From Microthyrium microscopicum (taxonomy: Eukaryota; Ascomycota; Dothideomycetes; Microthyriales; Microthyriaceae): a stretch of DNA of 64,000 bases. Shown here one piece after another: positions 1-64,000 of the stretch (position 1 is the first letter of the stretch; every line of letters begins with the position of its first letter). The position numbers and the translations under genes are program-made. The notes beneath the pieces were generated by a model that was not told where the DNA came from, searched no databases, and saw only the letters and a list, made by a program, of their open reading frames with translations. Location: positions 3,218,401 to 3,282,400 of the forward strand of contig MU004231.1 in NCBI GenBank assembly GCA_010405405.1, given 5' to 3'.

Positions 1-533
1 AAAGCCTGTCGAAATCTGCACAAGGATGGTCCCGAAAACCTTTATATTGCTGTCACTGCCACTCCGTAACATTTTGGTGAGAGATTGTGGATATTATAAG
101 AGAAGAACATGACCTATAATAGATTGCCAAGCTGCTGATATTAATGCCGTGTAAGATGCTGGAAGATTGGCGGAAATTAAACATGAAGTTTCTAGATCGT
201 AGTCGACCAGCTCCAGATTGGCAAATTCCACGAGCCACTTAGCAATGATAACTTCAAATTGGTGTTACTTGTTGCATCATCTTAATTGATACTACTACTT
301 CCTCATGATCTACATCTCATTCATCGTACCAAGTGAGCATGCTCCCCAGACACCGGCCAATAATGCCTCACACACTCTCAACCGCCGAATAAGTATATGT
401 ACAATAATAGTGACAAGCCTTTTCCTCCTGGTCCAACTCCTCATGCGTCCACACTTGATCTAAATATGCGCCATCCGTTGATAATATATGCAGTGAAAAA
501 TGCCCCGGGTTTTCCAGGGTCTATCATGAAAAT
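1..533. other. gene-free left edge
   Basis: No supportable gene. The stretch lies downstream of the DUF6536 gene that ends at 534 on the minus strand, so it should contain its 3' UTR. Short ORFs here have no protein-like features. Confidence 0.5.
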
Positions 534-2815
534 CTATGCGTAAGGTACTTGCTCTTTCGGAGCAGAGACCTGTCGAGCGGAAAAAGTACAGTGGCCCAAG
601 CCCATATCAGTGCCAGTCACACCCCACTGAAGCTCTTGGAGTGTAGCATCGGCTGGTTCGTTGGGCGATGGGTGGAGTGCCGCAGATATGGCTGCCGAGC
701 AAGTGCTAACGACCGGAACCCCAGACTTGAATTTGCGGAATGACATATGGCAGATATAATATATCATAGCCAAGTCCAGTACTATAAGGGCCAAATTGGC
801 CAAAGGCGCGAATGCGGTTGTGGTAAAATCGTTGCCAGGAAGTCGACCAAAAGTTGTGGACTTTACTCCATCGGAAGTCATTTCGTTGCCCCAGGCTTCG
901 ACGTCGACCACAAACAGGGTCTGCGAAATGGCGGTATGAATAGCGCAGGAAAAGAACATGATAGGGAAAGCGACCTTATATGGCATAAGGAAAAAGTAGA
1001 CGCCTCGCTGTTTGCCTCGGGGGGATTCAGACACTCGCAGGCCTTTCTTGTGACGGGCAAATCGTGACCATTCGTCTTGGAAGATCATGGCGTAAAATAT
1101 GTTGTTGTAGACAACGTAGAGTGTACCACAAATAACGTGTCCAATGTTCGCGAGGAAGACACTGCGGAACATGCCTCCCTGTTCCTTATTGTGCCAACCG
1201 ATGAGGAAATGGGTGTTGATGCTGCCAATACCTTGAGCGAGCATGCCCTCGAGTGTCATGTTCTCATTGGAAATGCAAAACATCGCCACGGTCAGACAGG
1301 TAGATAAAACCATGCTGCGAAAGTATTAGCAAGGGACTCTTTATTATGGACTGTGAGAACTTACAGAAGGATCCAAACGATAACTCTAGTCCGAATGCCT
1401 TCGGCCCATCGTTTCGGTTTCTTAACAAAGTAGCCTGGAGCAGATTTTCTCCATTGTCCGGGATGGTTGATGATAAAGCTTTTGGAAGCCATGCACATGT
1501 GCTTTGTGTATCGGTCTGGTCGATTCATGTAAGAGACAATCGCATCTCCCGTGGTCATAAGCGGTTGTTCGTTGACGTTGAAGGCGACTGCGAACATGAT
1601 CATGGACTTGAAAAGACAGACAAACAACACAATTAGACAGAAAGGCAGGCTGAGTTGCAGCTTGCAATGCTCATCTGATTTTTCTGAAAGGCAATATTCG
1701 ATCTTTGCTCCATCTGAAACCTTCCACAAAGAAGCATCCAATCGTAAATGTTCTGCGTGATATAGGCACTGGTCCGTAGTTTTCAGTTTAAGTCTGTTGC
1801 ATAACCAGGAGTATTGCTCTGGTCCATCACGATTAATGGCGCTTGGAACAGGAGCTTCGTATGCGTCAAAAACATCGCCGGATCGAGACGAGTTATTTTT
1901 GGAAATTAGAATAACGTTGCGTCTGGCCGATTGCACCGGCACTGCATACTGATCTATGCACTCTTTGTTATCGAGCCTCTCGAGCTTGCCAGCCCGAGCC
2001 TTTTGATGCATTTCGAGGGCAATAGCACTGAAGTAATTTGTTACAGGCTGCGATGGACCAAAGTCCTGAGCCATCCTCATGGTGAAGTTTTCGGAGTTTA
2101 TGTATGATTCTTGGGCGACAAGAACTGAGTAGTCGTTTGCCGAGTATGTTGGGAAGAGTATGGCGTTGAAACTATAGCAGTCAGTACCACAATAGTAAAC
2201 GGAAACGGACAACCTACAATAGTTGAAGAAGTGGCGATGAGAGGGCCAACAAAAGGAAGAAACTGAGTCGTAGTTTGCTTGCAGCACGAAGATTCCGTAG
2301 ACTCATGGCTCCAATATCCAGCCATCGGCCTTGAGAGTGTTGTTGATCTAATTCTTTCCGTGACGGCGGCGTTAAACAGTACTTCATTTTCAGTCAGTCG
2401 TCTTTCATAGAATTGCTTCAGAGACTCTTACCATCACATAACAGCTTGCACTAAGCATATATGTGCCTATACCTGATACGAAGGCATGAGCGAAAAGGTT
2501 TTTGGTCTTCATTTTCCCACAGTCTCCTTCGTATACCGTTATTCTGCCATTTTTGTCGACCCCATTGACACCAATCGCTATCATGAGACCCAGGAATATG
2601 GTGAATGTGGCTAAAAAGGCCAGTCCAGCATAAATGGTAGTGTAGAATCTCCAGCTGAGATAGTTGTGCTTCCACCATAAGCCGGGTTGCTTGAAGACAC
2701 TGTAATGCGGGCCCTCATCTTCTATCGGTGAGAGGTCTACACTTGAGGAGAGGGTCGTTGAAGCATAGTCGACGGTCTCCACCTGAATCTTCTCCTTCCC
2801 TTCCGGCATCCCCAT
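534..2815 (-). CDS. DUF6536 multi-pass membrane protein
   Basis: Fungal integral membrane protein of the DUF6536 family; function unknown. Four exons on the minus strand join in frame: 2815-2432, 2381-2218, 2171-1365, 1314-534, giving 711 residues. The three introns are 46-50 nt with GT-AG ends. Family landmarks seen: an N-terminal W-rich start with SWRFYTTIYAGLAFLATF (first membrane helix), the YEGDCGKMK motif, a CYVM/YCLTPPSR junction followed by GRWLDIGAMSLRNLR, then FNAILFPTYSANDYSVL, a central PLMTTGDAIVSYMNRPD block, and the C-terminal LQWGV...F..RQV..P....YA ending typical of the family. The start at 2815 (MGMPEGKEK) is the first ATG of the exon; an upstream in-frame extension begins only with a non-ATG codon. 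The intact frame and complete family tail suggest a working gene. Confidence 0.88.
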
Positions 2816-5467
2816 TGTGCTGGTGGGAAGAGACTTGTAGATGGTTGTGTAGGTCCAATTCGCGGAGATTGAGAGAGGTAGTTTGAGGGTTTTGTTCAAA
2901 TCCTAGAGAGAAAGAGGAGCAAGGGGACGTGAAATTGCATGTCAAGCTGGGAAAGTAGGGTCCAATGTCCGTGTGCAAATATCGAAGCCGTACTATAGCT
3001 TATATCTGATTTGGGCTGTGAATAGGGACAGATAGATTTCGCCACTGGACGCCTAGATCACTATCTGGGGATTCGAAAGATGGCAAATGATAAAAAAGTT
3101 TAGCCAATGCTAGCTGATCAATGGAAGATACTACTGAGGGTCGACTCAAAAACCCAGTTCAATCTTCCATGCAGAGCAGCGAGTGTACACTAGAACCATT
3201 TAGATTCATGAATATCTGGGGTTCCCGTGGCTTGGAAATTCGCCGCAGGCACTGTTATTATCATCGTGACCATTTCTAGAATCGAGTCAGGGATTCATTG
3301 GCCCCAGTTGATGGAATTGAGGGTGACGAGTGGCTGGTTCTTCTAGATTAACATGGTTTCTATGGCGGAGAGGAGAGTAGTTCAGCACAGGCCGGACGAA
3401 ACGTCAAGATGGCCAATAAGCTGGAGTAATTACCCATTGGCACGCGACATAATCCCAGCCATTAGCGAAGAATAGTGGAGTGAAATATCGATACATGTTC
3501 TATCCGGGGCCGTTTGCAGGGTTGGTAGGAGTTTAATGAAACTAGATGACAAGCTGTTTACTACAAACTAATAGACTGGGATATATTGTGAGTGCTAGCC
3601 TTCAGGTACAATTCGTTACTCGGCCTTCTGCTTCATAACCTCAAGAGAGCACACCACATGAAATGACATGGAAGATACCAAGTCATTCAAACGGCCAAAG
3701 AAGATATTGTGTCTGCAGTACTGTAAAGAAGATATGATCAGATGTTGAAAGAATAGGGTTCGAAACATTAACGCAGTTTTCAAACAAGAACCTAGATTTG
3801 GGATGCACTAGCCAGGTATAACCCAGGTATATGAGAAAAGCGAAGGGATGCCCTATACAATCTCTGGCGGACAAACACTTGCCTACGCCCTGTTGAGTTT
3901 GTACAGGGTACTAATTCAGACTGACATCGGTTTAACCAGATATCGAATAAATAACCTGTACTAAGAAAGTCCTCTTCTCAGGATTGAATGAAGGCGACCC
4001 ACATATCAGTATTATTGTCACATCGCGGGAAGTATGTGACATATACCAATCGCTGGAGTCGATAAATGTGACTACTTTACTGGTTGACATCGCCATTCAT
4101 AAGGAGAAGATGCTTTCCAACATACTCGACGATAAGGAGTCTTATCATTTCATCAACGGGTTCGTAAGCACTTATTTGATCACAGAGCGTAGTGTATGTG
4201 AATCGAGTTAGTTGAAAAAAGCATACCAGTTTCTTTTTTCAACAATAAGATACTAAGAAAGCCATGTACCAAAGATGTTGTTCCTTGTTGCATCGATCTT
4301 CGACAGGTAATGTCAGCACACTGCCAACAAAAGCCCGACAACAAGGACAAGGAAAAGGTTATGGGGTCAAGGATGAATTGATTCGGCTCCTAATGGACGA
4401 GAAAAGTCTTTGGAAGGCAAAGCATGTGAAGTTATAGAAGCACGAGAGGATAGAACTTGCAGCGAGTCATCCACGAATGGCCACGCCATTGTGCCGAAAA
4501 GGAGAAGGTGTAGACCAAAGAGTAAAAAGATCATCACACGTGGAAAACTGATGATCTTTCGCTCGCAGTCGATCCAACATTGGGTAAACCTTATTTGGCA
4601 AATCTGGGGCACGATGTTTGGTTTGTATTGTCATCTGAGCTATTGGGCAACAATTGACTTATCTCATGCAATAGTTCTTCCGCTTAAGCTTTTCATGAAT
4701 CTGCAGTGACCACTTGGGAGTGTATTCACTTTCTACAAGGCTGGCATACTTTTGAACCAATCTTTTACCCCACGGGGTCTGAGAACAGGTCAATTGATCT
4801 GTTAATCGTCCGAATACGAAACACGATATCTACTGTGCTCCATTCACTCACTTTTCCTCGTACGGATGCAAGTTGCTGTGGCCTACCTGTTACCATCAGA
4901 TCTACAGTACCTAATTTAGAATACGCAGGATTGGTACCCAATCTCATTGTAGGGCGACTGTATTTTCGAAATGAATCGCTTAGGAAGGATTTTGTCTTGG
5001 AACACTTTCCACCAGGAATTAATTGGTAGGCATGGCTGCCAACTACCACGAGGCAGCATGCCAATTACTCAAGAACGTTCACTCCGCGCGTCGATCATAC
5101 AAGATCTACTTTCCTTTCATATGTCGCAAGTCCACTCCGCTTTGCCGAGAAACCCTAAGCAGCGCATTCATGAACACAAGCATTTAGTTGTAATGCGGAA
5201 TTGCGGAGAGTATTGGTACCCTGACTTTAACAGGTATATGGGGAAGATCGCTGACGTTGCCACCGATCGAGTTTGGAGCCTCAAACCATGTAGATTCTTG
5301 CCTTTTTCTGGATACGCTCGTTTTTCTGTAACAGTGTTTGTGTTCAATCAGCATCTTGCGATCTTTTTTTCTGCCCATCAATACCCCACACAGCGTGTAT
5401 GGCGACCATGATATCAGGCCCTGAATTAGATCAGAGCGTGGAAGACCAGATAAGATGAAAGCTTGCT
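2816..5467. other. long gene-poor interval
   Basis: About 2.65 kb without a convincing gene. Several ORFs of 60-146 codons occur on both strands (for example 4410-4709 and 4971-5411, plus), but they overlap each other, lack recognisable domains and cannot be joined with sound splice sites. It may hold decayed sequence or long UTR/promoter DNA. Confidence 0.5.
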
Positions 5468-5778
5468 GGGGAGGGTTAGCAAACGAATTTGTGCCGAATT
5501 CGTTTGCAGATCTTTACCCAGAGCCGTTAGTAAACGAAATGGAAGTCGAGCCGCTAGACCTGAGATCTAGCGGCTCGACTTCCAATTTGTTTGACCAAAA
5601 GAGTATAGCGTCTTGATTTAAGGTCTATCATTGGTAGAGCAGCTAAAAGCTGTGAAGACTAGATATTCTGTGGACATATTAAGGCTATAGGCTAGAGCTT
5701 GAAAGGTCCTAGTAAGCCTGCTTTTGGTTAGAGAACGAGTAAACGAATTCTACACAAATTCGTTTGCTAACCCTCCCC
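5468..5778. mobile_element. 311 bp MITE-like element with internal hairpin
   Basis: Terminal inverted repeats of 40 bp agree at 37 positions; both ends start GGGGAGGGTTAGCAAACGAA when read inwards. The element is flanked by GCT on both sides (5465-5467 and 5779-5781), a possible 3 bp target duplication. It has no coding capacity. In its left third lies a second, perfect 18 bp inverted repeat (5541-5558 against 5566-5583, 7 nt loop) that extends imperfectly on both sides. Size, TIRs and lack of ORFs fit a non-autonomous DNA transposon; the superfamily cannot be assigned. Confidence 0.85.
5541..5583. repeat. perfect 18 bp hairpin inside the MITE
   Basis: Left arm GGAAGTCGAGCCGCTAGA at 5541-5558 and its exact reverse complement at 5566-5583 are separated by 7 nt. 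With a few mismatches the pairing extends to about 26 bp per arm. It is more G+C-rich than its surroundings. Confidence 0.85.
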
Positions 5779-6086
5779 GCTACAAAGCCTAGTTCCTCTT
5801 TCGAGTACATGCTGGAGTGGCACTGACAACTGTACTCCGTAATGATGCGCTCCCCGGATTTCCGCAGACACTGAACATCACTGCACTGTTCAAGAGCTTA
5901 AACGTCATAACTACGTGGCCGAATGATATGGAAGATAGGCACTTGTATCAAGAAAATGATTGATTGTTGCTAGCTGGGCGATTTGATAATAATGTTTGAG
6001 TTTTGATAGTGAAACTGATACGATATATACACTTCAATCATTGCTTCGATGAGCCATATCCGCGCAACGTCAACATTCGCAATGGC
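5779..6086. other. intergenic, nothing recognised
   Basis: Lies between the MITE-like element and the metallothionein-like gene, whose 3' UTR should fall here. No further feature seen. Confidence 0.4.
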
Positions 6087-6280
6087 TTAATGCTACACAA
6101 GAATAAGCGACTGAAAAGTATCGATATCAATAGGAAAGCTTACATTTTGAGAACAGTCGTTGCATTTGCAGTCGCTTCCTCCGCAGGCGCCAGGCTGGCA
6201 GTTGGGACAAGAAGTGCATTCACTACGGTTGGTTAGCAAGTTGATATATTCTCTAGAGAGAAATAAGTGTACCAAGCCAT
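6087..6280 (-). CDS. metallothionein-like small Cys-rich protein
   Basis: Predicted 30-residue metal-binding protein with 8 cysteines (residues 3, 5, 8, 11, 16, 21, 23, 26), no aromatic residues and C-x-C and C-x2-C spacing, as in fungal metallothioneins that bind Cu or Zn in the cytosol. Model: exon 1 is only 8 nt (6280-6273, ATGGCTTG), a 50 nt intron (6272-6223, with GCTAAC 12 nt before its AG), exon 2 of 79 nt (6222-6144), a 51 nt intron (6143-6093) and a final 6 nt exon (6092-6087) coding His-stop. If the second intron is not spliced, the reading frame runs on for 16 codons and still ends soon. The Cys-rich core is certain from sequence; the splicing is inferred from consensus sites and the way exon 1 supplies a start plus the first Cys codon. 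Alternative: a short Cys-rich peptide of another kind. Confidence 0.72.
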
Positions 6281-6848
6281 ATTCGAAAACTGATGTATTT
6301 GATAGTGGTACAAGTTGAATAGAGTTTGATGGTAGATATTCTTGAGAAGGACTTTGATGTATGGAAGTTTTGGGACAGCACCGTTTTATACATAACCATG
6401 GGATCCACTCTGAGTGTTTATGATGCTACTATCGTCATATCTGAAGCGTATCTTCCAATCATACTCCAGTCCATGACCGGATACGGTACCACGGCATTGA
6501 TCAGCCAATCAACCAAACTTCATCGAGTGGGGAAGCTCTCGGCGGAGGTTGGCTAAACGAGCCGTCGCCAACCGTTCTCATAGCCTTGCAGAATAGTCAT
6601 ATGCTCCAACAACCAAAGGCATGATTTTTAGCTAGACCGATTAGTGGGATATTAAGGGAGAAGACGCCAACTTAATAGCAAAAAGGTATATGAGCATTGG
6701 TCTATGGTGCTTATTGGTATCTCTCAAAAACACGCTGTTGGTTCTTTCTTAATCATCTCTTGTGTGCTATTAACCTTGTCTTCAACCACCAAATCTCTTA
6801 GTATGGGGGACCCAAAAAATATAAAAGGGGGAATTGGCAGTAAAGCAC
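6281..6848. other. intergenic: metallothionein promoter side
   Basis: Upstream of the metallothionein-like gene and downstream of isocitrate dehydrogenase (both on the minus strand). An ORF at 6326-6556 (plus) shows no family resemblance. No defined metal-response element could be assigned by eye. Confidence 0.4.
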
Positions 6849-8539
6849 TCACAGCTTCTCTTTCAGACTGGTCTTCAGTCGTCTCTCCACTGCTTCCATG
6901 TACTTGCCGGTGACGACCCATGATTCTCGGTCCTTGCGTCCACAGGCGAGCGCGAGATCTTTGGTCATGATGCCGTCAATGTCGACAGTGTCGATGCAGG
7001 CGCGTTCCAGCGCCTCGGCAAAGGCAACAACTTCGGGCGTGTCGTCGAGTTCACCGCGCTTGACCAGACCGCGAGTCCATGCGAAAATGGAGGCGATGGG
7101 ATTGGTGGAGGTCTCGTTGCCTTTCTGGTGTTCGCGGTAATGGCGGGTGACTGTTCCGTGGGCTGCTTCGGATTCGAAGGTCTTGCCATCTGGGGTGATG
7201 AGGACGGAGGTCATCAGACCGAGGGAACCGAAACCTTGAGCAATGATATCTGACTGAACATCACCGTCGTAGTCTAAAAACTTGTAAGTACTCAAGAATT
7301 GATTCTTTATGCAGAGAGAACGTACTCTTCATCGCAATGATATAACCACCCTCGCTTTTGATCATCTGTGCAACCATATCATCGATCAGTCTGTGCTCGT
7401 ACCAGATCTTCGCGGCCTCGAAATCCTTGACGTAGTTCTTTTCGTAGACATCCTGGAAGATATCCTTGAAGCGACCATCGTACTTTTTCAAGATGGTGTT
7501 CTTGGTGGTCATGTAAAGCGGCAACTTCTTGTCTACAGCAAGTTGAAAGCTGGCGTGTGCGAAACCCTCAATGGACTCGGCAGTGTTGTACATAGTAAGC
7601 GCAACACCGCCTTTCTCTTGTGTGTAGTTGTAGACTTCGATAACTTCGGGCTTGCCATCCTTTGGCGTGTAAACCATCTCGAGCTTTCCTGGGCCTGGGA
7701 TAACGGCATCTTTTGCTCGGTATTGATCACCGAATGCATGTCTTCCAATAATAATTGGCTTCTTCCAGCCAGGAACTAGACGAGGGATACGATCGATGAC
7801 AATTGGCTCACGGAAAACGGTTCCGCCGCTGATGAAGTTAGTTACCCTTTTCTTCCGAGATTTTGGTGGAGAATTCCGCTTACAGTGCATTTCGGATGGT
7901 ACCGTTTGGCGATAGCCACACTAAAATTCGGCGTTAATTCCGCATAGCTTCAGTAAGATTATTTGACATACTGTGCTTAAGCTTGAATTCTTCCACGCGA
8001 GCCTCATCTGGAGTGATGGTAGCGCATTTGACACCAACTGAGTATTTCTTGATAGCTTCGGCAGAATCGATGGTGACCTGGTCATTCGTCTCGTCGCGAT
8101 ATTCTAGACCCTAATACATTGTTGGTGTGGCGAAAAATCAAAGATTCATAAGGCACTCACCAAATCGTAATATTTGAGGTCGATATCAAGATATCTACGA
8201 AGAGCGGTGAGTAAGAGCATGATAATGAGTATTGTGGCTGGCGTACGGGTAAATGAACTAAAATTTAAGCATAAGCAGTTGTCTTACACGAACGATGCAT
8301 AAAATGCTGGTATGCATCCTTACCTTGTCTTTGATATCTTTCCAGATAATTCTGGTCATCTCATCACCGTCCAGTTCGACCACTGGGTTCTTCACCTTGA
8401 TCTTGCGAATTCCGGTCGCCATGGTTCTTCTTGCTACGGTTACAAATATGGGATGGAGGGGTTGTCTGGTGAGGGATCGGAATTGAGGAGCAAAGGACGG
8501 ACGTAGTGAGGAACGGAGAACAGAGCTCGCAGCTTGCAT
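6849..8539 (-). CDS. isocitrate dehydrogenase [NADP], mitochondrial
   Basis: Converts isocitrate to 2-oxoglutarate and makes NADPH, in mitochondria. Seven exons join in frame: 8539-8324, 8257-8247 (11 nt), 8194-8161, 8110-7972, 7920-7884, 7828-7326, 7273-6849, giving 454 residues. Residues 1-39 are Arg/Ser-rich without acidic residues, a mitochondrial presequence. Then come [43 protein letters not shown], the [13 protein letters not shown] block, [19 protein letters not shown] and [16 protein letters not shown], all hallmarks of the NADP-dependent homodimeric enzyme. A second in-frame ATG at residue 40 (8422, MATGIRKIK) could give a form without the presequence. The C-terminus KEKL is not a standard peroxisomal signal. 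Introns are 50-66 nt. Confidence 0.95.
8247..8257 (-). other. 11-nt microexon of isocitrate dehydrogenase
   Basis: TTCATTTACCC, preceded by TTTTAG and followed by GTACGC on the minus strand. It supplies residues F-I-Y-P (with one nt of the next exon) that are conserved between WKDIKDK and YLDIDLKYY in this family. Without it the reading frame is lost. Confidence 0.85.
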
Positions 8540-10178
8540 TGTGAAAAGAAGAAAGGAGGGCCGCGATAGTACTAGTAGTGGAATTCAGACAATATACCGG
8601 TCCGGACGATACTACAGCCGACGAGGGTTCTCATGCGCCGTTGAACCGAAAAGGATTTGTTGGTGGGGAAAATCAGTTCCGCGGTTATTAGTGTACTTGA
8701 TGGCAGACAGCTCTAATCCAGGTACCGATGAAAAGAGGGCCGTTTGCCGGCGACGAGGCTGGGATCGGTACTATTTGATGACGGATCAAACTTGTTGCTC
8801 TGAATCCCTGTGGTGTTGCAGTTTGCAGCCGAGAAGCGTGGGAGCTGGCTTGATTCTTGAATGTATGTGGTAACAGGCGATGACGGGACTGTAGGAAGGA
8901 ATTTGGTGTTGCTCTGTTGCTCCTGCGACCACGGCGACTGCGGGAAGGTACGGTAGATGGAGTCGTGAAAGAGAAAAAGAAAGAGAGTTGGAGATGTTTT
9001 AGCCCCAGAGCACAATCATCCAACTTTATCCTCTAAGCTTCTGGGAAAGGGTCTACCTTATGACATTTTTCTTTGCTGGGCGAAATTTCTGCTTGCACCA
9101 GACCACTTCAGACTGCCTTTGGCGGACTCACCAAAAACAATCCTGGTTGCAGCCGAGGACTTTTGTTCACCACGCGACATCCCGCTTCTCCCCTCTAAGC
9201 ATAACATGGCACCAAGGACACCCCGCTCTGGAGTCAATTAAATATCTCCGGCTGACTGGCAGTGAAGAACAGAGCTTTGAAACAACTGCTCTGCATGGTG
9301 CCATCAGATTGGCCAGAGGTTGCTACTGCTTCGTTGCTCTCATTGGCCTCTGCCGCCAGTGTTCGCTGACTCCAATTATGTTCCATATCAATTGTTGTGG
9401 GGGTGCACTCAGCCTTATTGCTTCCATGGTATTGGGTCCAAAGAGTTGAGTTGTCTGGTTCCGGCATGCGCTACTGGCACGTGGAGTGAAAGGTACGCGT
9501 GTTGTATGATCGGACAGTGAAAACATGAGTGAAGAGCCAACAATTCCATGCCTTGACTTTTCTCCCGAGTCGTCTAGGGAACATGTTATATACATATGCC
9601 AATCCAGTCATAGACGTGACGGGGAAAGTCGGGGTTGTCAATTCGCAACAACCGACTATGCGGGACGAGAGAAAAGATGATCAAGGGTGATATTGTTGAA
9701 TAATTCGATAGTTTTCGTCTGAGCCGACAGACTGGCTCCATGGCAGGATAAACACCCGATGGGTTGGATACCAGAATTTGATGATTGGCTTGGCTCAGGC
9801 GAGGAGTTTGGATTCTAGGCTGGCCTGATATCTACCTTACTCTACAAGAGCCGTGAAACATGTCGCACACTACTCTACACCAGGTCACTACACAAGGTTT
9901 CTGATTCATAATATTGACGCACTGCAATTCGATTCATCAAGTGCCAAACTCAAACTGTCATTTGAAGGGAAGATAGCCAGCTCGTCGCGATAGAGTATGT
10001 ATTTTCTAAAAAGTAAAGTGTCGCTTTGCCAATGTCACGATATCTCATGGATCGTTATATGCTAATCATGGTATATGCATTGTGCTGTAGCAATTGATCA
10101 CGCATCTGCAAACTCTCCTTCATGTTCAAAAGTATGTCACATATACAATGAAGCAGTGAGAAGCACCTCGGGACAGTA
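8540..10178. other. intergenic, IDH promoter and unknown DNA
   Basis: The promoter of isocitrate dehydrogenase lies at the left end. Overlapping ORFs of up to 129 codons on both strands (9060-9449 plus, 8688-9023 minus) lack domains or matching splice sites and are treated as chance. Confidence 0.45.
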
Positions 10179-10382
10179 CCTCTGCCTTGCACTCTGAGTT
10201 ACCCAGGCTGCAAATTTTGTTACTTCTCAGATCGGTATCTGATTGGTCAAGAGCTAGTTCTCAGCTATATGATTGGTCAGTGCTGGCTCTCAGGGTCTGA
10301 TCACATTCCACTAGCCAATCAAAGAGCGCAAATGAAAAGCCATATTCTTGCAGCCCGGGTAACTCAGAGTGCAAGGCAGAGG
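10179..10382. mobile_element. 204 bp MITE with TA target duplication
   Basis: 35 bp terminal inverted repeats match at 34 positions, each starting CCTCTGCCTTGCACTCTGAG. TA flanks the element on both sides (10177-10178 and 10383-10384), as expected for Tc1/mariner-type insertion. No coding capacity. The interior holds two direct GATTGGTC motifs and one CCAATC in inverse orientation. The near-perfect TIRs suggest a recent insertion that has escaped RIP. Confidence 0.88.
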
Positions 10383-11224
10383 TAATTGGTAGAGGAAATG
10401 GAGATGGCCACTCAATCGAAGGTTTTGATGCGCGTTGAGGTTTACGGGAACGGAGTATAATGGCGATGGCAGTTCGTAAAGGCGGCGACTAAGGCTCTCA
10501 CATAAATTTCTGGGCACTTTACCCGGTCCCTGGCGCCCCTACGCCCATTCAGTGAGGGCTAGACCGGGATGCAGCAGCGAAAGTCCAAAACTCCATCAAA
10601 TGTCCAATCTTGGAAAAGTAATGACGAAGTGGTTGAATTTGTACTGTTTGCCGGCGCGCGACCTCAACGCTAGCTTCATAAGTTCGCGTGCCAAGTGCCA
10701 ATATCTACTAACACGACTACCTTACCCAATTAGTAGGTAATATAGAGGCAAAAACCTGCAACACATCATCAATACTTGGAACTTGCGTCTTGAGATTGAC
10801 CAACACCTGAACTTCACTGTTCCGAACCATTGGCCTTGCGCCTCTACACCGCATACCGATTGCTCCTCGCATACCTACCTAGTCATCTACCCTTTCCCAC
10901 AACACTCAATATCGAAACTCAAGTTACTCAACACTTTCCGGTTGAGGAAATCACTTCGTAACACTATTGCTGACCATCACTGATATGCGTAAGTCCAGGC
11001 ATCCCATGATCCCTATCTGATCTGCTGCTGCTGCACCTATCAAATTGCCCCATTCGCAACGCGTCTGCGCCACCTTCTTGGTAAATTCCAAAGGGCGAAT
11101 CGATTGTCACCGTCATTTGCCTAGAATCCACCCTTACTACTTAAGCTTTCCTTTATCCCCAGCATTGACCCTTCTTTCTTCCTTTCATCTTTCGATCTCC
11201 GCCTTTGGGATCTGTTGCATTTCG
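10383..11224. other. promoter side of the Ca2+/H+ exchanger
   Basis: Pyrimidine-rich stretches from about 10,850 to 11,210 fit a fungal core promoter and 5' UTR for the gene starting at 11,225. ORFs here are short and have no recognisable product. Confidence 0.45.
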
Positions 11225-14117
11225 ATGGGAAAACCTTCATCTCTAACTTCATTCATAGACCGTATCCGCTCTGGGGCTAGAGCGGAAGCTTCCAGTCGTG
11301 ACCTTCCTCAAAAAGATCGCGGAATCCTTCCCACTACTCAGCCATTGCCCGCCTCTCCACGTCTGGTAGATCCTACTGAGAGCACCCGTGACGAACGCGG
11401 TCGCAAAAAGTCTCGTACCGATACTGGCCTCAAGAGTGCCGGCGCACCGGATACAGTCGCGCACAAGAGCGCGTCACCCAGTCATGATGTCGAGAAATCA
11501 ATACCTATCATGGACAGCTCTGTGTCTCCAAATACCCAATCTCCGGGAGAGACGTCTCCCCCCATAGACGATCCTGATGTGCCTCCTGAAAAGAAAAAGA
11601 TTACTACACGCATGAGAGATGGAATGGTGCGCTTTGGACGCCATACAAATCGTGCTCTATTGCATAACCCAGTCAATATTCTCTTGGTCTTCGTACCTAT
11701 TGGCATCGCGGCGAATTTTGCCCATCTAAGTCCAGGAATTATATTTGGAATGAATGCCATTGCCATTATTCCACTTGCTGGTGTGTTGACCCATGCCACA
11801 GAGAGTGTGGCCAGTCGCTTAGGTGATACCCTGGGCGCATTGCTGAACGTTTCCTTTGGAAACGCAGTGGAACTGATTATTTTGTAAGATTGGTATCTCT
11901 GCCTTTTTTCGCGAAAAGTTTACTAACGTAATCACAGCATGTATGTCTTGACTCACTTGCAACTATGTAGAAGCTCTCTTCATCGAGTATTCTTCACAAT
12001 AGAACACCTCTTGATACCCTTTTTTAATGACCAATTTGCTTACTTCTTTCTTTAAATTTATAGCATTGCACTTGTGAAGGTAAGTAGCGTTCTTCGATTC
12101 TCAAAACATATCTAACTGTTTTCATAGAATGAAATTCGTATCGTACAAGCCTCTTTACTTGGATCAATTCTGGCCAACTTATTACTGGTGAGTTCATATT
12201 ACAAACTGATTCGAGTTCAACTAATAAGACTAGATTCTTGGTATGGCCTTCTTGTTCGGAGGTCTTCGCTATAGAGAGCAGGTTCGTAATGAATTCACAT
12301 GTTCTGATGTGAAAATCTAATTCGCCATTAGATATACAACAGCACGGTCACACAAATGAGTGCTTGTCTCTTGAGCTTGAGCGTCATGAGCTTACTTCTG
12401 CCGGTTCGTATTTCTAGCTTTTCATTCTTTGATATATTACTAAAATTATTACCTAGACTGCATTTCATGCATCCTTTTCGGATCGAGCAACAGCAGATTC
12501 TGCAACTTTAAAGATGAGCCGAGGAACGAGTGTTGTAAGCGAGATTCATCGGTCTTTATGTTTTCATATTAATCGTTCCTAGATTCTTCTCTTAGTCTAT
12601 GGGCTGTATCTGCTGTTCCAGCTCAAGTCGCACGCGTATTTGTACCAAAGCATGCCACAAGAGAAAATCGACGAAGAATCACATCCTGGTGTTCTCCACG
12701 ACGTATTTGAGACTTCGTCATCTTCCTCGGACTCTTCGAGTACTGATTCTGATGATACCGATACCACTTCAGGATCGCATACGACTGCTAAACGTATTAA
12801 ACGTGCTTTCAGACGTAGACGTCGCAAGTCCAGCGGGACAACTGAGAGCATTCCTAGCCATATCTCTTCTCGCCATATCGAGGCAGCTTCAATTGGAGAA
12901 TCGCAGAGCTCACCTCATCCTGGTGTTAGCCGACATCATAGTGCACTCGATGTCATGAGTGGTGATGAAGGCGATAATGAAGCCACCGCATCTCGACTTG
13001 TTGGTATTTCCAAGATTCGCGATTTTGAGGCTTCCGGTTCTGCCATTGCGGCGCAATCTCCAGACCGTGTGAGCAGTCCTGAGAGTCACAAGTTCAAATT
13101 CCGAAGACGCAAGCACAAGAAGAACAAGAAAAAGAAGAAGAAGGCCAGCACATCTACTCCTCCACCTGCTGATGCCGATGAGATTGTTCAAATCCCAGTA
13201 CCAGCACCCCGAGTAGAATTTGTCGATGAGCCTACGGAACTACCACCAACCACGCCTGGATCTGCTGCGGCTAGAAGTCGTGCCGCCTTCCTACGCCCTG
13301 GTCTTCCTAAATTGTTGTCGCAGAACGTCTTCGTTGACCCTCTTCCTATGGGACTTGGGGGTGTTCGATCTACTCGACCTATTCGCCCTGCTGGACCTGG
13401 TCGCTCAAGTTCCCTTCCAGACCTTGCCCGCGCAACCACTGTGCCCGGCCGTGGATATCACCCTTCAGCCATCGCCCGTCTGACTCCTAAGAGAAGCAAG
13501 GCGGAGACCGAAGGCGAAGGCGGCAATGGCGATGAAGAAGAAGACGATTATGAGATGAGCCGCACCGCTGCCGTCGTGATGCTACTGGCATCCACGGCAC
13601 TGGTCGCCCTCTGCGCCGAATTCCTTGTTGATGCCATTCCAGCCATGACGACTAACAGCAGTGTCAGCCAAGCGTTTATTGGTCTCATCATTCTACCAAT
13701 CGTCGGCAATGCAGCTGAGCACGTCACAGCTGTCACCGTTGCTACCAAGAACAAGATGGACCTGGCCATTGGTGTTGCTGTTGGCAGCAGTATCCAGATT
13801 GCATTATTTGTCACGCCACTGGTTGTTCTTATCGGCTGGATCATGAACCTTTCCATGTCATTGTACTTTACCTTGTTTGAGACTATCTCGCTGTTTGTTA
13901 CGGCGTTTGTTGTCAATTTCTTGGTCCTTGACGGCAAGAGCAACTATCTTGAAGGAACTTTATTGATCTCGGCCTACATTATCATCGCGTAAGTAAACCT
14001 TTCCCAATCACTCTTCGAATACTAATGATATATAGCGTGGCCGCGTTCTTCTACCCGGATAGCGCAGCTGCGAGCGAATTGGGTGGGTCTCTAGGGGCCG
14101 CCAATTCCACCAAATAG
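11225..14117 (+). CDS. vacuolar-type Ca2+/H+ exchanger (CAX)
   Basis: Member of the CaCA/CAX antiporter family that moves Ca2+ into vacuoles in exchange for protons. Nine exons: 11225-11883, 11938-11940 (3 nt), 12064-12079, 12128-12187, 12234-12281, 12332-12403, 12457-12534, 12583-13988, 14036-14117, giving 807 residues. The two alpha-repeat signatures are present: GNAVELI before the short exons and GNAAEHVTAV in exon 8. The protein is about twice the length of yeast Vcx1. The extra length is a ~130-residue Ser/Pro/Lys-rich N-terminus and a ~300-residue cytosolic insert between the halves, with an acidic Ser/Asp run (SSSSSDSSSTDSDDTD), a poly-Lys patch (KKNKKKKKK) and an acidic run before the second half. 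The ATG at 11225 is the first in frame. Introns are 46-122 nt. The family is certain; the exact paralogue is not. Confidence 0.93.
11938..11940 (+). other. 3-nt microexon of the Ca2+/H+ exchanger
   Basis: CAT, between an intron ending TTTACTAACGTAATCACAG (11884-11937, ideal branch point) and a new donor GTATGTC at 11941. Including it gives ELIIFIIALVKNEIRIV, with the same spacing as ELI-x-x-I-IALVK in CAX proteins. Skipping it as one 180 nt intron keeps the frame but removes one residue. Confidence 0.7.
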
Positions 14118-14795
14118 CGCATGGTTATACTCTTAAGTAAGAGCATGAGCTAGTAGACTACACGTCAGTATGAAGGTAATATGCAAGATATGCAACTGCT
14201 AGTAGGTGTTGGGCGCTGTCTTGATTGTACACACAGTAATTATAAATTGTAAACGTTTTGTCTCGATATTTCTTGTCATGTTGACCACTGTAGAACCCGG
14301 GGACTATCCTCATTGACAGCATTCCTGTGTGACTTTTTTTATATTGCCTGGGTCTTTCTCTCCTTTCATTTTCTGGGATGTTCTTTCCTGATAGTCTCTC
14401 CTCCAGCTTTTATGTCCTTGCGGAATAACTTCAACAAGGAACGGTAGATAAACTTCACTCGCATGCCTTCAATAACTCCGCGCGGCTCAACTGTCAAGCG
14501 CCTCTTGAGGTTTTGGCGAATGACGACATGTTGCTGAGAGCTGCAATGAGCCGTGGCAGGTCAATCTGCATCTTTTACAGGCTCTTGTTTCCTGCTGTTG
14601 TTTCCTGCAGTGGTTTCGCTGACCCCTTCCCTAATGTTCTTGCCTCACTAAACCAGAATCCCAAGGACAAGCTACATCAAATTGTTCATTGCGTCCTTAT
14701 CTCTTCCATCCATCCGCTTATCACCTCCAACTCCTGTAGCTTCCTTAACTCATCTTTACACTCATCATCCCTAACACAAAGCATGAAGTTGTATT
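14118..14795. other. intergenic between exchanger and downstream gene
   Basis: Contains the 3' end of the exchanger transcript and a CT-rich promoter for the gene at 14,796. No other feature seen. Confidence 0.45.
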
Positions 14796-16361
14796 ATGCC
14801 TGAAGAACACGCCGGGTGGAACAAGCAATTTGATTTCTCGTCTGACATCGACGACAAATCGCAAAGCTCCGAGGACAGCGGGAAACCTCAAAAGCGCATC
14901 CGACCAGCATTGCATCGAGAACACTCGGATGACCAACATTCATTACGCGCGACTCTCGAAGCCTTCGGTAACCGAGTATCAGAACACCTTTCATCTCACT
15001 CTTCGGCTGAGAGTAACCCAGCTCAGCTGAAACACCACCACGGGCCCGACATGCGAATGTTCAAGTTGGCGGCAAGATTGAAGAAGCTGAAGAAAATTGA
15101 AGCTGAAAGGCAGCTGCGTGATGGTGAGAAATGGAAAGGTAGAGCCGGTCCAGTGGATCCTAGTGACGCCGGGAGTGACCATGTTTTAACGCCGTTATCT
15201 GAGGAAAGGCCTGCTGCGGAAAGCTTGGAATCTCGCCGACTGAGGTCTCCTCTCAAGGAGCTTACTGATAGCTTCTTGGGAGCTTTTGGAAGGAAGAAGC
15301 TAGAGTCTATTAGCTCGTCACCTAGCAGGTCTGCGCCCGATGGATCGGAATTGAGGCAAAGTTCAGTGCCCAGTTCTGTCAGGCGAACCTCAAAGCTTAG
15401 TAGCTTGCGCTTGTCTCGCGAAGATCGACTCGTGTCGCTGGCTCCGACCAAGGCTGAGGTTATGACTGGATCGGAAAGAAAAGCATCAGCTCCACCACAG
15501 GATCCTGAAAGCGCAGTAGATGTGAGACCATGCTGCACAGTCTCTTCTTTTCGACGAGATGATAACGATGGTGAAAGCGAAAATGACGGACTTCGAGCGT
15601 CAAGCAATTCGAATCGATCAGATTTCAAGTTGGGCTTTTTCCGATCAAACCCTATTCGAGTCTCGCCAGATGCCGATTCAAAGAGCACCTTGAGTGCGAA
15701 AACAACAAAGAGTAAATCCAGGCCTTCATTCCTCAAACTAGGTCACTCGTCGAGCGACCAGCAAGTCTCGTGGTTCGCAAAGTTGCGACATGATCCTGCT
15801 GAGAAATCGGCACAGTCGCCTTCATCAACATCGTCTCCCAATTTCGATGGCGTTAGCTATTTTTCAAAACGACGAGAATCCCATTCTCATGCCAATTCTC
15901 CTTACGCCGAGAGCAAGTCCCACCCGGTGTCTCCAGCTCCACCTAGTGCCTGCACTTTCAATCAACGGATCGCAACGCCAGGACCCAACCAGATGTTGCC
16001 GTTCCTTTCCGATGTCCATCTCCCAGCACTGCCTCCATTGCAGCTTAAAAACAAGGGCAAAAGACGAGGGCATCTTCCACAATCCGCAGCTTCTCGCGCC
16101 AGAGAAGAAGTCACACTAAGCGAGGAAGAAGCCGACGTTGCTCCCCGGGATTGGTATCAAGTCCGGCTGGACAACATACTGGATGACTCGTATGATAATT
16201 ATACAGCGGGTGCCGCAAGCCTACGCGACATACCAGATCATCTACCGAATAGCCCAATGTGTCCACGGCATCCAAAGCATCCAACGGGAGGTACGGGTAT
16301 CTGTCCAGTACATGGCAAGATGAGCACACAGGTGCGATCATCTCCTCAGCTACCACTATAG
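14796..16361 (+). CDS. disordered Ser-rich protein with Cys/His tail
   Basis: Single-exon ORF of 521 residues, not recognised as a named family. Most of it is low-complexity, Ser/Arg/Lys-rich and predicted disordered. A basic helix (MRMFKLAARLKKLKKIEAE, about residues 87-105) and the run RKKLESISSSPSRS are visible. The C-terminus carries CPRHPKHPTGGTGICPVHG, a compact Cys/His motif that could bind one metal ion. No signal peptide or membrane segment. The ATG follows a CT-rich leader. Long coding bias and a sensible stop make it a real gene; a signalling-scaffold or cortical role is only a guess. Confidence 0.75.
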   Translation: MPEEHAGWNKQFDFSSDIDDKSQSSEDSGKPQKRIRPALHREHSDDQHSLRATLEAFGNRVSEHLSSHSSAESNPAQLKHHHGPDMRMFKLAARLKKLKKIEAERQLRDGEKWKGRAGPVDPSDAGSDHVLTPLSEERPAAESLESRRLRSPLKELTDSFLGAFGRKKLESISSSPSRSAPDGSELRQSSVPSSVRRTSKLSSLRLSREDRLVSLAPTKAEVMTGSERKASAPPQDPESAVDVRPCCTVSSFRRDDNDGESENDGLRASSNSNRSDFKLGFFRSNPIRVSPDADSKSTLSAKTTKSKSRPSFLKLGHSSSDQQVSWFAKLRHDPAEKSAQSPSSTSSPNFDGVSYFSKRRESHSHANSPYAESKSHPVSPAPPSACTFNQRIATPGPNQMLPFLSDVHLPALPPLQLKNKGKRRGHLPQSAASRAREEVTLSEEEADVAPRDWYQVRLDNILDDSYDNYTAGAASLRDIPDHLPNSPMCPRHPKHPTGGTGICPVHGKMSTQVRSSPQLPL

Positions 16362-16404
16362 ATTGATAGACGTTGTCCTAGAAATTAATACTCTATTGTT
16401 CTAT

Positions 16405-18181
16405 TTAGAGTGCCCAGCTTCCATATTTTTGCTGAAATAGGCGCATTGAAGACTGATTGCTCATGTTGATGTACTCTGCCGTTACATGCCACGAGCCATT
16501 TGGTCCATTTGGTTTGGAGTAGAAGTTGACTGTGCTGCCCTTTGCTGTTGCTGGCAGCGGTGGCATTTCAATCTTTTGTATTCGGAATTCTTCTGGTGGT
16601 AGCTGATCATCCTTTGGTATCTGTCCTGGTTTTAGGCCTGGGATGCTTGCTTCTTCAAGCTCCATTACCCGCTTGAAGAGCAGCTCGCTGGTGCGTGAGT
16701 CAAAAATGGCCTCTTTCTGTGGGCATGCTCGAAGTAGTCGTAGACCTTTGCGTCGTAACTGTGGATAGCGGCACTTCAGCACCAGAAACTGGAGGGCTGG
16801 GAGATAGATGGGCTCGAAGCAAAAGAATTTGGACTCGTCGTCAGGAAAGCGTATTTGGTCGTCAGTCACAGTCTCAACGTATTTGGCAATCTGTTCAAAG
16901 GCCTCTTTGAACGCATCCCATTCAGTTTCGTACTCGAAGAATGCACCCTCTAACCACAACTTCATTGTCCACCAACTGGCTAATATCAGGTTGGCGCCGT
17001 TGCGCACCGCTGGAGACCATGTACCTGCGTCCTTCTCCATCATGTTTTCAAAGCTGATCTTCCAGTCGTTGTATGTTCCAAGCACGATCAGCTGCATGGC
17101 CTTGTCATTGGAGCTCACGGCGCGTCCCTTTGAATAGTCGTTGAACTTTTGCACTATCTGAATAGTTTGGTCGACAATGTCGACGAGGGAAGCACGTGCA
17201 TCGACGATATTGTTGAATGGCCCGCTGAGGTGTCGTACGGTTGAGGAAGAGGAGAGGTTATTAATACTGTGAGACACGCCGCCAAACATTACTGAGATCA
17301 TGTTTAGCCATGAGAAAACTAAGACGAGGTCAGATTCTATAAAATCAAAATCTGACTTCAGTGCGCTAGTCTCATTAAGCTCGAGAGCTCTGTGATACCG
17401 TTCCCTCCAGATTTGAAGTAGTTTGAGGCCTCCACGAATGTGCTTCAAAGCCACGGGAATGTCTTTGCGAAGGCAGTCTATGCAGAAGAATATGACGCAC
17501 GACGTCAGGAGGACTCGTATGGACTCTAGATTATCCAAACCGTTGGCGGTATCCCGAAGGGCGCGGTTGTAATATTCCAAGGCGAATTGTTCTTGTGGGT
17601 CCGACACATCTTTGGGGTTCGTCTCTTGCTTCAGTGTTATCTCGTAGAGACTTGAAAATGCGACGATCGACGTCCGTATGACTGGTTCTTCAAGACACAA
17701 TACCAGTATCTTTTGATTCCAGAAGCTTTGGTGGAAGTAGCCACCAAGACGAGGCGCGATTTTGAAGTAGAAATATTCCATGCAACTCCTTTCTCGGGAA
17801 TTCTGGGTTGGTAATCTTTGAAGCGAGCGCTCTATTTGACTGGTGGCTGGTTCAACTGGACTGTCCGGACTTTGATTGAGATGTCGATAACCTCCGCACC
17901 GAATGCCAATGTTGATGCATCTACAGGTTAGTTAGTTTTGAAGATCGAAAGAGAGCATTACTCATTTGCCTTTCACATTCTGGGCGTTGTTCATCACACT
18001 TCACGTGTCGAATCCTACAAGACGATCAGTACGCGACCTGTAAATGCCATGACAAAAGGACCAATTACTTGCAAGTCAGACAGCCAGTCCTCACTTTGGG
18101 TGCACTGAGTCTAGACCGTTTGTTCTTCGAGATCCCATTGCTTGTAGGAGCTTTTCTGGCTTGAGGAGATGGCTTCCTCAT
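16405..18181 (-). CDS. Zn2Cys6 fungal transcription factor
   Basis: Nuclear DNA-binding regulator. Three exons: 18181-18069, 18014-17970, 17920-16405, giving 557 residues. Exon 1 starts MRKPSPQARK and reaches the first two cysteines. The joined zinc cluster reads GCLTCKIRHVKCDEQRPECE then RCINIGIRCGGY, with all six Cys in C6 spacing (residues about 35-62). The second intron has a GC donor (GAAAG|GCAAATGAG), the only choice that restores the last two Cys. Exon 3 is a helical regulatory domain of the fungal-specific type (DUF3468-like), with RNTL-like features such as ALEYYNRALR and LKHIRGGLKLLQIWRE. Targets are unknown. It ends 44 bp from the convergent gene at 14796-16361. Confidence 0.88.
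17921..17969 (-). other. GC-AG intron in the zinc cluster
   Basis: 49 nt intron starting GCAAATGAG and ending CTGTAG. The nearby GT (in GAGTAATG) gives a different frame and destroys the zinc cluster, so the GC donor is strongly implied. Confidence 0.75.
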
Positions 18182-19303
18182 CCCGTCTATTGAAGAGAGC
18201 AAAACTTTTGTAGTAGTTTAATGCACCGCCTTCTTACTTTGTGGGTTTGTAAAGTTATGTGCTTGAGCCTGTAGTATTCATGGCACTGTACAAAGGAAGA
18301 ATGTGAATGATCGATCCCCGGAAAACTTGAAGTATGTCTGGCATTAGCTCATCACTTAGGCACGATATGAGGCGTCTGTACCATAAGTAATCCGTGGAAG
18401 CTCAAAGCGTTCTTTTCCAACAGTTGTATAGGACGCTTGGTGCTCCGATAGTCACTTGAGCTAAGAAACTTGCTTTAATATCATGTTCATCAATTGCCCT
18501 CATCGAGCTATCGATGCCCTGTCACTGAAACATTTTGTCCCCTCGATCACTCTAGCCCAATAATATACACGATTAGCGTGGACTGACTAGCCACAGGTAA
18601 AAGCTAAAATCATTTCAAGGCATAAATTGACGACCGATGAGACTACATTGGTACTGTATAGGAGGAACATCCTTGGAGAGAAGTGACTTCTACCTTGTAC
18701 TGAACCACCTGGTGCCCCTGATTGTACGTCTAAGCTCTCGACAATATAGACAAAGTCTGGAGAAGCTTATCATTTGGTCATTGTGGATTTGCTTGAAGTG
18801 CTTGATATGCTTGAAAGCTATTACTTACGGAGCTAGCCATCGTTCTCAAGCGCCATCCCATCTCGCCGTCGCTCGTCCTTAGCGCAATTATCACCCATCA
18901 TGGGCCACAACGGAGGCCCTACAGAGTGGTCGATATGGGCCCGTTAAATGCTCCACATCTGACTTGTCTCGCGTGATTGCTCTAGTTGGGGCAAATTCTG
19001 CCGGCGGGCTCGGTTTTGCCGCCTATATATTTCTTCCCACCCAGTATTTGAGGGCTATAATTGATTGCATATAGAGTCTACTGCTCGGTAGGTGCCGGCG
19101 GGTAAGGACGATCAAACTACGGGGTCTGCAGGGCTTGGACGGAATGTACTCCGCCGGTTCTATCTGATAAGTGACAGGCGATCTTTTTGATAATAACCAA
19201 AGTTCTCGTTGCCTCCAATCTGCCACTCACATCTATGAGTATCTTACTTTCATTGAGTGCGTAGTCGGTCGGGTAAAGTCTCGATTAAGGCAGAAAATAA
19301 GCA
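18182..19303. other. intergenic, nothing recognised
   Basis: Promoter of the C6 factor at the left; otherwise featureless. The ORF at 18637-18882 has no support. Confidence 0.45.
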
Positions 19304-19843
19304 ATGCTCCCATTACAAAGTAAGGCGGTAGCCATCACCGCGGGTGAGACACCGCCGCTTCTGAAGACCATACTCTCTCATTCCCAATTTGATGATCTGT
19401 GCGTAACCGACTTCGTGCCAGACAGGACTTACTCCTGGAAAGAAGGAGAACCTAGTCAAGGAGAAGCTTCATTGGTTTACGCATCGACTCGCGTGCTGGA
19501 GAAGACAAATCCCCGAGATCTTACCATGATGAAGCAAATCCCACTATACCAACCACTTGACAATCTTGTGGCAAAACCTTTGCTAGACAAATATCGGTTG
19601 GCAGTTAACACAACCGAACTACGAAGAGCAAGAGCGCTGCCAGCGGATATGGCAGCAGACCCTGCTGCTGGAAATGTGACGAGAACAGGACCTAATACGA
19701 TAATTCACAGGTACTTCTGCGTATTCGATGGTGAACAAAGTAGTCGATCACAAAAGGCAGCGAATGGGAGCCAACAAGGCGCACCATCCATACTCTTGGA
19801 GCCTGAGGAGTCAAGTCTATGCAGTAACTGCATGGCAAAGTAA
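19304..19843 (+). CDS. hypothetical protein ending in a MITE
   Basis: ATG-started ORF of 179 residues with mixed composition (for example DDLCVTDFVPDRTYSWKEGE), no recognised domain, signal peptide or membrane segment. Its last codons and stop (GCAAAGTAA) lie in the left inverted repeat of the element at 19833-20019, so the present C-terminus was fixed by that insertion. It may be a truncated gene or a chance ORF. Confidence 0.35.
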   Translation: MLPLQSKAVAITAGETPPLLKTILSHSQFDDLCVTDFVPDRTYSWKEGEPSQGEASLVYASTRVLEKTNPRDLTMMKQIPLYQPLDNLVAKPLLDKYRLAVNTTELRRARALPADMAADPAAGNVTRTGPNTIIHRYFCVFDGEQSSRSQKAANGSQQGAPSILLEPEESSLCSNCMAK

Positions 19844-20019
19844 ATGGCGTACTCCCATCAACTCTGATACGCTACGCTCTATTATCGAGTGCTTTATTTG
19901 CCGTAAAGGGCTGTCGGATTGGGGACATTTAATAAGTACTATGGGAACTGAAGCACCTTCTGGTAGCAGCACTGGTGGTAGCCACTGGAGTTGATGGGAG
20001 TAGGCCATTTATTTTGCCA
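19833..20019. mobile_element. MITE family copy A (187 bp)
   Basis: Imperfect 31 bp TIRs begin TGGCAAARTAAATGGC and continue with TACTCCCATCAACTC; 29 of 31 positions pair, and the pairing may extend 3 bp outwards. No ORF. A second full copy with the same ends and nearly the same length lies at 33994-34183. No clear target duplication. Confidence 0.85.
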
Positions 20020-20415
20020 TGCCGTAGGCAGTGAAGTCATTAGTATGCAGTGAAAATCAAATGGTAATTCATGTACTCTGACTGCCAAATCCAGGCCTCA
20101 ACGCTCCAACTTTCAGCCGGCCTGATTGATAATCTAGTGAGAACCTTCACTCTGTAATTGTAGTGTTCTGTCAACTGGTGAGCTTTGATCCAATTCCAGA
20201 AGCTATAAGGCTGGAAAGCTAACCAATAACTGACTAGCATATCTTCATAAGCCAATGGCATGCCCTTAAAGGTTACCATTGCTCCAATCAAATCCCACTC
20301 TACTTCTCCCATCAACCGCAACATTCTACCCTTGAGCCTGCTTGTCAGACTTCCTCTCCTTACTCTATTCTTTCGAATATCTGCTTAAATCTTCGCGAAC
20401 CACATTTCATCCAAC
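20020..20415. other. promoter of the F-box-like gene
   Basis: About 400 bp between the MITE and the start at 20416; CT-rich near the gene. A minus-strand ORF at 20040-20324 is unsupported. Confidence 0.4.
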
Positions 20416-21513
20416 ATGCCTTTGGATTTCATGGCCTTCCCAGGCGAAATCCGGAACATGATCTACAAGGAACTGCTAGTGTTGCCTGAACCTATCAAGC
20501 TTAGGAACGCTTTCTCGCAGAAGAAATCCTCATCTCTCAATAGACACCCCTCGCGTTCATTGACCTATAGAGCCTGGAGCGAAAAGAACCTGGAGCGACT
20601 GAATTATGTCCTTTCCTCCGAGCCGGAAGTCAACGTGAAGACCGACTACCAGGGCAAGTGGATGCTAGATCCATACAACCCAGAGGGAGAGTCATTCCTC
20701 GACAAACAAGCTCAATCAGGCAAGTCTGGAGCTCATGCTGCCATCTCCAGTGGTCACCGAATCTTCGTACAGATACTTCGTACCAGCAAAGTCGTCCATG
20801 ACGAGGCCAGCTCTCTGCTCTACGGACTGAACCAATTCCAGTTCTTTCATACTTCACTGCATGGTCTCTTTCAAGACGGCTTCGAAAAAGAGTGGAACGT
20901 TCTCGAGCTCTTCCTGAGGACTATTGGTGAGCACAATGTCAATCATATGCGCCATCTCATGATTTGCTACCCTTACATGCTGCGAAAGTGTGATGTGTAT
21001 GGTGGCGGCGAATATGAATACAGCATGGAGATCCAGCCATGTAGTCTTCGGTGTCTTGGACTCATGATTCGTCAGTGTAAAAGTCTCGACACTCTGGAGA
21101 TGTCCATCGACACACCATTCAATTCGATCAATCCCTTGAAGATGTTGGTCGAGTCTTCCGACAATTGGGACGCCGATCCCATCCGAAAAGTAGCTCTCAA
21201 GCTCCGAAAAATTACATCTCTGAAGCAGATCCTCATCACAACCAGCACGGAACATTTGCCGTACTGGAAGACAAAGGATGCCATGGTGAAGCGTGGATGG
21301 ATTGTGTCAGCGAAATCCAACAAGGAGGATCCAAACTATGATGACAGCTGGTATGATAAGAGTTGGGGTCTTGAGTTGAAGAATTGGGGTCAGAACTGGC
21401 ACCGCCACGTGGTTCGCGTGGACTCAAGCGATGAAGATGAGGCACGAGAGTATACAGAGGAACAACCATGGGCTCACTTTGACAATGAGGACAAAAATTA
21501 TTGGGATTATTGA
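20416..21513 (+). CDS. F-box-like (2EXR-type) protein
   Basis: Single-exon 365-residue protein starting MPLDFMAFPGEIRNMIYKEL. The FPxEIRNMIYxxLL opening, followed by ILRTSKVVHDEASSLLYGLN about 120 residues later, is typical of a large fungal family of F-box-like/2EXR proteins; its members are often assumed to recruit ubiquitin ligase substrates. The C-terminus is acidic (DSSDEDEAREYTEEQ). No membrane segments. Substrate unknown. It is only distantly like the F-box pair at 35-39 kb. Confidence 0.75.
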   Translation: MPLDFMAFPGEIRNMIYKELLVLPEPIKLRNAFSQKKSSSLNRHPSRSLTYRAWSEKNLERLNYVLSSEPEVNVKTDYQGKWMLDPYNPEGESFLDKQAQSGKSGAHAAISSGHRIFVQILRTSKVVHDEASSLLYGLNQFQFFHTSLHGLFQDGFEKEWNVLELFLRTIGEHNVNHMRHLMICYPYMLRKCDVYGGGEYEYSMEIQPCSLRCLGLMIRQCKSLDTLEMSIDTPFNSINPLKMLVESSDNWDADPIRKVALKLRKITSLKQILITTSTEHLPYWKTKDAMVKRGWIVSAKSNKEDPNYDDSWYDKSWGLELKNWGQNWHRHVVRVDSSDEDEAREYTEEQPWAHFDNEDKNYWDY

Positions 21514-22342
21514 TGTCATGCTATCTTCCCTGACTTTTGTTATCTCACAGCTTCTTGTAATCTTCCCAACTTTCTTTCATTTTGGAAACTTCTGTTTTCT
21601 TCAAAAACTCAGTCAGGCAATATGTCATATTTCACCTCGATAGGACAAACAGAACGTTTATCTGCCTTGTTATACAACATTCTATTGAAAGCGATGGGAA
21701 ATATAACCCCTTCTAATCAATAGCGGTCTAATCAATAGCGGTCGTGGGAGCCATCAACGCTGATGGGAGAAAGCCAGTTATCTTGTCCATCAGCTGCATG
21801 CCTGAAAAGACCACCCTGTACATTGATATCTTTCGTGACTTACGTGAACAAGCAGTTAGACCTTGTGTCATTTACGATATGCGAGCTTTAATCCGGCCTA
21901 GAAACAAATGCCATGCAGGCAATTTCGAGCCATTTCATGGCCGTAGGGGCGGAATATCTAGCCTTCCAAATGACAAAATAAGTGAACCATTTCGACGACT
22001 TTTTCCATCTGTCCATGGAGAGGTATCTTAATCAGTCTAGGGTAGTAGGTTTGTCATGGTGCGGATCCTCAGTCTTTCGCTATCACCCAATAGCCATGCA
22101 ATCCAGGGGTTCTGTCAAAGCATACCTAAGGCACAAACATTGCCAAAGCTAGGAATTGCCCGTGGAAAATGAACATAGCACTCCATGATAGCCAAACCAG
22201 CCTAGATCTATGGCTAGTAGGACTCTTGCCTATAAATGAGTACGAAGAAGATAATGATTTCTGTAAAATGTAAGCGCTTGATCATGAGCTACACACATAT
22301 CTATCATAAACATTGAATACCGGCAGGACAAACTGGAGTGTC
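21514..22342. other. intergenic with solo MITE end
   Basis: Shared 3' side of two convergent genes. Around 21761-21793 it carries GCTGATGGGAG followed by a sequence that resembles, in reverse, the inverted repeat of the ~190 bp MITE family (about 22 of 28 positions). TCTAATCAATAGCGG is directly repeated near 21715-21745. Confidence 0.4.
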
Positions 22343-23794
22343 TCACACAACCAGTCTCCCAGCCGCAGTAGCCTCATCCAGTCCAACGCCAGTAATGTTC
22401 TGCAGTTGCAGATCAATCCACCTCTCCTCCCGCTCCTCCACCATCTTTTCAATCTGCACAACAGTCTCAAGCTCCTCAATGCTCCCTTTGATCAACTCGC
22501 TCGTCTCAATCATGACGTGACCCACACTCGACCCTTCTTGTGGCACCTCCAGCCCATCCAATATATTCCGCAAGCCGGCCAATCGTCGTATTAGTGTTGC
22601 CACTTCCTGTCTCCAATGCCCACCCAGTCCGTCCACACACTGCGCCGCCGCATCCGCATCGCCTTGTTCCTCAGCTTGCGTACGCAACTCCCAGAGCTCA
22701 TTGACCGCGTCTAGCCACTGCCCGAAACTATCAAGCACGTCGGCCACGCGCCCTGTCTTTGCGTCGCATAATACGTCTAGCTCTTGTAATACACCGGCTA
22801 GCGATTGTATGTTTTCACCTAGAGCGCCGTCAGGTCCGCCGCCCCATATTCCGAGTGCGAGACGGTTGCGGGCGGCGCGAATACCTCGTTCGCGCTCTTG
22901 TGTAATGTCCGCGCGCGCGGCAACGTCTGTGAAGCGGCTGCGCATTGTTTGCCGGGTCGATGTGCACCAAGCATTGTAGGTAGGGTCGAAGGAGGAGTGG
23001 AGGAGGGAAAGCTGGAGTAGGTAGGTTTGCAAGAAGCTTGTCTCGAGATTGAGGTTTCCTAAGTTATCGGCGGGCGGGAGTGGATGTATGAGCGTGCTCG
23101 ATGCGGGTTTAGGGCCGCGGTTCTTGAGAGGCGAGTAGTGTTGTTGGAGTGTGGAGAAGTTGGGCCGGCTGCCGGGAGGAAGGAGCATGGAGGTTGGTCG
23201 TGGTGGGCCAGGGAGCCGTGATGATGCTGGGATGGACGATGTGGAGGTTGTACTACCGGTTCGCGCATGTCTGGTGGAATTGGTACGACTCAAGGAGCCT
23301 GCTGGTAGTCTTGACTTTGGAGCTGCGGCGCCATACGTGGTATCCTCGACCGGCGATCGCTTTGTGACGTTTCTGTTTGATCCGCCTTCAGCTACGGTTG
23401 GCATGGGCTTCGAGCTCGATTGATTACGCGAGTGTGGGGGCTTGGTGGACATAGGTTTTCGCAGAGAAGTTGTTCTCGCTATACTTGGTGGCCGCCCTTG
23501 CTCTTCGGGTACTTGTGCCATAGGTTTTCGTATACCAGAGCCTGCAGATCCAACGCTGGTCGTGGTACTACCCGTATCAGCTCTTGGTCTCGCAGAATAA
23601 CTGACTTCACCGGGAGTTTGTATATTCGAAAGCTCGCGAACCGAAGTAGTATCGAGACCGAACATGCTCATAGGCCGTTGCTTAGTAGGAGACGCAATTC
23701 GTGAAGCGGAGGCATTGGCGAGGGTGCCCCTAGGCATGAGGAGTGATCTGCGTTTGGCGTTTTTAGAAGGCTCGGGTATATTTAATTCGGCCAT
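22343..23794 (-). CDS. conserved protein, disordered N-half and helical C-half
   Basis: Single-exon ORF of 483 residues starting MAELNIPEPSKNAKRRSLL. Residues 1-230 are Ser/Thr/Pro/Arg-rich and disordered. A short conserved-looking motif FSTLQQHYSPLKNRGPKP is followed by a helical region of about 230 residues with coiled-coil character (for example SIEELETVVQIEKMVEEREE). This arrangement recurs in fungal proteins that are often left unnamed, and a cytoskeletal or spindle role would fit but is not shown. A (CAGAC)5 microsatellite lies in its promoter region near 23985. Confidence 0.75.
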   Translation of the reverse strand: MAELNIPEPSKNAKRRSLLMPRGTLANASASRIASPTKQRPMSMFGLDTTSVRELSNIQTPGEVSYSARPRADTGSTTTSVGSAGSGIRKPMAQVPEEQGRPPSIARTTSLRKPMSTKPPHSRNQSSSKPMPTVAEGGSNRNVTKRSPVEDTTYGAAAPKSRLPAGSLSRTNSTRHARTGSTTSTSSIPASSRLPGPPRPTSMLLPPGSRPNFSTLQQHYSPLKNRGPKPASSTLIHPLPPADNLGNLNLETSFLQTYLLQLSLLHSSFDPTYNAWCTSTRQTMRSRFTDVAARADITQERERGIRAARNRLALGIWGGGPDGALGENIQSLAGVLQELDVLCDAKTGRVADVLDSFGQWLDAVNELWELRTQAEEQGDADAAAQCVDGLGGHWRQEVATLIRRLAGLRNILDGLEVPQEGSSVGHVMIETSELIKGSIEELETVVQIEKMVEEREERWIDLQLQNITGVGLDEATAAGRLVV

Positions 23795-24304
23795 TTTTAT
23801 GGGAGTTTGGAGGCGGAGATTATTGCGGACAGAGAGCTTCGGGATATCGTTGCTTCATTTGCTTATTTTCCGCGGTGTTTGTACCATGGTTTTAGATGTG
23901 GTTGCAGTTGGGAAGAATGGCCATGTAAACACCAGGAAATATGCCAAACGCCAAAGCCAGGAGAGTGTCACGTGTCATGCACCTAGACCAGACCAGACCA
24001 GACCAGACATGCATGCCAATGTCTTTGATAATGCATTATTTAGGGGTGAATACAGCAGAAATAGTCTATTTTATTTTGGACTTCTGGACATGTGTAATAT
24101 TCATGAATTGCATTGGACATCGTTGCTACGTTGGTCCGTACTACGCAGAGCATGAAGCTGCAAAGCGCAAAAGCGGATAGAAATTGTCTCCACTTCAAAA
24201 CCACGAATACGGAGACCGGAATCAAACTTCTAGCAGTCTGGAAAAATCAACGGTAGTGCGTACTACGGATCCAGGAACCTCTAAATGACCAGGTATCTCT
24301 ATCT
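23795..24304. other. promoter region with CAGAC microsatellite
   Basis: Promoter of the gene starting at 23794 and 3' side of 6-phosphogluconolactonase. Contains a CACGTG box at about 23969 and about five CAGAC pentamers at 23985-24009. Confidence 0.5.
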
Positions 24305-25099
24305 CTATAAGCTGCCTCTCCGTTGTGGAAAACTGACGCCCTCTACTGCTGCAGTGTCAGTAAACCAACTGACACGGTCTTGGGCGAGATGATTGATCAA
24401 TCCAGAAGGCAAACTGTGCCCATCATCCCCGTCAAAAATCTTCTTCAAAATTTCCTTTTTCCCGGCACCAGTTGCGACAAAGCCGATCTTGATACCATGG
24501 CTGGCTACGGGAAGACTGAAGGTGATTCGTTTTGGAGGAGGCTTCGGGCTGTCCGAGATGGAGAGAATCCAAGCATTTGTTTCACGCAACAAAGGAGATC
24601 CGGGAAACAAACTGCAAGTGTGTCCATCAGGTCCGCATCCAAGGAGAATGAGGTCGAACATGGGCACGCGAACACTGTCACCCTTAGCGAACACCTTCAC
24701 GAGTTCTTGCTCATACGCTTCAGCCATCTCTTCGACATCATCGAGATACTTCTCGTCGATGGTGAAGACAGTTGGCTTGCCCATGTCCTCAGGGATTTTG
24801 TCTAGCCAGTTCTCCTTCACAAGCTTGTAGTTGCTGTCTTCATGATCGAGCGGTACACATCGCTCATCAGCAAAGAAGACCTCCCATTTCTTGAATTGAG
24901 GAGTATCGGCGTCGGATCCGTCACCGGGCTGGAGCAGCGCTTGCGCAAGAGTTTTGGGCAACGAGCCGCCGGACACGGCAATGCGAAAAACGTCGTGGCG
25001 AGCAAAGGACTGGTTTTGCGCATCAAGGACATAGCTCCGGAGTTGAATTGCGAGTTCGTCTGCTGTCGCGAAAGCGTATAGGTTCGGTGGTTTGACCAT
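24305..25099 (-). CDS. 6-phosphogluconolactonase
   Basis: Second enzyme of the oxidative pentose phosphate pathway; hydrolyses 6-phosphogluconolactone in the cytosol. Single exon of 264 residues, usual length for the Sol/DevB family. Motifs: RIAVSGGSLPKTLAQALL near residue 40, FFADERCVPLDHEDSNY near residue 76, LILLGCGPDGHTCSLFPGSP near residue 150 and KRITFSLPV near residue 190. The start is MVKPPNLYAF. All family blocks are intact. Confidence 0.95.
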   Translation of the reverse strand: MVKPPNLYAFATADELAIQLRSYVLDAQNQSFARHDVFRIAVSGGSLPKTLAQALLQPGDGSDADTPQFKKWEVFFADERCVPLDHEDSNYKLVKENWLDKIPEDMGKPTVFTIDEKYLDDVEEMAEAYEQELVKVFAKGDSVRVPMFDLILLGCGPDGHTCSLFPGSPLLRETNAWILSISDSPKPPPKRITFSLPVASHGIKIGFVATGAGKKEILKKIFDGDDGHSLPSGLINHLAQDRVSWFTDTAAVEGVSFPQRRGSL

Positions 25100-25920
25100 G
25101 GCTCAAGTTTGATTGAATTGGAAGTTCCAGGGTGGATTCGAGAATGAGCCTGTTACAAGACCGAATAGTAGGTAGGCGCAACAGACGAGGTCTGCCAGAA
25201 TCGCACGAGATAACAGAAGACAGCGAAACGAGTCTAGGGCGGGTGCATTAGGGAACACAGGGTGTATACAATTCCGAATAAGCGGTAACAAGATGTGGAG
25301 GAATACCGGAGTCGCGGAGTTGGTTCAAGGTTCGAGTAGTTATCTACAAGTGGAGATCACGCAGCGATTTGAGTCTTACGGCCCGCGATTTGGTGTGAGA
25401 TAGCAAGAGCCTGATGTCATTTCGAGGTTGCTTCAAGCAGTTTGTATGTAAACATCCCCACAACAGCGCCAAATCCAAGAATGAGCTTGAAACAATACAC
25501 TTGACTTCTAAGACAGGATTTTGAGCCTCTACTCAGTGTGAATTTTCTGACTTTCGAACAAAGTTTAAGCTCAATTATGTGCACTTTCACGAAATGGGAT
25601 TCGGCCCGATATCGCACGTGTTGGTCCAGAAGGCGAACCGAAAATCCCTGTCAGTTGCCTGTTTGCCTTTATTTGCGGCCCGAGTTTCCGTAACTACCTT
25701 TACGACAGTTGGATACTACAAAAGTAAATGTGCTAGAAAGAAAGCACTCCCTACATCTGAAATGTTTTGAGGGAAGATGAGCAAGAGCAAACTAGAGACG
25801 CTAGCCGGTACAAGCTGGAGAACATGAAGATGCCTCGCAAGCCACATCTCCTCGCCCAACACCACAGTGACTCTCAATCTCTACTATTGGCATTAGCCTC
25901 TTCCTTTAATTGAATACACA
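25100..25920. other. divergent promoter region
   Basis: Lies between the minus-strand lactonase and the plus-strand ORF at 25921. Contains a CACGTG at about 25616. No RNA gene found; a GGTTCAAGGTTCGAG stretch near 25323 is not part of a cloverleaf. Confidence 0.45.
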
Positions 25921-26151
25921 ATGTCTAAATGGCCATTCTTAGATCCGGCTGCTCTTATGGAACATGCTACAATCTTGAGGGAGGCTACAGTCCATGAGCA
26001 GACTGTCCTAATGAACCGGACTGGTGCGTCTCATGGTAACCAATTAAGCATCTTACAAATTGCGCCTCCACACTCTGTATCTAACGAATTGATAGACAAG
26101 CCAGCAACCGACGCCAACATCTTGGACGAAAAGCGCTTGGAGATGTCACAG
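25921..26151 (+). CDS. possible first exon of the UBE2O-like gene
   Basis: ATG-started frame of 77 codons (MSKWPFLDPAALMEHATILR) ending at a good donor CAG|GTAAGCC in phase 0. The acceptor at 26550 (GTTGTCAG) opens the next conserved exon, also in phase 0, so the two can be joined by a 399 nt intron that contains a MITE remnant. No family match for this segment itself. It could equally be a small separate gene. Confidence 0.4.
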
Positions 26152-26213
26152 GTAAGCCTTATCGTGTAGCATTATGTTTGAACCCATCTCGTTGATGGAG
26201 CTACCCAACTCGT

Positions 26214-26300
26214 CGACAAAATAAATGGCATGCTTTCCATCAGATATGATGTTCATCATCTGCTACGCTTCATCATGAGGTCCTGATTGCCCAGAGACTT
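26214..26300. mobile_element. MITE family remnant (left end)
   Basis: GACAAAATAAATGGCATGCT with following CCATCAGATATGATG resembles the left end of the 187-190 bp MITE family. The right end is not recognisable. It lies in the probable first intron of the UBE2O-like gene. Confidence 0.5.
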
Positions 26301-26550
26301 CGTCAACCCCTCGATTCTTCATCGAAGGCGCTGGAGTTAAAGCATCTCATCATCATCGTGGGTGATGAAAAACACCGTAGCCAATGGGAGCGCGTCATTC
26401 ATTGTGTCGACCGGTTTAGCAACCGTTGCGGCCCCATCAAATGCACTAGGCCTTCGATGGTTACTATCGCGTGCTCTCTTCCCCTTACAATGAGAAGAAA
26501 AGTCTTCGTTGTGCTTGGAAAATGACTGAAAACCTACTAAGAGTTGTCAG

Positions 26551-29500
26551 GCTCCTCCTCACAACCCGCGAGAATCTCGGGAACGACCGTTCTACTCTGA
26601 AGACACCGTCTGGCGCAAAGGCAGCTCTCAGCTTGGCACCATTGATAGAACAGCACTAGAACCCGCCGATCACGTTCCAATATCCCCAGATTGGCACTTG
26701 GAATACACACGACATCCCGATATCTCCAAAAAGGCTTTCAAGGAATTTCTAATGACTGGAGCGCCGCCAACGGGTTCCGTACTTGTTGACTGGAACGACG
26801 AATACGGAGAGGTAGAGCTGATTCCAACGGAATTTTTGAAATTGGATTCTCGACACATCGGCTGTTCAGACCTGGTGCGGAAATACCCAGGAGACCCGAT
26901 GAGCGGCATCGTAGTCGGTAAGATACCTCCGTGTCAAATCACATCTCTTGACTGCATTCGAGAAATCAATATCAGTGATCTTTGATGGAGTCCAGAGGAT
27001 GTGTTCTTGGATCAAGTCCTATGGGAGTCATTGAATTCATGTCTGATCGAGTGCTACGGATCCCGCCAAACGCGATACCTGTTTCACGGATTCACTCCGA
27101 ACAGGCTCAATTATCTTTTCAAGCATGTTAGCTCTGTTCGTGATCTTTTACTGACAAGACTTAGGCAAGCAAGTTCTGTACACCCTCATGCCTTTATGCG
27201 ATCCTCGTCGACTTGGGAGCTTCTCGGTCGCAACGGATCCAAAAGATCCTTTCAAATATCATGAATGGGCATTGTATAATGTGCCAGAAAGCGATCTCAA
27301 ACTGGCCGCTGAATTCAGCATCGGCGATATATTGGAGTGTCAGGGGTGGCTCGGTTCCATTCGACGCATATCATATAGTATTGCGCTTCGGCTTTCCAAC
27401 GAAACTTATGTCGAGTTCGAAAATCCACGACAAGTGGTTATCAAGCGGGGTCCACAAGATTTCGAAGTTGGTGAAGAGGTCCGAATTGACAAGGTAAGCT
27501 TTCCCTCAAACACGATGAAAAGCCACCCAGGGGCCCGGCAAAGAAATGGCGCTATGTCTTGCAGTGGCAGCTCACACTGGCTTCCTAGACCGCCATCCAC
27601 GTTCATGTGCTAATAAACGTCAGGATAACCTTCGACAGGGAAGTTGGATACACGGAGAATACGATAAGAACATCGGAAACCGAGCTGATGTGGTCGCTGT
27701 TAAGCCGAAGACACTCGCAATCGTCTGGAGTAGGAGCCGAATGGATAAAGCACCTGGTCCTCGACCTGGTAAGCCGTCAGCCTTTAAGAATATCCAATCT
27801 TGATAGGACTTCGATTAACTGACAGTTTTCAGAGTCTTTAATCCTCGTGCAGGATATGGAAAACCGTGGCGTGACTCGAGCAAGCTCGATTAAAGGCAAA
27901 GAGTTCAAAACAAAGCTTTGGCCCTATGGCGAGGATGAAGAATTTCCATTACACGAGCATGTTAGATTTGTTGATCTCGCCGCAGCACTAGAAAAGCACC
28001 GTGCCCATGACGAGAACGCAACACCAGCAAAGCAATTACTACCTAGAAAAATGCAGGAAATACCGCATACAGTTACAGGGGGGTATGACTTGAATATCTA
28101 TGGTATCCTTCGGAGCCAGGCAATATGTACTGTGCATTGGCAAGATGGGTCAGCAACTCAACAATTTGCTCAAGACCTTGAGATCATAACCGAGGTTCCG
28201 GACGAATATGAATTATGGCCTGGAGATGTTGTCATACCTCGACAAGCTCAAAACAAATCAGAGCACTTTTATCGTCCTATAAGAATTGGCGTTGTCCAAA
28301 CTGTCGCGCCAAAAGACAGAATGGCCACTGTTCTCTGGCAAAACAATCCCGATCTGGAGTTTTTTTTGGAGCACGACTCGAATAAGATGTATTTGGCGGG
28401 CGATTCATACTCCGGCTTTCCAGTCTATGCTGCACCGCATGGCAATGGCTATTTGGAAGAAGTCACTGTCTTCGATGTAATGACGGCAGGAACTTTAGCC
28501 TCTCAAAAGCATCATGACCATGTCCTAATAAATGCAGCTCAAGTCGAGGCACTGCGTGCACGACATCAGGCGGCGAAAAACGCGATATGTAACTGTTCGA
28601 TTTGCAGCCAACCCCACGGAACAGACACTCTTGATTGGTTTGGGAAAGTGGTTGGACGCGGCTTGAATGGCCTGATGGTGAGTTTGTCTCCCCGTGTAAA
28701 TCCACATATGTCGACAATATTTGAAAAAACTGAAACATCGTATTTCCCGTCACATTCGACTAGAAACGCATACTATGGGTGCCATCAAATGCAATGGGAG
28801 GTACGATGTTTTATGGGACGATCCTGAAAAGACCGTTTGATATTTTCAAAGCGTGTTAACTTTGATCGTAATCTTCCACTGACCAATTCCAGACTGTTCG
28901 CCTTTCGGGATTAGAGGAAATCGAAGACCGCGAGTTCCCACCAGAGGCGCTGGCATGTTCATTACGTGTAGCTGGATATGGTGAGCTCGTAGATGCGATG
29001 GGGGATGATGATGTTCCTGATGATGGGGTAAATGATGAGATGGAAATGGACAGCTCAGCGACCGAAGAACCTGAGCCTTTGGAAGTCTGGGCAGAAGACG
29101 AAAATGGAGATCGTGTGTCCATGGAAGGCGACGAGGGGTGGTCAACGGATGAAACAACCGATTCGAACTCCGATGGCAACGTTAGTATGGGTAATTCTCC
29201 ATACAATGACCGATCTGAAATTGCCGATGTTGCCGATATTGTCGACTCTGTTGACACTGTACTCGAAGCATCAACACCAAATTCTCCGCCGAAGCTTTCA
29301 GGCTTAGGAGCGCCCGAAAGATATGTCTTGCTTGAAAGTGAGCCTCCAGCCGACCACCATTTCTTGAAGCCTGGCACAGCGGAAGCTGCTCCTCAAAAAC
29401 TGCGTGCTATGCGCAAAGAACACAAGATACTGGCATCATCTCTACCCGAGGGTGTGTTTGTGCGCAGTTGGGAATCTAGGCTCGAATTATTTCGTGTGCT

Positions 29501-30440
29501 GATTATTGGTCCCGTCGACACGCCATATGAGCATGCGCCTCTCCTCATCGATATCGCTTTGCCTGACAAATATCCCCACAGTCCGCCACTCGCGTACTTT
29601 CACTCTTGGACATATGGACAAGGCAGAGTCAATCCGAACCTTTATGAGGACGGCAAGATATGCTTGAGCTTGTTAAACACGTAAGTGCATGATCCCATCT
29701 CTAATTACAAAGAAACATCATATCTCTCATCGCGTCCGATGGATCCATAGCACTCGATCAGAGACAAATCTTATGGTAGCCATCGGTTGCGATAGGAAAT
29801 ACGGTGTTTTGGGGTTGTTGGATAACAGTAGGAAATGTGGCATCGCGCGAGGGGATCTTACCTGAGTTGATGCTTCAGTATGCAATATTGTGCTGTCTGG
29901 CATACGCAGAGATCACTCAGAGCCTCATTTTTTTCTCCAATCACTAACTACATTTGCACCAGATGGTCAGGCGAACGTCAAACTGAGACCTGGACTCCAG
30001 GTAGCTCTACCTTACTGCAAGCTATCGTCAGCATACTAGGTCTTGTACTTGTTGCTGAGCCTTACTACAACGAAGCCGGCTACGAGTCTCGAGCTGGCTC
30101 TTCCGACACCTCCACACAATCTGCTCATTATACAGAGCGAGCATATCTTGCGTGCCGAAAATTCATCAAACACGCCCTCCAAAATGATATCGAACCATTC
30201 AAGGAAGTTCTAGAGTGGCTATATGTCAGCTCTTTCGCGGGTGCACCAAAACTACTGGATCGAAGCATCACAGAGCTAAAGATCATTAGCGAGAATGAAG
30301 GGGAGCCTTTGACCTATGGCGGACTGAAAACAGTGAGCAAAGCCGCGCTGGTAATGTCTAGAAGAGTGCTGCAGGAGCTTGAGACATTTCGTGAATCCCT
30401 TCAGCAGGATGCAACTGACGGCGCCGTCATGCAGTCTTAA
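26551..30440 (+). CDS. UBE2O-like giant E2 ubiquitin-conjugating enzyme
   Basis: Large E2/E3 hybrid of the UBE2O class. Exons 26551-26917, 27165-27493, 27624-27768, 27833-28677, 28893-29680 and 29963-30440 join in frame to 983 residues; the 5' end is unresolved (see 25921-26151). The N-terminal part shows the repeated conserved blocks of the family: RPFYSEDTVWRKG..LGTIDRT, TGSVLVDWNDEYGEVELI, GDILECQGWLGSIRRI, GSWIHGEYDKNIG and TVRLSGLEEIEDREFPPEAL. An acidic run follows (DEMEMDSSATEEPEPLE). The UBC domain runs from about LPEGVFVRSWESRLELFRVL, through YPHSPP and NPNLYEDGKICLSLLNTW; the Cys in GKICLSLL is the catalytic residue. Introns 26918-27164, 28678-28892 and 29681-29962 are 215-282 nt, long for this window; the first may hide a further small exon. 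Confidence 0.87.
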
Positions 30441-30799
30441 TCGTTTAGAATTGTACTAGTCTTAGTACACAAGATACCCCATCAATACCCATCGTATAAA
30501 TAGACACAAATCAACTTGCGTTGTAGTGAACCATGACTTTCCAACCAAGTGACAACTGAACTGGCGCGCTTTCCTTTCTTGGCTCGACCGGTTGAGTTTC
30601 ATCGGATTCTTACTCACCCGCAACATCAATATATTGGCTCGATCTGAATCTCCAACAACCTATCAGGCTGAACAAGGCTGAAATAGCCGAGGCGCTTTGA
30701 CCATGAAGCTTTACTCCCTTTGAGCTCATTAGTCAACAAGTGCAACATCCCATCTTCACAACTATTATCATTCACTAATCCACAACCTACATCCCTTCA
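30441..30799. other. short intergenic, Erg28 promoter
   Basis: Between two genes on the plus strand. Nothing beyond promoter-like sequence seen. Confidence 0.45.
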
Positions 30800-31256
30800 A
30801 TGAACTCCCTAACTTCCTACCTGCCCTCCTCGCCAGGCTACCTCCCCTATTGGCTCCTCTTCGTACGTCCCGTCTGCGTCCCAATTCGGAACGCTCACTA
30901 ACCGCCAGGTTTCCGTCGTCTCTGTCGCCAACAGCGTTCAAGCCTACGTCTCTCTGGGCCCAACGCAGCAAGTCTACGCAGCCACTCCATCACCTGTCAC
31001 ACCACTAAGTGCCCGCACTTTTGGCACCTGGACACTGCTCTCCTCCGTCATCCGTCTCTACGCTGCATACGATATCACGAATAAGCCGGTTTATGAGATT
31101 GCGTTGGCATCATATGGCATAGCATTCGCACACTTTTTCAGCGAATGGCTTGTCTTTGGGAGCACAAAATGGGGCAAGGGGTTGGCGGGACCAGCAATCG
31201 TTAGTACAATGACGATTGGGTGGATGGTTAGCCAGAAGGACTTTTATGTATCGTGA
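30800..31256 (+). CDS. ERG28: Erg28-like ergosterol biosynthesis scaffold
   Basis: Small ER membrane protein that tethers the C-4 demethylation enzymes of ergosterol synthesis. Two exons, 30800-30862 and 30909-31256, with a 46 nt intron that has CACTAACC near its acceptor; 136 residues, close to yeast Erg28 (148). Sequence landmarks: LPYWLLFVSVVSVANSVQAY (helix 1), ARTFGTWTLLSSVIRLYAAY, HFFSEWLVFGSTKWGKGLAG and a last hydrophobic segment PAIVSTMTIGWMV. The family is recognised with confidence. Its stop lies 75 bp from the stop of the convergent GalT gene. Confidence 0.93.
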
Positions 31257-31331
31257 GAGACACTGCATATTATGTGAAGAGAATTAAGTGAAGGATTGTA
31301 ATGTTTATTCAAGAGTGGTATATTGTACAAA

Positions 31332-32637
<1,306 letters not shown>

Positions 32638-32872
32638 TCACTTGCTGCGATGGACTGCAGTAAGAAGTCGTTAAATTATGTCACGATGCAGCTACATAAG
32701 AGAAAGGAACCTAGGTAATCGGCATGCCGCATCGGCCCGTGATCGGATACGAGCAAGGGTTCAGCACCTTAATAGCTTGATGCCAGCTTCACCCATCAAT
32801 TAATGCTGCCTACGAAGCGAACAACCACGTACATTGTCAACATTCGAACGGTTCGCATTTCATGATCTGAAG

Positions 32873-33893
32873 ATGGCCTCGTCAGCAAACACATACAATC
32901 CTGAAGACATCATAGATCCCGATGATGGTACCAGACGCCAGCGCAAGCAATGCCACCAAGCTCCAAGCTAATTGTCTACAGCTACACTCGACGAACTTGA
33001 CGACCCACTTGCCAGCACCAGCGATCGAGCTCCATTAACCGGCAATATTCAATCTTCATCGTCGCGAGGAGGTGCCAACCCCCAAAACTACCTTACATCT
33101 GCCATTGCGGGCGAAGACCGTCGTGCGCCGTCCAACACCATTGATGAGTCGGTATGGGAGACTCTGTCGCGAGACCTCAAGGCTGTGTGGGAGAAGATGC
33201 GCCAGGTACTATGGCCTAAGTACCTACTAGGTGGCATTCTGGTACGCGGAGGTGGTGGGATTGCTGGTGATGCGGAGGAGGGTCGAGCGACTGGTGGTGT
33301 AAGAGGTGCATTCGGACGATGGCCAGATGCCGATGATGTCCTTAGAGGAGGTATGAGTGAGGGTTTGAGAGACTGGGACTTATGGTATGTTGAGCTCTGG
33401 ATAGTTTGGACTCGGAACTCGTGAAGCTGACTTCTTTCAGGGGCCCATTACTTTTCAGTTTGCTTCTAGCCTTCCTCCTGTCAAGAGGTGCAAGAGATGA
33501 TCAGAAGGCTGCAGTATTCTCAGGCGTATTTGCCATGACCTGGATTGGTAAAGCTGTGGTCACTACCCAGATTAGACTGCTAGGAGGCCATGTGTATGTC
33601 ATTCCTCCACACTGCACCATTGCTTTCAGCTAACCAATTTCAGTTCCTTCTTCCAGGCCATGTGCATCATTGGATATACTCTTTTTCCTCTAGTCATTGC
33701 GGCGCTCTTGAGTTCATTTGGACTGCCCACGATTCCCAGGATCCCAATTTATGTCGTGCTAGTGATCTGGTCGCTTGCCGCAGGCGTTAGCATACTGGGT
33801 GGCTCTGGAGTCATCAAAGGACGCGTTGGACTGGCGATTTATCCCCTGTTGGTCTTTTATGTCGGTTTGGGATGTATTTGTTTTATTACCTGA
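32873..33893 (+). CDS. YIP4: Yip1-domain Golgi protein, Yip4/YIPF6-like
   Basis: Multi-pass Golgi membrane protein that interacts with Rab GTPases. Exons 32873-32927, 32982-33384, 33441-33593 and 33644-33893 give 286 residues. The cytosolic N-terminus contains DESVWETLSRDLKAVWEKM followed by VLWP, characteristic of the Yip4/YIPF6 group. Five hydrophobic segments follow, among them GPLLFSLLLAFLLS, SFFQAMCIIGYTLFPLVIAA and a C-terminal VGLAIYPLLVFYVGLG. Introns are 50-56 nt. Between LWP and the first helix lies an unusual Gly/Arg/Asp-rich stretch of about 50 residues (LVRGGGGIAGDAEEGRATGG). Confidence 0.9.
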
Positions 33894-33993
33894 TTCGCAT
33901 GTATTGATACCCAATGATAACATATCGTTCTTACTTCACGTAGGACTGGCAGTCACTTTTGCTAACAACCTTCAATGTTGACAGCCAACGGGT

Positions 33994-34183
33994 TGGCAAA
34001 ATAAATGGCGCGCTCCCATCAGCCTCGTTGGCTCTCAGACGCTACGCTCTTTTATCGTGTGCTCCATAGAGGATGTTCAGATTCGAATGATTCATCGAAT
34101 CCAATGGCAAATATAGCATCATTTGCTTAAGAGCGTTGGTGGCAGCCATTAGAGTTGAGGGAAGAACCCCATTTATTTTGCCA
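33994..34183. mobile_element. MITE family copy B (190 bp)
   Basis: Starts TGGCAAAATAAATGGC and ends with the matching inverse ATTTATTTTGCCA; the inner part of the right repeat is diverged. Same family as 19833-20019. It lies 100 bp downstream of the Yip4-like stop codon. Confidence 0.82.
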
Positions 34184-35173
34184 TGCCATTAACAGCTTTG
34201 GGGGTTTGGCGGCGTCAATTTTGTCCAACTGCAAGGGACGTTCTTTGAATTCTACAGTATCGATACGGGTCGTGCAGTGCCCATGATAGAAGCTATCGAA
34301 CAAGATTGATGTAAGAGTAAAAACGTGGCAACGTTTTTATACTGACCTCGCCTCTTCGCGGGCTTCTTTCCTAATAAGGACGCAAACAGCGACTGGCCAG
34401 TCACACTACTATGTCTTCTATCAATGTCTGCCGTTCCGGTATTTCAGTTGTTCACTGCAGTACTCTATCCTGTGATAATTGGAACGCAGTCATCCTCGTC
34501 ACGGGCTCAGGTCAAACAAAAGGCTCCCAGTCCTTCTCTTGTACGAAATTAGAACTTTGAAACATCTGATCAAAGCCTAACAGAACAAATACAAAGTTCA
34601 GAGCTTAGGTGACATATATGACCTCAAAGCTGACAGTTCATGAGGTGTCTGTGGGGTCTGAAGTATTTAATCCACCCACTCGAGCCTCGACTTTGTGCCA
34701 CTTCACTTTCTGCACATGCGGTTAGGTCCAAGCCCGCTACCTCTTCAGTCAGTCAACAAAACTTCAATATCCCTATTACGCCTTCCTATTTGGGAAGTTA
34801 CAATCCAGGCGCGTTCTACACTTAGCTTCCTTACCCTGCAGGAGGCCATCGTGGGTCAAGGCCGTCGGGACCTGACCGGCCTCATCAGCCACAGCTCTCT
34901 CCAGGTAGCCAGAAACCGATCGAAAACAACCTTCTTTCTCTTTAATCTTCCTCGTCCATCTCTCACCTCTCACCTCTCACATCTCAAATCCCAAAGGTAA
35001 GCCAATATTGTCCCGACGGCGCAAATGACCGCATTCTCTACTATCACAAACTCGCTGTTTGTACTGTCTACGTCCACATCAACCTCCATCCAAACCAAAC
35101 AACCCAAGCTTCGCTTAAGCCCTCCAACCGGAGTCATTCCTTCTTGATTGCCAAAACAGCGAACCTTAAAGAC
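34184..35173. other. promoter region of F-box paralogue 1
   Basis: About 1 kb without a gene. The last 400 bp are CT-rich, with repeated CTCACCTCTCAC near 34965-34985. ORFs here are short and overlapping. Confidence 0.45.
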
Positions 35174-36568
35174 ATGTCGACGCTTTCAGCTGCTCTGCAG
35201 GCTTCTCAGACAATTCCAGGTAGTACACAGCTCCAATGGTCCCTCCTCCAGAACCTCAGAGTGGTTAACAGAATTATAGGTCGGAACGAGCTTCTTGGAT
35301 TACCAACAGAGTTGCGCTTTGAGATCTTCTCTTATTGCAGTAGAAAGGCTCTGACAGCGCTCCGAGAATGCTGTACTCAGCTTCATTCTGAAACTGAGAT
35401 AGAGCTGAAGTCCAACAAGCGCCTCTTCTGCATCAATAGCGCTTCGCTGGATTCGTATCTGTTTAGGCACGAGGAGTACCGTACCTACTGGAGAGATGAG
35501 TTCTTGGCGGGGCATGTGCCATTTCCAGTATATGCGCCTTATCATGACATCCCGCCATTACTCAAGAATTATGGCACAGTAGACCTGGACGCAGGACGAA
35601 AGATGAAACATTTGCTGTACGTAGCACAATGTGAGCCTACGCGGAACCAGCAAGCACATTCAGGCGTTTGTCCTCATTCTATACAGATACTATACGTTAT
35701 CTGTAAACGATTGTTTCCCAACTTGGAGCAAGTGAAGGTCATCACAATACAACCAGATCCTCGCTTTGCACCGCCCGACTTCTCTCCATTTCTCAAAGAC
35801 TTGGTAAAGGACCGGCGCAACAATCTCATTCAAGAACATTTTTCCGCTGCTAATATCTGCAAAGTCGGCGACAATTTCTTCGCCCAAGATCTATTGCCAG
35901 TTTCCAATGATTACAATACAAGGCAAGATTATATCTACAAACGATGTCATTTAGCCTGCGCAGCGCTTAAACATGTTCAAAAGAGCCCTTGCACCAATCT
36001 TCTTGTTTTTTCTGAACTGTCAGAAGCTATGTCAGATGCCATGAGGCTCCCTGTAGCAAGTAGTCCACTAACGTCAATCTCTGGCTGGGTGCGCGCGGAA
36101 CGCCTGAGAAGACATCGGCTGGGAGCTGTAAAGCACCAGCAAAATCTGATCAATAATCGGCGACGAGATCAACTAGCAAAAGGAAAGCCAGGTCTCATGA
36201 CGCTCTCAACGAAGAAGCTCAAGAAGCTTGAGATGGATACAACATTCGCCGAAAGATGGGCCGATTCATTTCGTCAACAAGTCAAGAGTTTGGTGGATTC
36301 GGGTCCCGAATTTGAAGACAAATTGCGTAAGCAACTTGCCGACAATATCAACCACATGGTGATTAGGACCGCGGGGCCTTTGCCATATCACCATTACCTG
36401 CCAGGGGGAAAAGTAAAACCATCTGCCGCGACTAATCTGATTAATATGGTCCTGCGAAGAGATTTGAACCTTGGAAAGATTACAGGTTCGCCTGGGGACT
36501 ATGGATGGTCACAAACAGAACAACGGTGGTTCATGAGGCAGCACGTTCAATCAGTGAACAAGGCTTAG
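35174..36568 (+). CDS. F-box protein, paralogue 1
   Basis: Single-exon protein of 464 residues from the ATG at 35174; the open frame starts 30 nt earlier but with a non-ATG codon. N-terminal F-box-like LLGLPTELRFEIFSYCSRKA, then LYVICKRLFPNLEQVKVITI, a basic helix (HQQNLINNRRRDQLAKGKPG), and C-terminal PEFEDKLRKQLADNINHMV and GDYGWSQTEQRWFMR. It aligns over its length with the gene at 37764. Likely an SCF-type adaptor or related regulator; substrate unknown. Not obviously damaged. Confidence 0.78.
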   Translation: MSTLSAALQASQTIPGSTQLQWSLLQNLRVVNRIIGRNELLGLPTELRFEIFSYCSRKALTALRECCTQLHSETEIELKSNKRLFCINSASLDSYLFRHEEYRTYWRDEFLAGHVPFPVYAPYHDIPPLLKNYGTVDLDAGRKMKHLLYVAQCEPTRNQQAHSGVCPHSIQILYVICKRLFPNLEQVKVITIQPDPRFAPPDFSPFLKDLVKDRRNNLIQEHFSAANICKVGDNFFAQDLLPVSNDYNTRQDYIYKRCHLACAALKHVQKSPCTNLLVFSELSEAMSDAMRLPVASSPLTSISGWVRAERLRRHRLGAVKHQQNLINNRRRDQLAKGKPGLMTLSTKKLKKLEMDTTFAERWADSFRQQVKSLVDSGPEFEDKLRKQLADNINHMVIRTAGPLPYHHYLPGGKVKPSAATNLINMVLRRDLNLGKITGSPGDYGWSQTEQRWFMRQHVQSVNKA

Positions 36569-37763
36569 ATAAACATGATACTAGTAGGCTGGATTATTGC
36601 CGTTTCTCAAGCCATGTCTTCACAGGTCGGCTGAAGAAGGCGAATTTACACACGAACGCATTCAACACCCAGCAGTTCGAGACCATGACATGTCTGGAGG
36701 TTGGAGCGTTTGGACCGCATAGCTACTTTGTTGAAGATGGTAACAGGTCAGACAGGCTCACTCGCTAAGTGTTGTAGAGACCTCTTACCTCCCATTAATA
36801 CTACCTGTTAGCACTGTCTCATGAACAGTCAGTTCCATGGATGAAATGAGTCGTACGATCTCATCAATGTCATCTGATATAGTGACTTTCAAAGAGCATG
36901 GTGAGACTTCATATCATACTTCATAGCTCGCTCAATCTCCTTCGCCCTCGTTGGAAGATAAACAAGTAGGTTACACGATGTAGCTGACAGCAGCTAGCCA
37001 AACTGATCGTGATACTGTCCAGGCCTTTATCTTGCCAAAGGCTTCGAACGTGACCCTATCAATTAAGTAGCCACTACGGTACTATATTCGTCCTCCTTGT
37101 GTAAAGTTGGATCGTACGTATAAGCCTCGCAGCTGTAAAGATGCTTGCATAACGGACAAGGGACTTTCACCTTGCATCTTGCGCATACATAACCGGACGA
37201 ACGACAAGATAACTGGCACGCCCACAGCAGCTACCTTCTATAACTAGGTGCTCTTTTAAGCATTGAACGCTCAAACGCCCATGTCACTTTCCAATGCGCT
37301 GTGATATCACGTACCTTCTGTTTGAGGAATGCCTTTGAATTGCTACTTGGAGACATTGGTTATCAAGTGCAGCGATCGACTTAGCGAAGCGGATCTTCGA
37401 GCTATCAATCTGAGTTGATGGGACCGCGCCATTTATTCTGTCGCCTAGTTGTACGATCAGCGCAAGACGAATACTCAGCGAACATTGAGCCAGTCAACAT
37501 TGGTATCACTTTCGAACATCATAAACTTCACTTCCTTCACAAGTGGAGCATAAAACCTCTGCTCCTCTGCACCCTCAAGAGCCCCAATCTTCCACTTACT
37601 TATCCTCAAAATCTCCTGCTTCGGCCTCTTACTCCAGCTTTATACAAGAATACCTTACCAACACGATTCCTTCTTCACCTATCTCTAGCCCTATCTTCTT
37701 TCCGTGGTCTTCTTAGGAACCACCGTTCTCATATTGGCTTTGTGCCTCATATCAAGGGATCAA
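36569..37763. other. spacer between F-box paralogues
   Basis: About 1.2 kb. Near 37413-37441 it contains GAGTTGATGGGACCGCGCCA followed by TTTATTCTGTC, a solo right end of the ~190 bp MITE family. The remainder shows nothing recognisable. Confidence 0.5.
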
Positions 37764-38989
37764 ATGAACGAACAAATGGCTGGATCGCAGGATTCAAACG
37801 ACTCCCCAGATTCAAGTATAGTCGCCGTCGCCACACATACCAATCCGAGCAGATCGCTAATGTTAGATCTAGCCTGTCATGAGTCGTTTCGACTCGCGGA
37901 TCTTCCCCTCGAGCTGCGCTGGGAAATCTACTCATATTGCGACAATAACACTCTGGCGGCTCTTCGAAACTCAAGCCGGCAGCTTCGTATGGAGACTGAA
38001 GAAGAAGCTTTCACTAAGCGACTCGTTGTCATCAACACTGCCTCTATCGAGGCTTATCTGCAGGAAAAGCTACATGGGAGAATTGCCTTTTGTGACCAGC
38101 AAGACTACAGAACTTTCGACAGATACAAAGCCTTGGACCCTGGACCAGAGATGACTGACAAAAACATTGCCGTCGACCTTGCTATCGCCCGTAAAGTCAA
38201 GTCACTGCTGTATCTGTCTCCAATATGTTTTCATTGTCGTCCCGGGGATATTTGCGCGGCATGTTTCACGCGATTGTACGTCATTTGCCGAAGACTATTT
38301 CCGAGCCTGGAGCAATTCAGAGTCATCGCCATATATGAGTCTTATGGGATGAGCTACGTCCACAACCGACTTCCACGGTCGCTTCCAGGCTTACCCGAAA
38401 GAATGGCTAAACACTACCATCATCCAGCAAAGATGACTTTCACTCAATACGAGTATTCTCCTGATATTATACGCAAGATTGGGGACAAATACTGTCTTCA
38501 AGAAACATTGTCAGATGAAGAAGAACGTGCGATTCGAGACTATACTCTTCAATTCGGATTTCTTGCGAAAGAAGCTCGGCAAGCGTATGCTGGGAAAGAG
38601 CTATACCTCAGATCCCAGGTTGCGAGGTCTAAAATTGATTTCAACTTGACCGTCAGAACGATATCTGATGCGATTAAATTGCCACATCTTGCCAGACCTT
38701 GGGCATTAATTGCGACATCGATTGAGGCCGAACGTGTGAGACGCTGGCGGACAGTGAGGCACGCAGACAAGGCGAAAGAAGTCGAAGAGAACCGACAGAA
38801 GCAGTTACAGAAAGGAAAGCCCGGAATTATGAAAATGTCCATGATGAAAATCCAAAAGCTCCTCCATGAACGAGAGAGCGCAGAGCAGCATGCTCGTAGC
38901 CTTCGTCACGCGATCAAAAAAGAAATGCACTCTGACCCTGAGTTTCAAGAAAAGTTGCAAAAACAGTTGGATGATGCTTCTACTTATGG
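37764..38989 (+). pseudogene. F-box paralogue 2, 5' part (split gene)
   Basis: ATG at 37764, F-box-like LADLPLELRWEIYSYCDNNT, LYVICRRLFPSLEQFRVIAI, QKQLQKGKPGIMKMSMMKIQ and SDPEFQEKLQKQLDDASTYG match paralogue 1 in order. Homology stops at about residue 409. The frame then runs into the A+T-rich block and ends at 39068 with about 25 unrelated residues. The missing C-terminus is found at 59082-59439. The gene is therefore split by a 20 kb insertion; what is left can make a C-terminally truncated protein with its F-box intact. Confidence 0.85.
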
Positions 38990-39023
38990 TCTAGATTTAT
39001 CTTACTTAGTTAGACTAGCAGCA
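38990..39023 (+). repeat. left terminal inverted repeat of the insertion
   Basis: TCTAGATTTATCTTA, then TTAGTTAGAC and TAGCAGC. It pairs with the right border repeat at about 59046-59081 with 29 of 35 positions matching, including two single-base gaps. Confidence 0.65.
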
Positions 39024-40020
39024 AAATTATGGCGTTTACTAGCGTATATAAGGATATACTCTAGCTAATTAGAGCTTATTCTACTCTCTCTAACTTTTTG
39101 CTATATAGTCTAAGAGACTCTTGTTTTATTTGTTAATATTTTAGCTTAACTTTTTAGCTTAATCTAAATATAATGGCGTCTTTTATAAAATAAGTATATA
39201 AATCTTAAAATTAGTTAAATTTAAGTTGTATAGAAGAAACTACGCTTTTAAATAAATATATTTTTAAGTTATCTATGCTTCTAGTTATTTTAGTAATATA
39301 ATTCCTATATGACTAAAAAAATTGCTAGCTTAGTTAACTTTTGCCCTTTTTTGCTTATTATTAACTATATAATAACGATATGATTTGATTACTTTAAAAT
39401 ATTACGTAGTGCTTTATAATTAGCTATTCTATTATCTTATATATTTATTTTTATTATAAAATAGTATAGTTATAGATTCCTATTTATCTTTTAGTTAATT
39501 GTATATTTAGTTAGACTAGGCCTTTTTTTTGCTAAGACTACTTGCTATAATCTATTCTGCTTACGTAAGTATCCTTGTAAGTTTTTATAAGTCTTTATAA
39601 GTCCTTAAATAGCCTATATTTATCCTTTATTACTCTTTTTAACTTTATTAGTATTCTTAGTAGTTATTTTTATACCTTTAGTAGTATATATAGCTTATAT
39701 TAGTATCCTTGCGTAATCTTTATAGTTCCTTACTTGTCCTTTGAATTAATTTAATAGCTTTAGTAATGTAGTAGCTTTAGTAAAGGGTTTATTTTAGTAT
39801 TCTAGTATTTTTATTGCGTTAGTATTTAGATAGCTTTAGTATTTTAATGCTAAGTAATTATATAAGAGTATTAGTAATATCTTTACTAGTCTTAGTATTA
39901 CTTTATTTAGTTAAAGAGGTTACTATAGTAATTTTATTATAGCTAAGAAATCTTATAAGTTTAAAGGTATAGCTCTTATTATCTTTACTTTATCTTTTAG
40001 ACTTAGTATTAGTATTCTTT

Positions 40021-40110
40021 ATGGCTTTAGTGTCTTTAGTATCTTTAGTGTCTCTAATATCTCTAGTATCTTTAGTATCTTTAGTATCTTTAGTTTCTCT
40101 AGGTATCTAG
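40021..40110. repeat. 9-bp satellite (TCTTTAGTA-like)
   Basis: About nine imperfect tandem copies of TCTTTAGTA, some with CTCTAGTA or TTTAGTGTC variants, inside the RIP block. Confidence 0.75.
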
Positions 40111-40740
40111 CTTATATAAGCATCTCTATATATCTTAGTATAATCCTTATTTACTCTTAGTAGCTTATAGTAGCCCTTTTTGATTAGTAGGTATAATATA
40201 TAAGTTAGTAATTATTATTATTAAATATTAATTATTATAAATATATACCTTATTATTAATGCTAACCTTATTATTATAGTATTATAGGCTAGATAAAGAA
40301 TAAGTAAAATAATTACTAGTAATCTATAAAACTAAAACTAAGACTAAGACTACTATAATCTTAGTACTTATAATTACTATAATAGGACTAGCCTAATTAC
40401 CTACTCTTATAATTGCCTAAACCTTATCTTCTTTAGAAATCTAAGAGGTTACTTAAAGCTATACGTACTGCTTTATAACTAGGATTAGTTAATGCTATTT
40501 ACGCCCTTATATAATTTATTTAAATCTAGCTATTAGCTAAAATATAAGAGTATATATTATAGTTATGCTTATAGAAGTTAACTAGCTATAACCCTTATCC
40601 TAGATAGGTTAGGGCCTTAAGGTTTCTAATATATAAGAGCTATAATATCTTGCTTATTACTTATACTAGATAGAGTAAGAGTTTAATACTATATAACTTT
40701 TCTATATTAATAGAAAAGATTACTTTATAGCTAATTCCTA

Positions 40741-41540
40741 TAAACTAATTAGGGGATAAATAATTTAATAGTATCTTAGCTATCTTTAGGTCTAAGCCTA
40801 TTATTGTTTATAGCGAGACAATAACCTAGTTAAAGGATATTGCTATTAATATTATGTTTAGTTAGTATACCTATATATTAATTTTACTAGAGACTACGTT
40901 TAGTAGGCTCTTTTGTAGTATGTTAAGCAATTTTATCTTTTAGAATAGGATTAGAATAGTTGCTATTAATAAATGCTACTTAGTTAAATAATAGTAGGAT
41001 TTTAGGTCTTAGTTTGCTATAATTTATAAGCTTTATATAATACTATACTAGGATATTATATAGTTTAGTTATACTAGCACCTTAAGTTTACTTATATAAT
41101 AGTTTATTCTTTATTATAGTAGATTCTAAGAAGAGGGACTATATAAATAATAAACTATTATTATATACTCCTTTATTAACCATTAGGATGTTATAATCTA
41201 GTTTAAGCCTATACTTAAGTAAAGGTTAGTATCTTTTAATAAACTCTATTAGATCTTAGATGCTATAGTTAACTCTAAGGCTAGGAAGGCTACTCTTAAG
41301 TTAATTAAAAAGACTATTATATATATTAATAGTAGATTAAAGATCTATACAATGTTAAAATACCTTTAGGCTACTTTAGTTAGTTTAACTAAGAACTTTC
41401 TAGAGGACTAGTAGTATACTTACTTTAATAAGGATAGCGTACGTTATATCTATAACCTTATTTAAGAAATTACTTTTATTATCCCTAGCTATAATAAGAT
41501 AGTTTGGTACTAAGAATTTAAGCTTCTAGGTTCACCTTGT
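40741..41540 (+). pseudogene. degraded protein-like frame 1 in the insertion
   Basis: One plus-strand frame (first bases at 41059, 41062 and so on) reads as protein-like sequence, broken only by TAA/TAG. Segments such as SKARKATLKLIKKTIIYINS and RYIYNLIQEITFIIPSYNK are long and charged. RIP of CAA/CAG or TGG codons would create just these stops. TGA is rare throughout this block because TG is depleted, so its absence is not independent evidence. No family recognised. Confidence 0.4.
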
Positions 41541-41809
41541 TAAATTATAATTATAACTATAAGCCTAGGACTTAGTATTAATATATTAGATATTATATTA
41601 ATTATTATTTAGAGGTTCTTAATACTATATAGTTTTATAGATCTATGGTAGCGTATAGGTTATAGTAGGCGTAGTTATAGGTTATTTAGTATTGCTATAG
41701 TATTTCTTTCGTATTAAATATTTAATATATTTAGATAAGAATAACTTAATCTATAGAAAGGTATTTAGGTAAGTTTACTAACTATTTAATTTATCTAGGT
41801 TATATTTTC

Positions 41810-43290
41810 TTTATATAGGACTTAAAATTATACGCTACTTTAATATTAATAACTTTGTATTTAGGATAGGGCTAGTTTAAGTATATTGTAGCTTAAATTG
41901 CTATTTAATAATAGTAATATTAAAAGTAAAGCTAGTACTGCCTTATAAGTATTTACTATTATATTTATTACTTCTTAAGTATTAGTTATAGATATATAAG
42001 AAGCTAATATATTACTAGATAGTATACCTAGTTTAATTCCTCTATTTTAGTTTAGAGTTAAGGTTAAAACTTATAGTAGAGTCTTACGTAAATAGTTTAT
42101 TATTATAAATTATTTAGACTATTTTTAAGAAGCTATCCTCTATGAGCTAGATAAATTCCTGCCCTAGATAATAGATTATAATTCTATACTAATTTTAAGG
42201 TATTATAATAAATACTATCTAGATAAGTTTTGTAAATTAGTTTAGTTAGTGTTTTTACTACGTAAGTAGGCTTTAAATAAGAATAGTTGTAAGGCTATTA
42301 TAAGAACGTAATTATAGGTCTAGTCCTTAGTAGTAAAAGAAGCTATGTGTCTAGAGGATAATTATAAGAGTAAATATTCTTAAGGTAAAGACTAGTTGCT
42401 AGATAATGATTTGATTAGGTAGCTAGCTTATCTTTACGCTACTAAATTTCCTTTTAATACTTAGTATTTTACTTAAGATAAATTATATATACGTATTTTT
42501 AATTTAGTTAATTAGACTAATACTATTATGTTAAAGGGAAAGCTATTATTTATCCTTTAAAAGCTAGAAACTATTATTAAGTAGTTATATAAGGATGCCT
42601 ATAAGGCTAATTATTTAGTACGCCTTATGGCTAAGGAAGTAAAGCTCTTAAAGAAAATATAAGTTATAGCGTTATAGTTAGAGTCTTAGTTATAGTTACT
42701 TATATCGTCTTAAACTAGTAATCTTTAGCGCTAGGTTCTTAAGAAACTAATAGATAATGAGTTAATATAAGAAAGGGCTTATAGAGTATAAGAGGAAGAT
42801 AAAAGGGTTTATTTGTTTATAAGTTAGCTAATTAGATATATGTTTATCCTTATTAGTTTATTTAGAGGTTCTATGTTAATAAATATTCTAACCTTACTAT
42901 TTACTAAGTATTAGTAGGATATTACGAATTTAGATAATAGTAATATCCTAGATAAATATAAGGGATTTATAAATACTAATTCTAAAGATAATAAAGAAGA
43001 TATAGACGATAATTTATTTAATTAGCTAATACCTATATTAAATAAAGATAGTATTACTCTAGTTACTACTCCTTATACTTATTACTTAACTTATACTTAA
43101 TAAAAGAGTTATTTGCTAAGCTAAGACTTATTAAGCTAGTTAATACTACGTTATTATTAGATTAGGGCTAGTATAAAATAGTCCTTACCTATAATCTTAG
43201 AGAGAAATAGTTTAACTACTACTATTAGGAGGACTATAAGAAAGAGTATAAAAGAGTATTCTTCTTAACTAACGAGAAGAGGATTAAAGA
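41810..43290 (+). pseudogene. degraded protein-like frame 2 in the insertion
   Basis: About 490 codons in one plus-strand frame interrupted only by TAA/TAG. The content looks like a lysine-rich helical protein, for example SRVLRKQF, GKDQLLDNDLIRQLAYLYAT (reading stops as Gln) and LVRLMAKEVKLLKK. It probably represents an element-encoded protein inactivated by RIP. It could not be matched to a transposase, reverse transcriptase or DUF3435 recombinase by eye. Confidence 0.42.
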
Positions 43291-43858
43291 TAAGTAAGAA
43301 GATGTTGCGTTTAATATTAGAGTAGGTTAGACCTAGTGTATAATTCTAAATATTTAGTTTTTTAACTATTTTATCTACTTAGGTATTATAAGGAACTATA
43401 TAGGATTATATAGGATTCTAAGGAGTAGGTAGGTATAGTTATATAAGCACTATATTTTATATTTTTAGTTTAGAGGTTTATAAATATTAGTATTTAGAGT
43501 TCTTATCTATTATAGGCGTTATGTTCTTCTATATATATTTATAGTATATTATATTTATTAGTTTGTTATAACTACTTTGTTTATTTATTATTATTATAGT
43601 ATCTTTAGTAAATAGATATCTAAGCATTAAGCCCTATTACGAAGCCTATATATTATAATATACATTATAAAGGAGGCTCTTTATAAGTATAATAATAAGG
43701 ATGAATTTACTAGTCTATATAAGATTAGTAAGTATATTAAAGTATTCCTAAGACGTAATAGGATATTACTATAAGTATTAGTAAAACTTAGATAGTGTCC
43801 TAACTTAGATCTATTTAAATATAGTATATATATTTCTAGGTAGGAAAGCTATTTTAGC

Positions 43859-43996
43859 GCTTAACTTCTCTATATTGCTTAGTATTATAATGATGCTTAG
43901 CTTCTTTACGTTGCTTAGTATTGCTATAACGCTTAGCTTCTTTACGTTACTTAGTATTACTATAGCGCTTTGCCTCTTTATGTTACTTAGTGTTGC
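43859..43996. repeat. 36-bp tandem repeat, 4 units
   Basis: Units start at 43859, 43895, 43931 and 43967 (GCTTAGCTTCTTTACGTTGC type). Thirty-six is a multiple of three; on the minus strand the units read as a charged 12-residue repeat close to NTKQRKEAKRYS if RIP stops are read as Gln. Confidence 0.75.
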
Positions 43997-44595
43997 TTAC
44001 TTACTAGTTTCATTAAGTAATAGAAACTAGACACTATAATAAGAACTAGATATTAGAAAATCTAATAGTAAGTAGACTTTACTTAGCTAAGGCTTATACT
44101 TTAATCCCTTATACGTAAAGCTAATATGGCTAATTGTTAATAGCTTAAGTACTTTACTTTTTAACGTTATAGGTAAAGACGTAAAGTTAAGTAGGTTTAT
44201 TAGAAATTAGTATTAAGAAATATTTAGTATCTTGCTATTTAACTACTTAGAAGGTATAGTTTGTGTACTAGCCTTTAAGAGCCTATTAATTATTCTTAGT
44301 TATGAAAATAGTAATTAAGTTATATTAAGAGATATAGCTATAGTTAAGGTACTACCTAAAGAATAATACAGTTTAGAGTATAGAGTTAATATCACTAGTA
44401 GTATTAAATCTACGCTAAACTTTAGTAGATTAATTATTAGGCATATTAACATTATTAGGCGCGCTAACATTACTATATATTAGAAAGTACTAGTAGTAGG
44501 TATTTTTATTATCTATTTTATTCTTTAGCAGTATACCTTACTCTTTAATAAAGACTTTCTTACGAATTATTATAATATTAATAAACTTTTATAGG

Positions 44596-44680
44596 ACTCT
44601 ATATTATTAATTTAGTAGGATAGAGCAATTATAGTTCTATAAAGCTAGTTTATGTTCTAGCGTTAGCCTAAAGTAGATAA
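44596..44680. repeat. dispersed copy of the 88-bp repeat
   Basis: ACTCTATATTATTAATTTAG through TTCTAGCGTTAGCCTAAAG matches the tandem 88 bp units at 51847-52080, 7 kb away. Confidence 0.7.
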
Positions 44681-46169
44681 TAAACTTAGTTACTCTAATA
44701 CTTATTAAGGAATATTAGAAGGAATATAATATAGATAGCTAAATAGCTTATTGCCTTCTACTATTAGTAACTTGTTATATTATAGTAGTTCTTTATTAAG
44801 AACCTTTCTTATGTATATTTTCTTAATATTGTTACTACTTTACTAAATCTTTATTATAAGGATAGAGAGGAGTTTTATTAGACTCTCTTTAAAGGTAGCA
44901 TATCTATTTAGATTAAAATTATTAAGTTATATAGGAATAGTATATATTATTAGCGTAAAGAGTTAGTCTTTAAGCTAGTAGTTATTTAAAGTTATAAAGA
45001 TTATAATTTTGATATAGTGTTTAGTCTAAAAGATAATACTATATAAATCTATATTAGCGTTTTATAACGTATTAATAAATAAAATATTATATAATACGTC
45101 TATTTTACTAGTCTAGGTAGAGGCTAGGTTAAGTAAGGATAATATAGTAAGCCTAGGTATTCCTTTTTAGGTAATTAATACGTTAGTAGAATATATCTAA
45201 TAGATTTTTTTACTAGATATAATATACTCTTTACTCGTTACTATTCTAGTTATACTTTATAACTAAATAGTATATATATAATAAGTATAAACTATATAGT
45301 AACTTTTGCTATATATTTAACTATTTATAACCCTTTATAATTAATTAAGGCTACTAATATTATAATCTTATTATCTTAATTAGGTAGTAGTAAGAACTTT
45401 ATAAAGTGCTACCTATTATGTCTACTACCTAAATGGTATATCCCTTATTATACTAGATATATTCTTTTCTCTTCTTTATCTTTATATACCTTTAGGTCTT
45501 CTTTTAAGCAGTTTTCTTTATACTTAACTAGATTACTTTTAAGAAGGTATAGCCTTAGGTCTTTGTTATACCTTTTTAATATAACTTTTAGGCTATTAAT
45601 ACTTTTTATATACTAACTAATTCTATTCTATTTCTTTTATTAGATAAGGGCCTTATAGAAATATAATAAGCTAATTAGGTATTACTAAATTAAGTAATTA
45701 TAACTATTTAATAGCTAATACTCTTAGTTAGACTAAGTATTTAAAATAGTAAGACTATTATATTATAGTCTTTTTAAAGCCTTTATGCCCTTTAGCTTTT
45801 AAACTTTAACTTCTTAACTTTATAACTTTATATACTTACGTCTTTTGCTATCTTTAAAAGAAAGATGTACTCTTAATACTATCCTATACTTAACGTATAT
45901 ATTATCTTTACTTATTAGCTATCTAATAGTCTCTTGCTATCCTAGCTTATTAAGGAGGTAAAGTTAATTCCTTATAGCGTACTACGCTAAAAAGGTAAAT
46001 ATATTTATCTAGAGAGTAGAATTTCTAGTTATATTATAAAGCGTTATAACTTTAATAATTTATAAGTTCTAGTATATTGCTTATAGATATTAGTAGTAAT
46101 AATTATAGTTAGTAAGTTAAGTTTAATGCTTGCTAGGCTACTTACTAAGCTTGTTTAGCTATACTTATT

Positions 46170-46560
46170 AAGTAAGAAGAGAGTCCCCTTTTTGTTTTAG
46201 CTTCTCTTATATTTAGCTCGCCTAAGCTATCTCTTTCCTTAAGTTTGCCTTTTAATTTTAGTAATAATAAGCTAATAGACGATAATAACGATAATAATAA
46301 TAAAGACGAAGAAGACGATAAGACTTTCATTAATCCTAATCTTCTCTCTCCTCTCGCTCTTATCCTTACTAAGGCTAAGTATAACGTGCTTATATAAAAA
46401 TTTAACTTTAGCTTAATAGCTAGAATTAACCTTAGCTAGCTACGTTTTATAGCGATAAAGCTAAGTCTAGACGTAAAGCGCTCTACTATACTTAATAAAT
46501 AATAGTCTTAGACTACTAAGAAGTAGGACGTCTTAATATTTTAAAAAAAAAAAACTATAT
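46170..46560 (+). pseudogene. degraded acidic protein frame in the insertion
   Basis: A plus-strand frame from AGTCCCCTTTTT reads a Ser/Leu stretch, then an Asn/Asp/Glu run (LIDDNNDNNNKDEEDDK), then KAKYNVLI, FNFSLIARINLS and LDVKRSTILNK, with TAA/TAG only after the first ~75 codons, before an A12 run at about 46543. Probably a RIP-damaged coding exon; product unknown. Confidence 0.35.
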
Positions 46561-46921
46561 AGTAATATTAGCTATATAATAAAGATGACTTTTAGTAAAC
46601 GCATATTAGATATTGCTACGTATTTAGCGTATATTAAGTATAGGTAAGAATATTAGTAGTTTATATAGAAAGTAAAGAATACATAGAAGAATTTTAGAAG
46701 TTATTATACTTATTATGTTATATTTCTTAAAGACTATACCTTTAGAGATAATTATTATAAATTTAAAGGTAAAGTTATAGAGTATAAGACTTTAGGTAAA
46801 TTATTTAGTTTATAAACTAGTTAAAAGATAGAGGTTTAGGAAGTAGTAGTTTAGAGTAGGTAATTAGTATAGAATAGCGTATTAACGTATACTTCTCATA
46901 ATGATAGTAATTACTTAAGTA

Positions 46922-47150
46922 TTTAGTGTCTTATGCTTCCTTTACGATTATATTATTTAATTAAGTTCTATAAGAAGTAAGTAGGAGTTGCTTTGAAAGC
47001 TATGAGTATCTTATAAGATATATATTATAAGGATTATAGGCATGTTTAGTATTCTTTAATATCTTTATAATTATATCGTTTAATTAGGTTCTATAAGAAG
47101 TAAGTAGGAGTTGCTCTAAAAGCTACAAGTATTCTATAAGGCGTGCGTTA
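46922..47150. repeat. 113-bp tandem duplication
   Basis: Two diverged units share TTCTATAAGAAGTAAGTAGG followed by AGTTGCT (at 46976 and 47089). Differences are mostly C/T and G/A, as expected from RIP. Confidence 0.7.
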
Positions 47151-48151
47151 TAAGCGTTATAAGTATATAGTAATATATTATAGTTGTTTAAATTAATTAT
47201 ATTGGGTGTATTAATAATATTATTCTTATCGTCTTATTATCTATTATATGCGTTATAATATAAACGTTAATATTAGTAAATAGTTAGTTATAAATAGGTA
47301 AAGTTAGAAAATATACAATGTCTATATAGCTAATATATGCTTTACAGAACTATAGGATATGCTAGCCTAAAATAAGTAGTTTAGTATTTTATTAGACTTT
47401 ATAACTAGTTAGGTATTAGAAGGGTATATTTAGTAGGATATAGGATATCTAGAGATAATTAGGTAATGTTAAGAATCCTAAAGGATGTTAATTTTAGGAC
47501 TAGCTATTATTACTATACTCTTATAATTAAAATAATATAAACTTATAAGCTAATAATCTAATTTATTAACTTAATTTGCTATACTATCTTTTACCTTATT
47601 CTTTTAATTTAATAGTTATCCTAGTATACTAAGCTATTATATTGCATTATCTTTAGTTTGTCTATTTATCTTGCTACTAAAACCTATATTCTTATTAATT
47701 ATAGCTCTACTAATACTAGAACGCTATCTGCTTTATTCTTTAAAGGTATTTAAAGAATAATAATAGATAGCTTATATTCTTTTTTAGCTTTAGTACTAGC
47801 TTTTAATAGGCTATATTAAATAGAAACTACCTTTACTATTATACTTACTAATGTACGTATATATTAGCCTTTATTATATATATTTAGGCTATGCTATTAA
47901 ACAAAAGGATAGGAACGTTAAATTATTAAGGGATAGTTATTAGTTTAATTAATAGAGAAACTAAAAAGGTAACTTAATAGTAAAAGCGTAAGGTTATAGT
48001 AAGTATTATTACTCTTAATATAGTAGCGAGTAATAGCTAAATTAGTATAAATATATATAGTATATAGTTTAACGCTAGAGGGTAATTTACTATATTATAT
48101 CTATATAGTAATATTTTAGCTATACTTAGCTAGTAATGATTAGTTCTACTA

Positions 48152-48363
48152 TTTAGTAATAATAGTAGGTATAAATATTTAGGCTAAAAAAATATATATT
48201 ATTATTAATAAATAAGATAGCTTAGAATAATATAAGGCTAAGAAATAGGTAGAATAGTTTAGTAATAATGGTAGGTATAAATATCTAGGCTAAAAGAATA
48301 TATATTATTACTAATAAATAAGATAGCTTAGAATAATATAAGGCTAAGAGATAGGTAGAATAA
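48152..48363. repeat. 106-bp tandem duplication
   Basis: Two nearly identical units starting TTTAGTAATAATRGTAGGTA at 48152 and 48258. They are more alike than other repeats in the block. Confidence 0.8.
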
Positions 48364-48504
48364 GATAAGTTTATATCTTATAAGTATTTATAATAAGTAT
48401 TAAAATATAAATATTATAATCCTTTAAGCACTTTATAAAGGCTTAATTGAGGTATGTACTCTTATTGCTAAACTATAGTATACGAACTTTATAATTAAAC
48501 TAGA

Positions 48505-48605
48505 CTATTATAATTCTTAAGGAGTAGAAGGGCTAGACTATATAGTTTTTAAGGAGAGGAAGGGCTAGACTATGTAGTTCTTAAGGAGTAGAAGGATCTT
48601 TAGTA
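48505..48605. repeat. ~36-bp imperfect tandem repeat
   Basis: TTCTTAAGGAGTAGAAGGGC units, with GGGCTAGACTATRTAGTT in two of them, three copies. Confidence 0.6.
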
Positions 48606-51426
48606 AAAGATGCTAATATTAACTTAGGTTATTAGGTTATTATTAGTAACATTGACTTTAAAGTCTATAACTAAATATTCTTTAGGATAATAGTAAATAT
48701 TTATTATGCGTAGCTAGTAAATATTTATTAGACTATAAATACTTTATAGTATAATTGTTAGGTTCTAAACGTAGTAGAGTCTATAAATATATAGTGCTAT
48801 AGAGTTTTTGTAGATATTAATATATATTAATTAAATATTATTACTATATTTAGTATTTAAATGTTATAGTATCTTTAGATAGCTTTATTAGATAACTTTT
48901 AAGCTATATAGGACCTAAGTAGCTACTTATACTAGAGACTTATAAGTTTAAGGCCTTCTACTTAATTAGGATTATAAAAGTAAAGTTCTTATATTTATTA
49001 ATTAGAGTTACGCCTTTTTTAATAAGGTTCTAGGGTTAGGATAAAGTAATTATATAATTAGCAAAATATATTAATTAATATTAAGTTAGTAGGTAGATAT
49101 CTACTTAGAATAAAGCTAAAATTATTTTAGCTTATACTTATTGCTCTTAAGTCTTATCTACTAGTATTATATTTATCTATATAGGTTATTTTTAATAGGC
49201 TATAGGAATAACGTATCTTTTTATAAAATATTCTAGTAATAAATAGTTTTGTCTTTAGAGTATAAAAGGAGATATTTACCGTTAGGATAAAATATTAGTA
49301 TATAAATCTAGTTATTATAGCTAATAAGTATTTTAATTAGTGTTTCTCTACTATCCTAAAGCTTAATAAGCTTATTATAACTAATAGTAAGAATTTAGGT
49401 AAGCTAACTATATAAGGTTATAAGAATTAGGCTTAAGGTAGTAAATAGTAGTAGATATTAGTAGTTAGTAAAGTTTAGAATATAGAGAGTTAAGTAACTT
49501 AGAGATTTTGCTATAAAATATTAGAGATTATAGTTAGATTATAATAATATAAGTATACTTACTCTGCCTTGCTTTACTTATACGTACCTTACTTTGCCTA
49601 AATATAGCTAAATGCTTTATAATTAATCTTTTTAGGGTTAGTCTATATTAAACGTTGTTTACTAAGATTATAGATACTTAAAGTTTAATTATTAGCTTTT
49701 TATAAATTCTACTTAAGGGATTATTAGCCTATAATAAGTAGGTATAGAATATAGCCTAAAGACGCTATATATTCTAAGTAAGGCCTTTCTATTTATATTA
49801 AGATAGCTATATATTATCTACTAATAAAATAAAGAGTTATAAGTAATTTAGTAAGCTATTACTAGTTTATATACTTAATTATATACTAAGTAGCTATCTA
49901 CTAGATAAGGTTACTTTATAAGTAGTACTTAGTTTATATTAATAACTATATAAGTTTATAATATTAAAGAAAAGGTTAAGTCTAAATAGTTTCTTAAATA
50001 TGGCATTAAGATGCCTAGGCTACTTATTTATAATTAATAGGCTATATATATATTATCTAATAAAAATTAGAAGATATTATATAGATTACTATAATATAGT
50101 TCTTAAGCTCTCTATTAGTTAAAATATAAAGGTTAGTTGCTAAATATTAACGTAAGATAATAGAGTAGTATTATCTTAAGTCGCTATAAAGAAGTAAAGA
50201 TATTAATTAGATTAAGTAGATAGGTCTTAATATAATAAGTAAAGAATGCATCTATAAGATGAACTTAATAGTTTAATAATAGGAAGTAAAGAAAATATAA
50301 GTTAGATTAAGTTAATGTAATTTATACCTTAATTGCTATATATTTAGTAGATATTTAAAATAGAGTATTTTTTAGAGGTATAAACTAATAGGATAACTAA
50401 CTATATATAGGTATAATATAAGTATACTTACTTATCCTATTGTATTCCTATCTATATTATAGCTAATTATTATTTAAAGTTTACTTATACTAGTTTATAT
50501 GCTACTACTATTTAGGATTATATTTTATTTATATATTTCTTAAATAATATAATCTTATACTATATATATATACTTTAGTATAGAGATTTAGTTTGACTTA
50601 TATATCTTAATTATTAACCTATACTATAATATACTACTATTATTTACCTTATTGCTACTCTACTTATTTATCTAATAGCTTATTTTAAATATAACGCTAT
50701 CTAATTATTATTCTAAGTAGTTAAATGTATACTATAAAACTATACTAGAATATACTAATTAAAGCTTAATTTTCTATTGCTCTATTTATCTATTGCGCTA
50801 ACTTAAAGTAATATCTATAATATTATTCTAAGTAAGGAAGATTAATACTATATACGTTAAGCTATACTAATAGTGTAAAAGAATAATATAAGGAAGATAA
50901 GTTAATATTAATATTAATATAAACTCTTATATTTAAGATACTAGTCCTATTAACTAAGTTTATAAGATCTTACCTATTACTATAAGCCTAGAAGGAAGTA
51001 CTTATTTATTATGTCTACTTTTAATATTATAACGGAAGGTTAAAGGCTTGCTTCTAATTTTAATTATCTTATAATAACTTTTTTATAATAAATAGCTAGT
51101 AGTTATACTTATATACTATCTTCTTATCTAAAGCTAAATAAGGCATATAGTAGTAGGTACTTAATGCTAACTACTTTGTTTTATACTTCTTTATAAGTTA
51201 GATATAGGAATAAGTTTGCTAAATTAATAGGAAGGAGAGGAAGAGAAGGGGGTTATACTCTAAGTATTATAAGAGACTAGATTAATATTTAGTTTTATAA
51301 TATAAGCTTTAAGAACAATCGTAGCTACTAAATGTAATAGATACATTAAGCTAATTTAGTAGTTGCCTAATACTAATATAATTAACTAATTAATACTTCT
51401 AGTAGCTTCTTTCTTATTTATAATAG

Positions 51427-51720
51427 CTATATTTAGATAGGCTATAACTAAAGCTATTATAGTTGCTAATGTAAGTACCTTTTCTATAATAGCTATACTT
51501 AGATAGGCTATAACTAAAGCTATTATAGTTGCTAGTGTAAGTACCTTCTTTATAATAGCTATACTTAGATAGGCTATAATTAAAGCTATTATAGTTGCTA
51601 GTATAAGTATCTTCTCTATAATAGCTATATCTAGATAGGTTATAACTAAAGCTATTATAGTTGCTAATATAAGTACCTTCTTTATAATAGTCGTACCTAG
51701 ATAGGCTATAATAAAAGCTA
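51427..51720. repeat. 66-bp tandem repeat, 4.5 units
   Basis: Units start at 51427, 51493, 51559, 51625 and 51691 (CTATACTTAGATAGGCTATA type). Sixty-six equals 22 codons, so the array could once have encoded a repeated peptide. Between units mainly transitions occur. Confidence 0.85.
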
Positions 51721-51846
51721 TAATAAAGGTATTACTAAAAGTAGTAAAGTAAGCTAGCTTACCTTAAGGGTATTAATCTTAAGTACTAGGAGCTATAGAG
51801 GAGTACGCATAATATTATAGTAAGCGCTTCTAAACTTATATAGGTT

Positions 51847-52080
51847 TCTATACTATTAATTTAGTAGGATAAAGTAATTATAGTTCTATTAAGTTAGTTT
51901 ATGCTCTAGCGTTAGCCTAAAGTAGGTAATAGACTCTATGCTATTAGTTTAGTAGGATAGAGTAATTATAGTTCTATAGAGCTTATTTATACTCTAGCGT
52001 TAGCCTAAAGTAGGTAGTAAACTCTATGCTATTAATTTAGTAAGATAGAGTAATTATAGTTCTATAGAGCTTATTTATGC
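51847..52080. repeat. 88-bp tandem repeat, 2.7 units
   Basis: ACTCTATGCTATTARTTTAG units at 51933 and 52021 and a diverged one before them; a dispersed copy is at 44596-44680. Confidence 0.78.
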
Positions 52081-52319
52081 TTTAGTAAAGGCGCTATAAG
52101 TAGATAGTATAAAGGAAAAAGAAGAAGAGAAAGATAAATAAAGGAAGAAAGATATTTATATTCTATAGACCTTTAAGAATTTCTCTTTAAGTAAGTTTAA
52201 ACCTAATATTATAAGGGTAGTGTTAATCTTTTTAGGAAGTAGCTAGGATATGCTTATAATAGACTTTTAAGAAATACTACTACTATTAACGTGCTAGGCT
52301 TAGGCTAAAATATTAAGGC

Positions 52320-52650
52320 TATTAGCGTACTTTAGTACTACTAATATTAAAGCTATTAGCGTATTAAGGTAGTTAAGTCCTTAAACTTAAGGAAGTAATA
52401 GTAGTAAAAGAACTATTAAAGACTAGAAGACTAAATAGTAATTAAAAGTAGTAAGAAGTATTGCTAGCGTACTTTATTAGTAATATTAAGGCTATTAGCG
52501 TATTAGAGTAGTTAAGTCCTTAAACTTAAGGAAGTAATAGTAGTAAAAGAATTATTAAAGACTAGAAGACTAGATAGTAACTAAAAGTAGTAAGAAGTAT
52601 CGTTAGTGTGCTTTACTACTAATGCTAAGGCTATTAGCGTACTAAAGAAG
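52320..52650. repeat. 139-bp tandem duplication
   Basis: GTTAAGTCCTTAAACTTAAG recurs at 52372 and 52511 with the surrounding GCTATTAGCGTA and GACTAGAAGACTA blocks; a third partial unit follows. Confidence 0.75.
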
Positions 52651-52953
52651 AAGGAAAGAAGAAGAGGAAGAAGAGGGAGGGTTAAAGGATTACTATATTT
52701 TTATTACTAATCTTCTAATTAATTTGGTATGTTCTTTCTAAGGATTACTATACTCTTATTATTAATCTTTTATCTTAATCTAGTAGAGCTAAAGCTTAAG
52801 ATAGTAAAGTACTTAGACTTACTAGGAAAACTTGCTCTTTATATTCTTTTTAAGGATTACTATACCCTTATTATTAATCTTCTAACTAATGTGGTATTCT
52901 TTATACGCTTTATAGCTAGAGTACTTGTATTATAATATTAAATTTATTGTCTT

Positions 52954-53092
52954 ATAGAACGTAAGCTTCTATTTTAACTAGGTAGATATAGTTCTTAAAT
53001 CTATTATTTTAATAGAACGTAAGCTTCTATTTTAACTAGGTATTCTTAAATTTGCTATCTCATAGAATGTAAGCTTTTATTTTAACTAGGAG
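52954..53092. repeat. three spaced 29-bp copies
   Basis: ATAGAACGTAAGCTTCTATT and following TTAACTAGG at 52954, 53012 and 53063; the third copy differs by C-to-T changes (AATGT, CTTTTA). Confidence 0.75.
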
Positions 53093-55019
53093 GTTATTCT
53101 TACTACTAATAATGCTACTTATATAGGTATACTTACTGAAACCTATTAATATCTGTATATCTATATATATTCTAATATATAGGTTATAAATAGAAGGAAT
53201 TACTACTAAGGTATTTAATTAAAATGATAGTAAATATTGCCTACATTACTTATAATAGGGGACATTATCTATCTTAAAAAGCTAAGAGTAGCTACTAGTA
53301 GTAAAAAGACTTGTAAGATAGTATAGTAAGCTTATCCTTCTAAGTAAGATAGCTAATTTAGCGCCTAGATATTCCTAGCGTCTAAAAGGCTTATAGAATC
53401 CCTAATAGTTATTAATACTTATTATAACGTGTAGTATTAAGAAGGTATTCTTTATAACCTACTCTTTTAAGTGAGATAGTTAACTTATACGCTTATTAAT
53501 TCTTATATGCTAGCGTAATTTATAGTACTACTCCTTTTTAATTAAAGCTTTGCTACGATTAGAAGGTATCCTTAGTAAATCTACCCTTCTAAATAAGATA
53601 GCTAATTTAGTATCTAGATGATCTTGCTGCCTAGAAGGCTTATAGAAATTCGTACGTTTATTAATACTTGTATGTTAGTATAACTTATAATACTACTTAT
53701 TCTTAATAGAATCTTGCTACGCTTAAATTTGTACTTATCGTTAAGTTGCTTTAAGACGTATATAAAAAGCGTTCTAGTCTTATAAGGTTACTATTAAATA
53801 TTAAAATCTTACCTCCTAAATAAGGCTTGAATACTTAAACTTTAACTATCTTTTTTTAGTATAGTATAGAGTAAGGACTTTAGTTGGCTAATTATTATTA
53901 TTATTAATAGTAAAAATTATATCTATAATAATATAGAGAGTATTAAGTACTATAAAAGCGTTCTATTTAGGCTTTAGTAGGTTATTAGTGTTATTATTAC
54001 TATTTAGTACTTAAACCCTTCTCTTTTAAATTAGATAAGAGTACTTAAACTTTAACTACTTTTATTTAGTGTAGTATAGAGTTAGTAGGTGTATAGGCTA
54101 TTAATATTATTATTACTATTTAGTACTTAAATCCTTTCTTCTTAGATTAGATAAGAGCTTCTAATATAGGAGTAGTATTTAATAAACTATTTATGAAAGT
54201 AAGTCTTTCTATATATTTTCTTATGTATTCCTACTAATAGAAATAGCTAATATAAATAATTGTAGACAACTTAGGTAATAAAGACTTATAAGCCTTTAAT
54301 GCTACTTACGTAGGTTAACTTCTAGTTAGTTATCTATAGAACCTTATTATTATTAAGATAAGAGTAGCTATTATAGAGAGTATAGTACTTATTATTAATA
54401 ATATATATGTAAAAGAAATCTAGTATATAAGTATACTATTTAAGATTTATAGAACTATTAGTATTAAAGACTAGTGCTTAGGTAATTATTATATAGATAA
54501 ACTTTTAGAACTTTAGAAATTTATAGATAGAGCAATTAGTAAACTAGTTAAGGCTAAGAAGATATAGTGCTAAGTAAAGGATTATAGTATAGTAGTCTTA
54601 CTTAATATTATATATAGTAAAAGAATTAGTAGTAGGGTAGTTAGATATCTAATAAGTACTTAAACTTTAACTACCTTCTTTTAGTATGGTATAGAATAAG
54701 GACTTTAGCGTGTCTTAGTTATAATATATAATACTAAAGGTAAGTAAGTCTAAAGTAATAGGATAGTTATAGTTTATAACTTAGTTAGCGTCATAATACT
54801 TACTACTAATAATATTAAAGATAAGTAAGTTTAGAATAATTAGATAAATGCTAGTATTATAATATAGTTAGTATTATAATACTTACTACTAATTATATTA
54901 AAGGTAAGTAGATTAGGAGGAAGGTAATAAATCTTATTTACTATATTGTTAGTATTGCTATACTTCTTATAAAGGATAATACTTAATATAATAGAAATAC
55001 GTAAGGAGTTACTTAGATT

Positions 55020-55165
55020 GGCTTAAAGGTTAGTAAGAGAGACTTAGATATTATATTTAGGCTTAGTAAGACTAAGCTTAAATTGGCTTAAAGGTTAGTA
55101 AGAGAGATTTAGATATTATATTTAGGCTTAATAAGACTAGGCTTAGATTAGCTTATAGGTTAATA
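55020..55165. repeat. 65-bp tandem repeat, 2.2 units
   Basis: GGCTTAAAGGTTAGTAAGAG units at 55020 and 55085 with a third, more diverged start near 55150. Confidence 0.75.
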
Positions 55166-57481
55166 AGATAGATAAGATTAGTATTTATTATAGTACTATA
55201 TCTATATTACTTATAGATAAATAAATATTTAAAACTAATTAGATTAGAATAGGTTTATGAATAGGAAGGGTAAAGGTAGTTATAGGTAGGGTAATGTAAG
55301 TTATAAGAGCTCTTTAGAAGTTAAGGTAATCCCTAAGTTGTAAACTAAAAATAACGAATTACTAACTATACTTATTAATACTTAGTTAGCCTAATAAGCC
55401 TCTAAATAACTCTTTGCTAATAAGTAAATAGATTTAATAAATTAAGTCCTTTTATTATAATAAATATATATAATTAAATTAACTTAAAAGTTTAGGTTAA
55501 AGTTTATTACTATCTCTAAAGTTACTAAACTTATCTTTCTCTTTAGTATCCTAAGCCTAGGTATAATTTACTACTATACTAGTATTAAACTTTAGCTTAA
55601 CGTCTCTACTACCTTTAAGTATTATATATGCTTAACTTAGAATTACTATATGTTTTTTATTAAACGCTTTTACCTTACTAGTAAGCATTATAGCCCTAAG
55701 TGTTTATATATTTTAAGAGTTGTAATTATTTCCTTTAATTTAGATAGCCTTTAGAAACTAACGCTCTATAAAATTGCCTTAAATTAAAGTATTATATATT
55801 ATATTAATGTTATGCTTTATAGTAGTAATACTTCTTGTACTAGATATATATTTACTAAATGAGCCCTTTAGTATAGCTTTTAACTTTCTGCTATAACTAT
55901 TTATAAGGTATATATAATTAAAAGTAATATGAATATTATGGGTTGAATTCTTTTAGGTCTTTATGTCTAGTTTTGTACTACTATTTATATATTCTAAGCT
56001 TAAATCTATAGCCTTATAACTATGTAGTTTACTAAGCTAGTTAACTAGGCTAGAAGCTAGTATAGCGCGTTATAACTTTAGTTTATTAATAGTATCTAGT
56101 ATATTCTACTTAAGCTATATTATCTTATTACTATAATTATTAGAACTAGACTTATAGAACTAATATATTATAGGATTAATTAGCTAATAAAGTAAACTAA
56201 CGTCTATATATTTAATAGCGTGTTTTAGTATTAATAATAGGTAGATCTTTTATATATATTAATATAATGTCTAGAACTAAATATTAACGTCCTTTAGTAT
56301 TATTGTACTACTTTCTTTGTTTTTATATAAACTAGTCTAACCTTCTACTTAATATATAAGAATTTGAATGTCCTAGATAATTTTAATTACTTAATTTACT
56401 ATTAACGTTTTAATAATGTCTCTTATAATTGTATTATCTACTAGTACGTTAGAAGTTATATTTAGAGGGTAGTGTTTATAATAGCGTAAAGTAAGCTTAA
56501 ATAAGGCTAAGTTTTAAGTATTAAATACTTATTATAGAATAGGTTCTAGCTTATGTAACTAAATAGACTAGCGTATTTTATTCTTTAGATAACCTTAAGT
56601 AGTAATATTATGCTTAATAGAATATAGAGTATGCTTATAGTAGTTAATAGGTCCTTAATAGCTTTTTATAATGTTTTCTCTAAGGCACTTTTAAGTATAG
56701 AACTACCTAATAACTAGATAAAGCTACTCCTTTCTATTAAAGGCTAGAGATAAATAAGATTGCTTAGATTTAATAGCTTAATTATTCTTTATACTAAGTT
56801 AATTTCTATATATAAGAAATAAGTAGTAGGCAAATATATAAGGTTTACTTATTAGGAAGTTAGTTAGCTACTAATATTAGTAGAAGTTTATACTTAATAT
56901 ATCTATTTTATCTAAGCTATATTTTAGAAACTTAAGTACGTTTATAAAGATCTTATAATATATATTATATATACTATTTATAGTACCCTTATTTTTAAAT
57001 ATACTAGCAAGCTATTAATATTTAGTTTTAATTAGGGGAAGTTAATTAAGTTATAATTATACTAATTTCTTCTTCTTATCTTTCTTATTACTAAATATCT
57101 CCTTAAGTTAAGTCTTAAAGGTAACTTAGAGACTTTAATATATTAAGACTTCCTTAATAGCATTAGCTATAGGTTTACTAATTATGTATTCTTTATAAAG
57201 AAGTAAGTTTATAATTAAGCGTAAAGGTAATTTATATATTAGATTATATATATCTTAAGTTAAACTACTAGGTAGATAATAAGAATATCTAACTATAGTA
57301 GCTATAGTTAGATTTTTTATAATATAACTATAGCTAATCCTCTTATTTTGAACTTAATCTTTGTAGTTAAAGTTATTATATATAAGCGCTAACTAAGGAT
57401 TATAGGCTAAGGTAGTAAGCTATTTTTATAAATATATAAGCGTAAGGTTGTAAACTAACTATAAGATACTAAAGGCTACTA

Positions 57482-57655
57482 AGGATAGTTATAGAATATA
57501 TAGAGATGCTTATATAAGTATTCTAGTGTTTATATTTTGTAGACTATAGATATTAGGAGGCCTATACGATAAGTAAGGGCTTATAAGAAGGAGTAAGGAT
57601 AGATATAAGATATATAGGAATGCTTATATAAGCATTCTAGCGTCTATATTTTGCT
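57482..57655. repeat. 114-bp spaced duplication
   Basis: AGGATAG.TATA.GATATATAG and AGTATTCTAG/AGCATTCTAG blocks recur at 57482 and 57596. Confidence 0.65.
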
Positions 57656-59045
57656 AGAGGAGTAATACTAGAAGGGTCTTATAGCGATATATAAGCTATT
57701 ATAAGAGGTAATAAGGGATAATAAGGGTTATAATAATACTAGAATAGGGTATTTTATTAGTAAAAACTTAGTAAGCTAATCTATAACCTATACTATATAG
57801 TAATACTTGTAGTAAATACTAAGTATACTAAAAGTCTATATTACTTTCTTTTTAACGCTAGCGTAATAAAGATATATACTTAGAAGTATTAATATTATAT
57901 TAGACTTTTAGTAATTCTAATGGCTATATACTATAGTAGTAATAAGAAATATAATTAGATTATTAGTATTTATAGACTATATTTTATAAGAACTTTAATA
58001 GCTTCTACTATGCTATATAATATTATAATAAAAAGTAACTTATTAAGGAGCTAGAAGTAATAGACGCTTTATACTTGTTAGAAAGTTAATTAAATTAGGA
58101 TTCTTTTTGTAGTTAAACTGCCTAAACTATAGCGTTCTTAGAAGTTATTATAACTTAGTTATAAAGCTATTAGGATGATAATTACCCTAGATCTAATTTA
58201 TAGAGTAGTAAGTACTAAGTATATTACTTAAAGTAGACTAACGACTCTTAAGAATTAAATAGTATTAGTATTATAGAGTAATAGTATAATGTTAGTTATC
58301 TATATTTACCTAAGTATCTAAGAATTTAGGAAAAGTTTAAGAGATTAAGTATAAATAAGAGAGTATAGATTCTAGTTTTAACTTAGTAGTAAGTCGTAAG
58401 CTATGCTATTAAGGTAATAGATAGTAATTATTATCTTTATCTTAATTGCTATCCTCTTTTTTTGTACTTAATGCGCTACTAGACTAATAGGGCGTAGAGA
58501 GAAGAATTGGAGGTAGGCTAGAGAGTCTTAGTACTAGTAATGTATTCTTTATTAATAAGAGAGGCGATATAGTAATAGGAGGTAGGGTTGATTGTCTTTT
58601 TAATTAAAACTATTGCTCTAGACGCGTAGGAAGAGTCCTTAGTTATTAGTTTAAGGGCCTAAGTAAACTAATAGAAATAGGGCTATAATAAGGCTAATGC
58701 TTAGACCTAGTATAGCGCTTTTAAGTAAATATAGTAAATTTAAATAATAGAGAAAAATAAGGTAAGTAAAGTGATATAAAAATAAATATAAATATATATA
58801 TAGTTATAGAGATAATATAATTTAAAAAGTGCGTATTCTTTTATATAAAGTTAATAGGGCCCTTACTAAAATAGAATAAGAGTTACTTAGATATAGTAAG
58901 CTGCTTTAAAATTACATATGTCCTAAAATATCTAATTAGCTAAGGGTAAGCTAGGTTCTATATAGAATAGCTAAGGATACTTAGTCAGTAAGAGCTAAAG
59001 GCTCTCTAACTAAGTAGGGAGCTAAAGGCAACTTGTTTTTAAAGT

Positions 59046-59081
59046 AGCTTGCTACGTCTAAGAAACTAAGATAAGTCTAGA
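59046..59081 (-). repeat. right terminal inverted repeat of the insertion
   Basis: Reads, reverse complemented, TCTAGACTTATCTTA, then TTCTTAGAC and GTAGCAAGC, pairing with the left border at 38990-39023. Confidence 0.65.
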
Positions 59082-59439
59082 TAGTGTAGGTCTAAGAATC
59101 TAGTCCTATCATTACCATGACTTGAAACAATATCCTACAGCGAATGACTTGATCACCATGATTTTGGAAGGTAGACCAAATATTATCCTTGACAAGGACA
59201 TAAAACTACAGCAATCCACCATGTTGGCCCAGACACAAAATCTCGATAAAGAGAGAGATATGGGACATGAGTACGATTGGGTAGAGTCAGAAAGTCGATG
59301 GATCTTGAGAATTGAAGTCCGATCCACAGCATCTGGTTATTTTCAGCTCAATGGGGATGGCCCTACCCTCCGTATGAAATGGCATGCTCCCATTCATTCC
59401 GATATCCGCCCTCGAACTTTGGAACGACAAGAAGTGTGA
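59082..59439 (+). pseudogene. F-box paralogue 2, 3' part (split gene)
   Basis: From about 59104 the plus frame reads SYHYHDLKQYPTANDLITMI, then a Lys/Gln-rich stretch and GHEYDWVESESRWILRIEVR. This matches the C-terminus of paralogue 1 (YHHYLPGGKV.PSAATNLINM and GDYGWSQTEQRWFMR). Just upstream, one TAG at about 59100 interrupts the frame where a CAG would fit RIP of flanking host DNA. After the homologous part the frame continues through ATGAAATGGCATGCTCCCAT, which resembles the end of the ~190 bp MITE family, and stops at 59437-59439. No promoter or start of its own is evident. Confidence 0.78.
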
Positions 59440-60592
59440 TACCTCGACTTCTAGCGCATCCAAGCAATTGTCCGCTTCCGACAGACCTGACTGCAGTCCA
59501 GCTATATGTGAATCAAGCATCGTATCTCGTTGCGTTTGCACTTACTGGGAGCATGCCACTCATTTTGACTGACGAGTCCTTTCCAACAAAATTGGGAATT
59601 TCATCACCCGTACCCCGTTCAATGACCCGGAAGTAACTTCACAGTAGTCATCTAATCGTCAAACACTTAGCCGATCCTCACCGTAATCATACACAGTTAT
59701 GACAAAAAAGTCCTTCCTTTGATTGCAGCTTGGCTACATTCCCACAAAATCGAACCTTACCAAGAAACCCGACAACACACAGAATCCAGACACCAAAAAA
59801 GGAAACTTATGAGTCTATCTTGATTGGGTGGGACCTGGACTGCTTCGAAAGAATCAATTGGAAATTATCACAGAAAAAAACCTGTTGGAGGTGGGTGGAT
59901 TTGGTGAATGGAGGTTGTGAGTGGCTCGAGTGAGGCTGTCGTCACTGCAAGTTTCCGTAGCAAAAGAATGGAAAGTTTTCTTCAAGTTTGAAGTCGTACT
60001 AACAGTTTTACTCCGCAATGAGGTTTGAAATCAATTTCCAGGCACAATAGTAGTGTCGGCGGAAGTAGAGATCGAAAAGCAAAGCACAGTGCAGTGATGT
60101 CCAGCTGTGAGCCAACCAGACCAATAGAGTAGCCTTTAAGGGAATGGCTTTACAAGAACCAAAATGCAGCTGGACCCTACCAACAGCATCGAATCTCCTA
60201 ATTCTGTGTTCAGTTCCAACAAATTGGTGATTTGAACCACCTTTCAGAAGCATCATACTCAAGAGTTGAAGTACCAAGACTGCTAGAACTCGTGATCTGT
60301 CTGCACTTGAGTTAAGCTCTGAAGCAGTCATGAACTACATACCTTCAACTATACAACGAAGCCTTAAAGATGTAGTTGAAGGCTTGGCCAGTCAAGCATG
60401 AACAGCATTGGCTCAGGGCTTTAAATTCAAAACGCAGGGCCTCAACACCTGGCCTCGGCCAAGTAAGAAAAATAGAAATAGATGCTATAGTTGAGCAAGT
60501 TATAGAACGACCTCACAGATGTTACTAGCTGCAATAAATTTCACTCTACTTCTCATGTAGGCTTGCTGGAGGAGACGATAGCACACAGCACC
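59440..60592. other. intergenic, nothing firm
   Basis: ORFs at 59379-59636 and 60008-60331 (minus) lack support. A 10 bp inverted repeat CCTTCAACTA / TAGTTGAAGG spans about 60342-60382. Promoter of the methyltransferase at the right end. Confidence 0.45.
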
Positions 60593-62057
60593 ATGGCGTT
60601 ACGGAACAGCCTCATTCGAGCTCTCGCAGCCATATCAATAATCTACTCATTCTCCACCCCAGTTCTTGCTGAAGGAGAGAAGCAACAAGTGTTAGAGCCA
60701 GGACTCGACGGCACATTAAACCACATCAAATATGAAGCAGCCAGCACACCACCATCAGAGGCCACGATATCTCGCGCCATTGAGCGCGACTACTATAAAC
60801 AAAAGTACATGAACACGATAACTGACGAGGGCGTGGATAGCTTGGACCAGAGCAGCAAGCGATATTGGTTACTTTGGTGTATGTATGGCTTTGAGCGCCA
60901 TGGAATACGTTATCAGAATGAGATTAAGAAATGGGCTGTGAGATACGCTGGTATATCTGAAAAACATCGCAAAGTACATTAACTTCCCAGGCCAGACCAA
61001 ATTGTCCAGACTAACATAGGCTTCAGATCGTGAAATCCTCATCAGACTACGAGAAAATCTACGACACAGTCCATGATCTTTGGGTAAGCCACCCAAATCC
61101 CCCCTATCTCCCATGCTAACAAATCCCCCCCAGGGAATCAACGGCCAAATCGCCAAAGACGTCGTCACCCATGCCCTCGCCTACTACTCCATCCCGCGCG
61201 ACGAACTAGACCGCTTCATCCTCGTCCAAGAATACAACGAAAACTGGGATAATCAAGAACGCGTCAACGAAGCAATCCAGCACGTCGTCCGTGACTGGGC
61301 CACCGAAGGCCAGCACGAGCGCGCCACAGCCATGAAGACACTCACCGACATGCTCACCACACACTTCCCCTCCCGCTCAGTCTCACAACCAGCGCGCGTT
61401 CTCGTACCTGGCGCAGGACTAGGAAGATTAGCGCATGAGATTGCAGAGTTGGGTGGGTTCAGCGTGACGGCGAATGAGTGGAGCGCATATATGCGCCTTG
61501 CGTATCGATATGTTACGAGTTTAAGGAAGAAGGAGAGCGAGACGAACCACCCGTTCCTAGATTGGTGGTCATACCAGCCCTCTCGTACAGAAATGACACG
61601 CCCTGTACTCTTTCCTGACAGCGTCGTCCCGTCAAGCGGTCCGCAAGAAGTCGTTATGGTAGAAGGAGATTGGACTGTTGAATTCGCCAACGATACTGCC
61701 GTATACGACGCAGTGGTAACATTCTTCTTCATGGATACCGCGACAAACATGCTCGACTACATGGATACTCTATCACGTGTGCTGAAGCCTGGTGGCATGT
61801 GGATCAACCTGGGTCCGTTGCTATATCATGATGCGGCGGTGGAGTTTAGTCTGGAGGATTGGATGGATGTTGCAGAAAAGGGGTACGGCTTTGAGTTTGT
61901 CGATGTGCCGGAGGAGTGGGGACCGTTGACGCTGAAGAGCAAGAAGGCGCGGAATAGGGATATTGGGTATATGTATCATAAGGAGAGTTTGAGGAGGAAT
62001 ATTTATAATGCGCAGCTTTTTGCGGCGGTTAAGAAGGAGACAGACTTGGATGAATAG
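60593..62057 (+). CDS. N2227 / carnosine N-methyltransferase-like protein
   Basis: SAM-dependent methyltransferase of the N2227 (CARNMT1-like) family. Exons 60593-60973, 61027-61083 and 61134-62057 give 453 residues. The first exon begins MALRNSLIRALAAISIIYSF and has a predicted signal peptide or membrane anchor ending near LAEGEK, not found in the human enzyme. Family blocks: WGINGQIAKDV, RDWATEGQHER, the SAM-binding VLVPGAGLGRLAHEIAELGG with TANEWSAYMRLAYRY, DAVVTFFFMDTATNMLDYMD and INLGPLLYHD..VEFSLEDW. The exon-2 acceptor was chosen at CTTCAG (61026) because it alone keeps the frame. Substrate in fungi unknown; the signal peptide suggests secretory-pathway location. Confidence 0.85.
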
Positions 62058-62411
62058 GCACAGGACTGGGTTGAAAAGCAGCTTTGAGAATTTCCAAGTA
62101 GCGGCGTTTGGTTTGGTCTGGTCATAACATTAGCTGGGAGCACAATGATACTAGAAGATTGACTAAATGTCTAGGACTTGATTCCTGGTATTCATTAAGA
62201 GCTCAGCTTTGTTGCTCCCGGCCTCGAGACCCGTCTAACGATACGACTTTCGCGGGACGCCTTGCTATGTTATGATACAATTCTCTGCCACTGATCCTTT
62301 TTGGCAGATGATTTAGAAGTTCGTGGATCTAAAGTGATAGCGTTGATGAGAAAGTCAAAAAGGTTGACTTGATTATTACAATCGAATATATGTGAGGTAA
62401 ACGATAGCTCG
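62058..62411. other. short convergent intergenic region
   Basis: 3' ends of two convergent genes. Nothing else seen. Confidence 0.5.
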
Positions 62412-64000
62412 TTACCGGTAATACAATGATTCTGCTAAGTAGATGACGCCAAATACCAAAAATGCTATTGCACCTCCGAGGGTGACTGAAAAGGTTAGTA
62501 TAATGTTTTGGTGGAGATGAAGAATCGACTTTACCTATGCGCATGCTGACTTTTCCAGCCAGAGCTCTTCCTCCTATCACAGCAACAGCGGAGCACATCG
62601 CATGCCCGACTACCGCACCAGCAGTGATCCACCAATAATCCTGTCCTGCAGCCATTGCAATGGTAGCAATTTGGCTTCGATCTCCCCACTCGCCAAGGAA
62701 CGTCATGGCGAAAGTTTGTACCCAAGCTGGTGATAGTAAAAGTGAGCACAGATTATTAAATCCTGAAAGAATAGACGATAAAGAAGAGCTGGCACCAGGC
62801 GTTGGTGGCGGCGATGGTGATGTTGATGGACTGCGAAGGGGCGCTGGTAGGGTAGATGATGAGGAGCGTAGACGGCCTAAGCGACCTGATTCCATGAGAT
62901 AAGGCGAGACACTAGACCGTCGCTTAGACCGTCGCATTTCTTGTTCTTTTTCTTCCAATTCCATTTCAACTTCTCTCATTTCTTCTCCAACACCCTCCTC
63001 GGCGTCCATTGCTAGACCCTCTCTTAACAGTTTTATTCCGAATACAAAGAAGAGCAATGCAGCTGCATATCCAGTGAGCTTCTTGGGAAGTAATGTTGGA
63101 ACAGCATGGCCAAGGACAGCAGATAGGACAGTCATAACGAACAGCGCAGATACTGCGGCCGAAAATACAACCATTCTGTCATGTCTCATGGCCATGAGTG
63201 CCGCAACGAGAAAAGTCTTGTCACCAATTTCGGAGAATATGATCATTGTCCAGGAGATAAAAAATGAGTGAAATGGATGTAGTAGAGAATCGTCGATTGG
63301 TTCCGCGGATCCAGGTAATTTCGTTTTTGGGTCGGAATCGTGAAGAGTTGGAGGATTAGGATGAGGAATATCGTGTGGCTTTTCTGGTAGATCGGCCGGT
63401 TTCTAAAGGCATCATTAGAAAGTTGTCAAGTTTCGCGTGATTCCCATAACTTACTTCAAGACCTGCTGCACCTTTCTTCTTTTCCTTCTCGTCGTCACCG
63501 TCTTTCGAACTTGGCGTCGATTTCGACTTGCCATTGTCCACTCGAGGTGGAGCCTCCTTGGGTTGTTCGGGCTTCTTCTTCTCGGCTTCACCCTTCTCCT
63601 TTCTTTCTCGGTCTTTCTGGCTCACGCCTCCTTCTGTTCCTGTTGGACCAGTAACTTTCTTATGACTGGTTAAATCTGCCATAACACCATCGTCTTCTGG
63701 ACGGTCGAATGTCTCTGCCAGCACCTTCTCCTTCTCTTTTCCACTCGCTGGTTTGGTGGAAGAACCAAGATCCTCTATCTGCTGTGACTGCTTTTTCCTT
63801 GTGCTCTCCACGTAAGGTCCAGCATGTGGTTTTCCATCTAAGCCATCAACTGGAGCATCCTTAGTCCCGGCTCCTTTCGAAGCTGGCGGTCCGGATACCG
63901 CGATAGCCGAGTCTATTGCGGTAGAGTCTTTCGATTGATCGGCTTGTAGCTTTGTGCTTGATTTTTCAACGGCGAGGGCTGCGACTATAGAAGGAAGTAG
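62412..64000 (-). CDS. GDT1: Gdt1/TMEM165-type Ca2+/Mn2+ transporter (5' end cut)
   Basis: UPF0016 cation transporter of the Golgi, which takes up Ca2+ and Mn2+. Exons read leftwards: beyond 64000-63455, 63402-62535 and 62485-62412; introns 52 and 49 nt. Both signature motifs are present, SEIGDKTFLVAALMAMRH and GEWGDRSQIATIAMAAG, each followed by hydrophobic helices, with IAFLVFGVIYLAESLYY at the end. Between the halves lies a ~100-residue cytosolic loop, acidic then Ser/Pro-rich (EMREVEMELEEKEQEM). Before the first motif is a long charged region rich in Lys, Glu and Pro, much longer than in yeast Gdt1. At the window edge the frame reads LLPSIVAALA, perhaps part of a signal peptide. The start codon is outside. 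Confidence 0.92.

Follow-up and report, generated by a model that had tools for sequence, protein, structure and literature searches.

A dead 20-kb TIR transposon in Microthyrium microscopicum and its relatives: probably an undescribed superfamily of giant elements with DUF6589 as candidate transposase

Introduction

Is the AT-rich tract that occupies 20 kb of a Microthyrium microscopicum contig a single mobile element, and which gene could have moved it? We addressed this question in a window of 64,000 nucleotides (contig MU004231.1), by which we mean the whole stretch of DNA analysed. A size of 20-30 kb is unusual for a TIR DNA transposon, and it is the transposase that defines a transposon superfamily. 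Here we report that window 38997-59074 is a single mobile element. The best explanation overall, which we hold with good confidence, is that it belongs to a group of giant TIR transposons with an 8-bp target-site duplication (TSD), decayed by RIP, for which DUF6589 would be the transposase.

Results

Borders, terminal repeats and the interrupted host gene

The element starts with TTATCTTA and ends with TAAGATAA (window 38997-59074). Its boundary features are as follows.

38997..59074, no strand assigned: whole element, family A, 20,078 bp (ends common to 6 long copies; GC and RIP indices)
38989..38996, plus strand: left copy of the TSD, GTCTAGAT (exact 8-bp match to the right copy)
59075..59082, plus strand: right copy of the TSD, GTCTAGAT (exact 8-bp match to the left copy)
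38997..39020, plus strand: left TIR, TTATCTTACTTAGTTAGACTAGCA (shared ends; inside and outside identity of copies)
59050..59074, minus strand: right TIR, TTATCTTAGTTTCTTAGACGTAGCA on the minus strand (shared ends; inside and outside identity of copies)
58881..58911, plus strand, inner arm, and about 59037-59067, outer arm: approximate subterminal inverted repeat (one and the same query stretch has two oppositely oriented matches in each of the C9, C3 and C4 copies)

A preliminary description of this DNA had placed inverted repeats at borders 38990 and 59081. The repeats are indeed present, but the borders lie exactly at 38997 and 59074, and the outer TCTAGA belongs to the TSD rather than to the repeat; it looks inverted at the borders because the TSD is nearly palindromic. 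The TIR is imperfect: a hand alignment of TTATCTTACTTAGTTAGAC-TAGCA with TTATCTTAGTTTCTTAGACGTAGCA gave 21 matches in 25 aligned columns, with one gap, or 27 of 32 when TCTAGA and the next base are included. The initial estimate was about 29 of 35; the best ungapped 35-mer between the edges matches at 23 positions. At both edges, base composition shifts abruptly (GC from 0.46 to 0.23 on the left and from 0.27 to 0.43 on the right), and the RIP indices change to match.

The element breaks an open reading frame.

37704..38996, plus strand: left part of the host ORF, broken by the element (rejoined frame)
59083..59439, plus strand: right continuation of the host ORF (rejoined frame; TAG is the seventh codon past the joint)

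Deleting the element together with one TSD in silico restored the host reading frame except for this one stop. A Pfam search with the left part of the ORF gave no family above the cut-off. The window copy is a dead transposon inserted in a fungal gene.

Terminal bases shared with other copies

Taken alone, the inverted repeat is only moderately unusual. Its best ungapped 24-mer (20 of 24 matching, from edge stretches that include the duplication) was also reached by two of 2000 pairs drawn at random from the interior, which would suit an ordinary AT-rich, RIP-hit repeat that carries inverted repeats at its edges by chance. The other copies refute that reading, to which we assign a negligible probability: ten family A elements share their ends, carry 8-bp duplications and lose identity sharply outside. 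The reality of the element is settled by further copies that have the same first and last bases.

Family A comprises six long copies with common termini, namely the window copy and five more in the genome. Across the 15 copy pairs, the last 20 bp inside the element had a mean identity of 0.94 on the left and 0.95 on the right, and the 40 bp outside had 0.26 and 0.28, which is chance level. Searching the genome with the first 19 bases of the left TIR as a pattern returned ten exact matches, corresponding to the six long copies and four short elements with A ends (976, 994, 1009 and 1012 bp, all with exact TSDs). A second family, B, consists mostly of elements of about 30 kb with ends related to those of A. 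We found nine B end pairs and a short element with B ends (723 bp, exact TSD). The ends common to the elements read TTATCTYA...TRAGATAA, and the insertion sites are dispersed. Two B left ends, on C11 and C8, had no partner among the ends tested; a C10 match to the right-end pattern stayed unassigned, and one match to this pattern also occurred in the reversed control. A search of viral contigs for relatives gave five pattern matches, none of which was confirmed.

In family A, both ends are common to all ten elements, six of them long and four short; family B contributes the nine pairs. The TSD has a fixed length of 8 bp. Among the 17 insertions tested, 12 had exact TSDs, four differed by one C/T substitution, and one, the C4 copy, had four differences, leaving identity at just 4 of 8 positions; all differences were transitions. 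The TSD of the C6 copy is GCTAGTTG. Overall, the outer TSD positions are G/C-rich and the central ones A/T-rich.

These copies bear out the proposal of one 20-kb DNA-transposon-like unit, five further long copies starting and stopping at the same bases. The paired termini that the proposal called for were recovered in the assembly at spacings of 20,005, 20,078, 20,462, about 28,100, 30,300 and 49,500 bp. Similarity was expected to end at the repeats, as it does (94-95% identity inside, roughly chance outside), and the anticipated target duplication was found as an exact 8 bp at both flanks.

RIP decay and the DUF6589 gene

The window copy is RIP-saturated, with a GC content of 20-28%, TA/AT of 1.40-2.20 and (CA+TG)/(AC+GT) of 0.09-0.44. 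Comparing the C2 and C12 copies of family A, we counted 2069 transitions and 385 transversions. In six reading frames, the sole Pfam family matching the window copy at E<=1 was DUF6589 (PF20231), located near the right end and oriented inward.

55653..57167, minus strand: remnant of a DUF6589 gene, candidate transposase (Pfam PF20231, E=1e-12 at 55863-57167; the intact relative as tblastn query, E=3e-30 at 55653-56837)
57803..58180, minus strand: possible upstream exon of the DUF6589 gene, a weak match (exon 2 of the intact relative as tblastn query, E=0.006)

With a cut-off of 27, the domain scored 47.9 bits in the window and 211 bits in an intact relative, in both cases above the gathering score. 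This relative is an open reading frame in one B copy (C6:1230121-1232454), with a plausible start codon 216 bp from the terminus. Genome-wide, we obtained at least 12 DUF6589 matches representing 11 loci, each of which, among the matches listed, lies within an A or B element. When a tblastn match in C16 is added to the matches listed, DUF6589 was detected in 12 of the 14 long elements (five of six A, seven of eight B), and in both families it occupies the same end and reads inward. The two long elements in which it was not detected are that on C4, mostly N there, and C2:1939493-1969395.

We compared 188 stop-to-stop frames of at least 60 aa from C6 with family A; 133 of them lie inside the B element, of whose 30.2 kb the sequence read covers 22.4 kb. 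Only the DUF6589 frame matched at E<=0.01. By these sequence comparisons, DUF6589 is the only gene detected in common between the families. Against known transposase families, the intact protein had no match at E<=10, DUF6589 alone being recognised, and a sequence search of the PDB returned nothing meaningful. For the mutated fragment from the window, structure prediction gave an unusable model (pLDDT 43). Literature searches under the names DUF6589 and PF20231 found nothing relevant, and in the listed part of a broader search no title or abstract opening described the element. As far as searched, the suggestion of a possible undescribed large fungal TIR element holds, and the presently uncharacterised DUF6589 protein becomes its candidate transposase, a role that it probably has.

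Some 16 kb of each 20-kb element is without recognised content, and therefore another gene could be the transposase. The element would then be real and DUF6589 a passenger or accessory gene, the true transposase having been erased by RIP. That DUF6589 is the only recognisable family fits such an arrangement, since domains in RIP-saturated DNA can escape Pfam scans, as does the presence of further ORFs, two of them weakly DUF3716-like, in the 22.4 kb read of the B copy that carries the intact DUF6589 ORF. We nevertheless consider it unlikely: DUF6589 alone is detectable in both families, at the same end and in the same inward orientation in most long elements, and none of the ten other B-copy ORFs tested matches a transposase. 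When the C2 copy and 16.8 kb of the C12 copy were scanned against Pfam in six frames, DUF6589 was the only family recovered; a sub-threshold match to Rrp44_CSD1 (E=0.13) in these scans was discounted.

Discussion

The giant elements described here probably represent a hitherto undescribed superfamily of TIR DNA transposons. We lean towards a more specific proposal, in which DUF6589 serves as transposase to an unrecognised eukaryotic superfamily of 20-30 kb elements that have TTATCTYA ends and 8-bp TSDs and can pick up host gene fragments and leave short non-autonomous offspring. The DUF6589 protein would bind the terminal repeats and excise or copy the element, whose ends would be joined to a target site opened by staggered cuts 8 bp apart. 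The elements of about 1 kb would be mobilised in trans. RIP (C to T at CpA) would then have mutated the repeated copies, leaving AT-rich islands without open genes.

The link between DUF6589 and complete elements whose ends and TSDs are defined gives a family of unknown function a testable role and provides a way of finding more such elements. If the proposal is true, DUF6589 proteins elsewhere would mark unannotated mobile elements, and some of the large AT-rich islands that resemble featureless heterochromatin in RIP-active fungi would be accounted for.

Starship, Polinton and hAT elements were considered because of their size or TSD, and were rejected on missing domains, wrong ends or a wrong TSD. 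Starships span tens of kb and carry a tyrosine-recombinase captain, their mobility gene, near one end and reading inward. Polinton/Maverick elements have a 6-bp TSD and encode a protein-primed DNA polymerase B and a retroviral-type integrase. The size of 20-30 kb and, for Starships, the single inward gene near one end speak for these known giants; the elements here are set apart from Starships by clear TIRs, a TSD fixed at 8 bp and the existence of short same-end elements, and from Polintons by TSD length and, again, the short elements. Translated in all six frames, neither the C2 copy nor 16.8 kb of the C12 copy gave a match to the DUF3435 captain, DNA polymerase B or integrase, although RIP could conceal such a domain in both; the polymerase and integrase were also unmatched in the tested B-copy ORFs (22.4 of 30.2 kb). 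The gene at the terminus of the B copy encodes DUF6589 and not a captain. We regard a Starship or Polinton origin as very improbable.

A closer comparison is with superfamilies that share the TSD length. hAT, P and Merlin elements have TSDs of about 8 bp; those of hAT follow nTnnnnAn, next to CAGNG-like termini, and short non-autonomous hAT copies are common. The TSD and the short elements recall hAT, but the termini here are TTATCTYA and the TSDs are not of the nTnnnnAn make-up. hAT domains were found neither in the intact terminal gene nor in the C2 copy or 16.8 kb of the C12 copy, in the latter two of which RIP could hide one. KDZ/Zisupton elements, according to PMC12730594, also make 8-bp TSDs, have TIRs and occur in fungi. 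Our elements share the TSD length and the TIRs, yet the intact DUF6589 protein is not recognisably related to the KDZ transposase: the KDZ domain (PF18758) matched neither this protein nor the genome, the genome search having matched no control either. The elements could still belong to one of these superfamilies (KDZ/Zisupton, hAT, P or Merlin) if their transposase has diverged beyond recognition by Pfam; given that the intact protein matches DUF6589 alone, we find this doubtful, and we favour a separate superfamily with DUF6589 as its candidate transposase.

Among large fungal TIR DNA transposons, Sly1-1 of Neurospora offers a parallel. According to PMC4592977, it is an 11.5-kb CMC-type element with a transposase and a second gene, and mutated and unmutated copies occur side by side. 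It differs in its CMC transposase and is about half the size of family A elements, but in both cases a large fungal TIR element exists as coexisting mutated and unmutated copies.

Exact ends and target duplication of the element

At about 39.0 kb of the window the GC content falls from 0.46 to 0.23, at 59.1 kb it rises again, from 0.27 to 0.43, and the interval between these points has a composition of the type left by RIP, the fungal mutation of repeats from C to T at CpA (TA/AT 1.40-2.20; (CA+TG)/(AC+GT) 0.09-0.44). The preliminary description had placed here a 20-kb unit with inverted repeats at its borders, 38990 and 59081. The repeats are indeed present at both edges and the unit stands, but its borders are 38997 and 59074, since all six long copies in the alignment start with TTATCTYACTTAG and finish in the complement of TTATCTYAGTTTC. 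The outer TCTAGA, previously counted as part of the repeat, belongs instead to a near-palindromic target duplication, GTCTAGAT, found on both flanks. We refer to elements with these ends as family A.

Features of the window copy (window coordinates)
38997-59074: whole family A element, 20,078 bp, ends aligned across six long copies
48152-48362: tandem repeat, 106-bp unit, inside the element
51347-51742: tandem repeat, 66-bp unit, inside the element
51831-52111: tandem repeat, 88-bp unit, inside the element
52336-52613: tandem repeat, 139-bp unit, inside the element

The arms of a 61-nt inverted repeat (40111-40171 and 57458-57518, 80% identity) lie about 1.1 kb inside the left end and 1.6 kb inside the right end; they may be subterminal binding sites.

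When the element and one duplication are removed in silico, the left host frame (open from 37704) joins the right frame. A TAG is the seventh codon past the joint, the 111 codons after it are open, and leakage of RIP could account for the stop. A Pfam search of this host frame returned no family above the cut-off.

Long and short copies of family A

Each window edge was searched against the single genome that holds the window (36.9 Mb in 20 contigs, denoted C1, C2 and so on), in which the window spans C2:3218401-3282400. The right edge recovered five other places and three minor self-inverted matches, and the left edge nine other places. Seeking the two termini as pairs, as had been proposed, yielded five further pairs, each on a separate contig and spaced 20-50 kb.

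Other long copies of family A
C16: 20,005 bp, including 7,659 N
C12: 20,462 bp
C9: about 28,100 bp, surplus length being extra DNA
C4: 30,300 bp, surplus length largely N (15,475 N in the whole copy)
C3: 49,500 bp, surplus length being extra DNA

The N in C16 and C4 stand in long runs, which are either gaps or sequence that was withheld. In the main alignment blocks of the five copies, identity to the window copy is mostly 77-91% (lowest 72%). Similarity ends at the repeats, as the single-unit reading had implied: across 15 copy pairs, the terminal 20 bp inside are 0.94-0.95 identical, whereas identity in the 40 bp outside is 0.26-0.28, the level of chance.

Four short elements of 976-1012 bp (C6, C7, C8 and C1) carry the same ends. 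At the left they match the long elements over some 170 bp or more, and at the right the terminal repeat is the sole common stretch seen. Allowing up to two mismatches, the end pattern TTATCTYACTTAGTYAGAC has 12 matches in the genome, two with two mismatches and ten exact. The ten correspond one to one to the long and short elements (six and four), and the reversed control pattern matches nowhere.

A second family with related ends

Family B, whose members are mostly about 30 kb long, has a right end, TTATCTYAGTTYTYAGAC, present at 11 places (eight exact, three with one mismatch), compared with one match for the reversed control. Two of these places are one end doubled by an assembly gap on C6, and another, on C10, is unassigned. 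For the C14 copy, the opposite end was located through the duplication, TGGTCCTG, which occurs exactly twice in the genome, once fitting on C14 in place and orientation; at up to one mismatch there are 17 matches, against 10 in the control. With the C14 left end as query, 11 left ends were found, and none in the control. Nine end pairs resulted, six of them spanning 29,585-30,625 bp (two on C2, and one each on C5, C6, C13 and C14). The remaining three are as follows.

Family B elements of other lengths
C2:404682-477948: enlarged element, 73,267 bp
C2:3583243-3662504: enlarged element, 79,262 bp
C1: short element, 723 bp

The two enlarged elements have presumably grown by nested insertions. Outside the nine pairs, C11 and C8 show a left end only; the C8 end is probably that of a short element (about 719 bp), as a fitting right end occurs among the TGGTCCTG matches. 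Eight other family B elements, including that on C11, have a match of 70-80% identity to a 1-kb piece from the interior of the C6 copy, so the family is colinear at this piece.

Flank pairs were tested for 17 elements of both families. All four short A elements have exact 8-bp duplications; among the long A copies, two are exact, three have one C/T difference, and C4 has four differences, all transitions. Seven of the nine B pairs were checked, the six of about 30 kb and the short one, and all seven have the duplication (six exact, one with a single C/T difference). Across 16 duplications (C4 excluded), read from both sides, the outer position is G or C in 26/32 and the central position A or T in 24/32.

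In the part read, the C6 copy of family B (C6:1228613-1258780) has 36-58% GC and RIP-type composition that is mild at most, even though its interior has those eight relatives at 70-80% identity; the copy may be a late arrival or may have escaped RIP. It too has tandem repeats. One end of this copy, which holds the intact gene, is present twice (C6:1228613-1228907), with 95 bp identical around 10 N; because an 8-bp duplication that matches is seen at the outer one alone, the inner flank is apparently an artefact of assembly. Two inner stretches each have a single match outside the B elements found: C6:1245407-1245515 (C12:1314575, 109 bp, 85%), which overlaps a weak PIG-L match below the cut-off (E=0.036), and C6:1245793-1245957 (C3:94600, 165 bp, 86%). 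Both are possibly captured host exons. Two minus-strand frames, at 2323-4170 and 6870-7547 of the fetched stretch of this copy (L053), weakly resemble DUF3716 below the Pfam cut-off and are possible cargo genes.

A DUF6589 gene shared by both families

Translated in six frames and scanned against Pfam in 12 pieces of 3333 aa with stops as X, the window copy matched a single family, DUF6589 (PF20231; E=1e-12), on the minus strand at 55863-57167. Scans of the C12 copy, covering 16.8 kb, gave no significant match. About 16 kb of the family A interior has no recognised content. DUF6589 has at least 12 matches in the genome, representing at least 11 loci among the matches listed, four in A and seven in B elements; 14 control genomes gave no match (0/14). 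A further tblastn match, in the C16 copy, brings the long elements with a detected gene to 12 of 14, the two without detection being C4, mostly N at that place, and C2:1939493-1969395.

Intact copy of the gene
C6:1230121-1232454: DUF6589 open reading frame, 778 codons, with exon-like frames upstream

The distance from a plausible start codon to the element terminus is 216 bp. The protein scores 211 bits against DUF6589, matches no other Pfam family at E up to 10, and recovers the window remnant by tblastn (E=3e-30). The fetched C6 stretch, which includes 22.4 of the 30.2 kb of the B element, has 188 stop-to-stop frames, 133 of which lie in the element; of all these, this gene is the only one matching family A (E up to 0.01). 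PDB searches with the protein returned nothing meaningful, and structure prediction from the mutated window fragment gave no usable model.

Transposition and relation to known systems

Four features together show transposition by an enzyme that recognises both ends and cuts the target with an 8-bp stagger: the ends themselves, a duplication that is always 8 bp, dispersed insertion sites and the existence of short elements. We infer that DUF6589 is probably this enzyme, since it keeps its position at one end, occurs in nearly all long elements and is the sole shared gene detected. Mushrooms and corals have many DUF6589 proteins, as a mobile element would. A literature search under DUF6589 and PF20231, with Repbase and most subscription journals outside its reach, found nothing relevant; the lineage is thus likely undescribed. 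Among known systems, KDZ/Zisupton was considered: KDZ has no match in this genome, in a search that gave no match in any control either. The likeness lies in the target site: Zisupton makes 8-bp duplications (PMC12730594), as do the elements described here.
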